The notes below the pieces were generated by a model that was given only the letters and a program-made list of their open reading frames with translations, was not told the DNA's origin and did no database searches. Below, one piece after another: positions 1 through 64,000 of a stretch of DNA of 64,000 nt. Source of the DNA: Diphasiastrum complanatum (taxonomy: Eukaryota; Streptophyta; Lycopodiopsida; Lycopodiales; Lycopodiaceae); assembly GCA_029204225.1 (NCBI GenBank), contig CM055112.1, forward strand, positions 24,900,529 to 24,964,528, written 5' to 3'. Position 1 is the first letter of the stretch, and each line of letters begins with the position of its first letter. Made by a program: the position numbers and the translations under genes.

Positions 1-216
1 GCAAAAGTCACTTGGTAGAGGTTGCTCTCGCAAATTTAACCCAGTCATAACAATCCAGGCCCAGATCTCGTCCTAATAGCACTTTGAAGTTCTATGGAGC
101 ATGTTGCTACCAAGCCCCATGAGTCGTTCATTCTGATGTACACGGATGTTTTGACTCTAAATCCCTCATTCTCAACTTCAATGGCTAAATCCCTAGGCCT
201 TACAATTCCAATGGTG
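1..216 (-). repeat. Inverted fragment of element E
   Basis: Read on the minus strand this matches about 59404-59620 at roughly 85-90% by eye, so it is an inverted partial copy of the repeat that is complete at 56728-60209. It stops abruptly where the copia-1 LTR begins, consistent with copia-1 having inserted into an E copy. No gene is visible in it. Confidence 0.8.
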
Positions 217-698
217 TGTTAGAACTTACAACGATTCTATGTGGGAATTATGTAAGCATGCAATGATACAGGGAGTATCCAACACACGATTGATCTGTAA
301 GCAAAGGGATATATTAAGTTCAAAAGTTGACAGTACATATGAGTATTGATCCAAAGGAACAGTGATCAGAACTGCGAACTGCAGTACATTCTACCTAAGA
401 TGAAAAACGTTCAACAAAAAACAAACATCTATCAAACTATCTCCTTTTATTATCTAACTAATCCTAGCATCCACACTTAATCGTTGTCAAGAAGTAAGAA
501 GTCGTCGGCGTCCTTCATCCCGCGCCAGCTGACAGTCAGCTGATCCAGTCAGCTGATCAGCATTCTTTTATCAGCGTCCTCCTTCCACATTATCAATCCG
601 CGCCACCAGGCAATTAGCCATGTTCAGTTGAGTTCCGTTGACTAGCAGCCGGTTCCTCCGGTTCCTCAAGATTATCCATTGATCCGGTAAACTTAACA
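217..698 (-). repeat. 3' LTR of copia-1
   Basis: A 482-bp segment bounded by TGTTA and TAACA. A pyrimidine run immediately follows it on the plus strand, which is the copia-1 polypurine tract read on the minus strand. This placement makes it the 3' LTR of the minus-strand element. The partner 5' LTR is not in the window. The adjacent bases TGGTG at 212-216 may be the target-site copy, but the other side is missing, so this cannot be tested. Confidence 0.75.
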
Positions 699-1225
699 AT
701 TTCCCCCTCAATGGATAATCGCATTCCCGTTGCAATGCACAAGTTCCGATGCTGATCTCTGGGCAGCGGCTTTGTAAATATGTCTGCAATCATTCGGTTG
801 GTAGGGCAATATTCTATATTCAATCTTCCTTCCTCTATGAGCTCTCTCACGAATCTGTATTGCAAGTCTATATGCTTGCTTCTCTTGTGATTTCTCCCGT
901 TTTGGCTTACTGAAATGCAACTTTGATTGTCATTTAGGATTAGCATGGTCTTCTGTGGAATACTCCATTCTGTTAGGATGTTTTGTAGCCACATGGCTTC
1001 TTTGGCATCATGACATAAGCTCATGTGTTCTGATTGCATTGTGTAGGTTGAAATGCTCCTCTGTCTGACACTGCCCCAGGTAACTGCTCCTCCAGTGCAC
1101 ATGAAAATGAAGCCTACAGTCGACCTGCTTGTGTCTGCATCTCCCCCCCAATCTGCATCCGCGTAACCCATGATCCTTCTTGTGGACTGATGATAGCATA
1201 ATTTCTGATCCATGTTGCCTTTCAA
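614..1225 (-). pseudogene. copia-1 RNase H domain (fragment)
   Basis: This frame encodes the copia RNase H signature ADADWGGD followed by STVGF, and ends with a VADIFTKPL-like segment (MIADIFTKPLPRDQH). The region aligning to the usual STEAEYMAL motif reads TMQSEHMSL, so the first, normally catalytic glutamate appears replaced by glutamine. This suggests an inactive nuclease. The frame continues through the polypurine tract and ends inside the LTR. It is separated by a frame break from the RT fragment at 1238-2268. Family assignment is firm; inactivity is inference from one motif. Confidence 0.85.
699..711 (-). other. Polypurine tract of copia-1
   Basis: The minus strand reads TTGAGGGGGAAAT directly before the TGTTA LTR start. 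In LTR retrotransposons this tract primes plus-strand DNA synthesis. The RNase H reading frame runs through it into the LTR. Confidence 0.7.
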
Positions 1226-1237
1226 ATATTGAAAAAT

Positions 1238-1432
1238 TCATTTGGCAGCCTTCCAGTGTATCTTACCTGGGTTATTTGCATGTTGGCTGACCTTATTGAC
1301 ACTGAAGTCAATGTCAGGACGAGTGCATACTACAGCATACATCAGGGAACCCACTAATCTTCTGAATGGCTTGTCAGCCATTTCATTAATCTCATCCTCT
1401 GTTTTGGGGCACATGCTTGAATTCAGATCCAA
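1238..1432 (-). pseudogene. copia-1 RT/RNase H connection fragment
   Basis: A 64-codon piece containing RRLVGSLMYAVVCTRPDIDF, the conserved copia segment C-terminal to the RT palm (the LxGSLxYL..TRPDI motif). It lies between the RT and RNase H fragments in the expected order but in a different frame. This is direct evidence of indels in the element. Confidence 0.85.
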
Positions 1433-1470
1433 TCCTTACTCGCTTGGAGTGCTGACAGGATTAGATTCTA

Positions 1471-2268
1471 TCATTCGATATCTAATAAGCATGTCCCGAA
1501 TGTATCTCTGCTGTGATAGTGTGGTGATGCCTTGTTCGATATTCCTCGTAATTTCAATCCCCAGACAATAGGCAACTTCCCCAGCTCCTTAACTTGAGAT
1601 TTGCAGGCTAGGGCACGTTGTATCTCCCTGATCTTCTGATCATCATTGCCAGTAGTTAATATATCATCAACATATATTGCAAGCAGGACCACACTGTCAT
1701 TTTGTATGTAGGTATATACACTACCATCAGTGTGATAGTTTTTTATATTCAACTTCTTGACCGATTCATCGAATCTCTGATTCCATTCTCTGCACCCCTG
1801 TTTCAAGCCATAGATGGCCCTGTGGAGGTGACAGACCAGTCCAGATTCATCATTAAACTCAGGAGGCTGCGCCATATAGATTGTTTCCTTGAGTATGCCA
1901 TTAAGGAAGGCCGTCTTAACGTCTGATTTCCATACCTTCCAACCAAATTGAGTGGCCAGTGATAGTATCAAACGAATGGAAGCAATTCTTACTACGGGAG
2001 CATAGGTCTTGTTGTAGTCGATTCCTTCAGTCTGCGAGCATCCTTTTGCGACCAGTCTAGCCTTGAACCTGTTGATGCTTCCGTCAGGCTGGACCTTGAT
2101 CTTGAACACCCACTTGCACCCAACTGCTCTTCGTCCTTCAGGCAAATCGGCTAGGCTCCAGACATTATTCTCATGCATTGAATGGTTTTTCTTCTTCCAT
2201 AGCAAGTCTCGATTGAGGCCAGTACTTTGATTCTTTGGCCTCGACAAGGGTTTTGGGTTCCAGAGCAA
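1471..2268 (-). pseudogene. copia-1 reverse transcriptase (fragment)
   Basis: 265 codons covering most of the Ty1/copia RT domain (RVT_2 type). Visible motifs are GCKWVFKIK, KARLVAKGCSQ, the AFLNG block and the catalytic YVDD within IYVDDILTTG. The upstream linker is disrupted (2269-2376 is out of frame) and the downstream half is in another frame. The catalytic aspartates are present, but the ORF is isolated from gag and integrase. Confidence 0.9.
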
Positions 2269-2376
2269 AATCCTTGGCTTCCTCCATGATGTAGATCATG
2301 TCATCAAACTTCTTTCGAGCCCTACGCACACGTTCTGATCGCCTGGGTTCTGTGCTTGCAGGGGCTTCAATTTCCT

Positions 2377-2919
2377 CTATCTGTTGTCTGGGGTTTGCTC
2401 AGATCTTCTAGCTGTTGTAGCCGGCTCCTCCATGCATCTTGGTTCTGCCACATTAATTGGCGGTACAACTGCTTGGCCTGTGATTGGCAGTGACGATAGC
2501 TCAAGATAGCTGATTTGCGCCTCTGTTGGATGAGTTTCCCCATATTTGTAGTATGAGTCAAACTCGTAAAATTCTACATTTTGAGAAACAACCACCTTTC
2601 TGAGCTCTGGCACATAAATTTGATATCCCTTTTGGCCAATTGGATACCCAACGAAAAGACCTCGCCTGGCACTTGGATCCAATTTGCATTTACTAGGTCC
2701 CTCCACTAGGACGTGACAGAGACATCCAAATGTTTTGATGTGTGCAAAGCTAGTCCGTCTGCCACTCCATTCTTCGATAGGCACCTTCCAGCGCATTCTT
2801 TCAGTAGGCAAACGATTGTGGATGTAAGTGGCGGTTGCCAATGCCTCTCCCCAGAAAGACTTGGGCAGGCCTTTAGCATGGAGCATGCATCGCATGCTAT
2901 TCAGTAAGGTCCTTTTCAT
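2377..2919 (-). pseudogene. copia-1 integrase C-terminal region and linker
   Basis: Encodes the C-terminal part of a copia integrase and the IN-RT linker. It starts MKRTLLNSMRCMLHAKGLPKSFWGEA, equivalent to the segment just after the third catalytic residue, then has the FGCLCHV and GLFVGY motifs of the C-terminal (GKGY/chromodomain-side) region. The end is degenerate. The catalytic glutamate region just upstream (about 2920-2945) is out of frame with this ORF. Confidence 0.85.
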
Positions 2920-3063
2920 TCGCTCGCTCAGTCTGTTTTGCTGGGGATTGTAAGGACATGTGAGTTCCCTCTTAATTCCATTCTCCTTACAAAAACTCTC
3001 AAAGTCCTTGCTGATGTATTCTCCACCATTGTCCGTTCTGACAGTGGACGGAATTATGCCCTT

Positions 3064-3375
3064 CTATTGTCTGCATGCTGTCACATACTCCTTGAAGAAC
3101 TCGGATGCTTGAGATTTAGTCCTCAAAATTTTTACTGAGCAATACCTGGAGTAATCGTCAGTTATTGTCATGAAATATTTTTCTCCGCCAATTGATTGAG
3201 TCTCTATTGGTCCACACAGATCACTGTGCACCAGATCAAGACATTGTCTTGTAGACTTGCAGTTTGTTTGGGAAAAGGCCTTTTGTGTTGGTGTCAAACA
3301 AAACACACTTGTGTTTCTTGTCATCAGCAATCCAACTCTCAAGGCTGTCAATCCATAGCATCTGCTTCTTGGCAT
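3064..3375 (-). pseudogene. copia-1 integrase core (N-terminal half)
   Basis: Contains LVHSDLCGPI, with the first catalytic aspartate, and TDDYSRY, the typical rve-core start of a copia integrase. The preceding residues come from the duplicated segment (see 3290-3530). The remaining catalytic residues fall in another frame around 2940-3060. The domain is recognisable but broken. Confidence 0.8.
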
Positions 3376-3530
3376 GTAATTTCTCTTTTTTGGATATATA
3401 AACAGCCCACAAAGGCTGGCTGTGCATGGTCATTTCTTTATCAAGCCTCTCTTGTTTTCTTTTCTGAGTTTCTTCATGTTATGTAGATTAACTAGCAGTC
3501 AGCTTTTTGGTAGCTAATGCCAACAAAGGT
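3290..3530 (-). repeat. Internal direct duplication, copy 1
   Basis: About 240 bp repeated at 4381-4620 with small indels. The two copies are about 1.09 kb apart in the same orientation. Both contain the end of the pre-integrase segment (residues ATKKLTAS on the minus strand). The duplication separates the pre-integrase domain from the integrase core. Confidence 0.85.
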
Positions 3531-4380
3531 TATGGGCCCACACATGCACTAACCTAGGCCAGCCAGTCATCAATGAGGAGTGACCAGTACCACCGGTTTT
3601 TCAAGAGGAATATTTCTTGAGGAGACTACGCTGTACAGCGCTCTCTCTCTTCTCTCTCTCAACGCATTCCAACACTCTCTCCAGCCAGCAGGGCCAGCAC
3701 GTCTCCTCAACCAGAAATCCCGCCAACGCTCTCTCCAACCTGCGCTTGCTCAGCTCCTCTCTCTTACGTCCACGTTCTCTTCTACACTACAGCTGATGCA
3801 ATGAGTTCTATGAGAGCTCTTTTCAGCTTTGAATACTGAAAATCATGATACTGTAGCAGCAGAAGCGTGGAGGGCAGATGCCCGTTGGATCAAAGCTTAA
3901 GTATAGAGCAATGAAGCCGGTCAAGAGAGAACCAAAGAAGATCATCTTGAAGCTACATCACAAACTACTTCAAATCAATTTACCTCTGGATTCAGTGGTC
4001 ATTAACCAAAGATCTTGCACATGTTTGATTATGGAGATGAGGAACCTTATCAAGATACACTTGATGGACGTGGAGGAGTGCAAAGAAATTTGCATCTCTT
4101 CAGATTAGAGCATTCAAAATCTAAACGTGAAATGAATTTCTTTGTAGCTTCTTGTAGATTCTGAAATCAATGTTATTCACAGTCCATGTATAGCTACATA
4201 GACCACACACAATGTTGTGTGAAGATGTAGAGTCTACATGTAGGTGAAAGATGGTTTAATCACAGTCCATGTATAGCTACGTAGACCACATACAAATGGT
4301 GTTTGAAGACGTGGAGTCTACATGTAGGTGATAGTAGAATTCAGAAAAGAAATGTGATGTTTTGTTTGAGGGAGGGTTTG
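3531..4380. other. Foreign insert inside copia-1
   Basis: About 850 bp lying between the two direct copies. Its first part is CT-rich with CTCTCT runs. I find no recognised protein on either strand; the longest open stretches (for example 3878-4108) show no known motif. It holds an 83-bp tandem repeat at its right end. Confidence 0.6.
4178..4331. repeat. 83-bp tandem repeat, two copies
   Basis: CACAGTCCATGTATAGCTAC begins at 4178 and again at 4261, with similar sequence to about 4331. That gives a period of 83 bp, two copies, and a few differences. Function unknown. Confidence 0.85.
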
Positions 4381-4620
4381 TTGGTGTCAAACAAAACACA
4401 CTTGTGTTTCTTATGTTTGTTGACATCAGCAATCCAACTGTCAAGGCTGTCAATCCATAGCATCTGCTTCTTGGCATGTAGTTTCTCTCTTTTGGATATA
4501 TAAACAACCCATGAAGGCTGGCTGTGTATGGTCATTTCTTCATCAAGCCTCTCTTAATGTCACATAGATTAACTAGCAGTCAGCTTTTTGGTAGCTAAAG
4601 CCAACATTTTGGTCATTTTT
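4381..4620 (-). repeat. Internal direct duplication, copy 2
   Basis: Second copy of the segment at 3290-3530. It is continuous with the pre-integrase coding remnant at 4569-5068, so it is likely the original position relative to upstream pol. Confidence 0.85.
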
Positions 4621-5068
4621 CCTTTCAAGCATGCCTCACACCTGTTGCACAGTGCAGCATCTTTTTCACTCCATCCTTCAATCTTATATCCATTCTTCAC
4701 CAACTTGCTGAGCTTTTGAATGATGCATGTCCAAGCCTTTCGTGCCAGACGGTGGATCCAGCAATCTGATTGATTTCCGCCACATTTACATGCTCTTCCC
4801 TTGAAGCTTTGCATTTCAAACATAATAAGTTTTCAGGGTTCACGTTTGCTCTTGCCACCTCTTGATCATCTATGAATATTCGACATGTCTCATCCTTGAA
4901 TAAAGCTTCAACTCCCATTCTATTCAATTTGATGACTGAGATCAGATTTTTTTTAAGTCTTGGCACATGTAACACGTCCATTAGTCTTCCTTTCAAAGTG
5001 GGGTTCAGGGTGATTAGAACTTCCCTCAAATTAAATTTACAATCTCTTACCCCCTTGGTGGAATCCAA
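4569..5068 (-). pseudogene. copia-1 pre-integrase and protease tail
   Basis: Two overlapping frames together give the copia segment that follows the protease (DVLHVPRLKKNLISV), then the pre-integrase zinc region VWHERLGHASFKS and CEACLKGKMTK. The frame changes near 4700-4820. No protease DSG motif is present upstream, because recognisable element sequence ends at about 5068. Confidence 0.85.
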
Positions 5069-5085
5069 GGGTAAATAATCATCTA

Positions 5086-5690
5086 CTACCCATTATCGAT
5101 CTTGTTGTCAGGGTACTCGTCATCTGGTTCCATTCTATCATATGCACTGGTCTGTCTTCCCATGTTCTTTTCTAAATCATCAAAATGATTATACTCAAGA
5201 TAGGAAAGTAAGAGATTCAGATCTGTATTTGAATTTCCTTGATGACCATGACTCTGAAGGTTTTGATGTTCATCTAGATTCTGAGGTAGTAATGCAGGCT
5301 TTGATTTTGCAGTCTTGAACATTTCTCCTACCCCATACAATTCACTATCATATCTGTTCTAGGAGATGCAATGCCTCCTTTGTCATTTCTTGCCTCTATA
5401 GTTTTCTCACAATCTGAAACATATCCAGGTAGTTCATTATCCCAATGGAATATTTTGACTGGCACCACTTGGATTTCTTTGAATAATTCTTGTATACCAA
5501 ACAGTTCATGATCAAAGACATCAAATGTAGTATATCTAGCATCCTCCCTACTCTCATAATCTGTTGGGTCTAGATTCATGGATTTGACTCTGGGGAGATA
5601 ATCATCAAGGCTTGTCCATACTATTTCATGCACCTCTGCATGGTTCAGGCTGCTAGCATTCAAGCCAATGATCTTGGAGTTTAGATCCAC
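5086..5690 (-). other. Unrecognised acidic ORF pair
   Basis: Two minus-strand frames, 5328-5690 (120 codons) and 5086-5340 (84 codons), overlap by 13 bases. They could be one protein of about 200 residues with a single frameshift near 5335, or two exons. The product would be acidic, with many D and E residues and no Cys/His cluster, signal peptide or membrane segment. I do not recognise it. It lies between truncated copia-1 and the SAP copy 1 leader, so it may be a scrap of a gene or of another element. I claim no function. Confidence 0.35.
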
Positions 5691-5714
5691 TTAGGATCTG
5701 AATTTTTCACATTG

Positions 5715-5869
5715 TTCACAGTGCATTGTGTATTCACATCCAGGAAGACACGAAATTAGCGGTGCCAACAAACCTTTCGCTGCTAGGTCCGCGTAAACGC
5801 CTTCAAAGCGGAATAGGTACCTGTGAAGCAAATAGCTCCCGGAGGGTTGTGTAATTAAGGTGCAAATAA
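5715..5869 (+). other. SAP copy 1 leader (truncated)
   Basis: This 155-bp segment matches the sequence just upstream of SAP copies 2 and 3 (about 27175-27329 and 50822-50975). The homologous upstream region is lost to the left of about 5715, where sequence switches to the unrecognised ORF region. No TATA box remains for this copy. Confidence 0.75.
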
Positions 5870-6430
5870 ATGTCTGGCGAAAGTTGGAAGCATGACAATG
5901 ATGGAAGGCACCACCAGGCTCCTGAAAGGCCTGTTCTTTGTGCGAATAATTGTGGGTTTTTTGGGAGTAAGGATGCAATGAACTTGTGCTTAAAGTGTTA
6001 CACATCAAATTCTATCATTAGGCGAGAGAACACCTTCACTGGAATGAGTTTTGAGGGAACTGCCACGACGTTAGAAACACCAAACTCCAAATTGACATCC
6101 TCCCGACCGGTTGATTTACTGAGGGAAGGTAGAGACGTAGCTACAGTTGTATTTACTGAGATTGTTGACATTGGAAAACCTGCCGCTGGGGTTTCTACAG
6201 AAGCTACCACATCTCATGATCCTAGTCGCTGTTTTTCCTGTAGCAAACTCGTTCCATTGTATGGGTTAATTAAATGCCGATGCGGAAATGTATTTTTCTC
6301 ATTGCACCTATACGCTGAAACGCATCAATGTACAACTAATTACAAAGTGATTGGGCGCGATGCCATCACAAAGGCAAATCCTGTAGTCAAGGCTAAAAAG
6401 TTAGAGAGAATTTGGATGATTGACAGTTGA
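5870..6430 (+). CDS. A20/AN1 zinc-finger stress-associated protein, copy 1
   Basis: A 186-residue ORF of the plant SAP family. These proteins are cytosolic or nuclear and take part in stress signalling, several with ubiquitin binding or E3-related activity. The A20 finger is complete: C24, C28, C40, C43, spacing C-x3-C-x11-C-x2-C. The AN1 finger runs from C121 to C154 with C124, C136, C138, H146 and H152 in canonical spacing, but position 143, normally the fifth cysteine, is phenylalanine. The C-terminus keeps the family tail GRDAITKANPVVKAKKLE. Length is normal for plant SAPs, and the start is the first ATG, shared with copies 2 and 3. The frame is intact, but zinc binding by AN1 is probably impaired and its upstream region is truncated. 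It may be unexpressed. Confidence 0.9.
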   Translation: MSGESWKHDNDGRHHQAPERPVLCANNCGFFGSKDAMNLCLKCYTSNSIIRRENTFTGMSFEGTATTLETPNSKLTSSRPVDLLREGRDVATVVFTEIVDIGKPAAGVSTEATTSHDPSRCFSCSKLVPLYGLIKCRCGNVFFSLHLYAETHQCTTNYKVIGRDAITKANPVVKAKKLERIWMIDS

Positions 6431-6548
6431 ATATTGCTTAAACAACTTCCTTATTCTGTTGAGTCCTGAGCAATATCTATAGCGGAAATTTTTAGTCACA
6501 GATTACCGTATCTCCTCATTGCATTGAAGATTTCAGGTCACGAGTGTT
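6431..6548 (+). other. SAP copy 1 3' flank
   Basis: Non-coding sequence downstream of the SAP stop codon. Its first part is shared with SAP copy 3 (about 51514-51575), so it belongs to the duplicated SAP unit. It ends where the A repeat begins (TGTTAAGAAC at 6549). Confidence 0.6.
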
Positions 6549-6950
6549 AAGAACAATAATGTGCGCATTCACACATGACTAAATAACTAGTTAAAGTAGA
6601 GGTCCCAAACGTCACATGACGGTTAGACCACTTCGCACTCTTTATGTATGTGCAGTTCGCTCTTCTCTCATTAATCAGTTAATAAGAATGTAATTAGTTA
6701 CATCTGTGTCGCTCACTCTCTCTCTCTCTCTCCGCTATGCTATCTCTCTTTTCTGTGCGATGCTACATGAATTCTCTGAAGGTATAAATTGTTTGATCTC
6801 AATATATGTTTCTTATACCTCCTAGTGAAGCTTAGCAAAATCAAATCTGATGTGTGAGTAATGGGCCTTGGAAATTAGATAGCAACATCCGTGCAGATTT
6901 GTGACGCGCTTGCTATTATACTCTAGTTTATAAACTAGCTTGAGAGAGAG
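6549..6950 (+). repeat. A repeat (LTR-like), copy 1
   Basis: Starts TGTTAAGAACAATAATG and recurs from 7961, around 16420 (first part only), 21130, 24125, 27909 and 51580, with small differences. It sits upstream of a leader and a copia-type gag remnant here, and another copy follows that gag. By position it behaves like the LTR of a copia-derived element, though I could not fix its 3' end or a primer-binding site. It contains a CT-rich stretch near 6715-6735. Confidence 0.6.
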
Positions 6951-7194
6951 GCGGGGTATCTTTCTTCTCTTGTGATCTTAAATCTCATTCACTCAAGGTC
7001 CATAAGTTGGTTCTTTTGGGAGATTGCTTTGGAATGTGCCATTTTCCACACTCCCTATGATCATGTGTATAACAAGGTATCTATGTAGTGTCCATGGCAA
7101 GTAAAAAAACATTCTCAATGCATGATCGATCCTATATGTGACTTCCTCTTGAAATATACCTTCTCCAATAGTTATTGAGTCATGAGAGGTGGCT
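6951..7194 (+). repeat. Leader of A-family copia-like element
   Basis: Begins GCGGGGTATCTTTCTTCTC and is shared with 28762-29005, 29642-29886 and 52505-52743. Always found between A/D/(GA)n and the gag remnant, or where the gag has been replaced. No ORF. Confidence 0.6.
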
Positions 7195-7696
7195 TCTATT
7201 GATTGAAGTCGGCAAAGGAGGCCTGGGACACATTAGCCTCAACATATGAGACTAAAAGAGTCACTAATCGTTTGAGTAGTTTGTTGTGGTTGAATCTATG
7301 GTGAGTGATGAAGAAGCAGTCATGATGCTTCTTAAGTGGCTTCCAGAGTCATTTGATCACTCGACATCAATATTTGGTAGTGTTACTCAATAGATGGATC
7401 TGCAGTCCATTAGTGTGATTCTTCTTCAGGAGGAGTTGCATCACAAGTCTGGTGATGTACAACATGCCCTCTTTACATGTGGCAAGCAGAAATTTCACAA
7501 GAAGAAACCGAGTTATAGTAACGCTAGAGAAAATTCGAGAAGTATTGAATCTTTAGATAGGCAATATAACCAGATCATGAAGAAAAGTTTAAGGTGTTAT
7601 TGTTGCAATGCGAAAGGCCATCGAGCATTTAATTGCAGGAAACGTGCAGCTAACCTACTGAAAATGCAGAAGATCTTGATGACAATGAACTTGTAA
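7195..7696 (+). pseudogene. Degenerate copia gag with zinc knuckle
   Basis: The translation in changing frames resembles copia gag: an AKEAWDTLASTYETK-like block near 7215-7260, a DEEAVMMLL...LPESFDHS block near 7300-7365, then the open segment 7394-7696. That segment carries a CCHC knuckle, CYCCNAKGHRAFNC (C-x2-C-x4-H-x4-C), a nucleic-acid-binding motif of gag nucleocapsids. Stops and an internal deletion break it. Protease and pol do not follow, so the element is non-autonomous. Related remnants are at 40502-40890 and 52744-53150. Confidence 0.8.
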
Positions 7697-7960
7697 ATAA
7701 ACAATCAACAAATAATGCTACTACTAAAGAATACACAATAGACTATTTTAATTAGTTGGTATGATTAATATGATAATAAGCCTAATTATACATTAAATGT
7801 AAACAACTAATGTGTTGATCTGTAGACACAACAAAATATATCTAGTTATTTTGTGAGTCGCAAAACGTTTTGGCTCTTCATGTAGCCCGTCCGATCTCAT
7901 CTATGTAGAGTTCAAGATAGTAGGATTTTCCATTTCTTTCTCCTTGGAACTTGGTCACAA
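7697..7960 (+). repeat. 3' internal segment of A-family element
   Basis: AT-rich non-coding sequence beginning near GACTATTTTAATTAG and ending TCCTTGGAACTTGGTCACAAG directly before the next A copy. The same segment recurs at 9103-9595, 16175-16420, 20851-21130 and 23864-24125. Confidence 0.6.
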
Positions 7961-8370
7961 GTGATAAGAACAATAATGTGCGCATTCACACATGAGTAAA
8001 TAACTAGCTATAGTGAGAGGTCCCAACGTCACATGACGGTTCGACCACTTCACTCTCTCTATGTATGGGCAATTTGCTCTTCTCTCGTTAATCAGTTAAT
8101 AAGAATGTAGTTAGATCTTTCTCACTCTCTCTCCCTCTCTCCACTATGCTATCTCTCTCGAGTCTGTGCACTGCTACATGAATATTCTTACATACATCAA
8201 CAAGGGTATAAATTGTCTGATCTCAATATATGTTTCTTGTACCTCCTCATAACTGAAGCCTATCAAAATCAAAAATGATGTGTGGGTAATGAGCTTCGGA
8301 AATTAGATAGCAACATTCGTGCAGATTTGCGACTCGCTTGTTATGATACTCTAGTTTATAAATCAGCCTT
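7961..8370 (+). repeat. A repeat (LTR-like), copy 2
   Basis: Second copy of the A repeat, here starting TGATAAGAACAATAATG. It flanks the gag remnant on its downstream side, as a 3' LTR would. Roughly 85-90% similar by eye to copy 1. Confidence 0.6.
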
Positions 8371-9710
<1,340 letters not shown>

Positions 9711-9886
9711 TGTTATATTAAAATTGAGAAAGAACCATCATAAGTATGTTAAAGGTCCCGTTTGGTATTTGTACTAAAACGTGTAAACTTCTATGATTTT
9801 GTATCGATGCCTGATGATTTTTTTATGGCAACAATGTTTGCGAAAAACTTTTCTTTCAACCTAACACAAAACCTATTAAAATAAAA

Positions 9887-9919
9887 ATTGTAGGCTTTCA
9901 TGGGCCAAAACCCTACAAT
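9887..9919. repeat. Conserved hairpin in B repeat, copy 1
   Basis: ATTGTAGGCTT, an 11-nt loop, then AACCCTACAAT. One mismatch breaks the stem here; the other three copies have the perfect arm AAGCCTACAAT. Confidence 0.8.
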
Positions 9920-11537
9920 TCTATATGGCGAAGGCTCAATTTTATTTTTTCATGAAGGCTCAAAGTTTTATACAAACCCTTAAAATATATCTAGTTATCC
10001 TTTTTACATAGGATTTCAATCGATTCAAACTTTGGGTCATTGTTTGGAAAATCTGGCAACAATAATAATGGAATCGATATCTTTCTCCAAAACCTGACTT
10101 TGTAAAAATCTTCTTGGAAGTTGACTTTGAAAATATCGGCTATTTTTTTGAAATGTAGAAAAAATTTTGTTTATTGTTTTCAAATCCAAGAAATTCTTGT
10201 GGAGTAGAGTATGCAACATTTTATATAAAGCTTATGTTGCATAGCTATATTAAGTCAATAGAATTCGTTATCAATGTAAACTTGTAATATTTTACCAACG
10301 AGCTTCATAATACAAGATCTCGAAAAAATCAACTTCTTCTAGAAAATGCAATAAATCAGGGTGATGCAATAATAAATTTCAAAAATTATGTTAAGTTTGT
10401 ACATTTTGATATGTATTAGAATTTCATAATGATTAAGAAATACTTGTGTGATTTTTGTATTTAAAAGAAGCAAAATGCCAAGAACTTTGTTAAAACTTTA
10501 TTATGGGCCACTGAAAGAATGTATCAAATCTTGGAGCCAAATTAATTATTTTTAAAATGTTAAATAAAACAAGAATGATGTGGCATACCACAAAGGCCTT
10601 CCCAATAATGTGGTGTTTTAATATTTGTTAATATTTGACATCATTATCTAACTTTACACTGTTGTTTAGTGATTGAAATGTTTTTGTTTTTCATTTTGGA
10701 TTTCAATATTGACTATTTTGTGATTTGAATAATGTTAATCTTGACTTAATTCAACATTTATAATTTCACTACTGACTATATAATATGAATGATATTAGCT
10801 TCTCAACAATTGTAGTCTTCATTTCGCAATAATAATTACTATCTTTATATTTAAGTATGTTCCATGTCACAATCTCACAATTTATAATCATAAAATTATT
10901 CGCAATCTTGCAATTAGTTTTCACAAAAGTAATGACAAATTTAATTATTAAGTATTTGTAGTTTTATAGCTCACTATAAAAAATTTAGATTAATGTTCAT
11001 AATAGTCATTGTAAATTATATGATGTAATATTTACAATTTCATGATGCACATTCGCTTTCAGAAAATTAATATTCTTCATGATGTGATGAAAATAGTCAT
11101 AAATTTTGTAGTTTTCGATTTCACAACTAAATGCACAAGAATAGATACAATTTGTGCAATTACAAATAACGTGATTCAGTATTCACTAATGTCATAATTT
11201 GATATAATCTATAAAATTTATATTCAATATCAAGAAAAGTCAGGATTTATTATTTATGATTTAAATTTCATAACTTGGGTAATTAGAAAAAGTCGTTGTT
11301 CATTATTTACAATTGCACTATAAAAAATGTCAAGATTTAGTATCCATAGTTTGACAATCTACAAAAGTCATGATTGACTACTCACATATTGACAAAGGCA
11401 AATCACAATAATGGTATTCGTCATTTAAATATACTTGTAATTTTATAATCATTTTTCATAATGATGATGGCCACAGTTAACATATAGATGATTGACAATG
11501 AACATTCATAGTCAAAGTTTTCAAACTTTTTCAAAGA

Positions 11538-11630
11538 ATTATGATCAATATTCAGAATATCACAATAAGTATTCACAGCTTCACGACCAATATTCACAAT
11601 TTTACGATCAGTATTCACAGTTTCATGACA
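11538..11630. repeat. 21-bp quasi-tandem repeat in B
   Basis: About four degenerate units of 21 bp built on (C/A)A(A/G)TATTCACAATTTNNNGAT, recurring at the same place in B copies near 18270, 20190 and 25900. The period is a multiple of three, which keeps a 65-codon minus-strand frame open in several copies. Confidence 0.7.
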
Positions 11631-11781
11631 AGCTCTGCCAACAAATAATAAACCATGAAAAAGGAGTGTTTTAACAACAGTATGTTGAGAACGTATTTCT
11701 TAAGTGCTTCTAGCTCAATGAGGGTCGAATTACGTAATGTCAAAATCAAGTGTCTTGGATACCGTCTGAGAAAGGGAAATA

Positions 11782-11791
11782 GGGGGGGGGG
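11782..11791. repeat. G10 tract in B copy 1
   Basis: Ten consecutive G at the position where other B copies carry 10, 20 or 32 G or an interrupted run. Confidence 0.9.
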
Positions 11792-12626
11792 TTACCCATG
11801 TAGCATTAAAAGTAGATAGCAAAGGAGGACTAATTTCAATCCCGAGGACTTCAACTATCAAAATATGTTGTGAAACTGTGGTAATGACCATGTGAACATT
11901 ATGAGGTACCTACCTTTAACAAGTCTACATACACTTGACGAATTTCATCTTATTCTAGAAGATTGTTATGGATGCCATCAAGATTGACCTAAATTTATTT
12001 GCATGGAAATCAAACTGTGAAAAGAAATGTTGTGAGAAGTAGATGTCAACCTCAATGCTTGGAGTATCAACGGGTACAATGTCATACATTGTAGTGGAAC
12101 ACCGCATAGACATTCTGAAACTCTATTTTTTTTAACAAAACTCTGCAAATTTTATTAAGAAAACCCTTAATACAATAAAAAAACACCAAATTAACAGTAA
12201 CAAGAAAATATACATACTGCCCAAAAGAATTTAAACTAAAAAAGTTGAAAAATAAAAATAGGCTAAATCATGTTTTCTATTCAAAAATTTTGAAAAAAAA
12301 TTGAAGTGCACATTCCAAAAAGCCTCAATGCTTTTTTTCTAAAATGCGTTCTGGAACAAGGCCTTGCAATTATTGTGTACATCTATAACTACACAAGTTT
12401 GATGATGAAATGGATCAAGTTTGTGTGTGAGATGAAGATTCTTTTGATGCTCATACATTGCACTCAAGGCATCAATATTTTATAGGCCTCTTGTACCTGC
12501 ACGATCAACAATTGCAACTTCACTAATCACGTGCTTCATTGGTCTCAAAAGAATTATTGAGGGCTCCAATCTTAAGGGGCCAATGAGAGACTTTAGGTCT
12601 GCCACATGGTCACCCCAACTGAGGGC

Positions 12627-12631
12627 TAAAG
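12627..12631. repeat. Target-site duplication TAAAG, left
   Basis: TAAAG precedes the 5' LTR and is repeated at 16171-16175 after the 3' LTR. The empty site reads CTGAGGGCTAAAGACTATTT at about 20840-20860. Confidence 0.9.
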
Positions 12632-13368
12632 TGTGAAGAATTGAAAAAGATTATCTATGTTAGATATAGGGGTCTTATGTTTTTTACATCAAGCATCTAG
12701 GTGTAGGATGTTGATAGGAATAAATTTGGCATAGATGGCAAATTATGCATTTCCACTTGTAACGCCACTATTCAGCCAAAATAGAGTAAGAGGCTAAACA
12801 CTTGCTAATTAGAGTGTAGACAGGTGTAAAGTTTTTGTTTGATGAATTCCAAGAGGTCCAATAGGATATAGAGGTGGAACCTTGTGAGGTCCAATAGGAA
12901 ATTGAGGTGTGCTTGAATATAGTCCAATAGAATTAAGAGGTGCATAGATCAATGATTCAATAGGATCTAGAAGTGACAAAATGTGGTCCAATCATAGTTA
13001 AGCATAGTGGTAGCTCGTGGACCTACTAGTATCATTGTACTCCTCATTTTGAAGTTAATTGATTTGGTGATTTCATGGAGTTTGTGAGTTACTGGATTTC
13101 TAGCTTTCTCTCTCTACCCGAGAGCTCATGATGCATTTTCTCTCTCTACCCGAGGAGAGCAGCTTGTTTTTACTTAGATTATTTTTTGAATACTTCCCAC
13201 ACGTGTGAGTGAGAGTTGGAAGTGATTGAATGCATGTAGTAGTGTGTTTTTGCCATAGGATTCAAGATTGATCTTGAATCTCAATCTAGTCTTGATCTTG
13301 GTGCATCTACACACCTTAGGAGATCACAAGTACATGTAGTGGACAGTCCACACGTGTGAAATTTAACA
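12632..13368 (+). repeat. 5' LTR of plus-strand copia
   Basis: Starts TGTGAAGAATTG and ends GAAATTTAACA. Compared with the solo LTR at 21748-22567 it lacks about 80 bp near its start. It is followed directly by a primer-binding-site match. Confidence 0.9.
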
Positions 13369-13382
13369 TTTTATCAGAGCCT
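13369..13382 (+). other. Primer-binding site (initiator Met-tRNA type)
   Basis: TTTTATCAGAGCC lies immediately 3' of the LTR. It matches the ATCAGAGCC part of the plant copia PBS TGGTATCAGAGCC; the first bases differ. Confidence 0.7.
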
Positions 13383-14101
13383 ACCTAAGGTTACCATGCA
13401 TTTCGATCCATCTAAGTGAAAAAAATTTCATCAATCTTGAGCTAGAAGTTGTCAAGGCGCATTTTCCTAGCTATCTTGTTCAATTTTGGATCAAAAGAGA
13501 TCAAAAGGACATTGATTGGGTCTGACCTGGTACTGTACGGAATTAGGTGCTCAGACACGTGTGAGGAACATCCAACTTCCGTTTGGAAGTTCTCTCTCAT
13601 GTTTGATCCATTTATCTTGCTTGATAACTTGTTTTGAAGCTATTTTTGTCTAGTTTCTGTTGCAATCAGTTTCATTCCATTTGGTTGAGCCAATCAAAAG
13701 GTAGGGCACCTAGACCTGGGTGGACACATTTGGTTTGGTCAAGAGATTGCTTGGTTGATCCAAAATCACAGTTGTATGCTTGCCAATCTCATCTATATGT
13801 GATCTAGGCACTGTTTTCAGATCTTAGCCATTTTGTTTCATGCAATATCATTGTATTTGAGTCAAATTTGGTTTCTTAGTGTATTTCACACGTGCTAAGA
13901 GTGTTAGATCCTAACTTTGCCTATACTCCATCAATTGATGTGAAATAGATCTTGTTTTAGAGAGATTTGTGTAACTAGTGAGAATCGATTCACAAATTGT
14001 TGTAAAATCTTTCATAGGAGGAGATAGTACTCAATTATTGGATCCTATTGAAAGTGTGTAACAACATTTATTGTTCATCATTTGAGTTTTCTTCACTTCA
14101 A
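13383..14101 (+). other. Untranslated leader of plus-strand copia
   Basis: About 720 bp between PBS and the gag ATG with no convincing ORF. It is the 5' untranslated region of the element. Confidence 0.65.
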
Positions 14102-14527
14102 ATGTCTTCAATGGGTTCATCCTTGTTGGAACCAAGTGAAAGATTGACCACTTCAAATTATTCAATTTGGAAAATGAGGATGGAGTCCATCTTGATCCTT
14201 CAAGACATGATGGACATAGTTCTTGGCCTTGAAGAAGAACCACAAGTTCTTCAAGAGGTTCAAAAATACAAAAAGAGAGCTAGGATGGCTCTCCACTACA
14301 TTAAGATGAATGTCTCTAATGAGATATTGAGGGAGATAGGTACTTGTACAACAGCCAAAGAAGCTTGGGATTGTCTCAAGACTATCTATGAGGCTAAGAA
14401 TACCTCTAGGCTTCTCACTCTTAGGAGTCAAATCTTTCAAAGTAGCCAAAAGAGTGATGAGAGTGCATCTAGTTATGTTTTGAGAGTAAAAGATATTCAT
14501 AGAGAGCTTGCTTGCATTAGGATCTAG
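14102..14527 (+). pseudogene. gag N-terminal domain (copia, truncated)
   Basis: Starts at the ATG MSSMGSSLLEPSERLTTSNY and resembles copia-3 gag: SNYSIWKMRMESIL, DIVLGLEE, AKEAWDCLKTIYEAKN, LLTLRSQIF. An upstream in-frame TTG extends the open frame to 14048, but ATG 14102 matches the copia-3 start context better. The frame ends at RELACIRI, where a deletion removed the gag C-terminus, zinc knuckle and protease. Confidence 0.88.
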
Positions 14528-15707
14528 ATTTGGTGGCATCTATAAACTAGATCCAAATGAGTATGTGAATGCTTTTAATGTTGCTCTTGTGAACAAGCTC
14601 TCTATGGAGGAATTATGGCATAGGAGGTTGGGACATCCCAACTACAAATCCATGCTCTCTATGATCAAAGAATCCAAAGCTATTGGCTTGCCAAAGTCAT
14701 TCTCCAAGAAGATCAAGCCTTGTGAGGCTTGTGCTATTGCTAAATCTCACAAAAAGCCATTTACAAGATCTTCTATCAAAAGCAAGCATCCTTTGGAGTT
14801 AATCCACTCGGATGTGCATTTCTCATCAACTACAAGAAAGGGAGGAGCCACTTGTTTTGTTACTTTCATTGATGATTACACAAGATTCACTTGGATATAT
14901 CTTCTTGCTTCAAAATCTATGATGTTTGATCATTTCCTTATTTTCAAAGCTTATGTAGAGAAGCAATTCTCATTCAAGATTGAAGCTCTTAAAAGTGATG
15001 GAGGTGGTGAATATATCTCCAATAAATTTCAAGTTTTTTGTGAGCTTGAAGGCATTAAAAGAGAGTTTTCTTGTGCCTACTCTCCATCTCAAAATGGAGT
15101 GGCCGAGAGAAAGAATAGATCTCTATGTGAATGTGCAAAATCTATGAGAATTGAGGCATCTTTGCCCAAAGATTTATGGGGAGAAGCCATTAATTGTGCA
15201 AATTATCTTTGCAATAGGCTCCCACATATAGCTCTTGGAGGAAAGTCACCATATGAAATCTTATTTTTGAAGAAGCCTAAGGTTGATCACCTTAGAGTTT
15301 TTGGATGCTTATGCTTTGTCCATATTCCCTTGGAAACAAGGAAGAAGGAAGATCCTAGTGCATGCAAAGGGATCATGGTTGGATACTCATCCACCAAGAA
15401 GGCCTATAGAGTCTTTATACTCTCTACTTCTCAAGTTATTGAAAGTAGAGATGTTGTCTTTCATGAAGATCAACACTCATCATTTGAAGAGGCCGAGATC
15501 AAGAAATCTATGGATGCATCATCAATTATTGATTTTGAAGACAATCATGATGTGATGGGGTCGAGATTTGAAGAAGACTCTCCTCGGATTTTTTCACCAA
15601 GAAGATCCATGAGAGATAGATCCGAGCCTAAGAGGCTCTCATATGTTGACAAAGGCAAACAAGTGGATCTTGATTCCACTAATTATGTTTTTTATGTCTC
15701 TCATTGA
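14528..15707 (+). pseudogene. Pre-integrase and integrase fragment (copia)
   Basis: The frame is open from about 14508 but has no natural start, because it begins after the gag-protease deletion. It contains the pre-integrase motif EELWHRRLGHPNYKS with CEACAIAKSHKKPF, then an integrase core with all three catalytic residues in context: HSDVHF, LKSDGGGEY and SQNGVAERKNR (spacing D-D35-E). The C-terminal region FGCLCFVHIP and the linker KRLSYVDKGKQV follow. The stop lies in the joined 3' LTR. Integrase is structurally complete, but it lacks a promoter-proximal start and the rest of pol. Confidence 0.9.
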
Positions 15708-16170
15708 GGTGTGCTTGAATATAGTCCAATAGAATAAAGAGGTGCATAGATCAATGATCCAATAGGATCTAGAGGTGACAAAATGTGGTCCAATCATAGT
15801 TAAGCATAGTGGTAGCTCGTGGACCTACTAGTATCATTGTACTCCTCATTTTGAAGTTAATTGATTTGGTGATTTCATGGAGTTTGTGAGTTATTGGATT
15901 TCTAGCTTTCTCTCTCTACTCGAGAGCTCATGATGCATTTTCTCTCTCTACCCGAGGAGAGCAGCTTGTTTTTACTTAGATTATTTTTTGAATACTTCCC
16001 ACACATGTGAGTGAGAGTTGGAAGTGATTGAATGCATGTAGAAGTGTGTTTTTGCCATAGGATTCAAGATTGATCTTGAATCTCAATCTAGCCTTGATCT
16101 TGGTGCATCTACACACCTTAGGAGATCACAAGTACATGTAGTGGACAGTCCACACGTGTGAAATTTAACA
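15703..16170 (+). repeat. Truncated 3' LTR of plus-strand copia
   Basis: 468 bp collinear with 12901-13368 of the 5' LTR, same length, ending TTTAACA. The first 269 bp of the LTR are missing at the deletion junction. Confidence 0.92.
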
Positions 16171-16175
16171 TAAAG
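16171..16175. repeat. Target-site duplication TAAAG, right
   Basis: Repeats 12627-12631 and is followed by ACTATTTTCATTAG, the normal continuation of the repeat array. Confidence 0.9.
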
Positions 16176-16478
16176 ACTATTTTCATTAGTTGCTACTACT
16201 GAAGAATACACAAAAGACTATTTTCATTAGTTTCTATGATTAATATGATCATAAGCTTAAATATACATTGAGGAATGTAAACAACTAATGTCTTGATCTG
16301 TGAACACCATAGAATATATCTAGTTATTCTGTGTGTAGCTTGTCCAATCTCATCTATGTAGAGTTCAAGACGATAGGATTTTCCATCTCTTTCTCCTTGG
16401 AACATGGTCACAAGTGATAGGGACAATAATGTGCGCATTCACACATGACTAAATAACTAGTTAAAGTGAGAGGTCCCA
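16176..16478 (+). repeat. A-family segment, truncated
   Basis: 3' internal segment plus the first about 60 bp of an A repeat. At 16478 it joins the B head directly, so the rest of A and the usual GA tract are deleted. Confidence 0.6.
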
Positions 16479-16564
16479 AAATCGACGACTCATGATTTTT
16501 TGATGGCAACAGTGTTTGCGAAAAACTTTTCTTTCAATCTAACACAAAACTTAATATAATAAAA

Positions 16565-16597
16565 ATTGTAGGCTTTCATGGGCAAAAAGCCTACAAT
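16565..16597. repeat. Conserved hairpin in B repeat, copy 2
   Basis: ATTGTAGGCTT / AAGCCTACAAT, 11-bp perfect stem with an 11-nt loop. Confidence 0.85.
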
Positions 16598-18520
16598 TCT
16601 ATATGGTGAAGGATCAATTTTTTTTTCATGAAGGCTCAAATTTATATATGAACCCTTAAAATATATCTAGTTATCCTTTTCACGTAGGATTTCAGTTGAT
16701 TCAAACTTTGGGTCATTGTTTGGAAAATCCGGCAAGAATACAAATGGAATCGATTGTCTTTCTCCAAAAACTAACTTTGTAAAAAACTTTTTGGAAGTTG
16801 ACTTTTAAAATATCGGCTATTTTTTCGAAATCTAGAAAAAATTTTGTTTATTGTTTTCAAATCCATCAAATTCTTGTGTAGTAGAGTATGTAACTTTTCA
16901 TATAAAGCTTATGTTGCATAACTTTATTAAGTCAATAGAATTCGTTATTAATGTAAACTTATAATATTTTACCGACGAGTTCATAATACAAGATTTTGAA
17001 AAAATCAACTTCTTCTAGAAAACGCAATAAATTAGGGTGATGCAATAATCAATTTTAAAAATTATGTTAAGTTTGTACATTTTGATATCGATTAGAATTT
17101 AATAAGGATTAAGAAATACTTGTGTGATTTTTGTATTTAAAAGAAGTAAAATGCCAAGAACTTTGTTAAAACTCTATTATGGGCCATTGAAAGAATGTAT
17201 CAAATCTTGGAGCCAAACTAATTATTTTTAGAATGTTAAATAAAACAAGAATGATGCGGCACATCACAAAGGCCTTGCCATTAATGTGTTGTTTTAATAT
17301 TTATTAATATTTGACATGATAAATGACCATCAGTAACAATGCATAAATGTCATTTTCTAGCTTTACATTGTCGTTTAGTAATTGAAATGTTTTTTTTTTT
17401 CTCGTTTTGGACTTGAATATTGACTATTTTGTGATTTGAATAATGTCAATCTTGACTTAATTCAACATTTATAATTTCACTACTGACTATATAATATGAA
17501 TGATATTAGATTTTCAACAATTGTAGTCTTCATTTCACAATAATAATAATTATCTTTATATTTGAGTATGTTCCATGTCACAATCTCACAATCTATAATC
17601 ATAAAATTATTCACAATATTGCAATTAGTTTTCACAAAAGTAATGACAAATTTAATTATTAAGTATTTGTAGTTTTATAGCTCACTATAAAACATCTAGA
17701 TTAATGTTCATAATAGTCATTGTAAATTATATGATGTAATATTTACAATTTCATGACGCACATTCACTTTCAGAGAATTAATATTCTTCATGATGTGATG
17801 AAAATAGTCATAAATTTTGTAGTTTTCGATTTCACAACTAAATGCACAAGAATAGATACAATTTGTGCAATTACAAATAACGTGATTCAGTATTCACTAA
17901 TGTCATAATTTGATATAATCTATATAATTTATATTCAATATCAAGAAAAGTCAGGATTTATTATTTATGATTTAAATTTCATAACTTGGGTAATTAGAAA
18001 AAGTCGTTGTTCATTATTTACAATTGCACTATAAAAAATGTCAAGATTCAGTATCCATAGTTTGACAATCTACAAAAGTCATGATTGACTACTCACAATT
18101 TTGCAATTTAATATTGACAAAGGTAGTTCACAATAATGGTATTCATCATTTAAATATACTTGTAATTTTATAATCATTTTTCATAATGATGATGTTCACA
18201 ATTAACATATAGATGATTGACAATGAACATTCATAGTCAAAGTTATCAAACTTTTTCAAAGAATTATGATCAATATTCAGAATATCACAATAAGTACTCA
18301 CAACTTCACAACCAATATTCATAATTTTATGATCAGTATTCACAGTTTCATGACAAGCTCTGCCAGCAAATAATAAACCATGAGAAAGGAGTGTTTTAAC
18401 AAAAGTATGTTGAGAACGTATTTCTTAAGTGCTTCTAGCTCAATGAGGGTCAAATTACGTAATGCCAAACTAAAGTGGGTTGGATACCAGCAGAGAGAAA
18501 GAGAGAGAGAGGGGGCCAGA

Positions 18521-18540
18521 GGGGGGGGGGGGGGGGGGGG
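18521..18540. repeat. G20 tract in B copy 2
   Basis: Twenty consecutive G preceded by GA-rich sequence, at the homologous position of the G tracts in other B copies. Confidence 0.95.
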
Positions 18541-18718
18541 TGGTTTGCCCATGTAGCATTTGAAGTAGATACCAAAGTAGGACTAATTTCAACCCCGAGG
18601 ACTTCAACTATCAGAATATCATGTGAAACTATGGTAATGACCATGTAAATGTTCTGACGTGCCTTCCTTTAACAACTCTACATACACTTGACGAATTTCA
18701 TCTTATTCTAGAAGATTG

Positions 18719-20850
18719 TACTTTGTAAAAAACTTCTTGGGAGATGACTTTTAAAATATAGGCTATTTCTTTGAAATGTAGAAAACATTTTCTTTATTGT
18801 TTTCAAATCCAAGAAATTCTTGTGTAGTAGAATATGTAACATTTCATATAAAGCTTATGTTGCATAGTTTTATTAAGTCAATAGAATTCGTTATTAATGT
18901 AAACTTGTAATATTTTACCAACCAGCTTCACAATACAAGATCTCAAAAAAATCAACTTCTTCTAGAAAACGCAATAAATTAGGGTGATGCAATAATCAAT
19001 ATCAAAAATTATGTTAAGTTTGTACTTTTTGATATGATTTTTAATAATGATTAAGAAATACTTGTGTCATTTTTGTATTTAAAAAAAGTAAAATGCCTTG
19101 CACTTTGTTAAAACTTTATTATGGGCCACTGAAAGAATGTATCAAATCTTGGAGCCAAACTAATTATTTTTAAAATGTTAAATAAAACAAGAATGATGAG
19201 GCATACCACAAAGGCCTTGTCATTAATGTGGTGTTTTAATATTTGTTAATATTTGACATGATAGATGACCATCAGTAACAATACATAAACATCATTTTCA
19301 AACTTTACATTGTTGTTTAGTAATTGAAATGTTTTTTTTTTCTCGTTTTGGACTTGAATATTGACTATTTTGTGATTTGAATAATGTCAATCTCGACTTA
19401 AGTCAACATTTATATTTTCACTACTGACTATATAATATGAATGATATTAGATTTTCAACAATTGTAGTCTTCATTTTACAATAATAATTATTATCTTTAT
19501 ATTTGAGTATGTTCCATGTCACAATCTCACAATCTCTAATCATAAAATTATTCACAATCTTGCAATTAGTTTTCACAAAAGTAATGACAAATTTTATTAT
19601 TAAGTATTTGATGTTTTATAGCTCACCATAAAAATTTTAGATTAATGTTCATGATAGTCATCGTAAATTATATGATGAATATTTACGATTTCATGATGCA
19701 GATTCACTTTCAGAAAATCAATATTATAATTTATTGTTCATGATTTGATAAAAATAGTCTTAAATTTTGTAGTTTTCGATCACAACTAAATGCATTACAA
19801 ATATCGTGATTCAATATTCACTATTTACATAATTTGATATAATCTATAAAATTTATACTCAATATCAAGAAAAGTCATGATTTATAATTTATGATTTAAA
19901 TTTTACAATTTGGGTAATCGGAAAAATCATTGTTCATTATTTACAATTGCACTATAAAACATGTCAAGATTCAGTATCCATAGTTTGACAATCTACAAAA
20001 GTCATGATTGACTACTCACAATTTTGCAATTTAATATTGACAAAGGCAGTTCACAATAATGGTATTCATCATTTAAATATACTTGTAATTTTATAATCAT
20101 TTTTCATAATGACGATGTTCACAATTAACAGATAGATGATTGACAATGAACATTCATAGTCAAAGTTTTTAAACTTTTTCAAAGAATTATGATCAATATT
20201 CAGAATATCACAATAAGTATTCACAACTTCACGACCAATATTCACAATTTTGCGATCAGTATTCACAATTTTGTGACAAGCTCTGCCAACAAATAATAAA
20301 CCATGAGAAAGGAGTGTTTTAACAATAGTATGTTGAGAATGTATGTCTTAAATGCTTCTAGGTCATTGAGGGTCGAATTACTTAATGTCAAAGTAAAGTG
20401 GGTTGGATACCGTCTAAGAAAAAGAGATAGACGGGGAGGGGGGGAGGGTTAACCCATGTAGCATTTGAAGTAGATACCAAAGGAGGACTAATTTCAACCC
20501 CAAGGACGTCAACTATCAAAATATAATGTGAAACTGTGGTAATGACCATGTGAACATTATGAGGTACCTTCCTTTAACAACTCTACATACACTTGACGAA
20601 TTTCATCTTATTCTAAAAGATTGTTGTACATCTATAACTACACAACTCTTCATTCTCCAAGAGAAAATGAATGACAAGCTCATGGAGATCCACCTCTATA
20701 TACATCATTGCATTCAAGGCATCAATCTTTTATAGGCCTCTTGTACCTTCACGATCAACAATTGCAACCTCACTAATCACATGCTTCATTGCTCTCAAAA
20801 TAATTATTGAGGGCTCCAATCTGCCACATGGTCACCCCAACTGAGGGCTA
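18719..20850. repeat. B repeat, copy 3 (head missing)
   Basis: Begins inside the B body (equivalent to about 10095 of copy 1), directly abutting copy 2, and continues to the tail CTGAGGGCTAAAG. It carries an interrupted G tract at 20433-20448. The tail is shortened between 20630 and 20640. Non-coding. Confidence 0.7.
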
Positions 20851-21605
<755 letters not shown>

Positions 21606-21742
21606 CTCTGTTATATTAAAATTTTCATATGTTAAAGGTCTTGTTTGATATTTGTACTAAAACGTACAAACTTCTATGATTTTGTATCGACGACTGATAA
21701 CTTTTTGATGGCAACAGTGTTTGCGAAAAACTTTTCTTTCAA

Positions 21743-21747
21743 CCTAA
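21743..21747. repeat. Target-site duplication CCTAA, left
   Basis: CCTAA before the solo LTR, repeated at 22568-22572. The empty site in other B copies reads AACCTAACACAAA. Confidence 0.92.
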
Positions 21748-22567
21748 TGTGAGAAATTGGCAAAAATCTAGCTTGGTATTTTTTATGATAGAAGTTTGTA
21801 AGTGAATCTCACATGTGTGGAGGATGTTCCCACGTGTGGAGAATTGTAAAGTAAATCAAAATGTTTGATATAGGGGTCTCATAGAATTTCATATTCAAGC
21901 ATTTAGGTGTAGGATGTTGATAGGGTCAAATTTGGCATAGATGGCAAATTATCTATTTCCACTTGTAATGCCAATATTGAGCCAAAATAGAGCCAAACTT
22001 GTGCCAATTAGAGTGCAGACAAGTGTTATGCTTTGGTTTGATGAAGCTTAAGAGGTCCAATAGGATTTAGAGGTGGAACCTTGTGAGGTCCAATAGAAAA
22101 TTGAGGTGTGCTTGAATATAGTCTAATAGAATTTAGAGGTGCATGGATCAATGGTCCAATAGGACTAAGAGGTGGCAAAGTGTGATCCAATCATAGTTAA
22201 GCATAGTGGTAGCTCATGAATCTATTAGTATCATTGTACTCCTCCTTTTGGGTCTAATTGATTTGGTGATTTCATGGATTTTGTGAGTTATTGGATTTCT
22301 AGCTTTCTCTCTCTACCCGAGAGCTCTTGATGCATTTTCTCTCTCTACCCAAGGAGAGCAGCTTGTTTTTACTTAGAATACTTTTGGAACACTTCCCACA
22401 CGTGTGAGTGAGAGTTGGAAGTGATTGAATGCATGTAGTAGTGTGTTTTTGCCATAGAATCAAAGATAGATCTTGAATCTCAATCTAGTTTTGATCTTGG
22501 TGCATCTACACACCTTAGGAGATCACAAGTACATGTAGTGGACAATCCACACGTGTGAAATTCAACA
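21748..22567 (+). mobile_element. Solo LTR (820 bp) of the plus-strand copia family
   Basis: Begins TGTGAGAAATTGG, ends GAAATTCAACA, and is flanked by the 5-bp TSD CCTAA. Most of its length matches the LTR at 12632-13368. No internal region is present, so it is the usual product of unequal recombination between two LTRs. It is longer than the 12632 LTR by about 80 bp near its start and probably shows the full LTR length. Confidence 0.93.
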
Positions 22568-22594
22568 CCTAACACAAAGCCTATTAAAATAAAA

Positions 22595-22627
22595 ATTGTA
22601 GGCTTTCATGGGCCAAAAGCCTACAAT
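22595..22627. repeat. Conserved hairpin in B repeat, copy 4
   Basis: Perfect 11-bp stem ATTGTAGGCTT / AAGCCTACAAT with an 11-nt loop. Confidence 0.88.
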
Positions 22628-23863
22628 TCTATATGGCGAAGGCTCAATTTTTTTTTTCCTTGAAGGCTCAGATTTTTATACAAACCCTTAAAATATATCT
22701 AGTTATCCTTTTTACATAGGATTTCAATCAATTCAAACTTTGAGTCATTGTTTGAAAAATCTGGCAAGAGGAATGGAATCGATGTCTTTCTCTAAAAACT
22801 AACTTTTAAAAAAACTTCTTGGAAGTTGACTTTTAAAATATCGGCTATTTTTTTGAGATCTAGTAAATTTTTTGTTTATTGTTTTCAAATCCAAGAAATT
22901 CTTGTGTAGTAGAGTATGTAATCTTTCATATAAAGCTTATGTTGCATAGCTTTATTAAGTCAATAGAATTTGTTATTATTGTAAACTTGTAATATTTTAC
23001 CAACGAGCTTCATAATAAAAGATTTCGAAAAAATCAAGTTCTAGAAAACACAATAAATTAGGATGATGCAATAATCAATATCAAAACTTATGTTGACTTT
23101 GTAAATTTTGATATGTATAAGAATCTAATAATGATTAAGAAATGCTTGTGTGATTTTTGTATTTAAAAGAAGTAAAATGCCAAGCACTTTGTTAAAACTT
23201 TATTATGAGGAACTAAAAGAATGTATCAAATCTTGGAGCCAAATTACATTTGGATGGAAATCAAACTGTGAAAAGAAATGTTGTGAGAAGTAGATGTCAA
23301 CCTCAATGCTTGGAGTATCAAAGGGTACAATGTCATACATTGTAGTGGAACATCGCATGGACGTTCTGGAACACTAATTTTTAAAAAAAGACTCTGAAAA
23401 TTTTATTAATAAGACTTTTAATACATTAAAAAACACATGATTAGCATTAACAAGAAAATATACATACTGCCTAAAAGAATTTATACTAAAAAAGTTAAAA
23501 AAAAAAAACGGGATAAATCATGTTTTATATTCAAAATTCTCGAAAAAAAAATTAAGTGCACATTCCAAAAAACCCCAATGCTTTTTTCAAAAATGCATTC
23601 CAGAACAAGGCCTTGCAATTATTGTGTACATCTATAACTACACAAGTTTGATGATGAAATGGATTATGTAGAGTTTTTGTGTGAGATGAAGATCCTTTTG
23701 ATGCTCATACATTGCACTCAAGGCATCAATCTTTTATAGGCCTCTTGTACCTGCACGATCAACAATTGCAACCTCACTAATCACGTGCTTCATTGCTCTC
23801 AAAATAATTATTGAGGGCTCCAATCTGCCACATGGTCACTCCAACTGAGGGCTAAAGACTATT

Positions 23864-24591
<728 letters not shown>

Positions 24592-24769
24592 ACTATTATA
24601 TTAAAATTGAGAATGAACCATCACAAGTAGGGTAAAGGTCCCGTTTGGTATTTGTACTAAAACGTACAAACTTCTATGATTTTGTATCGACGACTAATGA
24701 TTTTTGGATGGCAACAGTGTTTGCGAAAAACTTTACTTTCAACCTAACACAAAACCTATTAAAATAAAA

Positions 24770-24802
24770 ATTGTAGGCTTTCATGGGCCAAAAGCCTACA
24801 AT
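24770..24802. repeat. Conserved hairpin in B repeat, copy 5
   Basis: Perfect 11-bp stem ATTGTAGGCTT / AAGCCTACAAT with an 11-nt loop. Confidence 0.88.
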
Positions 24803-26046
24803 TTTATATGGCGAAGGCTCAATTTTTTTTTTCTTTGAAGGCTCAAATTTTTATACAAACCCTTAAAGTATATCTAGTTATCCTTTTTACATAGGATTTC
24901 AATTCATTCAAGCTTTGGGTCATTGTTTGGAAAATCCCTCAAGAATAGTAATGGAATCGATGTCTTTCTCCAAAACTAACTTTCTAAAAAACTTCTTGGA
25001 AGTTGACTTTTAAAAAATTGGCTCTTTTTTGGAAATCTAAAAAAAAATTTGTTTATTGTTTTCAAATCCAAGAAATTCTTGTGTAGTAGAGTATGTAACC
25101 TTTCATATAAAGCTTATGTTGCATAGCTTTATTAAGTCAATATAATTTGTTATTAATGTAAACTTGTAATATTTTTCCAACGAGCTTCATAATACAAGAT
25201 TTTGAAAAAATCAAGTTCTAGAAAACGCAATAAATTAGGGTGATGCAATAATCAATGTCAAAAATTATGTTAACTTTGTAAATTTTGATATTATGAGAAT
25301 TTAATAAGAATTTGTAGAATTTGTAGTTACTATTCATGAAAGTCATTGTAAATTATATGATGAATATTTACGATTTCATGACGCACATTCACTTTCAGAA
25401 AATTAAGATTATAATTTATTGTTTATGATGTGATGAAACTAGTCATACATTTTGTAGTTTTCAATTTCACAACTAAATGCACAAGAATGGACACAATTTG
25501 TGCACTTACAAATATTGTGATTCAGTATTCACTAATTTCATAATTTGATATAATCTATAAAATTTATATTCAACATAGAAAAAAGTCACAATTTATTATT
25601 TATGATTTAAATTTAATAATTTAGGTAATTAGAAAAGTCGTTGTTCATTATTTACGATTGCACTATAAAAAATGTCAAGATTCAGTATCCATAGTTTGAC
25701 AATATACAAAAGTCATGATTGACTACTCACAATTTTGCAATTTAATATTGACAAAGGCAGTTCACAATAATGGTATTCGTCATTTAAATATACTTGTAAT
25801 TTTATAATCATTTTTCATAATGACGATGTTCACAATTAACAGATAGATGATTGACAATGAACATTCATAGTCAAAGTTTTTAAACTTTTTCAAAGAATTA
25901 TGATCAATATTCAGAATATCACAATAAGTATTCACAACTTCACGACCAATATTCACAATTTTGCGATCAGTATTCACAATTTTGTGACAAGCTCTGCCAA
26001 CAAATAATAAACAATGATCTGAGAAAGAGAGATAGAGGGTGCGATT

Positions 26047-26056
26047 GGGGGGGGGG
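26047..26056. repeat. G10 tract in B copy 5
   Basis: Ten G at the homologous hypervariable position. Confidence 0.9.
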
Positions 26057-26853
26057 AGTTGCCCAATTAGCATTTGAAGTAGATACCAAAGTAGGACTAA
26101 TTTCAACCCCGAGGACTTCAACTATCAAAATATCATGTGAAACTGTGATAATGACCATGTGAACATTATGAGGTACCTTCCTTTAACAACTCTACATACA
26201 CTTGATGAATTTCATCTTATTCTAGAAGATTGTTATGGATGCCATCAAGATTGACCTAAATTTCCTTGCTTGTGAAAAGAAATGTTGTGAGAAGTAGATG
26301 TCAATCTCAATGCTTGGAGTATCAAAGGGGTACAATGTCATACATTGTAGTGGAACACCGCATGGATGTCTGGAACACTATTTTTTTTTAAAAAACTCTG
26401 AAAATTTTATTAAGAAAAATCTTAATACATTAAAAACCACCTGACTAGCAGAAACAAGAAGATATACATACTGCCTAAAAGAATATATACTAAAAAAGTT
26501 TAAAAATAAAAACAGGATAAATCATGTGTTTTATTCAAAAATTTTGAAAAAAAAATTAAGTGGACATTCCAAAAAGTCCCAATGTTTTTTTCAAAAATGC
26601 GTTCCGGAACAAGGCCTTGCAATTATTGTGTACATCTATAACTACACAAGTTTGTGTGTGAGATGAAGATCCTTTTGATGCTCATACATTGCTCTCAAGG
26701 CATCAATCTTTCTTGTACTGCATGATCAACAATTGCAACCTCACTAATCACGTGTTTCATTGCTATCGAAAGAATTATTGAGGGCTCCAATCTCTTAAGG
26801 GACCAACGAGAGACTTTAGGTCTGCCATATGTTCACCCCAACTGAGGGCTAAA

Positions 26854-27329
26854 GACGTGGTGACGACAGCTATGAATGGCTGAAACCCTCAAACGCATAA
26901 TTAGTTGTCAATTGTGATATGAGATGGAGCATAGCCGAAGGAATGCGTCGTCTATGATATCTGCTCACTGAGCCATTGCTAGAAGGTTTCAGTTCTCTCC
27001 TGCTCGCGATTTTGTGTTTTTGCCTTGTTGTGTATCTGTCGTGTCTTGAAAGCTATGGCTATAATGCACCTTTTGTCAATGCTTTGGTAAATATTAAGCA
27101 TAAATCAAGTTGGAGTTCGTTTCCTTCAATTTTGTCTACTGTTGAAGATCTTGTTGCAATAAACCTTGCCCTTGTTCGCAATGCACTGTGTATTCACGTC
27201 CAGGAAGACACATAATTAGCGGTGCCAGCAAACCTTTCGTTGCTAGGTCCGCGTACATGCCTTCAAAGCGGAACAGGTACCTGTGAAGCAGATAGCTCTC
27301 GGAGGGTTGTGTAATTAAGGTGCAAATAA
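26854..27329 (+). other. SAP copy 2 upstream region
   Basis: Shared with 50561-50975 upstream of SAP copy 3. The position that is TATAAAAG in copy 3 reads TATGAATG here, so the TATA-like box is lost. A 79-codon open frame (26976-27215) is only partly conserved and I regard it as non-coding leader, possibly with a 5' UTR intron; splice sites could not be fixed. Confidence 0.55.
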
Positions 27330-27879
27330 ATGTCTGGAAAAAGTTGGAAGCATGACAATGATGGAAGGCACCACCAGGCAACTGAGAGGCCTGTTCTTTG
27401 TGTGAATAATTGTGGGTTTTTTTGGGAGTAAGGACACAATGAACTTGTGCTCAAAGTGTTACACATCAAATTCTGTCATCAGGCGAGATAGCAACTTCAC
27501 TGGAATAAGTTCTGAGGGAACTGCCACGACGTTAGAAACACCAAACTCCGAATTGACATCATCCCGGCCGGTTGATTTACTGAGGGAAAATAGAGACGTA
27601 GCTACAGTTGTATCACATACTGAGCTTGCTGACATTAGAAAATCTGTCGTTGGTGTTTCGACAGAAGCTACTGCATCTCATGATCCTAGTCGCTGCTTTT
27701 CTTGTAGCAAACGTGCTCCATTGTATGGCTTAATTAAATGCCGATGCAGAAATTTATTTTGCTCATTGCACCGATACGCTGAAACGCATCAGTGTACAAC
27801 TGATTACAAAGCGATTGGGCGCGATGCCATCGCAAAGGCAAATCCTGTAGTCAAGGCTAAAAAGTTAGAGATAATTTGA
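27330..27879 (+). pseudogene. A20/AN1 SAP, copy 2 (frameshifted)
   Basis: Same gene as 5870-6430. From the ATG at 27330 the frame reads into the A20 finger, but a run of seven T (six in copy 1) near 27417-27423 shifts the frame and gives a stop within six codons. The rest continues in the next frame from 27412 with the second A20 cysteine pair and a complete AN1 finger: C-x2-C-x11-C-x-C-x4-C-x2-H-x5-H-x-C, including the fifth cysteine missing in copy 1. The tail GRDAIAKANPVVKAKKLE is intact. The lesion is a single homopolymer insertion, so a sequencing error must be excluded; taken at face value it is a pseudogene. Confidence 0.88.
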
Positions 27880-28000
27880 ATGATTGACAGTTAAATATTG
27901 ATTAAACAACAAATGTCACATGACGGTTCGACCACTTCACTCTCTCTATGTATGGGCAGTTTGTTGTTCTCTCGTTAATCAGTTAATAAGAATGTAGTTA

Positions 28001-28092
<92 letters not shown>

Positions 28093-28260
28093 GCAATCTC
28101 TCTCGAGTCTGTGCGCTGCTACATGAATTCTCTGAAGGTATAAATTGTTTGATCTCAATATATGTTTCTTATACCACCTCATAATTGAATCTTAGCAAAA
28201 TCAAACATGATGTGTGGTTAATGAGCCTTGGAAATTAGATAGCAACATCCGTGCTAGTTT
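27880..28260 (+). repeat. SAP 3' flank joined to A repeat
   Basis: A short SAP 3' flank, then at about 27911 a jump into the A repeat (AAATGTCACATGACGG), so the start of A is deleted. It contains the CT tract at 28003-28086. Confidence 0.65.
28003..28086 (+). repeat. (TC)n microsatellite, about 84 bp
   Basis: Expansion of the short CT-rich stretch normally present inside the A repeat (for example 21290-21307). This is a different site from the GA tracts that follow A or D. Confidence 0.96.
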
Positions 28261-29005
28261 ATAAATTAGCCTTAATCTATTTTCAATTAAATCGAGTATT
28301 AGAGTGCATGGATTTCGTATCCATATGTCACTATGTTGTGCTTGAGGGAGAGTACCTATACGCCCATATCAAGCAAACTTTCACAATATAGAGTTGATTG
28401 TTCGGTCATAGAGTTAGTTAGTCTTTCTATTTAATGGAACTTACGTAGGAAGGGGCATACACTTGCATGATTCATCCTTGTATATATGAGGTAAGGGAGT
28501 ACCAATCTCTTTTCCTTATATTTTAGAATAGTTTGAAGAAAGCTAAGTTTTGGATTAATGTATGCAATATTGATTGAATGATTTCACCTTTGAAATTTAT
28601 AACAAGGCTGAAGGCAAGATCTTTTGCTCACTTTTTTTTAGTAGGTACTATTTTACTACCCACAGAATTTGTGAATTAGTACGTGCTGTGAAGAATTTAA
28701 GTGGGTGTCGTCTAATGTCGAGGCTCAGAAAGAATATTCTTATTCAATCTTAGTAAAAATAGCGGGGTATCTTTCTTCTCTTTTGCTCTTAAATGTCATT
28801 CACTCAAGGTTCATAAGTTGGTTCTTTTAGGAGATTGCTTCGGAATGTGCCATTTTCCACACTCCCTATGATCATGTGTATAACAAGGTATTTATGTGGT
28901 GTCCATGGCAAGTAAAAAGCATTCTCAATGCATGATCGATCCTATATGTGACTTCCTCTTGAAATATACCTTCTCCAATAGTTATTGAGTCATGAGAGGT
29001 GGCTT
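28261..29005 (+). repeat. D repeat and leader, first tandem unit
   Basis: D segment to about 28760, then leader GCGGGGTATCTTTC to 29005. The GA tract expected between them is absent. Together with 29006-29117 it is duplicated in tandem at 29118-29998. Confidence 0.65.
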
Positions 29006-29117
29006 TGTTAGCGGATTTCAGAGAATCCCCAGATGCCGAGCCAAGTTGAAGACACATAGTATCTCTCACCCATGATCGAGGAGGTCTCAGAAGGAGGAGA
29101 GTAGAAAAAGCTGAGAG
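29006..29117 (+). repeat. LTR fragment (first 112 bp)
   Basis: Begins TGTTAGCGGATTTCAG and matches the first 112 bp of the LTR at 29887-30556. It starts at the same point after GAGGTGGCTT, so a tandem duplication copied the LTR insertion junction. Confidence 0.8.
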
Positions 29118-29552
29118 TATTATTTGTGCCTTAATCTATTTTCATTTAATTTGAATATAAGAGTGCATGGATTTCTATTCGCTCATATTGTGCAAACTTT
29201 CACAATATAGAGTTGATTGTTCGGTCATAGAGTAACTTAGTCTTTCTATTTCATCCTTGTATATATGAGGTAAGGGAGTACCAATTTCTTTTACTTATAT
29301 TTTAGAATAGTTTGGAGAAAGCTATGTTTCAGATTAATGTATGCAATATTTATTGAATGATTTGACCTTTAAAATACATAACAAGGCTGAAGGCAAGAAC
29401 TTTTGCTCACTTTTTTTTTAGTAGGTACTATTTTACTACCCACAGAATTTGTGAATTAGTATGTGCTTGTGAAGAATTCAAGTGGGGGTGGTCTAATGTT
29501 GAGGCTCACAAAGAACATTCTTATTCAATTTTGGTAAAAATGGGAAAGTTCT

Positions 29553-29555
<3 letters not shown>
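29118..29555 (+). repeat. D repeat, second tandem unit
   Basis: Copy of 28290-28760, non-coding. Confidence 0.65.

Positions 29556-29642
<87 letters not shown>
29556..29642 (+). repeat. (GA)n microsatellite, about 87 bp
   Basis: GA run between D and leader, the same place as 8820-8969 and 52364-52504. Confidence 0.96.
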
Positions 29643-29645
<3 letters not shown>

Positions 29646-29886
29646 GGGTATCTTTCTTCTCTTCTGCTCTTAAATCTCATTCACTCAAGGTTCATAAGTT
29701 GGTTCTTTTAGGAGATTGCCTTGGAATGTGTCATTTTCCACACTCCCTATGATCATGTGTATAACAAAGTATCTATGAGGTGTCCATGGCAAGTAAAAAG
29801 CATTCTCAATGCATGATCGATCCTATATGTGACTTCCTCTTGAAATATACCCTCTCAAATAGTTATTGAGTCATGTGAGGTGGCTT
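29643..29886 (+). repeat. Leader segment, second tandem unit
   Basis: GCGGGGTATCTTTC leader, ending GAGGTGGCTT where the LTR begins. In 7194 and 52743 the same position continues into gag. Confidence 0.65.
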
Positions 29887-30556
29887 TGTTAGCAGATTTC
29901 AGAGAATCCCTAGATGCCGAGCCAAGCTGAAGACACAGAGTATCTCTCACCATGATCGAGGAGGTCTCAGAAGGAGGAGGGTAGAAGAATCTGAGAGCCG
30001 AGCATGAGAGCCGAGGATTACTAGCTAGGATGACAGTAATTTTCTATGTGAGCCTACATGGTGTATCCTGAGAGAAGGAACGACCATGTAGTAGCTAGTA
30101 ATGTTTCATAGGCAATGTAAATAAGTGTATATCCCCTTAAATAATTCAGAGTGAGCCACCTTTTGATGGTGACCTCTAGTGGTAGGGCTATTTCCACATG
30201 TAATTTCTAAATTAGTGGAATTGCCACTTGGGCTCCACATGGGCAGCCCTCTTGCTTATTTAAGGCTTCCCTCTCTTGTGAGAGATCTTTTGATTGTATT
30301 GTCATTTCTTTTGATTGAATAAAGAAGATCTTCCACGAGTTCTTGCTTGTTCAAGGCTATCTTCTTGAGTGAGATTCCTATGAGCATGTTCTGATTTCTT
30401 TGTGTGATTGTGGATTGATTAAATTTCTTGCTTACTTTCTTGCTTTGTGGAATGTAGATGTGAATTAATTTTCTTGTTTTTTGATTTTGTAGTTTCAGCG
30501 TGCAGGTAAACTATAGAGGGTGAGATTGTGGATCTGATTTTGCATATTCACTAACA
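29887..30556 (+). mobile_element. LTR of another element, solo or truncated (670 bp)
   Basis: Ends form TGTTAG...CTAACA. It contains TATTTAAGG near 30256 and AATAAAG near 30319, plausible TATA and poly(A) signals in the plus direction. No primer site follows at 30557, and the flanks (GGCTT, ATCCT) are not duplicated, so it is not a clean solo insertion. Confidence 0.65.
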
Positions 30557-31085
30557 ATCCTGTCCTTGATTGTTCTTGGGTATTCCAAGCATCAAAAAAT
30601 GGGTGTTTCTTGATTCTTGGGCTGCTGGAATGCTATTAGGAAGTTAGCTTTCTTGATTCTTGTTTCTTGTTGAGTAGCTTAATCTTGTTATTGTATTATT
30701 CCCTGATTTCCTAAGATAGTTTGGTAGTTAGATTATAGATTTGCTCTCTGTCCAAAACGTTAATCTGTGCTTGAGCAAGGAATTGGTTGCATGGCCTGTA
30801 AATGCATGTAGCTGAGTGAACGTAACTATTTCATCCCACTGACAAGCTAGGAAACTTAGAATTTGCTTTGTACAAGAACACAAATTATGCTACACAGTGA
30901 CGCAAACAGAAAACACTCTCCACAGCAAGCTCACATAGCAACTGTATCTCTCAAAATGAAATTACACTGTACATATAGTTGTTCACTTAGGCAGCCCATG
31001 CATGACCCAGGTTACCGTTGGCGGGACGCGTGTCCCGTCGACTTGCCTCATGGCAAGGCCAACTGATCCTTATCCACTGATAGGA
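30557..31085. other. Unassigned region upstream of copia-2
   Basis: About 530 bp without a recognised gene. The right part should include copia-2 3' LTR sequence (LTR on the minus strand), but I could not match it to the 5' side, so no boundary is given. Confidence 0.4.
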
Positions 31086-31121
31086 CCCACAGTACAGTAA
31101 CACAGTGATTCTACTTTAATT
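31086..31121 (-). repeat. copia-2 LTR terminal segment (3' side)
   Basis: 36 bp matching 40267-40302 at 34 of 36 positions. On the minus strand it lies just after a purine-rich run (AAGGGAGAGAG, 31122-31135), so it is the start of the copia-2 3' LTR. Confidence 0.65.
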
Positions 31122-31271
31122 CTAACTCTCTCCCTTAAAGTAGAGTCTATTTTTAATACAGTCATGTACATAGCTTTAAAGTCTGCAAACTTTAAGTACA
31201 GAAAGCTTTGATCTAAACTTATCAAACTTTTCTCCAATAAGTGGCTTAGTGAAAATATCAGCTAGTTGTTC

Positions 31272-31997
31272 TTATGTGCTACAATAAACAACATGAATTT
31301 CACGACTCAGTAGCCTCTCACGTATAAAGTGATACTGAATCTCAATGTGTTTAGTTCTCGCATGGAACACTGGATTCTTTGCTAGCTGAATGCCACTCTG
31401 ACTGTCGCTATGTAAAGTTGTGGGATTTTTCTGCTTCATGCCAATTTCTTCCAAGATTTGTCTCAACCATATAGCTTCATGTGCTGCACTACACATTGCC
31501 TTATACTCTACTTTTGTGGTGGAAAGAGCAATTGTACTATGCTTCTTACTAGACCAGGAAAAGCAACTACCACAAAACTGGAATACATACCCTGTGGTGG
31601 ATCTACGATCGTCATAGTCACCTCCCCAATCCGCATCCACATAGCCACACAACTCAGGTAAACCATCATGCTTCCTATAGATCAAGCCATACTCTGAAGT
31701 TCCTTTCACATAACACAAAATGCGTTTAGCTACCTTCCAATGTGTTTTCGTAGGTGTTGTCATAAACTGACTTTCAATGCCAACAACATAGCATATATCT
31801 GGTCTATTCGTGGTAAGGTAGATCAAGCTCCCTACTAACCGTCTATACAGCGTAGCATCAAATGACTGTGACTCATCAAGCTTAGAAAGCTTTTTACCTG
31901 GTTTAATAAGAGTGTTTACTGGTTTGCAATTCTGCAACCTAAACCTGTGCAACAACTCTTCGACATACTTCACCTGCGTTAAACCCACCCACTTCAT
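31272..31997 (-). pseudogene. copia-2 RNase H and RT tail
   Basis: Contains RRLVGSLIYLTTNRPDICY, then VDADWGGDYDDRRSTTGYVF of RNase H, AIWLRQILEEIG and NPVFHARTKHIEIQYHFIRE. At the STTEAEY position it reads STTKVEYKA, so the first catalytic glutamate is lysine. The frame stops at 31272 before the normal VADIFTK end, which is out of frame beyond. Confidence 0.9.
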
Positions 31998-32394
31998 GTC
32001 CTTTTTGCCACACTTCTACTCCAAGACAATAATGCATCAGGCTGAGATCTGTCATCTCGAATTGTTCCATGAGGTCTTTCTTGATCATGTCTATCATCTC
32101 TTGATTATTTCCCGTAATAATCAAGTCATCAACATAAAGAGCAATCAAAGCAACCATACCATCAAAGCATAAGACATATAGATTTGGATCAGAATGTGTT
32201 CTCATCATTTCCTTTGAACGAAAGTAGGCATCAATTCTGCTATACCACGCACGTGGTGCTTGTTTAAGACCATAAAGCGCTTTCTTCAAGCGACATACTT
32301 TATTTTCTTGTCCCTTCGCTACAAAGCCTTCAGGTTGATCCATGAACACTTCATCTTCTAACTCACCATTTAGAAAAGCAGATTTCACATCCAT
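31939..32394 (-). pseudogene. copia-2 reverse transcriptase palm
   Basis: 151 codons with [31 protein letters not shown] and the catalytic [10 protein letters not shown], the RVT_2 core. The frame differs from the flanking RT pieces at 32482-32667 and 31272-31997. Confidence 0.92.
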
Positions 32395-32481
32395 CTAATG
32401 CAAAGGCCAACCAAAATGTGAAGCTAAAGCAACAAGTAGAAGTAGAGTATTCCACTTACAAACCGGTGCAAAGGTCTTCTC

Positions 32482-32667
32482 CTAGTCGATGCCTTTACTT
32501 TGTGCATACCCTTTGATCACCAATCTTGCCTTGTGCTTTGCTATACTTCCATCTACATGGTACTTAGTCCTGTATACCCATTTGCAACCAATGGGTTCCT
32601 TGCTAACTGGTGGTTCTACTAAGTCCCATGTGTTATGCTTAGCAATTGCCTCCATCTCCTCTCCCAT
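32482..32667 (-). pseudogene. copia-2 RT N-terminal piece
   Basis: Encodes MEAIAKHNTWDLVEPP, GCKWVYRTKYHVDGSI and KARLVIKGYAQ, the conserved start of copia RT. A stop or frame change separates it from the palm piece at 32394. Confidence 0.9.
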
Positions 32668-32997
32668 GGCCTTGACCCAAATGTCATCATCCTTCGCTTC
32701 ACCATAAGTTGAAGGTTCTTTGTTTTGAATAATGCTAGATAAGAGAGCATAATTTGCTTCATACCTTTTAGGTTGAGTCTTCTCTCTTGTTGATCTTCAT
32801 AACTCTCCCTGGTTAGATGATTCTGGAAAGTTATCCATGTCGTGGCTCTCCAATAATCTCTCAAACCACTTAGGGAGCTTCATGTCAAGTGATCGGCTTC
32901 CTGGTGAAAATGTATCCCACTGTACATCCTTCTCCTTGCATTTGTCACCTACAACTTCAATCCTTCTTGCACCAAAAGGTTTGTCCCACCTCTCCAA
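32619..32997 (-). pseudogene. copia-2 integrase-RT linker
   Basis: Two overlapping frames of variable linker sequence without catalytic motifs. Placed here only by position between integrase and RT. Confidence 0.6.
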
Positions 32998-33431
32998 CCT
33001 GTCTCTTGAGGTTGAGTAGTAGTATCTTGAGATGTATCCTCATGTTCATCACTCGGAAGGTCAATGAATGGATTATCATCAGGTGGTATCCTCACTATAC
33101 CATCTTTTGCACTGGATGTGTCTATCTTCTCAGCATCCTCGTCTTCATACATTTTGGATTCATCAAAGATAACATCACGGCTTATATGTATTTTGTTTTC
33201 CACTGGATCAAAACATCTATAGCCCTTCACACGATCATCATATTCTAGGAATATGCACTTGATAGCTTTTACATCAAGTTTACATCTCTCTTCCTTAGGA
33301 ATGTGTACAAAGGCCTTACGTCCAAAGATTCGCAAGTGGTTTACCTTTGGCTTCTTCTTCGTGAATGCTTCCTCAGGTGTTGTCTTTGGTATGGCAATGG
33401 TAGGACTTCTATTTTGAAGATAGACTGCCAT
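32949..33431 (-). pseudogene. copia-2 integrase C-terminal region
   Basis: Contains VNHLRIFGRKAFVHIPKEER and KCIFLEYDDRVKGYRCFDP, the post-catalytic integrase region, and an acidic linker. It follows the core piece at 33441-33803 after a short frame break. Confidence 0.88.
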
Positions 33432-33440
33432 GCTATATGC

Positions 33441-33803
33441 TTATGACCAAAAATCTTTTGGTAGTTTCATCTTGGCTAGCATAGATCTGGCACTTTCCAC
33501 AATCGTACAATTCTTGCGCTCAGCTACACCATTGAGAGCAGGAGTATGAGCTTGCGTAAATTGTCTTTTAATCCCACATTGATCACAAAGATCATTGAAG
33601 TCATTAGACTTGTACTCACCTCCACTATCTGATCTTAGGACTTTGATCTTCCTACCTGTCTGATTTTCGACCAATGCTTTGAAGCTCTTGAAGTTATCAA
33701 ATGCATCTGATTTCTTCTTCAAGAAGTAGATCCACGTCTTACGTGACATATCATCAATAAAGGTCATGAAACAGAAGGATTTACCTAAGGACATGGTCCT
33801 CAT
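33441..33803 (-). pseudogene. copia-2 integrase core
   Basis: Begins within the rve domain: FMTFIDDMSRKTWIYFLKKKS, VLRSDSGGEYKSNDF (second catalytic D) and ALNGVAERKNCT (catalytic E, spacing 35). The first catalytic D should lie just upstream in another frame. Confidence 0.9.
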
Positions 33804-33884
33804 AGGCCCGCATAAATATGTGTGGAGTAAATCCAGAATGTTTTTTGCTCTTGCAACACCCCCTTTATTGAACTTCTCTCGATG

Positions 33885-34397
33885 CTACTTCCCATATACA
33901 CAAGATTCGCACATCAATTTCAAGTGATCTTCTATGGTAGGCAATCCTGTTACCATCTCCAATTTTCTCATCAAACTGAGACTTCCCAAGTTCAAGTGAC
34001 CAAGCCTCTTATGCCACATATCAGTTTGGGATGGAATGGATAATACAAGTCCATGTTGCCCCTTAATTGTGGCATTCAACCTGTACAATTTTGTATTGGG
34101 CTCTCTTACTCCATCCGCAATAACTTTGAGCTTTTGGTTCACATTCTTCACAAAGCAATGATCATGGGCGAATTCTACTTTCAACTTTTGATCAGTAATG
34201 ACTCCATCATAAAGTAGATTTTTCTTCAAACCTGGTATGTAAAGTACCTCCCTGATTATCCTACTTTTGCCATCAGGTTGTTGGATTGAAACGGTGCCTA
34301 TCCCCTTGATCTTGCACACCTCACCATTTGCTTGTGAAACAGATGTTCCATTATCCACCACTTTCAAACTACTGAACCAATTCTTGTTACCTATCAT
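33885..34397 (-). pseudogene. copia-2 protease C-terminal part and pre-integrase
   Basis: Carries REVLYIPGLKKNLL after the protease, then the pre-integrase zinc region MWHKRLGHLNLGS...CESCVYGK. The minus-strand sequence just before it, about 34392-34420, encodes IDSGATRHMIG, so the protease active site DSG is retained. Confidence 0.9.
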
Positions 34398-34506
34398 GTG
34401 TCTTGTGGCTCCCGAGTCAATATACCATGTTTGATCATCTTGATTAATGACAATGCAGATATGAGAATGCTAGAGTCTTCAATCTCACCCTCATCAACAA
34501 GGTTAC

Positions 34507-34722
34507 CTACTTGTTTTGGTTTTTCCTTGCCTTGTTCCGCCAGGAATTTGCGACATTCACTCTTCCAATGGCCCTTTCTACCACAATGGAAGCACTTGTC
34601 TTTCTTCTTAGTTTTACTGGAAGATCCCTCGTCCTCCTGAGACTTGGCAAATTGCTGCTTAGACTTCTTCTTGCCCTTGCCCTTGCCTTGTTTTTAGCAT
34701 GTCGCAAGTGCTTGATCGTCAA
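34507..34722 (-). pseudogene. copia-2 gag C-terminus with zinc knuckle
   Basis: In one minus-strand frame 34553-34594 encodes CFHCGRKGHWKSEC, an intact CCHC knuckle (C-x2-C-x4-H-x4-C), with basic Lys/Arg-rich sequence upstream. The knuckle frame is not that of the longest open stretch here, another sign of indels. Confidence 0.82.
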
Positions 34723-34838
34723 TATTTTGATGTCTAGCTTTTACCATATCTCACCGTTGCTCTTCCATGCGTCAAGATTCTTGTGAGCTCGTCAAAGGTT
34801 AGCAATGTTTCTCTTGATGCTATTCTACTCACAAACAT

Positions 34839-35324
34839 CTAATAGGATTCTGCAATGCCGCACAATGCATTGTGCACCAGCTTCACGTCACGTATGCGCT
34901 CACCAATAGAATGCAGTTCATCTCTCATTGTCTTGATTCTGGTCATGTACGTCTGAATGTGCTCTCCTTGCTCCATGCAGACACTATTTAACTTTGACTT
35001 CAGAAACATGATTCTTGACGGATTTGATGTCTCGAACTGCTCCTTTAGCACATCCCATGCCTGTCTTGGTGTAACAACATCACAAATGTGGGTAATGATA
35101 TGATCCTTCACTGACAAGTTAATGAAGGTCAAAGCTTTCCTCATCTTTTTGTCGAACACTTTGATATTCGTTTCATTTGGCGGCCTTCTCTCATCACCTG
35201 CGTTGACTGCCCACACGGCTTTCTCCATTAGTATGTTTTTCATTTTGAATTTCCACATTGCATAGTTAGAAATCCCGTCCAATTTGCTACTTTCACTCAA
35301 AATGGACTCTCTCATGTTTGCCAT
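34839..35324 (-). pseudogene. copia-2 gag N-terminal domain
   Basis: 161 codons from ATG (MANMRESILSESSKLDG). Features: a YAMWKFKMKNIL block, RQAWDVLKEQFETSN, RIMFLKSKLNSVCM and TYMTRIKTMRDELHSIG, typical of copia gag (UBN2-like). The frame breaks after GIAESY; a short out-of-frame stretch connects to the knuckle. Confidence 0.88.
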
Positions 35325-36128
35325 CGCAAAACTGCTTGAAACTTCTGTCGTAGGCTAAAAATAGTATGACAAGGCCAACAGTGATGTCAGAAGTTGAAAA
35401 TAATGACTTGCACTTTTTCCCTTACTAGGCTACTCGCCGCTTTTCCACCAATTTGAAAGCCAAATCGGCGTCGCCTTCCGAAATGCACTCAGTCGTCAAC
35501 TCCCAACAACGTGCCCAATGGAATGGTGAAATCACTTCTGGCGTACTCCAAACACTTTCTCCACTGCAATCACTCTGTTTTGCTATACTGTACTTGCAGG
35601 TACAGTCTAGGTGCCCTTCATTTGGAGGTTATAGCCTTTTCTTTGGGTCAAAATGGGCAAAGGACCCAAAAATAGGGACTTTTCTAGTTTTTGAACTGTT
35701 TCTTCACCTTGAAGAAACTTCACTCTGCACTTGTGAAGGGACCCAACTCCAATTTCAGTATGAAATTTTTTAATGAAGTTGAAGGCCAAAATGTAGTTCA
35801 CTTCTTCAGGGCCCTCTTCAACAACCCTTCAGACTCCATCTAATGGTTGAATCTGATCCAACTGTGGATATCCCTTATGGGTAGCACAATCTGAGCCGTC
35901 GATCTTGTAACTTCTCTATCCAACGGATTTGAGCACTTCTATGCATGAATGGAGAGTCTTGTAGACGCTGTCCACTTCGAAACACTATGGTTTCAGTTTG
36001 GTTCCACTCGTGAACAGTCCGCGACCTCCCTGTCTATGGCCGCACCTCCCTACACTCGTTTTTGCTTGATCTAACTCGCTTGTGAATCAATTTGAGCACG
36101 ATCTGAGGCCTGGAGCAGAGTCGCCCTA
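35325..36128 (-). other. Untranslated leader of copia-2
   Basis: About 800 bp between the gag ATG and the primer site. The ORFs on either strand have no recognised motif. Confidence 0.6.
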
Positions 36129-36137
36129 CTGATACCA
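36129..36137 (-). other. Primer-binding site of copia-2 (degenerate)
   Basis: The minus strand reads TGGTATCAG followed by TAGGG, matching 9 of the 12 bases of the usual TGGTATCAGAGC. Confidence 0.6.
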
Positions 36138-36362
36138 AGTCTCTAGAGTGTTCACTCAAGAAATTCCATGGAGAAACGATGATTTTAGCTCAACTTGACA
36201 AAGTGGCTTTTTTCACCTTTTACCGCAAATCTGCTAGGTTAACTATCTAAAGACAAATCTCTGACATAAACCTCAGAATCTCTCCATGGATGGTTGAAAT
36301 GTGATTAGCTTCCATCCTGTCCTTACGACATCCAAAACGGTGCACAAACAGCGAAGGAATCA
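36138..36362 (-). repeat. copia-2 5' LTR, U5-side part
   Basis: About 225 bp between the copia-2 primer site and the left end of the GC-rich element. By position it is LTR sequence. No match to the 3' side was found by eye, so the assignment rests on position and on the matching terminal piece at 40267-40302. Confidence 0.45.
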
Positions 36363-36711
36363 CCAGGTTGGCTTCCAGCACTCGTGACGAAGCTTTCAGT
36401 TGGTTAAGTCTGATGTATGTCAGACCGCTTGCTTGGAATGGATGTTACTCGTTTGTAACGAAGCTTTGAGTTGGTTAAGTTTCATGTATGTCAGGCGGCT
36501 TGCTTGGAGGGAAGTCACCTACATCGGGGCCCCCGATCTGGCATGGCGCCAGGTTGGATCTCAATGTTGATTTTCGGAACTTCAAGTTGGTTAAGTCTGA
36601 TCGTTGTTGGCGAGTTGGTTGCTTGTATGTCAAGTGGGTTTGGATGGCAAGAGTTGAAGGCTGGGAAGCTAAGTCGTGGTTTCCGGCTCCCTTTGGGATG
36701 CATGCGCTACA
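36363..36711 (+). repeat. Truncated 5' LTR of LARD-like element
   Basis: Collinear with the last 349 bp of the 3' LTR, ending GCGCTACA. Contains internal degenerate repeats around GTTGGTTAAGT. Confidence 0.9.
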
Positions 36712-36713
36712 TG

Positions 36714-36726
36714 TGGTATCAGAGCC
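36714..36726 (+). other. Primer-binding site (initiator Met-tRNA)
   Basis: TGGTATCAGAGCC, an exact plant PBS, two bases after the LTR end. Confidence 0.95.
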
Positions 36727-39010
36727 GACTGGCCGGTCAGCTATGCGGATTTCACGGAAATGGCCATGGTTTGGGGTTTATCAAGATAACTGTTGTGCAA
36801 GGTGCTACCCACAGTGTAAGCACGGGTGCGTCCACGGTCGGGGTGGTCGACAGAACGGGGGACTTGATGAGTCAAAATGCTGCCCTTGAGGTGTAAGCAT
36901 GGTCAGTTGTCGTAGTTCTGGCCTGGCGCTGTCTGCACGTAGGACAGATGAGGCAAAGTGCTGCCTAGGTAGGTGAAAGCACGGTCTCTACCTTGTGGGG
37001 TGCGGGGCGACATATTCGAACTGTACGGGTTAACCATTGATACAGAGATGCTGCTCGAATTTGGGTGTAAAGCACGGGTGGTTAGCTGCCGGTGCGGGGT
37101 AGCTGCCGATCGTTTAGCTATAAGGGCTATCGACCAAAAAGTGGTGGGGCGTGACTGAGGCAATGTGCTGCTTAATGGTGAAAGCACGGATAGTTGGAGG
37201 GGTGTCCTATGTGGGCTGATTCTGTGATCGATTTGTATGGGCGCGGCAGGCAAAGGTCCGTTGGCAGGACCATCTCAAAGGGGGACCTTGTCTTTGTTAC
37301 TTGTTAGTAAACCTGCCTGAGTGTCTTACTTGTATGTATTCGTGGTGAGTCTTAGTACTCGTGCTTTGCCTAGTTTGCATGATTGCTTGTGATACAAGGA
37401 GTTGATGGCTCGATAAGGAACATTTCTTTTGAAGGCTGATACCATCAAAGAAAGAGGACTACAGAATCTGTGGGTCGAATTTGCAGTTCAAGTACTCACA
37501 CGTGAACGGCAACGAAACGACTCAATGTTTGCAAAGGATGGATGGCTAGCCTGTTTCTTGGGTTAGTTTCATTTGCGACAACACCCACCAAGACGCAAGC
37601 AGGAAGTCAAAAGTTGGAAAGGGCAATTTCAGGGGAGATCTTCTATGGAGCAGTTGGTCTTCATTTTGGGATGGCCACCTTCGGAACTGAAACTCACTGA
37701 GCATGGGTGATATCCAGTATCAGTTGGGTTTTTCCTCAAAGGGGAAAGACTAGGATCCTCTTCAGAGATTGGCAACAAGTTGGATCGAGCCATAATTCTA
37801 GCAGATGGGAAGCAAAGTGTTGGAAAGGCTTTTCGTCCGAAGAACTCTACTCTAAGTCCGATCAGCTAATTTTATAAGTGGAGGGGAACTATCACACACA
37901 CCTCTCTCTTGGGGCAAATTTTGAATGAAAGTTGATCAAAACGGGGGCAAATTCATACACACGAGGAGACTGGCAAACTTTGGACCTAATAAGTTGACAT
38001 GTTCTTGTTGTGGAAAGGAAAGCTTGTTATAGGCTTTCTCTGGACCATAAACGATGAGGAAACATATGAGTACGTTGGCTTGTGTTACGTGTAAGGCAGC
38101 TGATCAATGAAGGAACTGTGAAAGTTGAGTCTTGCATGAGAGACTTGGTATTTCGAACGGACGCTAAGGGACAGTTCGCGTTGAGATCGGACTAGTGCAA
38201 ACTCTAGGTGCATGTGTCTGATTCAAAGAGAGCTACTTGAAGCCAAGCTCGATGTACACTTCTTGTTTTGACTGTGAGGCAACTGACCAGTGATGGAAGT
38301 GTGAAAGTCAAGTTTTGCGCGACCGACATGGTGCTTCAAACAAACGCGAAGAGATAGTTCGTATGCGGATCAAATTGGTGCGACCCTTTGGCTTTCCACG
38401 AGGTCAATGGTTACATTTGGGTTGATTCAAAGAGCTACTTCAAGCTAAGTGAGAGGTGCATTGCGGAGTACTCAATCTTTGCCTACCTTAAAGAGCCAAG
38501 ATGGAAAAGTATCAAGATCAGGCTGGGACAAGGAGAGAAACCAAGGTGCAGAAGCAACAAGGCACGGAGTGGACCACAAAGTGGGCAATCAAACGATAAA
38601 TCCTTTGGCTCAAGGAGCCTTGATACCTGTGCGAAACTGATCAAATCTGGAGCTCAGGGAGCTTAACACAAAGTGCATCAAGGACAAATCAAGAGCTCAA
38701 AAGAGTTCCAAAGTCGAAAGTCAGAAGTTACAGGGGCAAACATTTCAAAGAAAGGCCTTTGTCACCAATTAATAAGGTTCTTGGGTTTTACGAAAGCGAT
38801 ATCAAATCTACGCTTTTCTCAGATAAAGAGATATATTCAAGTTATGTAATTTTTCAGTACAAAGAGCTGAGCCTCCGACTTGTGGCTTCAATGTTAATAA
38901 AAAGTGGCCAGTAAATTGAGTATTGTGCCAAATAGCTTAAATGTATAGTTATTTTAATTTGGAGACACCTTTATTTTAATCTGACATCTGAAGAAGACAT
39001 CAAATTTTAT
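36727..39010 (+). other. Interior of LARD-like element
   Basis: About 2.3 kb with no recognised coding domain on either strand. The first 450 bp carry five spaced copies of a motif of the form TGCTGCC...GTGAAAGCACGG. Open stretches at 38388-38666 and elsewhere show no motif. Confidence 0.7.
36798..37190 (+). repeat. Five spaced leader repeats
   Basis: Motif pairs near 36801, 36874, 36958, 37049 and 37164, spaced 70-115 bp. Each reads approximately TGCTRCC(N5-9)GTGTAAAGCACGG. Confidence 0.7.
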
Positions 39011-39024
39011 AAAGGTGGGGTGGA
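39011..39024 (+). other. Polypurine tract of LARD-like element
   Basis: AAAGGTGGGGTGGA directly precedes TGTTGTAAAGC, the inferred 3' LTR start. Confidence 0.75.
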
Positions 39025-40266
39025 TGTTGTAAAGCTAACTTTACAAGCTTTACTTCTGGCACCACTGGCGCCAGCTATGTCCCCGGCGCCAGCAGCGCCC
39101 CTGCTGCTCCCAGCGCCAATGCCGCCGGCGCCACTCCTGGCGCCACCGTGACCAGAATCCAACCGGCGCCAAGTTCCTATGGCTGAAAATCTTTGATCGG
39201 TTCTAGCGGAGTCTAGAGAGCTCAGATCGATGTGCAATCACCTCACACGATCTAGGCATGATTAAACGAAACCTGGGGATCAATAAAATCTAGAGAGAGA
39301 AATGACTTTCTAGAAAGAGAAAATCCTAGAGAGAGAAAAACGTGCTTTACCAGCTTGGGTAGAGTGTTTGGTATGAGGGGGGTGCCGAATCACACCAATA
39401 CTATAGGTGAGTGTGGGTTGTGACCCAGGGCGAGCTCCAACCAAGTCTCAGCCTCCCTTGCTGGAATGTTGTCATGGCTATCGCCTTGGCATGCTAGTAC
39501 CCCGGAGACTAGGGTCGGTCACACACTTGAAATGTAACCTTCTCAGATTTATCAATAAAGTGGGATTTTTCTCAAACTGACTCTGATTACCTTCTGGGTT
39601 TCAGTGTTCGGTAAAAGCGCCAGTTGTAAGGCCGCTTTAAAATTTTCAAGTTGACACATAGCTGAGGGTCGTATCTCGGGACGCCAGCAGTATGTCGTCG
39701 GGACCATTCGATCCATGGCGCTAGCGGTATGCTGTCGAGACCATTTGGTCCAGCAACTGGTTGTCTCCATATATGTCGCGGCTTGTGGTTCTGAGTGTTC
39801 CTTGCATGAACGTGAATGGGTTAAGCTCTTGGGAAACGGGCTCTAATCTGTCGGCTGAGTTGGATGGCTTGCTTGGATGGAAGTTACCTGTTTATGGCTG
39901 TCCAGTCTGGCGTGGCGCCAGGTTGGCTTCCAGTGCTCGTGACGAAGCTTTCAGTTGGTTAAGTCTGATGTAAGTCAGACCGCTTGCTTGGAATGGATGT
40001 TACTCGTTTGTAACGAAGCTTCGAGTTGGTTAAGTTTCATGTATGTCGGGCGGCTTGCTTGGAGGGAAGTCACCCACATCGGGACCCCCAATCTAGCATG
40101 GCGCCAGGTTGGATCTCAATGTTGGTTTTCGAAACTTCAAGTTGGTTAAGTCTGATCATTGTTGTTGAGTTGGCTGCTTGTATGTCAAGTGGGTTTGGAT
40201 GGCAAGAGTTGAAGGTTGGGAAGCTAAGTCGTGGTTTCCGGCTCCCTTTGGGATGCCTGCGCTACA
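39025..40266 (+). repeat. 3' LTR of LARD-like element (1242 bp)
   Basis: Runs from TGTTGT to GCTACA. It starts with a small inverted repeat (GTAAAGC TAA CTTTAC), carries a cluster of GGCGCC palindromes at 39069-39170 and an AATAAAG at about 39552. Only its last 349 bp are present in the left LTR. Confidence 0.8.
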
Positions 40267-40302
40267 CCCACAATACAGTAGCACAGTGATTCTACTTTAA
40301 TT
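40267..40302 (-). repeat. copia-2 LTR terminal segment (5' side)
   Basis: Matches 31086-31121 at 34 of 36 positions. This is the outer end of the copia-2 5' LTR, cut off from the rest by the LARD-like insertion. Confidence 0.65.
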
Positions 40303-40501
40303 ATAGCTGGGAAAACACATTGCAAACTGAGAAATACTTCTGTCTAGAAACTGTTTTGAACAAGAGGACTTAATAACAAAGAACTGGCTGCTAGAAACGG
40401 GCATGAACACCTGGTTTCCAGAGTGGTAACCATCTGAAGTAACAAAGAAGAGAAGTAAAAAGAAGAAACCCATGTTCACATATTCGGCTAGAATCTGTGA
40501 G
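40303..40501. other. Unassigned spacer
   Basis: About 200 bp to the right of copia-2. No gene or repeat recognised. Confidence 0.5.
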
Positions 40502-41155
40502 CATGCTTCTATTAATTGAAGTCGACAAAGGAGGCCTGGGACACATTAGCCTCAACATATGAGACTAAAAGAGTCACTAATTACCTACGCAAGAAGCTGA
40601 TTACTAGGAAAATGGTAGAGGGTGACACAATGTCTGTTCATTTCACAAAGCTGCAGGTGCTTATTGAATAGTTTGTCACGGTTGGATTGGTAGTGAGTGA
40701 TGAAGAAGCAGTCATGATGCTTCTTAACTACCTTCTAGAGTCATTTGATCACTCGACATTAATATTTGGTAGTGTTACTCAATAGATGGATCCGCAATCC
40801 ACTAGTGTGATTCTTCTTCATGAGGAGTTGCATCGCAAGTGTGGTGATGTAGAACATGCCCTCTTTGATGGGCCAAGGGAGATAGGAAGGACGAGAATGG
40901 AGAAGAGAGCAGGAATATTGTGGAACAACTCTCTCATTCTAATTGGCTGCTAGGTGCAAAAACAGTCTAATAGACAGTTTATGCTAAAAGATAATCACAA
41001 CTTTGTGTGTTCTGATTGCCCAATAGGACCTTAAAAATTAATTTATAATCTAAAACAAGAGTACAGTCCACCGAAGACATTAGGGATGGTGTGTGGTACT
41101 ACTGAAATCAGATTTAATGTGTGAAGTATAGTTTTGAAATAAATGAAAGAGCAGT
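40502..41155 (+). repeat. A-family gag remnant and downstream segment
   Basis: Matches 52744-53385 over its whole length. The first about 390 bp are a copia gag remnant with internal stops: KLQVLIE, SDEEAVMMLLNYLLESFDHS, then DPQ and ILLHEELHRKCGDVEHALF. The remainder (40890-41155) is AT-rich, non-coding, ending GTTTTGAAATAAATG. Confidence 0.75.
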
Positions 41156-41807
41156 ATAATATCGCGAGTTCCTCAGGCGTCAAAGACAACCATCGTCTGA
41201 TCAGAAATTGATGAGTTGTAGACGTCCGTGTTCTGATCAAAGTGAGTATACAAGCGAGATCAAACAGCAATGAAAGTGCATTCAATCACAACAAGCATTC
41301 ATCTACATTGTACACAGATAAAAATGTGCTATTGCTATATTACACTGAAGCACACATTAGAGGAGTTCTCAATATCAAAAAGACCGTTTGTAAAGATACT
41401 TTTATTTTTGTTCTTTAGTTTCGACTGTCACCAGGCCCAATCAAAATACACAGATGTGAAATCTACGTAACGTAGTTCAAATTAACTAAAAAATAAAAAT
41501 GCAATATAGAAAACTTTGAAATTTGTGTCCGGGCAGCATGGACGTATCCCATTGGTTTCTTCTTCCTGCCCGACACGTGCTAATCTATCCGATGTCAATA
41601 CCTCAGGTTAAATTTACTTGACTATGTTGGTTAGTATAATGAAATTTTCTAACTATACTAGTTACAGTTATAGAAATATAGTATGTACAGTTACATAAAA
41701 TATGGTATACAAAGTAACTGTGACTATGTTGGCATTCACATTAGATTAAATGTGATACGAAAAATTGAAATTAAGTATCATATCAGAGAGATTTTGGCGC
41801 CCAAGCT
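41156..41807. other. Spacer upstream of interrupted gene
   Basis: About 650 bp, AT-rich. Contains repeated TATAGTTACAGTTATA-like palindromic words near 41630-41730. No TATA box or other promoter element could be assigned with confidence to the gene at 41808. Confidence 0.5.
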
Positions 41808-42123
41808 TTGAGAATAGCAATGGCAAAGAGACCCAGATCTACAATCGATTCTGTGATTCTTTACAATGAGAAAGATGAAGCTGATAACTGGAAGCCAACA
41901 AAATATACGAAGAACTCATGGGTATTGCTGCATCCATCATCAAAGGGCAATTTTCGACAAAAGAAAAGAGCAAAAATGACTTACGAATCTTATTGGAAAG
42001 CAAAACTTTTGGAGTTTAAGACTACTCCGAGAGGACAATCAATATCAGAAGTCTTAGTGCAACATGTATATATGCATTCAGAAATCAAAGTACATGATAT
42101 CAATCCTCATGATCATCAAAAAT

Positions 42124-42236
42124 GTAATTGTAAATATATCAAAACATATGCACTCTATAGCAATCATAGGTGATTTTCTTTATTAATGCTCTTCAGATTA
42201 TGATGTAAATGCTTCAACATTGTTTTTTTCTTTTAG
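42124..42236 (+). other. Predicted intron of the interrupted gene
   Basis: Donor GTAATT at 42124 (or GTAAAT at 42130), pyrimidine-rich end TTTTTTTCTTTTAG at 42223-42236. Only donors leaving one base of a codon match the exon 2 frame. The GTGATT at 42170 does not. Confidence 0.6.
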
Positions 42237-42301
42237 ATTTCTATCCATCATGCATAAGTGAATGGGACCCCGCACAATCACTTGTAGGAATATTAGACGT
42301 G

Positions 42302-42306
42302 ATTCA
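42302..42306. repeat. Target-site duplication ATTCA, left
   Basis: ATTCA before copia-3, repeated at 48168-48172. Confidence 0.97.
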
Positions 42307-42959
42307 TGTGAAAAACTCAGATCCAAAAGATGCTAAAGTTTCATAAAGATCTTGGCCATGGAAGTTATGCACATCTAGATTGAAAAAATGATAGAAATTG
42401 TGATGTTAAGCATACTAAACATCAACTAAACATCAAGATCTGATCATAAGCTTCCACAAACAGAAACTTGCTGTCCCTGTCCGTACTTCAGAGCCTACAA
42501 CCTGCATTTCACACGTGTGAAGCCATAGCAACAAAGAAATCACAATTCTAGTGGCTAGAATGCAAGATATGAACAAAAAAGTGAGAGAGAAGAAGATGGA
42601 TCTTCAAAGAGCATAACATTCATTCAATAGAATGAAAATGAGATGTGTACATACTCGTGGAGATGGCTATTTATAGCAGCCATAGTGCCTCTTGGCCACT
42701 TGTCTTATGATAGGCTAAAATTGGGGTCCAATAGGATTCACCCATATACCTAGAAATTTGGTCAAATAGGAATGCACCAAATTATGAGCCAATAGAAGAG
42801 CTCCACACTCGACCTCCTCTAATTAATGTGACCTCAAAAGTAGTGTACACATACTTTGGGCCTCTACATACATGTATGAACCTATCTCTAACTTTTATTT
42901 GGCCATAGGCCTACAAAATCTCAAGTTAGGAAAATACTACTAGTTGACAATTTTTCACA
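42307..42959 (-). repeat. 3' LTR of copia-3 (653 bp)
   Basis: Plus-strand ends are TGTGAAAAA and TTTTTCACA. On the minus strand its first bases, TGTGA, supply the stop codon of the gag-pol ORF (TGA at 42955-42957). Confidence 0.97.
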
Positions 42960-45900
42960 CTCCCTCTTCAACTAGTTTTAGCATAGATTTAGAAAGTACA
43001 CCAAGACTTGTTCTATGCTTGAAAAATAAGTCCTTTCCCAATGCTTTGGTAAAGATATCAGCCACACATTCCTTTGATGGGACATGTTCAAGCTTGATCT
43101 CTTTTGCCAACACTTGTTCTCTCACAAAATGGTAAGCCACCTCGATATGTTTGCTCCTTGCATGGAAAACCGGATTGCTTGCTAGACTTTGGGCTGAAAG
43201 GTTGTCACAAAAGATGATTGGACTCTCTGAAAAATCCAGCAAATGAAGCTCCATAATCATCCTCTTGATCCACACCATCTCCTTTGTGCATGATGTCAAA
43301 GCTTTGTACTCGGCCTCACTAGAAGAAAGTGATATAGTTGCTTGTTTCTTCGACATCCATGAGATAGCTCCATCACCTATGAAAATAGCATGTGCATTTA
43401 TGGATTTTCTATCCATAAGGTCTCCTGCAAAATCTGAATCTGAAAAACCAAATAAGTTAGGTGATGAGCCTCTATAAACAATGCCAAAATCTTTTGTTCC
43501 CGAGATGTATCTCAAGGTCCTCTTTCCTAGTTTCCAATGTTCTATGCTAGGATCTTGCATGAATTGGCTTAATCTACCAACACAATAAGATAAATCAGGT
43601 CTTGTGATGGTTAGATATATAAGAGAACCTATTAGCTTCCTATAGAGAGTAATGTCCTCGAAGGATCTTTCATTACCTCTTATAGTTAGCTTTACATGTG
43701 ATTCCATAGGTGTATCAATAGGATTTGCATCTACCATATGAAATCTATTGAGAATAGAAATAGCATACTTCTCTTGTGAAATAAAAGTGATTTGAGAAGT
43801 TCTAATTACTTCTATTCCTAAGATATAGCTCAAAAGACCAAGATCATGCACTTCAAATTCCTTTTTTAGTGCTTTCTTGATATCTTCTATATCTTCCTTG
43901 TTCCCTCCACTTAAAATAATGTCATCCACATAAATTAGAAGGATTGTAACATCATTAGCACTAATTCTAAAGTAAAGTGAATGATCATACTCACTCATAG
44001 TGAAGTTTTGAGAAAGTAGAAAAGAGTTAAGCCTAGCATACCAACTCCTTGGTGCTTGCTTAAGACCATACAAACTTTTTTGTAGAAAACACACATGATT
44101 AGGCTTGCTATGAGAAACATAGCTCTCGGGTTGCTCCATGTAGACTTCCTCTTCAAGATCACCATTCAAGAAAGCATTAGAAATGTCTAATTGCCAAAGA
44201 TCCCATCCATAAAGAGTTGCAAGGGAAATGATTACTCTTATGCTCACCATCTTTGCCACGGGTGCAAAGGTTTCCTCATAGTCAATGCCATGCTCTTGAG
44301 CATAACCTTTAGCCACCAACCTTGCCTTCAACTTGTTGATAGATCCATCTTGATTTGTCTTTACCTTGAAGATCCATTTGCATCCAATTGCACTTTTGCC
44401 CTTTGGAAGCTCCACCAATCTCCATGTGTTGTTCTTCATAAGTGCTTCAAACTCAAGATCCATTGCTTGGATCCATTCCTCTTTTTGCCTTGCTTCATCT
44501 ACACATGAAGGTACATCAAAAGAAGTTAGGAAAGCATAGTTGGATCCATCCACCACTTGCTTACCTTTGCCATCATAAGTGAGCCTTGAGGGTTTCACTT
44601 TATGCCTTGGAGTTCTCCTTGGAATTTGACTTGAAGAGGCTTCTTCAACATCCACATCCAATGTGTCATCAACTCCATTGTCATCAAGCACATTAGTTGC
44701 AACAACACCATCATCACTTGAAACAACTTTTGGAATGTTACTTTCATCAAAAATGACATCCCTACTTGTGAACACTTTCTTGATTGAAGGAACATAAATC
44801 CTATATGCTTTGCTTACTTCACTATAACCAACAAAAATGCCCTTTCTTGAAGATGGATCCTCCTTAGTTCTATCATCAAGAGTAATGTTGAAGTAGCAAA
44901 TGCATCCAAAAGTTCTTAGAAACTTGACATTAGGCTTCATACCAAACAAAGCTTCAAAAGGGGTTTTTCCTTTCAATACAACACTTGGCCATCTATTGCA
45001 TAGGAAATTTGCACACAACAAAGCATCACTCCAAAAAGGTTTAGGAAGATTAGCATTCAATCTCATTGCCTTTGCACTCTCACACAAGGTTCTATTCTTC
45101 CTCTCGGCCACTCCATTTTGTTGTGGTGTTCTTGGACATGTGTACTCCCTCTTGATCCCATGCTCATCGCAAAAGGATTTGAATTTGTTAGAAATGTATT
45201 CACCACCATTGTCGCTCCTCAAGCATTTGATTTTGGTTGTAAATTGAGTCTCAATAGCAACTTTGAACTTGACAAACACATCAAACACCTCATCCTTGCT
45301 CTTTAGTAGATAAACCCAACAAAATCTACTAAAATCATCAATGAAAGTTACATACATCTTAGCACCTCCATTGCTAATTGTAGTAACACCATGAATATCC
45401 GAATGCAAGAGAGAAAAAGGCATCTTAGATCTAGATATAGATCTAGTATATGGCAATCTATGTGATTTAGACAAAGCACATTCTTCACAAACATGATTCA
45501 AGCAAGTAAGAGACTTGGGAAGTCCCCTTACTACCTCCTTTTTGGCTATTACCTCCAAGGCCTTGTAGTTGAGATGTCCCATCCTTTTATGCCATACCTC
45601 TTGAATTGACATTTGTTCATTTGCCATGCATCCAACTTGGTTAGCAACAACACATGCATCAAGCTTGAACAATTTCCCTTGCCTTTTCCCTTTTGCAATG
45701 ATACTACACCCCTTTTTGATCAAGCAAGCATCACCATCAAACTCAACTTTGAATCCTTTGTCAAGCATTTGGCTTACACTAAGTAAGTTCTTGGTAATGG
45801 ATGGAATGAGCAAAACATCTTTCAATTCTATATTCCTATTTGTAGAAAGTGAAATAGGAATTGTGCCAATCCCCTTGATTGCACACTCACCATCATTTGC

Positions 45901-46905
45901 GGTATAGATTACCTTCCTATCACCATCAAATGCCATTAAAGATGAAAAATACTCTTTATGATATGTCATATGAGAAGTGGCTCCACTATCAATCCACCAA
46001 GGATCAATGTCTCCATGATTAGCCAACAAGCAAGATGACATAACAAAAGCATCATTTGAAAGAAGCTCATCCCCACCCTCATCAATAGTTAGATTGGTTT
46101 GCTTTTCCCCTTGATCCCTCTTTTTCTTAAAACAATCACTAGCAAAATGCCCTTTGACTCCACAATAGAAACATTTTAGCTTAGATCTATCCTTCTTTTT
46201 GCCAAAAGTAGAGTGCTCACCTTGGTCTTGCCCTTTAGACCAATTGCTTTTACCTTTGCCCTTGAACTTGCCTTTAGAGAACATTGCCTCCTCTTCTCCT
46301 CCTTGAGATGTAGAAGATGCTCCCACTCTTGCTTGCAACCTGAATTCTTCAGCCAACAAGACCTCTTGCAAGTCTCCAACACTTGGTAAACATTTTTGGA
46401 TAGCATAACTTTGAACAAGATTAGCATGATCATCCAACAAGCCATTGAGAATCACTTGAACAAGCTCCTCATTATTTATGCCATCATTAATGCATGCTAA
46501 CTCATCATTCAATGCTTTAACTCTCAAAACAAAAGCATGTCCACTCTCACTCTTCTTTTGCATACAAGAAAAGATTTGCCTTCTTAAAGTCAACACTCTA
46601 GAAGTAGACTTGGATTCATAAACCTTCTTCAAGGCTTCCCAAGCTTCACTAGATGATGTGCACTTACCAACCTCTTTGATAAGCTCATTTGTCACATTCA
46701 TCTTGATCATGTGAAGGGCTTTCTTTGCCCTCTTGTCATACCTCAATTGTTCTTGAGGTGCCAAAGGTCTCTCCTCCACACCTACAACAATATCCATCAA
46801 CTCATTCATCTCAAGCAAAGACTCCATCCTTACTTTCCAAGTAGAATAGTTGAGGGAGGTAAGCCTATCATTGCTTTCCAACATGTAGCCTCCATTTGTA
46901 GCCAT
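42955..46905 (-). CDS. copia-3 gag-pol polyprotein
   Basis: 1316 residues, one frame, ATG start MATNGGYMLES. Order: gag about 1-240 (LNYSTWKVRMESL, SEAWEALKKVYESKS); CCHC knuckle 245-258 (CFYCGVKGHFASDC); protease DSGA at 306-309; pre-integrase 436-480 (VWHKRMGHLNYKAL, CEECALSKSH); integrase with D503, D565 and E601 (35 residues between the last two); IN-RT linker about 720-810; RT about 828-1070 with YVDD at 992-995; RNase H with FSDSDFAGD (about 1154-1162), E1197 in SSSEAEYKAL and CDNLSAQSL (1233-1241). Gag and pol share one frame, usual for plant copia. The polyprotein should be cleaved by its own protease, reverse transcribe its RNA in cytoplasmic particles and integrate in the nucleus. 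No lesion seen. Confidence 0.97.
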   Translation of the reverse strand: MATNGGYMLESNDRLTSLNYSTWKVRMESLLEMNELMDIVVGVEERPLAPQEQLRYDKRAKKALHMIKMNVTNELIKEVGKCTSSSEAWEALKKVYESKSTSRVLTLRRQIFSCMQKKSESGHAFVLRVKALNDELACINDGINNEELVQVILNGLLDDHANLVQSYAIQKCLPSVGDLQEVLLAEEFRLQARVGASSTSQGGEEEAMFSKGKFKGKGKSNWSKGQDQGEHSTFGKKKDRSKLKCFYCGVKGHFASDCFKKKRDQGEKQTNLTIDEGGDELLSNDAFVMSSCLLANHGDIDPWWIDSGATSHMTYHKEYFSSLMAFDGDRKVIYTANDGECAIKGIGTIPISLSTNRNIELKDVLLIPSITKNLLSVSQMLDKGFKVEFDGDACLIKKGCSIIAKGKRQGKLFKLDACVVANQVGCMANEQMSIQEVWHKRMGHLNYKALEVIAKKEVVRGLPKSLTCLNHVCEECALSKSHRLPYTRSISRSKMPFSLLHSDIHGVTTISNGGAKMYVTFIDDFSRFCWVYLLKSKDEVFDVFVKFKVAIETQFTTKIKCLRSDNGGEYISNKFKSFCDEHGIKREYTCPRTPQQNGVAERKNRTLCESAKAMRLNANLPKPFWSDALLCANFLCNRWPSVVLKGKTPFEALFGMKPNVKFLRTFGCICYFNITLDDRTKEDPSSRKGIFVGYSEVSKAYRIYVPSIKKVFTSRDVIFDESNIPKVVSSDDGVVATNVLDDNGVDDTLDVDVEEASSSQIPRRTPRHKVKPSRLTYDGKGKQVVDGSNYAFLTSFDVPSCVDEARQKEEWIQAMDLEFEALMKNNTWRLVELPKGKSAIGCKWIFKVKTNQDGSINKLKARLVAKGYAQEHGIDYEETFAPVAKMVSIRVIISLATLYGWDLWQLDISNAFLNGDLEEEVYMEQPESYVSHSKPNHVCFLQKSLYGLKQAPRSWYARLNSFLLSQNFTMSEYDHSLYFRISANDVTILLIYVDDIILSGGNKEDIEDIKKALKKEFEVHDLGLLSYILGIEVIRTSQITFISQEKYAISILNRFHMVDANPIDTPMESHVKLTIRGNERSFEDITLYRKLIGSLIYLTITRPDLSYCVGRLSQFMQDPSIEHWKLGKRTLRYISGTKDFGIVYRGSSPNLFGFSDSDFAGDLMDRKSINAHAIFIGDGAISWMSKKQATISLSSSEAEYKALTSCTKEMVWIKRMIMELHLLDFSESPIIFCDNLSAQSLASNPVFHARSKHIEVAYHFVREQVLAKEIKLEHVPSKECVADIFTKALGKDLFFKHRTSLGVLSKSMLKLVEEGV
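42960..42969 (-). other. Polypurine tract of copia-3
   Basis: The minus strand reads GAAGAGGGAG directly before the LTR. It also codes for the last residues of the polyprotein (EEGV). Confidence 0.9.
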
Positions 46906-47502
46906 GTTGCAATGATTGATCTCTGATCTTTGACCTGTTCCAATGCACTAAGCACTCTCTTGAATCAACAAATGAAACACAAGAAGAAATCACAAAGATT
47001 TGGAACCTAAAACCTTACTTTTTCTCTCTTTTCCTCACTTTTTTCTCAATTTTAGCCACTAGTTTTATGATTTCTTGATCAAACCAAGACCAAACCTCAA
47101 TATACTTGCTTTTCCCTCACTCCTAAGATTGAAATACACTCTTGAATCATTCAGCAAACTGAAAATCAGAGGGTTACATCAATTTTGAAGTTTTTGACAT
47201 GAAGAAGCAAGAAATTGAATCAAAAAACTATATGCTAGAATGGAAAACTAATAGGATCTTGTTGGATCTTGCATCTCCCTCTTTCCAAAACAATTTTTGT
47301 CTCCTTATTCTGATAAGTACAGAGGGAATTCGCCCTACTTCAATTGAAATGCATACAAATGATGTTTTGATCACAAAGATCCAATTTCTACACATAAATC
47401 AACAAGATTTTTAGCTAGAAACTTGATTGGAATGCTACAAAAGCAAACTCGCCCACAAATCTCTTCTAAATCTGGCAAAACCTGCACATTTGGCCGCCTA
47501 AT
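46906..47502 (-). other. Untranslated leader of copia-3
   Basis: About 600 bp between PBS and gag ATG, non-coding. It carries the packaging and translation leader functions expected here; no motif was assigned. Confidence 0.75.
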
Positions 47503-47514
47503 GCTCTGATACCA
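47503..47514 (-). other. Primer-binding site of copia-3
   Basis: The minus strand reads TGGTATCAGAGC immediately after the LTR end, a perfect match to the plant initiator Met-tRNA PBS. Confidence 0.97.
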
Positions 47515-48167
47515 TGTGAAAAACTCAGATCCAAAAGATGCTAAAGTTTCATAAAGATCTTGGCCATGGAAGTTATGCACATCTAGATTGAAAAAATGAT
47601 AGAAATTGTGATGTTAAGCATACTAAACATCAACTAAACATCAAGATCTGATCATAAGCTTCCACAAACAGAAACTTGCTGTCCCTGTCCGTACTTCAGA
47701 GCCTACAACCTGCATTTCACACGTGTGAAGCCATAGCAACAAAGAAATCACAATTCTAGTGGCTAGAATGCAAGATATGAACAAAAAAGTGAGAGAGAAG
47801 AAGATGGATCTTCAAAGAGCATAACATTCATTCAATAGAATGAAAATGAGATGTGTACATACTCGTGGAGATGGCTATTTATAGCAGCCATAGTGCCTCT
47901 TGGCCACTTGTCTTATGATAGGCTAAAATTGGGGTCCAATAGGATTCACCCATATACCTAGAAATTTGGTCAAATAGGAATGCACCAAATTATGAGCCAA
48001 TAGAAGAGCTCCACACTCGACCTCCTCTAATTAATGTGACCTCAAAAGTAGTGTACACATACTTTGGGCCTCTACATACATGTATGAACCTATCTCTAAC
48101 TTTTATTTGGCCATAGGCCTACAAAATCTCAAGTTAGGAAAATACTACTAGTTGACAATTTTTCACA
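47515..48167 (-). repeat. 5' LTR of copia-3 (653 bp)
   Basis: Same length as the 3' LTR; no mismatch found by reading. Contains the promoter of the element. Confidence 0.97.
47875..47884 (-). promoter_or_regulatory. Likely TATA box in copia-3 5' LTR
   Basis: The minus strand reads CTATAAATAG, about 283 bp into the LTR, a plausible distance for a U3 TATA element. The same box is at the equivalent place in the 3' LTR. Confidence 0.6.
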
Positions 48168-48172
48168 ATTCA
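48168..48172. repeat. Target-site duplication ATTCA, right
   Basis: Second copy of the 5-bp target. Exon 2 continues at 48173. Confidence 0.97.
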
Positions 48173-48602
48173 CTCTAATGTTGGAAAGCTGCAATACAGA
48201 GGAAGAAGTCCAAATGAACTTGCAGATTGTGATATCTATTTTTATGAATCTTTATATACACCACAAATAGATGGAGGTTTTGGCAAGCTCGAAGCAATTC
48301 CATTGCCTAGTTTTCAAAGTGATGAGTGGCCTACTTCTGAAAACATTGTTTTTAAATCCTTGAGATGCAAGCTACTCATTGATATTAGAAATGCTATGAA
48401 GATAAGCACAGGCTCGAAAATTGTTCATCTAAGTTGGTTTATGTCATTGCATATATTTGTTGATTTTTTCTCGAGTGCTAGTGTTCGTAGGACACCAACT
48501 TTATTTGTTTGCAAGGATTTATCAGATGAGACCATTGTCTTGGATCTCGACCGAAGCACTCTATTCATTAGAGGAGTTTTGAGCTCCAAAAAGACCCTTT
48601 AA

Positions 48603-48921
48603 AAATTCGTGCAAGATGTAGTTTATATTACTAAAATATTATAATACTAAAACTTTTGACTTGCCATAACTTTTTAATTGTAGCTTAGAATTATGTCATC
48701 TAGCATGTCATTGGAAAGCCCTTGTCGAGCGCTTTCAAATGCACCAAACTCCGCTAAATCTGGACTTACCACTAAAAAGTTATGCCATTTTTAGTGTGGA
48801 ATCAAAATGTGAACTCAAAAAGTTACGTTACATAGATTTCAAATTTGAGTGTTTTGATTGGTCCATTTGTAAGAAAAAATTGAGAAAAAATATAAAAAGA
48901 ATCTTTACAACTGGTCTAATG
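48603..48921. other. Downstream region of interrupted gene
   Basis: About 320 bp, AT-rich, non-coding; presumably 3' UTR and flank. No clear poly(A) signal chosen. Confidence 0.5.
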
Positions 48922-49088
48922 AGATCTCGACCGAAGCACTCTATTAGATCTCGACCGAAGTACTCTATCTGATCTCGACCAAAGCCATTCACTCATCTCT
49001 CGACCGGACCTTTCTATCAGCTCTCAACCGGACCTTACTATCAATTCTCAACCGAGGATTTCCTATCAACTCTCAACCGAGAGGTTTG
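48922..49088. repeat. 24-25-bp minisatellite, about seven units
   Basis: Degenerate tandem units starting near 48922, 48946, 48970, 48995, 49019, 49043 and 49068. The consensus is close to AGATCTCGACCGAAGCACTCTATT and decays to the right. Its first 23 bp also occur identically inside the coding part at 48543-48565. Confidence 0.85.
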
Positions 49089-49445
49089 ACTTCCAACCTG
49101 AACCAAGTCAACTTCAAAACAACATCTACTTTATTATTTGACTAGGTCTTAGTGTTTGCCAAATACCACAATTCTTTCCAAATTTATTGCAAAACCCTAC
49201 AACCAAAAAACAAAACAACTATGCCATTTGGACACCACCACTTTATTCGTCTCTGACTAATATTTAAAAAAATAAAAAATAAAAACAGTCAAGTTACCAA
49301 AGAGTCCAAGAGGCCTACTTGCCCAATCCTAAGGTACTCTAGATTTGTTATGGATTGTCCTTACGATCCAAATTCCACAGAGGACTATCCACTAGAGATG
49401 GTCTCTCCATCTATCGAATAGGCTCGATTCAATAGATATTCTAGG
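49089..49445. other. Spacer before gypsy gag
   Basis: About 360 bp without a recognised gene. The right part may be the start of the gypsy gag region (CCACAGAGGACTATCC near 49375). Confidence 0.45.
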
Positions 49446-49837
49446 ATGAAATCTCAAGTCCAAGAGCCATCAACAAACCCATTTGACAGATGGAAACCCA
49501 TGTGTTTTGAAGCTCCATACGATCGACCACACTTTCGTGCTGCAGAATCTTCACATGCACGAGCTAATTTAAACGGCGCTTTTGCAAATAATGTTCCGTG
49601 TACTGAAAAACGAACTCCCAAGTTACATTTACCTAAGTACGATGACAACACTAACACTCAAAGATTTCTTCAACTCTTTGAGAACACATGTGATGTCTAT
49701 GGCGAGACATCACCAGAAGCCATGGTTTAGCTCTTTTAAATGACCATGATTGATCGAGCACGAGAATGGTTTTTTAACCTTGATCGTGAAGATAAACGAG
49801 ACTGGTCACTCTTGAAGGAAGCCTTCATCAAACGTAC
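49446..49837 (+). pseudogene. Ty3/gypsy gag fragment
   Basis: Encodes KLHLPKYDDNTNTQRFLQLFE and, after stops near 49728-49740, AREWFFNLDREDKRDWSLLKEAFIKR. This is the retrotrans_gag pattern of plant gypsy elements (A..W...L....I..W..L...F..RF). The sequence switches to B repeat at 49838 through the shared bases GTACCTT. The next part of the same kind of element reappears at 53390. Confidence 0.82.
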
Positions 49838-50560
49838 CTTCCCTTAACAACTCTACATACACTTGATGAATTTCATCTTATTCTAGAAGATTGTTATGGA
49901 TGCCATCAAGATTGACCTAAATTTCCTTGCATGAAAATCAAACTGTGAAAATAAATGTTGTGAGAAGCAGATGTCAACCTCAATGCTTGGAGTATCAAAG
50001 GGTACAATGTCATACATTGTAGTGGAACAACGCATGGACGTTCTGGAACACTAATTTTTTAAAAAAAACTTTGAAAATTTTACTAAGAAAACCCTTAATA
50101 CATTAAAAAACACATGATTAGCAATAATAAGAAAATATACATACTGCCTAAAAGAATTTATACTAAAAAAGTTTAAAAATAAAAACTGAATAAATCATGT
50201 GTTTTATTCAAAAATTTCGAAAAATAATTTAAGTGCACATTCCAAAAAACCTTAATGCTTTTTTCAAAAATGCGTTCCGGAACAAGGCCTTGCAATTATT
50301 GTGTACATCTATAACTACACAAGTTTCATGATGAAATGGATCATGTAGAGTTTGTGTGTGAGATGAAGATCTTCTGATGCTCATACATTGCACTCAAGGC
50401 ATAAATCTTTCTTGTACCTACACGATCAACAATTGCAACCTCACTATTCACATGCTTCATTGCTCTCAAAAGAATTATTGAGGCCTCCAATCTCTTAAGG
50501 GGCCAAAAAGAGACTTTAGGTCTGTCAGATGGTCACTCCAACTAAGGGCTCAAGACATGG
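49838..50560. repeat. B repeat tail, copy 6
   Basis: Only the tail part of B (from TACCTTCCC), running into the SAP copy 3 upstream region as at 26853. Non-coding. Confidence 0.7.
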
Positions 50561-50975
50561 TGGCCACAGCTATAAAAGGCTGACATCCTCAAACACATAA
50601 TAAGTTGTCAATTGTGATATGAGATGGAGCATAGCCGAGTTCTCTCCTGCTCGCGATTTCGTGTTTTTGCCTTGTTGTGTATCTGCTGTGTCTTGAAAGC
50701 TATGGCTATAATGCACCTTCTGTCAATGCTTTGGTGAATATTAAGCATAAATCAAGCTGGAGTTCGTTTCCTTCAATTTTGTCTATTGTCAAAGATCTTG
50801 TTGCAATAAACCTTGCCCTTGTTCGTAGTGCATTGTGTTTTCACGTCCAGGAAGACACGCAATTAGCGGTGCCAGCAAACCTTTCGTTGCTAGGTCTGCA
50901 TACACGCCTTCAAAGCGGAAAGGTACCTGTGAAGCAGATAGCTCCCGAAGGGTCGTGTAATTAAGGCGCAAGTAA
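50561..50975 (+). other. SAP copy 3 upstream region
   Basis: About 415 bp homologous to 26854-27329, ending at the SAP ATG. A long open stretch (50677-50964) is not conserved in copy 2 beyond the first part and is treated as leader. Confidence 0.55.
50571..50578 (+). promoter_or_regulatory. Possible TATA box of SAP copy 3
   Basis: TATAAAAG about 400 bp upstream of the ATG. The equivalent site of copy 2 is mutated (TATGAATG) and that of copy 1 is deleted. The long distance would fit a leader with an intron. Confidence 0.45.
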
Positions 50976-51513
50976 ATGTCTGGGGAAAGTTGGAAGCATG
51001 ACAATGATGGAAGGAACCACCAGGCTCCTGAAAGGCCTGTTCTTTGTGCAAATAATTGTGGGTAAGGACACAATGAACTTGTGCTCAAAGTGTTACACAT
51101 CAAATTTTGTCATCAGGCGAGACAACAACTTCACTAAAATGAGTTTTGAGGGAACTGCCACGACGTTAGAAACACCAAACTCCGAATTGACATCCTCCCA
51201 GCCGGTTGATTTACTAAGGGAAGGTAGAGACGTAGCTACAGTTGCATCACATACTGAGCTTGCTGACATTGGAAAACCTGCCGCTGGCGTTTCGACAGAA
51301 GCTACCGCATCTCATGATCCTAGTCGCTGCTTTTCCTGTAGCAAACGCATTCCATTGTGTGGGTTAATTAAATGCTGATGCGGAAATGCATTTTGCTCAT
51401 TGCACCGATACGCTGAAACGCATCAGTGTACAACTAATTACAAAGCGATTGGGCACAATGCCATCGCAAAGGCAAATCCTGTAGTCAAGGCTAAAAAGTT
51501 AGAGAGAATTTAA
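50976..51513 (+). pseudogene. A20/AN1 SAP, copy 3 (deletion and stop)
   Basis: Third copy of the SAP gene. An 11-bp deletion after the second A20 cysteine (lost between GTGGGT and AAGG, about 51062) removes GFFGS and shifts the frame. In AN1, the CGA arginine codon between the third and fourth cysteines is TGA (51376-51378), truncating the finger. Beyond the stop the remaining AN1 codons and the GRDAIAKANPVVKAKKLE-type tail are still readable, including the fifth cysteine. A pseudogene with two lesions independent of those in copies 1 and 2. Confidence 0.9.
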
Positions 51514-51835
51514 ATGATTGACAGTTGAATATTGCTTAAACAACTTTCTTATTCCATTGAGTCCTAAGCAATACTCATTAATAAGTTAATAGAATGTAGT
51601 TAGTTACATCTCTATCGCTCTCTCTCTCTCTCCCCGCTATGCTATCTATCTTTTCTGTGTGATGCTACATGAATTCTCTGAAGGTATAATTGTTTGATCT
51701 CAATATATGTTTCTTATACCTCCTCGTAATTGAAGCTTAGCAAAATCAAATCTGATGTGTGGGTAACGGGCCTTGGAAATTAGATAGCAACATTCGTGCA
51801 GGTTTGTGACTTGCTTGCTATGATACTCTAGTTTA
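51514..51835 (+). repeat. SAP 3' flank joined to A repeat
   Basis: Short SAP 3' flank shared with copy 1, then at about 51576 a jump into the A repeat (TTAATAAGTTAATAGAATG), so the first part of A is deleted. This junction differs from that of copy 2. Confidence 0.65.
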
Positions 51836-52743
<908 letters not shown>

Positions 52744-53150
52744 TGGCTTCTATTGATTGAAGTCGGCAAAGGTGGCCTGGGACACATTAGCCTCAACATA
52801 TGAGACTAAAAGACTCACTAATCGTTTGTACCTACGCAATAAGCTGATCACCATGAAAATGGCAGAGGGTGACACAATGTCTGTTCATTTCACAAAGCTG
52901 CAGGTGCTTATTGAATAGTTTACTACGATTGGATCAGTGGTGAGTGATGAAGAAGCAGTCATGATGATTCTTAACTGCCTTCTAGAGTCATTTGATCACT
53001 CGACATTAATATTTGGTAGTCTTACTCAATAGATGGATCCACAGTCCATTAGTGTGATTCTTCTTCAAGAGGAGTTGCATCACAAGTCTAGTGATGTAGA
53101 ACATGCCCTCTTTGATGGGGCAAGGGAGATAGGAAAAACGAGAATGGAGA
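52744..53150 (+). pseudogene. Degenerate copia gag remnant
   Basis: Collinear with 40502-40890 and partly with 7195-7480. The readable blocks are AWDTLASTYETK-like, MKMAEGDTMSVHFTKLQVLIE, SDEEAVMMILNCLLESFDHS and ILLQEELHHKSSDVEHALFDG. In-frame TAG codons (for example at about 52917) break it. No knuckle in this copy. Confidence 0.75.
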
Positions 53151-53389
53151 AGAGAATATTGCGGAATAGCTCTCCCGTTCTAATCGGCTGCTAGGTGCAA
53201 AAACAATCTAATAGATAGCATATTCTAAAAGATAATCACAGTTTTATGCATTCTGATTGCCCAACAGGATCTTAAAAATTAATTCATACTATAAAACAAG
53301 AGTATAGTCCACCGAAGAAATTAGGGATGGTTTGTGTGTGGTACTACTGAAATCAGATTCAATGTGAAGTATAGTTTTGAAATAAATGG
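53151..53389 (+). repeat. 3' segment shared with 40890-41155
   Basis: AT-rich, non-coding. Ends GTTTTGAAATAAATG, where gypsy sequence resumes. Confidence 0.7.
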
Positions 53390-53794
53390 AAGACGTGAAC
53401 TTCGTTCCAATGATGAATACACATCATTGAAACAAGCCATGTTTGATGCCATTGGAGAAGAAGACGAGGGATCAGATGTCGTATAACCCTAGAAACCAAC
53501 CTCACAACCAGTCAGGGGGACATTATCAACGTCCTTGACAACAATTTGTTTCACAAAACCAACACCAGCACTACCCACTACAAAAAAACCAAGTTCATAT
53601 ACAAGAGTTGCCAAGACAGTCTAGACATGAACCTCAACAACAGCTGGCGCTACGATATAACACTTCCATGTACTAGTTTTCAGCTATATAAAACTGACAA
53701 CTCATGCTTGTGCAGATGAGATGAGTATTCCACACCAACAGAAAATCCAGCACAACTAGCCATCCAAGATGGTTATGCTATTGCCATAGGACCA
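53390..53794 (+). pseudogene. Ty3/gypsy gag C-terminal part
   Basis: Open stretches with stops: RRELRSNDEYTSLKQAMFD then a Gln/His/Pro-rich low-complexity region (53505-53650). This fits the region between the gag core and the zinc knuckle of gypsy elements. Assigned mainly by position before the knuckle at 53795. Confidence 0.55.
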
Positions 53795-54028
53795 ATGAGC
53801 AACCACTGTTTTATTTGTGACAAAACTGGCCACTTCATGGTTGATTGTAAAGTTAAGAACAGATACCATGCGGAGTGTCCAGACTGTGTTTGCAAACATA
53901 GTTTCAAAGACTGTCCTAAACAACCTAACAAGATCTTTCCAGCACGTCATATATCATCTGAACCTGTTAGAGTTCTCACTAGAACACAACGCCAACACCA
54001 AGAACAACAGCAAAACAATGCTAAATGA
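53795..54028 (+). pseudogene. Ty3/gypsy gag zinc knuckle
   Basis: 77 codons. CFICDKTGHFMVDC is a C-x2-C-x4-H-x4-C knuckle. A second Cys-rich stretch, CPDCVCKHSFKDC, follows and lacks the full pattern. The end is Gln-rich. Ends in a stop before the protease region. Confidence 0.8.
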
Positions 54029-54049
54029 GTTGACCAACATGGAAGCCAC

Positions 54050-54370
54050 TTGACAACTTCCAAATTACCCAGAGACTACCCAGACCCAAAAGTAGAACAA
54101 AGGCAGTACAATGAATTTAGAGATGAGTTTTTGCGAGAGGAAGAACATATGGAAAGTCTGTTATCAGTTCAAATCCCCGAAAAAGAACAATCCCTACAGG
54201 GACTTGAAGTATTTTCTGACCTCCTACAAGCTCAACTCACCATGCCATTGCATAGCACAATAAAATCTTTCACCAGGCTTCAACGCTATATCCATCATAG
54301 TTTTTAGCTGCCTACTATTCCTGACGACCAGCGGAAAACAAAAGAGATTCCTGAAATTCCCTAGATTCCT
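54050..54370 (+). pseudogene. Gypsy gag-protease connecting region
   Basis: Open stretch with charged residues and PEKEQSLQGLEVFSDLLQAQ; no diagnostic motif. Placed by its position between knuckle and protease. Confidence 0.5.
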
Positions 54371-54628
54371 ATGAATCTGCTAAATATAGGTGCTGCTAAG
54401 GGGACTAGCATCACCTTACGTCTGTCCTATAAAGACTATCCCACAGTATCCGCTATCCTTGATAGTGGATCAGGCATAAATATAATGGCTTTATCATTGG
54501 CAAAGTCATGGGGCTTCCATACCCTCGATCAACCACGATACAAACTTCGCATGGCTGTCAACGAGTTACAGACCCTGCTAGTCATTCATCAAATATTAAT
54601 GTTCAAATTGTGGGTGTCAAATTTGTAA
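54371..54628 (+). pseudogene. Ty3/gypsy retropepsin-like protease
   Basis: 85 codons with VSAILDSGSGINIMAL: the aspartic-protease DSG is at residues 31-33, followed by the hydrophobic pattern typical of plant gypsy retropepsins (ALxDxGAxxNxI). The fold end is disrupted by a frameshift; the continuation is in the 54508-54702 frame. RT and integrase are not found downstream. Confidence 0.78.
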
Positions 54629-55623
54629 TCAATTGTGTCATCTTAGACTTAGCAGAAGATGAAAATACTTATAAACTTCTTCTTGGTACTGGCTCTAGAT
54701 GACAGGTGTTGTCCAAGATTGGAAGCATAGCAAAATCACCTTTGGCAATCCAAACAAACGAGTCATTGTTGACTCAACTGGCCATGTCAAGCCCGCTAAA
54801 GTTTATAATGATTGGTCATCAACAACTTATGACGAATCAGATAGTGTCCCGATCCAACCAAAAGGCCACTATACAAGATTCACGGACATAATAAATTGGG
54901 GTCAAGCACTAGCCACTATGGACTGTGCTGATTCCAACCGATGTCATATCGAAACTGCTACAAAAGATGTGGATATTCTACCATCTTCTACAAACATTGA
55001 TACACCCATCATCTCACTTATGATGATTGACCCAATTCCTATTGGTTGGTGCCCAGGAGAACTAGCGTCTCTACCGCCCATGTTTCAAAAGAAGGTATGC
55101 TTTCCATGGATGATGTTGAAATGGTGGATGAACATGTACTCCTTTATCTAGATGCCCAACGTTATCCGCCAAAATCAATTCCTCAGAAGATCAACAACGT
55201 ATCAGCAGAAAGCTTCAGGCCAGGAGGAAATCACCCAATGGCACAACATCAGAGGATTCAGCTTCAGGTGATGGAAGCTCAACCTCACACACAACCTCTC
55301 CAACAAACTTATCACCCTTACATACTATCGACGGGGGTGAAGGAGCAGCTACATCATCGGCAGCAACAAACATGAGCACAACTCAAGTCATGCCACCAGA
55401 CCAAGTCATCACCCCACCCCTGCTGATTACCACGCCAATGCCGCCAACTTCACCACCGGCACATTCTTTGGGGAGGGGGAGGAGTGGGGAGTCCCAGCCC
55501 CCAAGACACGGAAGTGGCCCAGCAGTCACAAGACCAACCACCGCAGACCCCGCAAGTCCATACCTTGGACACTTCACAATATTTTGATGTTGCGGACCTG
55601 ATGGAGATCAGTGATGAGGATTT
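54629..55623 (+). pseudogene. Degenerate region downstream of gypsy protease
   Basis: Several overlapping open stretches (54699-55151, 55046-55375, 55372-55587), the last Pro/Ser-rich. No RT motif is visible. Probably the remainder of the gypsy ORF in changing frames; it stops where B sequence begins at about 55624. Confidence 0.45.
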
Positions 55624-56727
55624 CAATAGGATTTCAAATATATCTAGTTATCCTTTTTACATAGGATTTCAATTGATTCAAACTTTGGGTCATTGTTTGG
55701 AAAATCCGGCAAGAATAGGAATGGAATCGATATCTTTCTCCAAAAACTGACTCTTGTAAAACACTTCTTGGAAGTTGACTTTTAAAATATCGGCTATTTT
55801 TTTCAAATGTAGAGAAAATTTTGTTTATTGTTTTCAAATCCAAGAAATTCTTGTGTAGTAGAGTATGTAACATGTCATATAAAGCTTAGGTTGCATAGCT
55901 TCATATTACAAGATCTCGAAAAAATCAACTTCTTCTAGAAAACGCAATAAATTAGGGTGATGCAATAATCAATATAAAAAATTATGTTAAGTTTGTACTT
56001 TTTGATATGTATTTTAATAATGATTAAGAAATACTTGTGTCATTTTTGTATTTTAAAAAAGTAAAATGCCTTGCACTTTGTTAAAACTTTATTATGGGCC
56101 ACTAAAAGAATGTATCAAACCTTAGAGCCAAAATAATTATTTTTAAAATGTTAACTAAAATAAGAATGATGCGGCATACCACAAAGGCCTTGCCATTAAT
56201 GTGGTGTTTTGATATTTGTTAATATTTGACATGATAAATGACCATTAGTAACAATGCATAAACATCATTTTCTAACTTTACATTGTTGTTTATTAATTGA
56301 AATGTTTTTTTTTTTTCATTTTGGATCTCAACATTGACTATTTTGTGATTTGAATAATGTCAATCTCGACTTAAGTCAACATTTATAATCTCACTACTGA
56401 CTATATAAAATGAATGATTTCAGATTTTCAACAATTGTAGACTTCATTTCACAATAATAATTACTATCTTTATATTTCAGTATGTTCCATGTCACAATCT
56501 CACAATCTATAATCATAAAATTATTCACAATATTGCAATTAGTTTTCACAAAAGTAATGACAAATTTTATCATTAAGTATGCGTAATTTATAGCTCACTA
56601 TAAAAATTTTAGATTAATGTTCATGAAAGTCATCGTAAATTATATGATGTAATATTTATGATTTCATGATGCACATTCACTTTCAGAAAATTAATACTAT
56701 AATTTATTGTTTTCGATTTCACAACTA
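55624..56727. repeat. B repeat, copy 7, left part
   Basis: B body from AATATATCTAGTTATCC onward (head and hairpin missing), interrupted by element E at 56728. Confidence 0.72.
56723..56727. repeat. Target-site duplication AACTA, left
   Basis: AACTA before E, repeated at 60210-60214. Uninterrupted B copies read CACAACTAAATGCAC here. Confidence 0.92.
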
Positions 56728-59700
56728 TGTTAGTTGAACTTTTGACATGATAAATCGGGCTAAATAAGAGAAGAAATGACATGTTATTTCATCAAATATG
56801 CTACTTAGCGTGACCGGCAAAAATTTTGGTCCATATAGCCATAGCCGAAGGGGTCCCAGTCCGCCCAAAATGGACTGCCGAGAGGTTTGATAAATAAAAC
56901 AACCTTAGAAATGGCTGTGTAATTTTTGTTTTGATCCATGATCTTACCGAATTTTCGGTGGATTGCCAATGTAAAATGTTATATTAATACAATATGATGT
57001 TTGAGATTTTTTTTCAGGTTCTCCTTTCATCCAGCCTATGTGGAAATCAGAGACTGGCGATTATTTTCGAGCACCTGGATATTTAGAAAATGTCAAGAAC
57101 TTTCGACAAAGATCAACATTCTTCTCCAACCGATCTTTTTGGACCAAAAACGTCAATTAAAAGTCGAATGAGAAATACCATTACCAGAATGTTGAGATCC
57201 TCCTTTAAGTGCGTTAATCAGAGAAATCGCTTTGTATGGGGAGCGTAGGTTTATCATGTCGATTCTGCGTTCACACCTCTGAGATTACGTAACTTTCCAT
57301 GCCTACAATGGAGCTATGTAGGTCTCCAATTGAGAATCCAGTTGTTAGGAACTTGATATGAGTGCTACCTATCTGAGTTATCAGTAAAATGATGTGTGAG
57401 TCTCTCCCACTGAGTGAGCATTTCTTCCTATGTATCGTTTGAACTTGAGCGATTGGGTCTGAGCACAGCCAATGAGTACTGCCTCTGAGAACAGATGTAG
57501 TCTGAGTGTAACTGTGATCCGAGTGCCAACATTGAGTGATATCCTCTGTGGCTCGAGTGATGCTGAGCAATGACTTCAAATGCTTGAGCAACAATTTTTC
57601 AGAATTTCTAATAACAATCCACACTAGATTGTTCTTGGCTGGAGCGTGATTATGTATGACAACTTCTTTGGAGGGCCTTTTTCCACGGCTACGTTTGTTG
57701 GAGCTACAACGTGAGCATCATTGTGCAGAGCAGCCACATGAATGCCGCCTTACATTCACGTATTCCCAACAATCATTGCTATGAGTGCTACCAGAGATAT
57801 GATGTTCATGGAGTTGTCTTTGAAGATCCAACGATTGTACTGGTGAAAGTATTGCAGTTGACTACTGATTCCTACCCTTCCAAATGCAACTTGATATGTG
57901 AGGCACTTCATCGCTACTACTACCACTGGGAATTATCATCGTTGAACATCCTCGTAGCGCAAATGGCACTCAGTTTGATGTGGAGTTTCAGTTTATGATG
58001 CAATCATCTGAGGAGACCATTGTTTCAGTACCTACATAAGCTTGATTGCGTTGAGCAACACCTATCAGTGACAATGTTAGCGTGCCCATTCCAGATAGTG
58101 GTGATATGAAGAAAGGTTTTGATTCTATGGATCATTCTTATTCGTAAGCTTCATGACAATCAATCTCTGACAACCTGGAGAGATACACTTGTGAGCAAAT
58201 TCCAGCATGATATCTTCCATTCTATAAGGCACTTGAGCTGATGAATACTACTTGACCTGAGATGCTGATTTTGACCATGAAGGACAAATTGCCACTCTTT
58301 GAAAAATCCTCAGTTGGTCTCTGATTTCCAGTAGGCTGGAGCTGAATGAGGCCTAGAAAGAGAACCTTACATGTAAGTTTCCTCGTTTTGTTCTCACCCT
58401 TTGCTACCTGCGTATTCAATCTATGATAGATGATACAATTGTGTATGTCATAGATGTTGTAGTAGTGATTATAATTTCTTATTGCAAAAATCTTTAATGC
58501 ATACTGTTTTCTTCCATGTCTTCATTAAGAAATGTCATGGTATGCTAAAAGAACTCATAGACAGTGTATTGTTATGTCTCAGGAGAAAGTTAAATGTAGC
58601 ATAGTTGTGATTTGAGGTGATGATAGTTTTAGACTCTAGCAGAATTGCTAGTTTGCTCAGAGTGATTGCTTTTTGTCTGAATGCATGAGAAAGCCTTTAA
58701 GGAATGTTGCTTGAGTGAATGTGATGAATGAATTAAGCAAGTCGTCCTCGTCTCCTTGGAACACAGGAGCGATGTTCATCTCACTATGGTTGGAATACAC
58801 TACATGAGTTAAGAACTAACCCATTGTCGATCTTCATCTAGAACCACAATAGTTGAGATAACTCGTTGGAACATACAGTTCTTGACTATTCACTATTGGC
58901 CATCTATAAACCAAGATGGTTGGGGAATTGCACGCTACACTTGAATAGCTCCCATGACTATTTAGATGGAAGGGGTGTACTTATCGAGTACTTTGGGAAA
59001 GGGTCATATAATACAACCATGATTCACTACCTAATGACGGATTGTGTCCATCTTTGGTGCCGCTAGATTAGCAAAGATCCTAGCAACTCCAGAGCCCTGC
59101 ATATTACCTCTGCTTGACTATGATAGGACTAGGGATGTCTGCATTCTGATCTTCTTCTAGAAATGTCAAAAGTCCGCACATGCATAGAGGTGGATGTTGA
59201 TAATCACTAGTTGAGGGATGCTAGTTATGTGATAAACCCTGTATGTTTGAGAGGTAGTCAATTGGTGTATAGTTATATTGAGGGCTTGACATGTCAGAGA
59301 AGTAGTCAACTAGTATATGGCCTACACCTCAAACCCAAGGAGGTATTGTCCCATAGTCAGAATAATTGGATGGGCTTCAGTAGAATTGATATCATTATAC
59401 ACCACCATTGGAATTGTAAAGGCTGGGGATTTAGCCATTGAAGTTGATAATGAGGGATTTAGAGTCAAAACATCCGTGTACATCATAATGAACGACTCAT
59501 GGGTCTTGGTAGCAACACGCTCCATAGAACTTCAAAGTGCTATTAGGACGAGATCTGGGCCTGGATTGTTATGACTGGGTTAGGATTGCGAGAGCTACCT
59601 CTACCAGGTCACTTCTGCCAGTTGAGTGAAAATGGAAGGGTTTATCATTATTTCTATTCTAAGGATTTCCATAGACATCTCCTAGTTGGAGATAGCCTAT

Positions 59701-60209
59701 TCAGAGTTAGACATAATGCTGACTATAGTTCCCTTGTAGTGTATGAGTTGAGTGAAGATTCTACGTGGAAAGAGTTAGGAGGATCCTTTACCCAATATAT
59801 TGAATTGCGTCTAGGGCTTCCCGATCCATTGCCAGAGTATGTGTTAGAGAACTTAAATGATATCATCAAGGATCTGGAAGAGATCCTTGAGAAGAATACG
59901 AGAATGAGGTAGCTCTGGAACTTTGCAAGCGAGCAAGATATCATTAGTGCAAGTCCCGAGTTTCAAGAAGATTGAGGAAGTGAGTATAACCCTTTATAGG
60001 CTATGTCTCTAGAGGCCTGGAAAACTTCTATTAGCTATAGAGGTACGACTTGGTTGATAGAACATGTCAGGGATCCCCTAGTTAGATTTGTGTTTGGGAC
60101 GTGAACGGCCATTCTCGTAACAACACGACCCTGAACACATAGTGGTGCTGTATCTTGTTATGTTGTTTTCCCCTTAGCTTTGATCCCTTGAGTGGAAAAT
60201 GTCGTAACA
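56728..60209. mobile_element. Element E: 3482-bp TSD-flanked insertion of unknown class
   Basis: Ends TGTTAG and CGTAACA, with a 5-bp TSD. These are LTR-retrotransposon-type ends, but no direct LTR pair and no gag or pol signature were found inside. It is either a very long solo LTR or a non-autonomous element. Several medium ORFs exist (57711-57998, 59211-59441, 59317-59574, 59571-59912); none has a recognised motif. A second, inverted partial copy is at 1-216. Confidence 0.75.
59571..59912 (+). other. Unrecognised 113-codon ORF in element E
   Basis: The longest-looking coding candidate in E. The middle is rich in Tyr/Ser/Leu and the C-terminus is an acidic, probably helical stretch (NDIIKDLEEILEKNTRMR). 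It has an ATG start but no visible homology. The inverted copy at 1-216 covers only its first codons, so conservation cannot be tested here. I give it no function. Confidence 0.3.
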
Positions 60210-60860
60210 AACTAAATGCACAAGAATGGACATAATTTGTGCATGTACAAATATTGTGATTCAGTATTTACTGATTTCATAATCTGATATAATCTATAAA
60301 CTTTATATTCAATACCAAGAAAAGTCATGATTTATTATTTATGATTTAAATTTCATAATTTGGGTAATTAGAAAAGACGTTGTTCATTATTTACAATTGC
60401 ACTATAAAAAATGTCAAGATTCAGTATCCATAGTTTGACATTATACAAAAGTCATGATTGACTACTCACAATTTTGCAATTTAATATTGACAAAAACAGT
60501 TCACAATAGTGGTATTCATCATTTAAATATACTTGTAATTTTATAATCATTTTTCATAACGATGATGTTCACAATTAACATATAGATGATTGACAATGAA
60601 CATTCATAGTCAAAGTTTTGAAACTTTTTCAAAGAATTATGATCAATATTCAGAATACGAATATTCACAATTTTACAATCAGTATTCATAGTTTCGTGAC
60701 AAGATCTACCAACAAATAATAAACCATGAGAAAGGAGTGTTTTAACAAAAGTATGTTGAGAACGTATTTCCTTAGTGCTTCTAGATCAAAGAGGGTCCAA
60801 TTACGTAATGCCAAATTAAAGTGGGTTGGATACCATCTGAGAAAGAGAGAGAGAGAGAGA

Positions 60861-60896
<36 letters not shown>

Positions 60897-61063
60897 TCCC
60901 ATGTAGCATTTGAAGTAGATACCAAAGGAGGACTAATTTCAACCCCGATGACTTCAACTATCAAAATATCATGTGAAACTATGGTAATGACCATGTGAAC
61001 ATTATGAGGTACTTTCATTTAACAACTCTACATACACTTGACGAATTTCATCTTATTCTAAAA
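60210..61063. repeat. B repeat, copy 7, right part
   Basis: Continuation of B after E (AACTAAATGCACAAG), with a shortened 21-bp repeat region, the G32 tract and the beginning of the tail, ending at about 61063 (TTATTCTAAAA). Confidence 0.72.
60863..60894. repeat. G32 tract in B copy 7
   Basis: Thirty-two consecutive G after a (GA) run (60843-60862). The longest of five homologous tracts. Confidence 0.95.
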
Positions 61064-61614
61064 AATGCAATATATTAGGGTGATGCAATAATTAATATCA
61101 AAAATTATGTTAAGTTTGTACATTTTGACATGTATTACAATCTAATAATGATTAAGAAATACTTGTGTGATTTTTGTATTTAAAAGAAGTAAAATGCCAA
61201 GCACTTTGTTAAAACTTTATTATGAGCCACTAAAAGAATATATCAAATCTTGGAGCCAAATTAATTATTTTTAGAATGTTAAATAAAACAAGAATGATGC
61301 AGCATACCACAAAGGCCTTGCCATTAATATGGTGTTTTAACATTTGTTAATACTTGACATGATAAATGACCATAAGTAACAATGCATAAACATAATTTTC
61401 TAACTTTACATTGTTGTTTAGTAATTGATTGTTTTTTTTTTCTCATTTTGGATTTCAACATTGACTATTTTGTGATTTGAATAATGTCAATCTTGACTTA
61501 AGTCAACATTCATAATTTCACAACTGACTATATAATATGAATGATTTTAGATTTTCAACAATTGTAGTCTTTATTACACAATAATGATTATTATCTTTAT
61601 ATTTGAGTATGTTC
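61064..61614. repeat. B repeat, copy 8 (partial)
   Basis: Starts inside the B body (AATGCAATATATTAGGGTG, like about 10345) and is cut by the copia-4 LTR after GAGTATGTTC. Confidence 0.7.
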
Positions 61615-62269
61615 TGTGAAAAATACAGATCCTAAGTGGATCTAAACTCCAAGATCATTGGCTTGAATGCTTGCACTCCAAACTACATAAGCTAGGAATT
61701 GGCAACACATTCTATGCTACCTAGAATGCAAAGAACTTGATCAAAAAGCATTTATCACAAATGGAAACTTCCATAAACATCAAGTGCGGCCCAAAATAGC
61801 ATTATACAGTCCATAATACATCAGCCTACCACTTTTGGAAAGCACCTAAGATCATACACAATAGCTTGAAGACAATACACACAACAATGCTCTCAATGGA
61901 GGAAGAAACAATGACAATGATCTATTGATCTCAATGAAGCATACAAAAGGTTTCTCCAACCTGTTCTCCACGACTTCCCTACTATTTATGGATGAGGAAG
62001 ATGACTCTCTCTCCTCTCTCTAGAAGGTACTTGACCCTAGATATTCCCTATATAGGAAAAATAGCTAAAAATGGCTTATATGACCAAAATACATCAAAAT
62101 GGTCTCATTTTGAAGGGTATGAAGTTTGACACTTCATCATACTGAAAAAATACAGTAAATAAAAACATTGTGGCCTGGTTCACACGTGCAAAACTCCAGA
62201 ACCAAAACTATTTACAATTTTAGCCAATTTAGGTCTCAAACTAGCTAGGAAATGTTGACAATTTTCACA
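61615..62269 (-). repeat. 3' LTR of copia-4 (655 bp)
   Basis: Plus-strand ends are TGTGAAAAAT and ATTTTCACA, like the copia-3 LTR, but the body is much diverged. The left flank is TGTTC (61610-61614); the right TSD is outside the window. Confidence 0.92.
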
Positions 62270-64000
62270 CTCCCTCTTCAACATTGGATGCTAGTTTCAA
62301 CATAGTCTTTGAGCACATTCCAAGATTAGATCTATGCATTAAATATAGGTCCTTTCCCAATGGTTTGGTGAAGATATCAGCCACACACTCCTTTGAAGAG
62401 ACATGTTGAAGCTCCACCTCTTTGGCAATGACTTGATCTCTCACAAAATGGTGAGCAATCTCAATGTGCTTGCTCCTTGCATGAAAAACAGGATTGCTTG
62501 CCAAGCTTTGGGCTGAAAGGTTATCACAAAGTATGATTGGAGTCTTCTCTAGTTCCAGCAAGTGAAGATCCAATAACATCCTCTTGATCCAAAGAATCTC
62601 CTTGGTGCATGTTGTTAATGCCTTGTACTCGGCTTCGGTGGAAGATAGAGAGATAGTTGGTTGCTTCTTTGATAGCCATGAGACCACTCCATCTCCAAGA
62701 TAGATTGCAAAGGCACTTGTTGACTTCCTATCCATTTGATCACCTGCAAAATCTGAATCTGAAAATCCACAAAGGTTAGGTGTAGTACCTCCATACAAGA
62801 TGCCAAAATCTCTAGATCCCGAGATGTATCTAAGTACTCTCTTTCCTAGCTTCCAATGAGCCTCACTAGGATCTTGCATAAATTGACTTAGTTTACCAAC
62901 CACAAAGCTTAGATCAGGTCTTGTGATGGTTAACCATATAAGAGATCCTATTAGCTTTCTATAGAGAGTAATGTCCTTGAAGGATCTTTCATTACTTCTT
63001 GTAGTTAGCTTTACATTTGATTCCATAGGAGTAGAAACAACTTTACAATCTTCCATATGAAACCTTTTTAGAATAGAGTTAACATACTTTTCTTGACATA
63101 TGAATGTAGATTTAGAAGTTCTAATAATCTCTATTCCTAAGATATAATGAAGTTTACCAAGATCTTGAATTTCAAACTCTCTTTTGAGTGCCATCTTGAT
63201 TTCATCTATATCTAGATTGTTACCACCACTTAAGATAATGTCATCAACATAGATCAAAAGTAAAGTGATATCATTTTCATTCAATCTAAAGTAGAGAGAA
63301 TGATCATACTCACTCATAACAAAGTTCTGAGAAAGTAAGAAGGAATTGAGCTTAGCATACCAACTCCTTGGTGCTTGCTTTAGCCCATACAAACTCTTTT
63401 GGAGATAGCACACATGATTAGGCTCATCATGTGAAACATAGCCCTCGGGTTGCTCCATGTAAATATCTTCTTCAAGATCACCATTCAAGAAGGCATTAGT
63501 AACATCCATTTGCCACATATCCCAATCATAAAGAGTTGCAAGAGAGATTAGAATTCGAATAGTTACCATCTTTGCCACGGGTGCAAAGGTCTCATCATAG
63601 TCAATACCATATTCTTGAGCATACCCCTTTGCCACCAACCTTGCCTTGTACTTGTTGATTGATCCATCTTGATTTGTCTTGATCTTGAAGATCCACTTAC
63701 AACCAATTGCCTTCTTGTCCTTTGGAAGCTTTACCAACCTCCATGTGTTGCTTTTGATGAGTGCTTGATGCTCATGATCCATGGCTTGGATCCATTCCTT
63801 CTTTTGAATTGCTTCACCTACACAAGTTGGTTCATCAAAAGAGGTAAGAAAAGCAAAGTTAGAGTTGTCCACCACTTGCTTTCCTTTTTCATCATAGGTT
63901 AGCCTTGATGGCTTAGCCCTTTGCCTTTGAGTCTTCCTTGAAGTTTGCTTTGGAGTGGCATCTCCATCTTCATCCAAGACATCTTGCACATCATGATGAT
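62265..64000 (-). CDS. copia-4 pol: RT and RNase H (partial)
   Basis: At least 574 open codons reaching to within 11 bases of the window edge, so the true start lies outside. The linker KPSRLTYDEKGKQV is followed by RT with [47 protein letters not shown] and catalytic YVDDIILSGG. RNase H has FSDSDFAGDQMDRKST, SSTEAEYKAL, CDNLSAQSL and KECVADIFTKPLG. All catalytic residues are present, so this half looks functional. Amino-acid similarity to copia-3 is high throughout. As in copia-3, the last residues EEGV are coded by the polypurine tract and the TGA stop lies in the LTR end. Confidence 0.95.
   Translation of the reverse strand, partial: HHDVQDVLDEDGDATPKQTSRKTQRQRAKPSRLTYDEKGKQVVDNSNFAFLTSFDEPTCVGEAIQKKEWIQAMDHEHQALIKSNTWRLVKLPKDKKAIGCKWIFKIKTNQDGSINKYKARLVAKGYAQEYGIDYDETFAPVAKMVTIRILISLATLYDWDMWQMDVTNAFLNGDLEEDIYMEQPEGYVSHDEPNHVCYLQKSLYGLKQAPRSWYAKLNSFLLSQNFVMSEYDHSLYFRLNENDITLLLIYVDDIILSGGNNLDIDEIKMALKREFEIQDLGKLHYILGIEIIRTSKSTFICQEKYVNSILKRFHMEDCKVVSTPMESNVKLTTRSNERSFKDITLYRKLIGSLIWLTITRPDLSFVVGKLSQFMQDPSEAHWKLGKRVLRYISGSRDFGILYGGTTPNLCGFSDSDFAGDQMDRKSTSAFAIYLGDGVVSWLSKKQPTISLSSTEAEYKALTTCTKEILWIKRMLLDLHLLELEKTPIILCDNLSAQSLASNPVFHARSKHIEIAHHFVRDQVIAKEVELQHVSSKECVADIFTKPLGKDLYLMHRSNLGMCSKTMLKLASNVEEGV

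Follow-up and report, generated by a model that had tools for sequence, protein, structure and literature searches.

Nested mobile elements at a copia insertion in Diphasiastrum complanatum: an apparent left-end remnant of a high-copy DNA transposon whose longer relatives carry a histone H3-like gene

A reading frame that stays open across an intron and is then cut in two by a retrotransposon raises the question of what was cut: a host gene that had been intact until recently, or a sequence that was itself mobile. The frame considered here lies in the window, by which we mean the whole analysed stretch of 64,000 nucleotides from Diphasiastrum complanatum (C21:24900529-24964528). The inserting element, at 42307-48167 on the minus strand, is bounded by a pair of 653-bp LTRs that show 0 differences, and Pfam recognizes in its open frame the domains Retrotran_gag_2, zf-CCHC, gag_pre-integrs, rve and RVT_2, in this order (Table 1). 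The succession of gag, integrase and RVT_2, the identical LTRs and the 5-bp duplication are those of Ty1-copia retrotransposons, compared to which the element has no unusual features. The preliminary description, which saw here a very young copia insertion with ATTCA duplicated, is borne out by the identity of the LTRs and by the ATTCA on both flanks, and it also correctly placed the insertion in exon 2 of a spliced frame (hereafter ORF1) that reads without a stop over a GT-AG intron and on beyond the insertion. It read this frame from ATG 41808 over about 271-273 codons; the openness of the frame holds, but the start is ATG 41820 and the length, stop included, is 268 codons with the donor GT 42124 or 270 codons with the donor GT 42130.

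Table 1. Coordinates of the features discussed, in window positions unless a contig is given.
Feature	Coordinates	Strand	Basis or remark
Left terminal inverted repeat of the DNA transposon, CATTAGAGGAGTTCTC...	41355..41389	+	starts of similarity in the loci; inverted match to right ends of E7 and E8
Left part of the transposon fragment (5′ region, exon 1, intron, start of exon 2)	41355..42306	+	92-95% to loci covering the whole length
ORF1 exon 1	41820..42129 (alternative end 42123)	+	ATG 41820; donor conservation
ORF1 GT-AG intron	42130..42236	+	AG 42235 kept in 19/20 copies
ORF1 exon 2, part before copia	42237..42306	+	40 scored genome matches at 95-100%, window included
Target-site duplication ATTCA of copia, left copy	42302..42306	+	5 bp, adjoining the LTR at 42307
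Copia LTR	42307..42959	-	653 bp, 0 differences to the other LTR
Open copia gag-pol frame	42955..46947	-	Pfam domains Retrotran_gag_2, zf-CCHC, rve, RVT_2
Copia LTR	47515..48167	-	653 bp, identical to the other LTR
Target-site duplication ATTCA of copia, right copy	48168..48172	+	5 bp, adjoining the LTR ending at 48167
ORF1 exon 2, part after copia; last family-shared stretch	48173..48532	+	match limit 48532 in 13/20 fetched loci
Foreign junction, including a 24-bp minisatellite unit (48543-48565)	48533..48565	+	repeat families D2/D3; codes the first foreign residues
MITE-like short element, ends related to the large family	48566..48919	+	supplies the last codons and TAA 48600-48602
Tandem array of 24-25 bp adjoining the MITE	48922..49104	+	repeat analysis; same unit as 48543-48565
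E2	C2:20439105-20448409		9.3 kb; both inverted ends
E7	C7:71809545-71818225		8.7 kb; both inverted ends
E8	C8:26328955-26342751		13.8 kb with nested copia; both inverted ends, left CAATAG

Queried with 65 bp of exon 2 (42237-42301), the plant's own genome of 1.74 Gb yielded 993 candidates, of which 40, counting the window, were scored as matches at 95-100% identity. A single-copy host gene was ruled out by this copy number. In a large plant genome, a frame that is open and spliced but has no domain is thus to be checked for copy number before a gene is called. Twenty stretches of ten kb around exon 2 matches were fetched, a sample thus drawn by an ORF1 exon, which cannot show how often the element occurs without ORF1. 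Similarity to the window sets in at 41351-41357 for 15 of the 20, at a shared left end CATTAGAGGAG near 41355, and outside this common end the flanks differ among the loci; other starts lie at 41387 (L016 and L027), 41633 (L019), 41877 (L009) and 42209 (L023). The first 35 bp from 41355 match, inverted, the right ends of two longer relatives, E7 and E8, at 97%. On the other side of the copia element, the match to the window ends at 48532 in 13 of the 20 loci, at 48535-48549 in L015, L024 and L011, and at 48461 in L012; L010 and L017 match nothing right of the copia junction save for similarity to the ends of a MITE, and L009 alone extends further. Beyond 48532, a common sequence absent from the window is shared by 12 of the 16 oriented copies, while L015 and L026 depart from it within about 25 bases, L012 is different and L009 is window-like. 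Because it has the shared left end and then, after 48532, lacks the common right-hand sequence of its relatives, the window copy is a left-end fragment, and compared with three long copies, E2, E7 and E8, it matches only their first ~1.3 kb, besides a copia element nested in E8 and short end similarities. Judged by these limits, the window carries the ~1.3 kb 5′ end of a high-copy DNA transposon of ~9 kb.

The open ORF1 frame is consequently part of a repeat and not a host gene, and since a large family has the same frame its openness is above chance. The donor GT 42130 is kept in all 20 copies covering it and GT 42124 in 18 of 20, and the only one of 20 copies without the acceptor AG 42235 is L023, in which that stretch is missing. 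The native frame continues for more than 100 codons in L019, L022 and L025. Both ORF1 pieces are open in at least 5 of the 20 loci, a lower bound that follows from motif-based detection; this, with the kept splice sites and the open frame of the window copy, speaks for the possibility that expression persists in some copies of ORF1.

At its 3′ end the ORF1 of the window is not native. After 48532 there are 22 foreign residues and then a stop; 12 of these codons, stop included, lie within the MITE, and so does the TAA ending at 48602 that had been taken for the gene's own stop. The junction in front of the MITE is present only in L009 among the 16 oriented copies compared with the window. The MITE itself belongs to a numerous family, its query giving 40 scored matches at 93-100%, window and L009 included, among 3201 candidates. 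Sixteen of the 40 were fetched, the choice being limited to matches of almost full length; they measure 377-379 bp, about 24 bp more than the window MITE, with CATTAGAGGA on the left in all 16 and TCCTCTAATG on the right in 14, while the right ends of L046 and L048 deviate by one change each. These ends resemble the ends of the large element. The inverted repeat I1 (41381-41474 / 48824-48917) was considered as the pair of termini of a single element and rejected, its right arm being part of the MITE.

The preliminary description thought that empty, functional alleles might still exist in the population, and a copia-free version does exist, with a single ATTCA, ~245 kb away (L009, C21:25184000-25193999). 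It matches the window at 41877-42306 with 99.5% and at 48168-51728 with 99.2% identity. Since other parts of it match the window in rearranged order, at 29375-33094 with 98.4% and, inverted, at 18246-16028 with 99.0%, L009 is a segmental duplication, and as an intact gene it fails: everything left of 41877 is missing, the ATG and the first 19 codons included, exon 2 has lost two residues in frame, and the pieces, which are open, lead into the same MITE-joined 3′ end as in the window. Given that the copia-free copy has this same end, the 3′ end of ORF1 was foreign before copia arrived, and the copia insertion would be later than the segmental duplication. Two further ORFs of the window, at 5870-6427 and 27406-27876, have A20/AN1 zinc fingers, and the surroundings of both are similar to the part of the duplicated block that lies right of the element.

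We read the locus, with a probability of roughly 0.93, as nested mobile elements: a fragment of a four-gene DNA transposon with a related MITE behind it, a local duplication, and then copia. The oldest layer is the ~1.3-kb 5′ end of a high-copy transposon with the ends CATTAG...CTAATG, of which ORF1 is the left-end gene; the rest is missing after 48532, with the MITE lying behind, so that the ORF1 frame reaches the stop of the MITE by accident. A local duplication then copied the block along with DNA akin to A20/AN1 zinc-finger genes, giving the two copies now ~245 kb apart, and the newest layer was added when copia entered exon 2 of one duplicate by ordinary staggered-cut integration, with its 5-bp duplication. 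A copia element inside a transposon is an ordinary finding; the family behind the window fragment is less ordinary.

Three copies with both inverted ends, CATTAG...CTAATG, were found, namely E2, E7 and E8; on its left, E8 has CAATAG instead. Inverted ends thus recur at dispersed copies, as in TIR transposons: in E2, E7 and E8, at both ends of 16/16 MITE copies, and, for the left end, in 15/20 loci. Among the extra loci fetched for the right end, L041 matches only the nested copia of E8, L042 matches nothing, and L043 has a family match without the end repeat. From the left end, E2, E7 and E8 have the gene order ORF1 (+), histone H3-like (-), ORF3 (+) and ORF4 (-), each gene being more or less broken. 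A spliced ORF1 with conserved sites, situated just inside the left end, could also be explained by the capture of a host gene by the DNA transposon, similar to the Pack-MULEs, with a functional source of ORF1 still present elsewhere, and the accessible part of PMC3538342 describes capture by TIR elements as well documented in plants. We regard such an origin as improbable, given that ORF1 occupies the same place in E2, E7 and E8, an argument weakened by the use of ORF1 as the sampling query, and that the ORF1 pieces have no significant match in Pfam and no significant relative in PDB. The predicted structure of a 119-aa ORF1 piece, with a mean pLDDT of 31.7, was of no use.

The H3-like protein of E7 matches the Pfam family Histone (PF00125) with E 7.3e-28 and H3 chains of the PDB with E 6e-23, and it possesses a C-terminal extension of ~170 residues or more. 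Its gene is located between the inverted ends in E2 and E7. By a motif scan, the histone fold is open in 3 of 25 loci, in two of which the start is present. H3-like genes are present in some large DNA viruses, and a cargo of several genes including a histone fold might point to a viral or giant-virus-derived insertion. That origin is even less probable than capture: the 119-aa ORF1 piece has no relative in IMG/VR, and a 114-aa ORF4 piece gave only a chance match of 14 residues (L034), located in a 66-aa frame whose direction is the reverse of that contig's long frames. Moreover, the element is small (8.7-9.3 kb), its inverted ends are short, a MITE with similar ends accompanies it, and no capsid or polymerase domain was found by Pfam among the eight pieces searched.

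The same Pfam search of eight pieces gave no significant match for those of ORF3 and ORF4, and a 91-aa piece of ORF4 has no significant PDB relative. ORF4 is nevertheless a candidate transposase by its motifs, which were read by eye and are incompletely conserved. The motif stretch was found in 8 of the 28 loci searched. Both cysteines of a C(2)C are present in 5 of the 7 loci covering it, L025 and L026 having Y as the second C; the candidate D is present in 6 of 7, E8 having G. Of an H(4)H, the first H is kept in all 6 loci that cover it, whereas the second is kept in 4 of 5 and replaced by Y in E2.

For the H3-like gene, 12 copies besides that of E7 were aligned, matches covering less than 60% being dropped. 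In the tail and fold, changes shared by at least two copies were 32 synonymous to 26 nonsynonymous and singletons 18:62, at an expected ratio of 0.32; Fisher's test gives p 1.4e-4 and, for the shared changes, the binomial test p 5e-7, both rough values as neither sites nor copies are independent. In the most diverged fifth of the pairs, the median dN/dS of the fold is 0.23. On this pattern of changes, the H3-like gene was under purifying selection in the past. Most of the sampled copies are dead now, since a stop interrupts the tail and fold in 8 of the 12 and a frameshift in 4 of the 12. A similar synonymous excess among shared changes is seen in the C-terminal extension of the H3-like protein (24:32), in ORF3a (23:29) and in ORF3b (17:20); ORF3c (4:13) is without it, and in ORF4 the shared changes are few (4:3 and 2:6).

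Unlike the H3-like gene, the ORF1 of the window is not clearly under purifying selection as judged from its substitutions. Shared changes in the two parts of ORF1 are 9:23 and 8:27, in total 17:50, no different from the neutral expectation (p 0.66, again rough), and the private changes of the window copy, L009 left out, are 2 synonymous and 5 nonsynonymous. For the ORF1 pairs with the highest dS the median dN/dS is near 0.3, a ratio that the choice of such pairs biases downward; past constraint on ORF1, the copies of which are less diverged, is possible. An intact host gene cut only recently by copia, of which functional alleles lacking the insertion may survive among other plants, was proposed in the preliminary description; the open spliced frame, the identical LTRs and the copia-free L009 speak for it. 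It is the least probable reading of all, contradicted as it is by the high copy number, the common left end, the foreign 3′ end already present in the copia-free L009 and the near-neutral substitutions. Even the discovery of an empty allele would leave the fragment a piece of transposon, and so would not by itself restore this reading.

Insertion by the CATTAG elements was examined for target-site duplications in 20 cases, comprising the 16 fetched MITE copies, one MITE in L024, and E2, E7 and E8. C533 (L011) was left out; it contains two inverted copies with mirrored flanks, perhaps an assembly fault. Identical flanking bases of 3, 4 or 5 bp were seen in 0 of the 20 insertions, and the flanks agree at one base in 5 and at two bases in 3 (~1.3 expected); a 2-bp duplication is possible in a few copies. 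For the 16 MITE copies, a consistent duplication was found under no choice of boundary, two high counts at length 2 being a product of the inverted ends themselves, and an 8-bp flank match occurred in 0 of 16, with 5 of the 16 offering fewer than 8 right-flank bases to compare. E2 has empty sites in L015 and L025, where the flanks abut exactly; for E7, E8 and the L024 MITE, no empty site was present in the sequence examined. Flanks of the form AAA/TTT were found in 0 of the 20 insertions. CATTAG elements appear to insert without target-site duplication, which is unusual, and integration of this kind narrows the possible transposition chemistry.

Transposons carrying a histone H3-like gene have been described in fungi. 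According to the accessible parts of the two sources, they are hAT elements found in Pyrenophora tritici-repentis (PMC3538342) and in Pseudocercospora fijiensis and its relatives, those of P. fijiensis being 9.5-9.9 kb long, with 8-bp duplications, and the extra H3 copies being destroyed by RIP (PMC6710886). The CATTAG element shares with them a gene of the H3 fold between inverted ends, whereas it resides in a plant, has other ends, shows no target-site duplication and carries an H3-like gene with signs of past purifying selection. Furthermore, hAT domains were not detected by Pfam in the eight pieces searched, nor was a 5-bp flank match in the 20 insertions. A second comparison is offered by the CMCT clade, which in the part of PMC12730594 available comprises EnSpm/CACTA, Mirage, Chapaev, Transib, Plavaka, ESTA and Lanisha, with duplications of 2-5 bp. 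The CA...TG termini (CATTAG...CTAATG) are common to both, and the C(2)C and H(4)H that follow the candidate second D of ORF4 in several copies resemble the CMCT pattern as given there (PMC12730594); on the other hand, the CATTAG insertions lack a duplication of 3-5 bp (0/20) and the pieces lack a transposase match in Pfam. Spy, of the PHIS superfamily, is likewise a DNA transposon without target-site duplication and is stated in the accessible text to prefer AAATTT (PMC4482050), from which the CATTAG elements differ by the flanks noted above (0/20) and by ORF4 pieces without a Harbinger-type Pfam match. Among the papers listed by searches of open-licence PubMed Central text, none was seen that deals with a histone gene carried by a transposon of plants, or with the CATTAG family.

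As to how such an element might work, ORF4 would, as the transposase, act on the CATTAG ends and join them in such a way that the target site stays single; accessory genes, in this view, would be ORF3 and the H3-like gene, probably aiding expression or integration in chromatin, and the MITE would be mobilised by the machinery of the large element. Genes for chromatin or anti-silencing functions are known on other transposons, such as the Vandal proteins and the carriers of SET-domain and TET/JBP genes mentioned in the accessible part of PMC12730594. An anti-silencing or chromatin role for the H3-like gene is what we hold most likely, at about even odds; that the gene was captured and then retained temporarily, serving no function of this kind, is a clearly weaker candidate. 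More broadly, and only tentatively, the family may represent an undescribed group of plant DNA transposons that neither duplicates its target site nor requires a particular target motif. Such a group would mobilise a MITE family whose copies probably number in the thousands, and its H3 variant, maintained by selection, might protect the element from silencing or else mark its chromatin or be loaded there. A selected H3-like gene in a transposon would offer a direct way to ask if mobile DNA can package itself in nucleosomes of its own making. Among the long copies, all six pairs have their lowest identity per 500-bp bin at ~4.0-4.5 kb (81-92%), compared to 92-96% in the first and last bins, and this low identity in the middle of the element suggests mixing between lineages.

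Along the long copies of the transposon family (E2, E7 and E8, which carry both inverted ends, and E9 and E18), identity falls to a minimum of 81-92% near 4.0-4.5 kb in all six pairs compared, and the first and last bins stand at 92-96% in each of them. Because identity dips in mid-element and stays higher in the first and last bins, the profile suggests that end or central segments may have been exchanged between copies. At one locus (L011, C533:27300-37299), the element's left part occurs twice in opposite orientations with mirrored flanks; either the insertion is palindromic or the assembly is at fault there.

An H3-like gene that encodes a long C-terminal extension lies about 2.7-3.8 kb from the element's left end in L016 (contig C18), L021 (C7) and L028 (C2), and these are the three of 25 loci in which a motif scan found the histone fold open.

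Among the remaining features of the window, frames are broken in some of the four additional copia-related pieces. The A20/AN1 frames are of the stress-associated protein type, and the blocks around them are repeated and rearranged within the region. The run of 32 G is unusual, the window being AT-rich.

Further features of the window
Feature	Position	Strand
Copia-related pol/gag piece	1474-3063	-
A20/AN1 zinc-finger reading frame	5870-6427	
Copia-related pol/gag piece	14018-15704	+
A20/AN1 zinc-finger reading frame	27406-27876	
Copia-related pol/gag piece	31200-34500	-
32-G run	60863-60894	
Copia-related pol/gag piece	62250-63840	-
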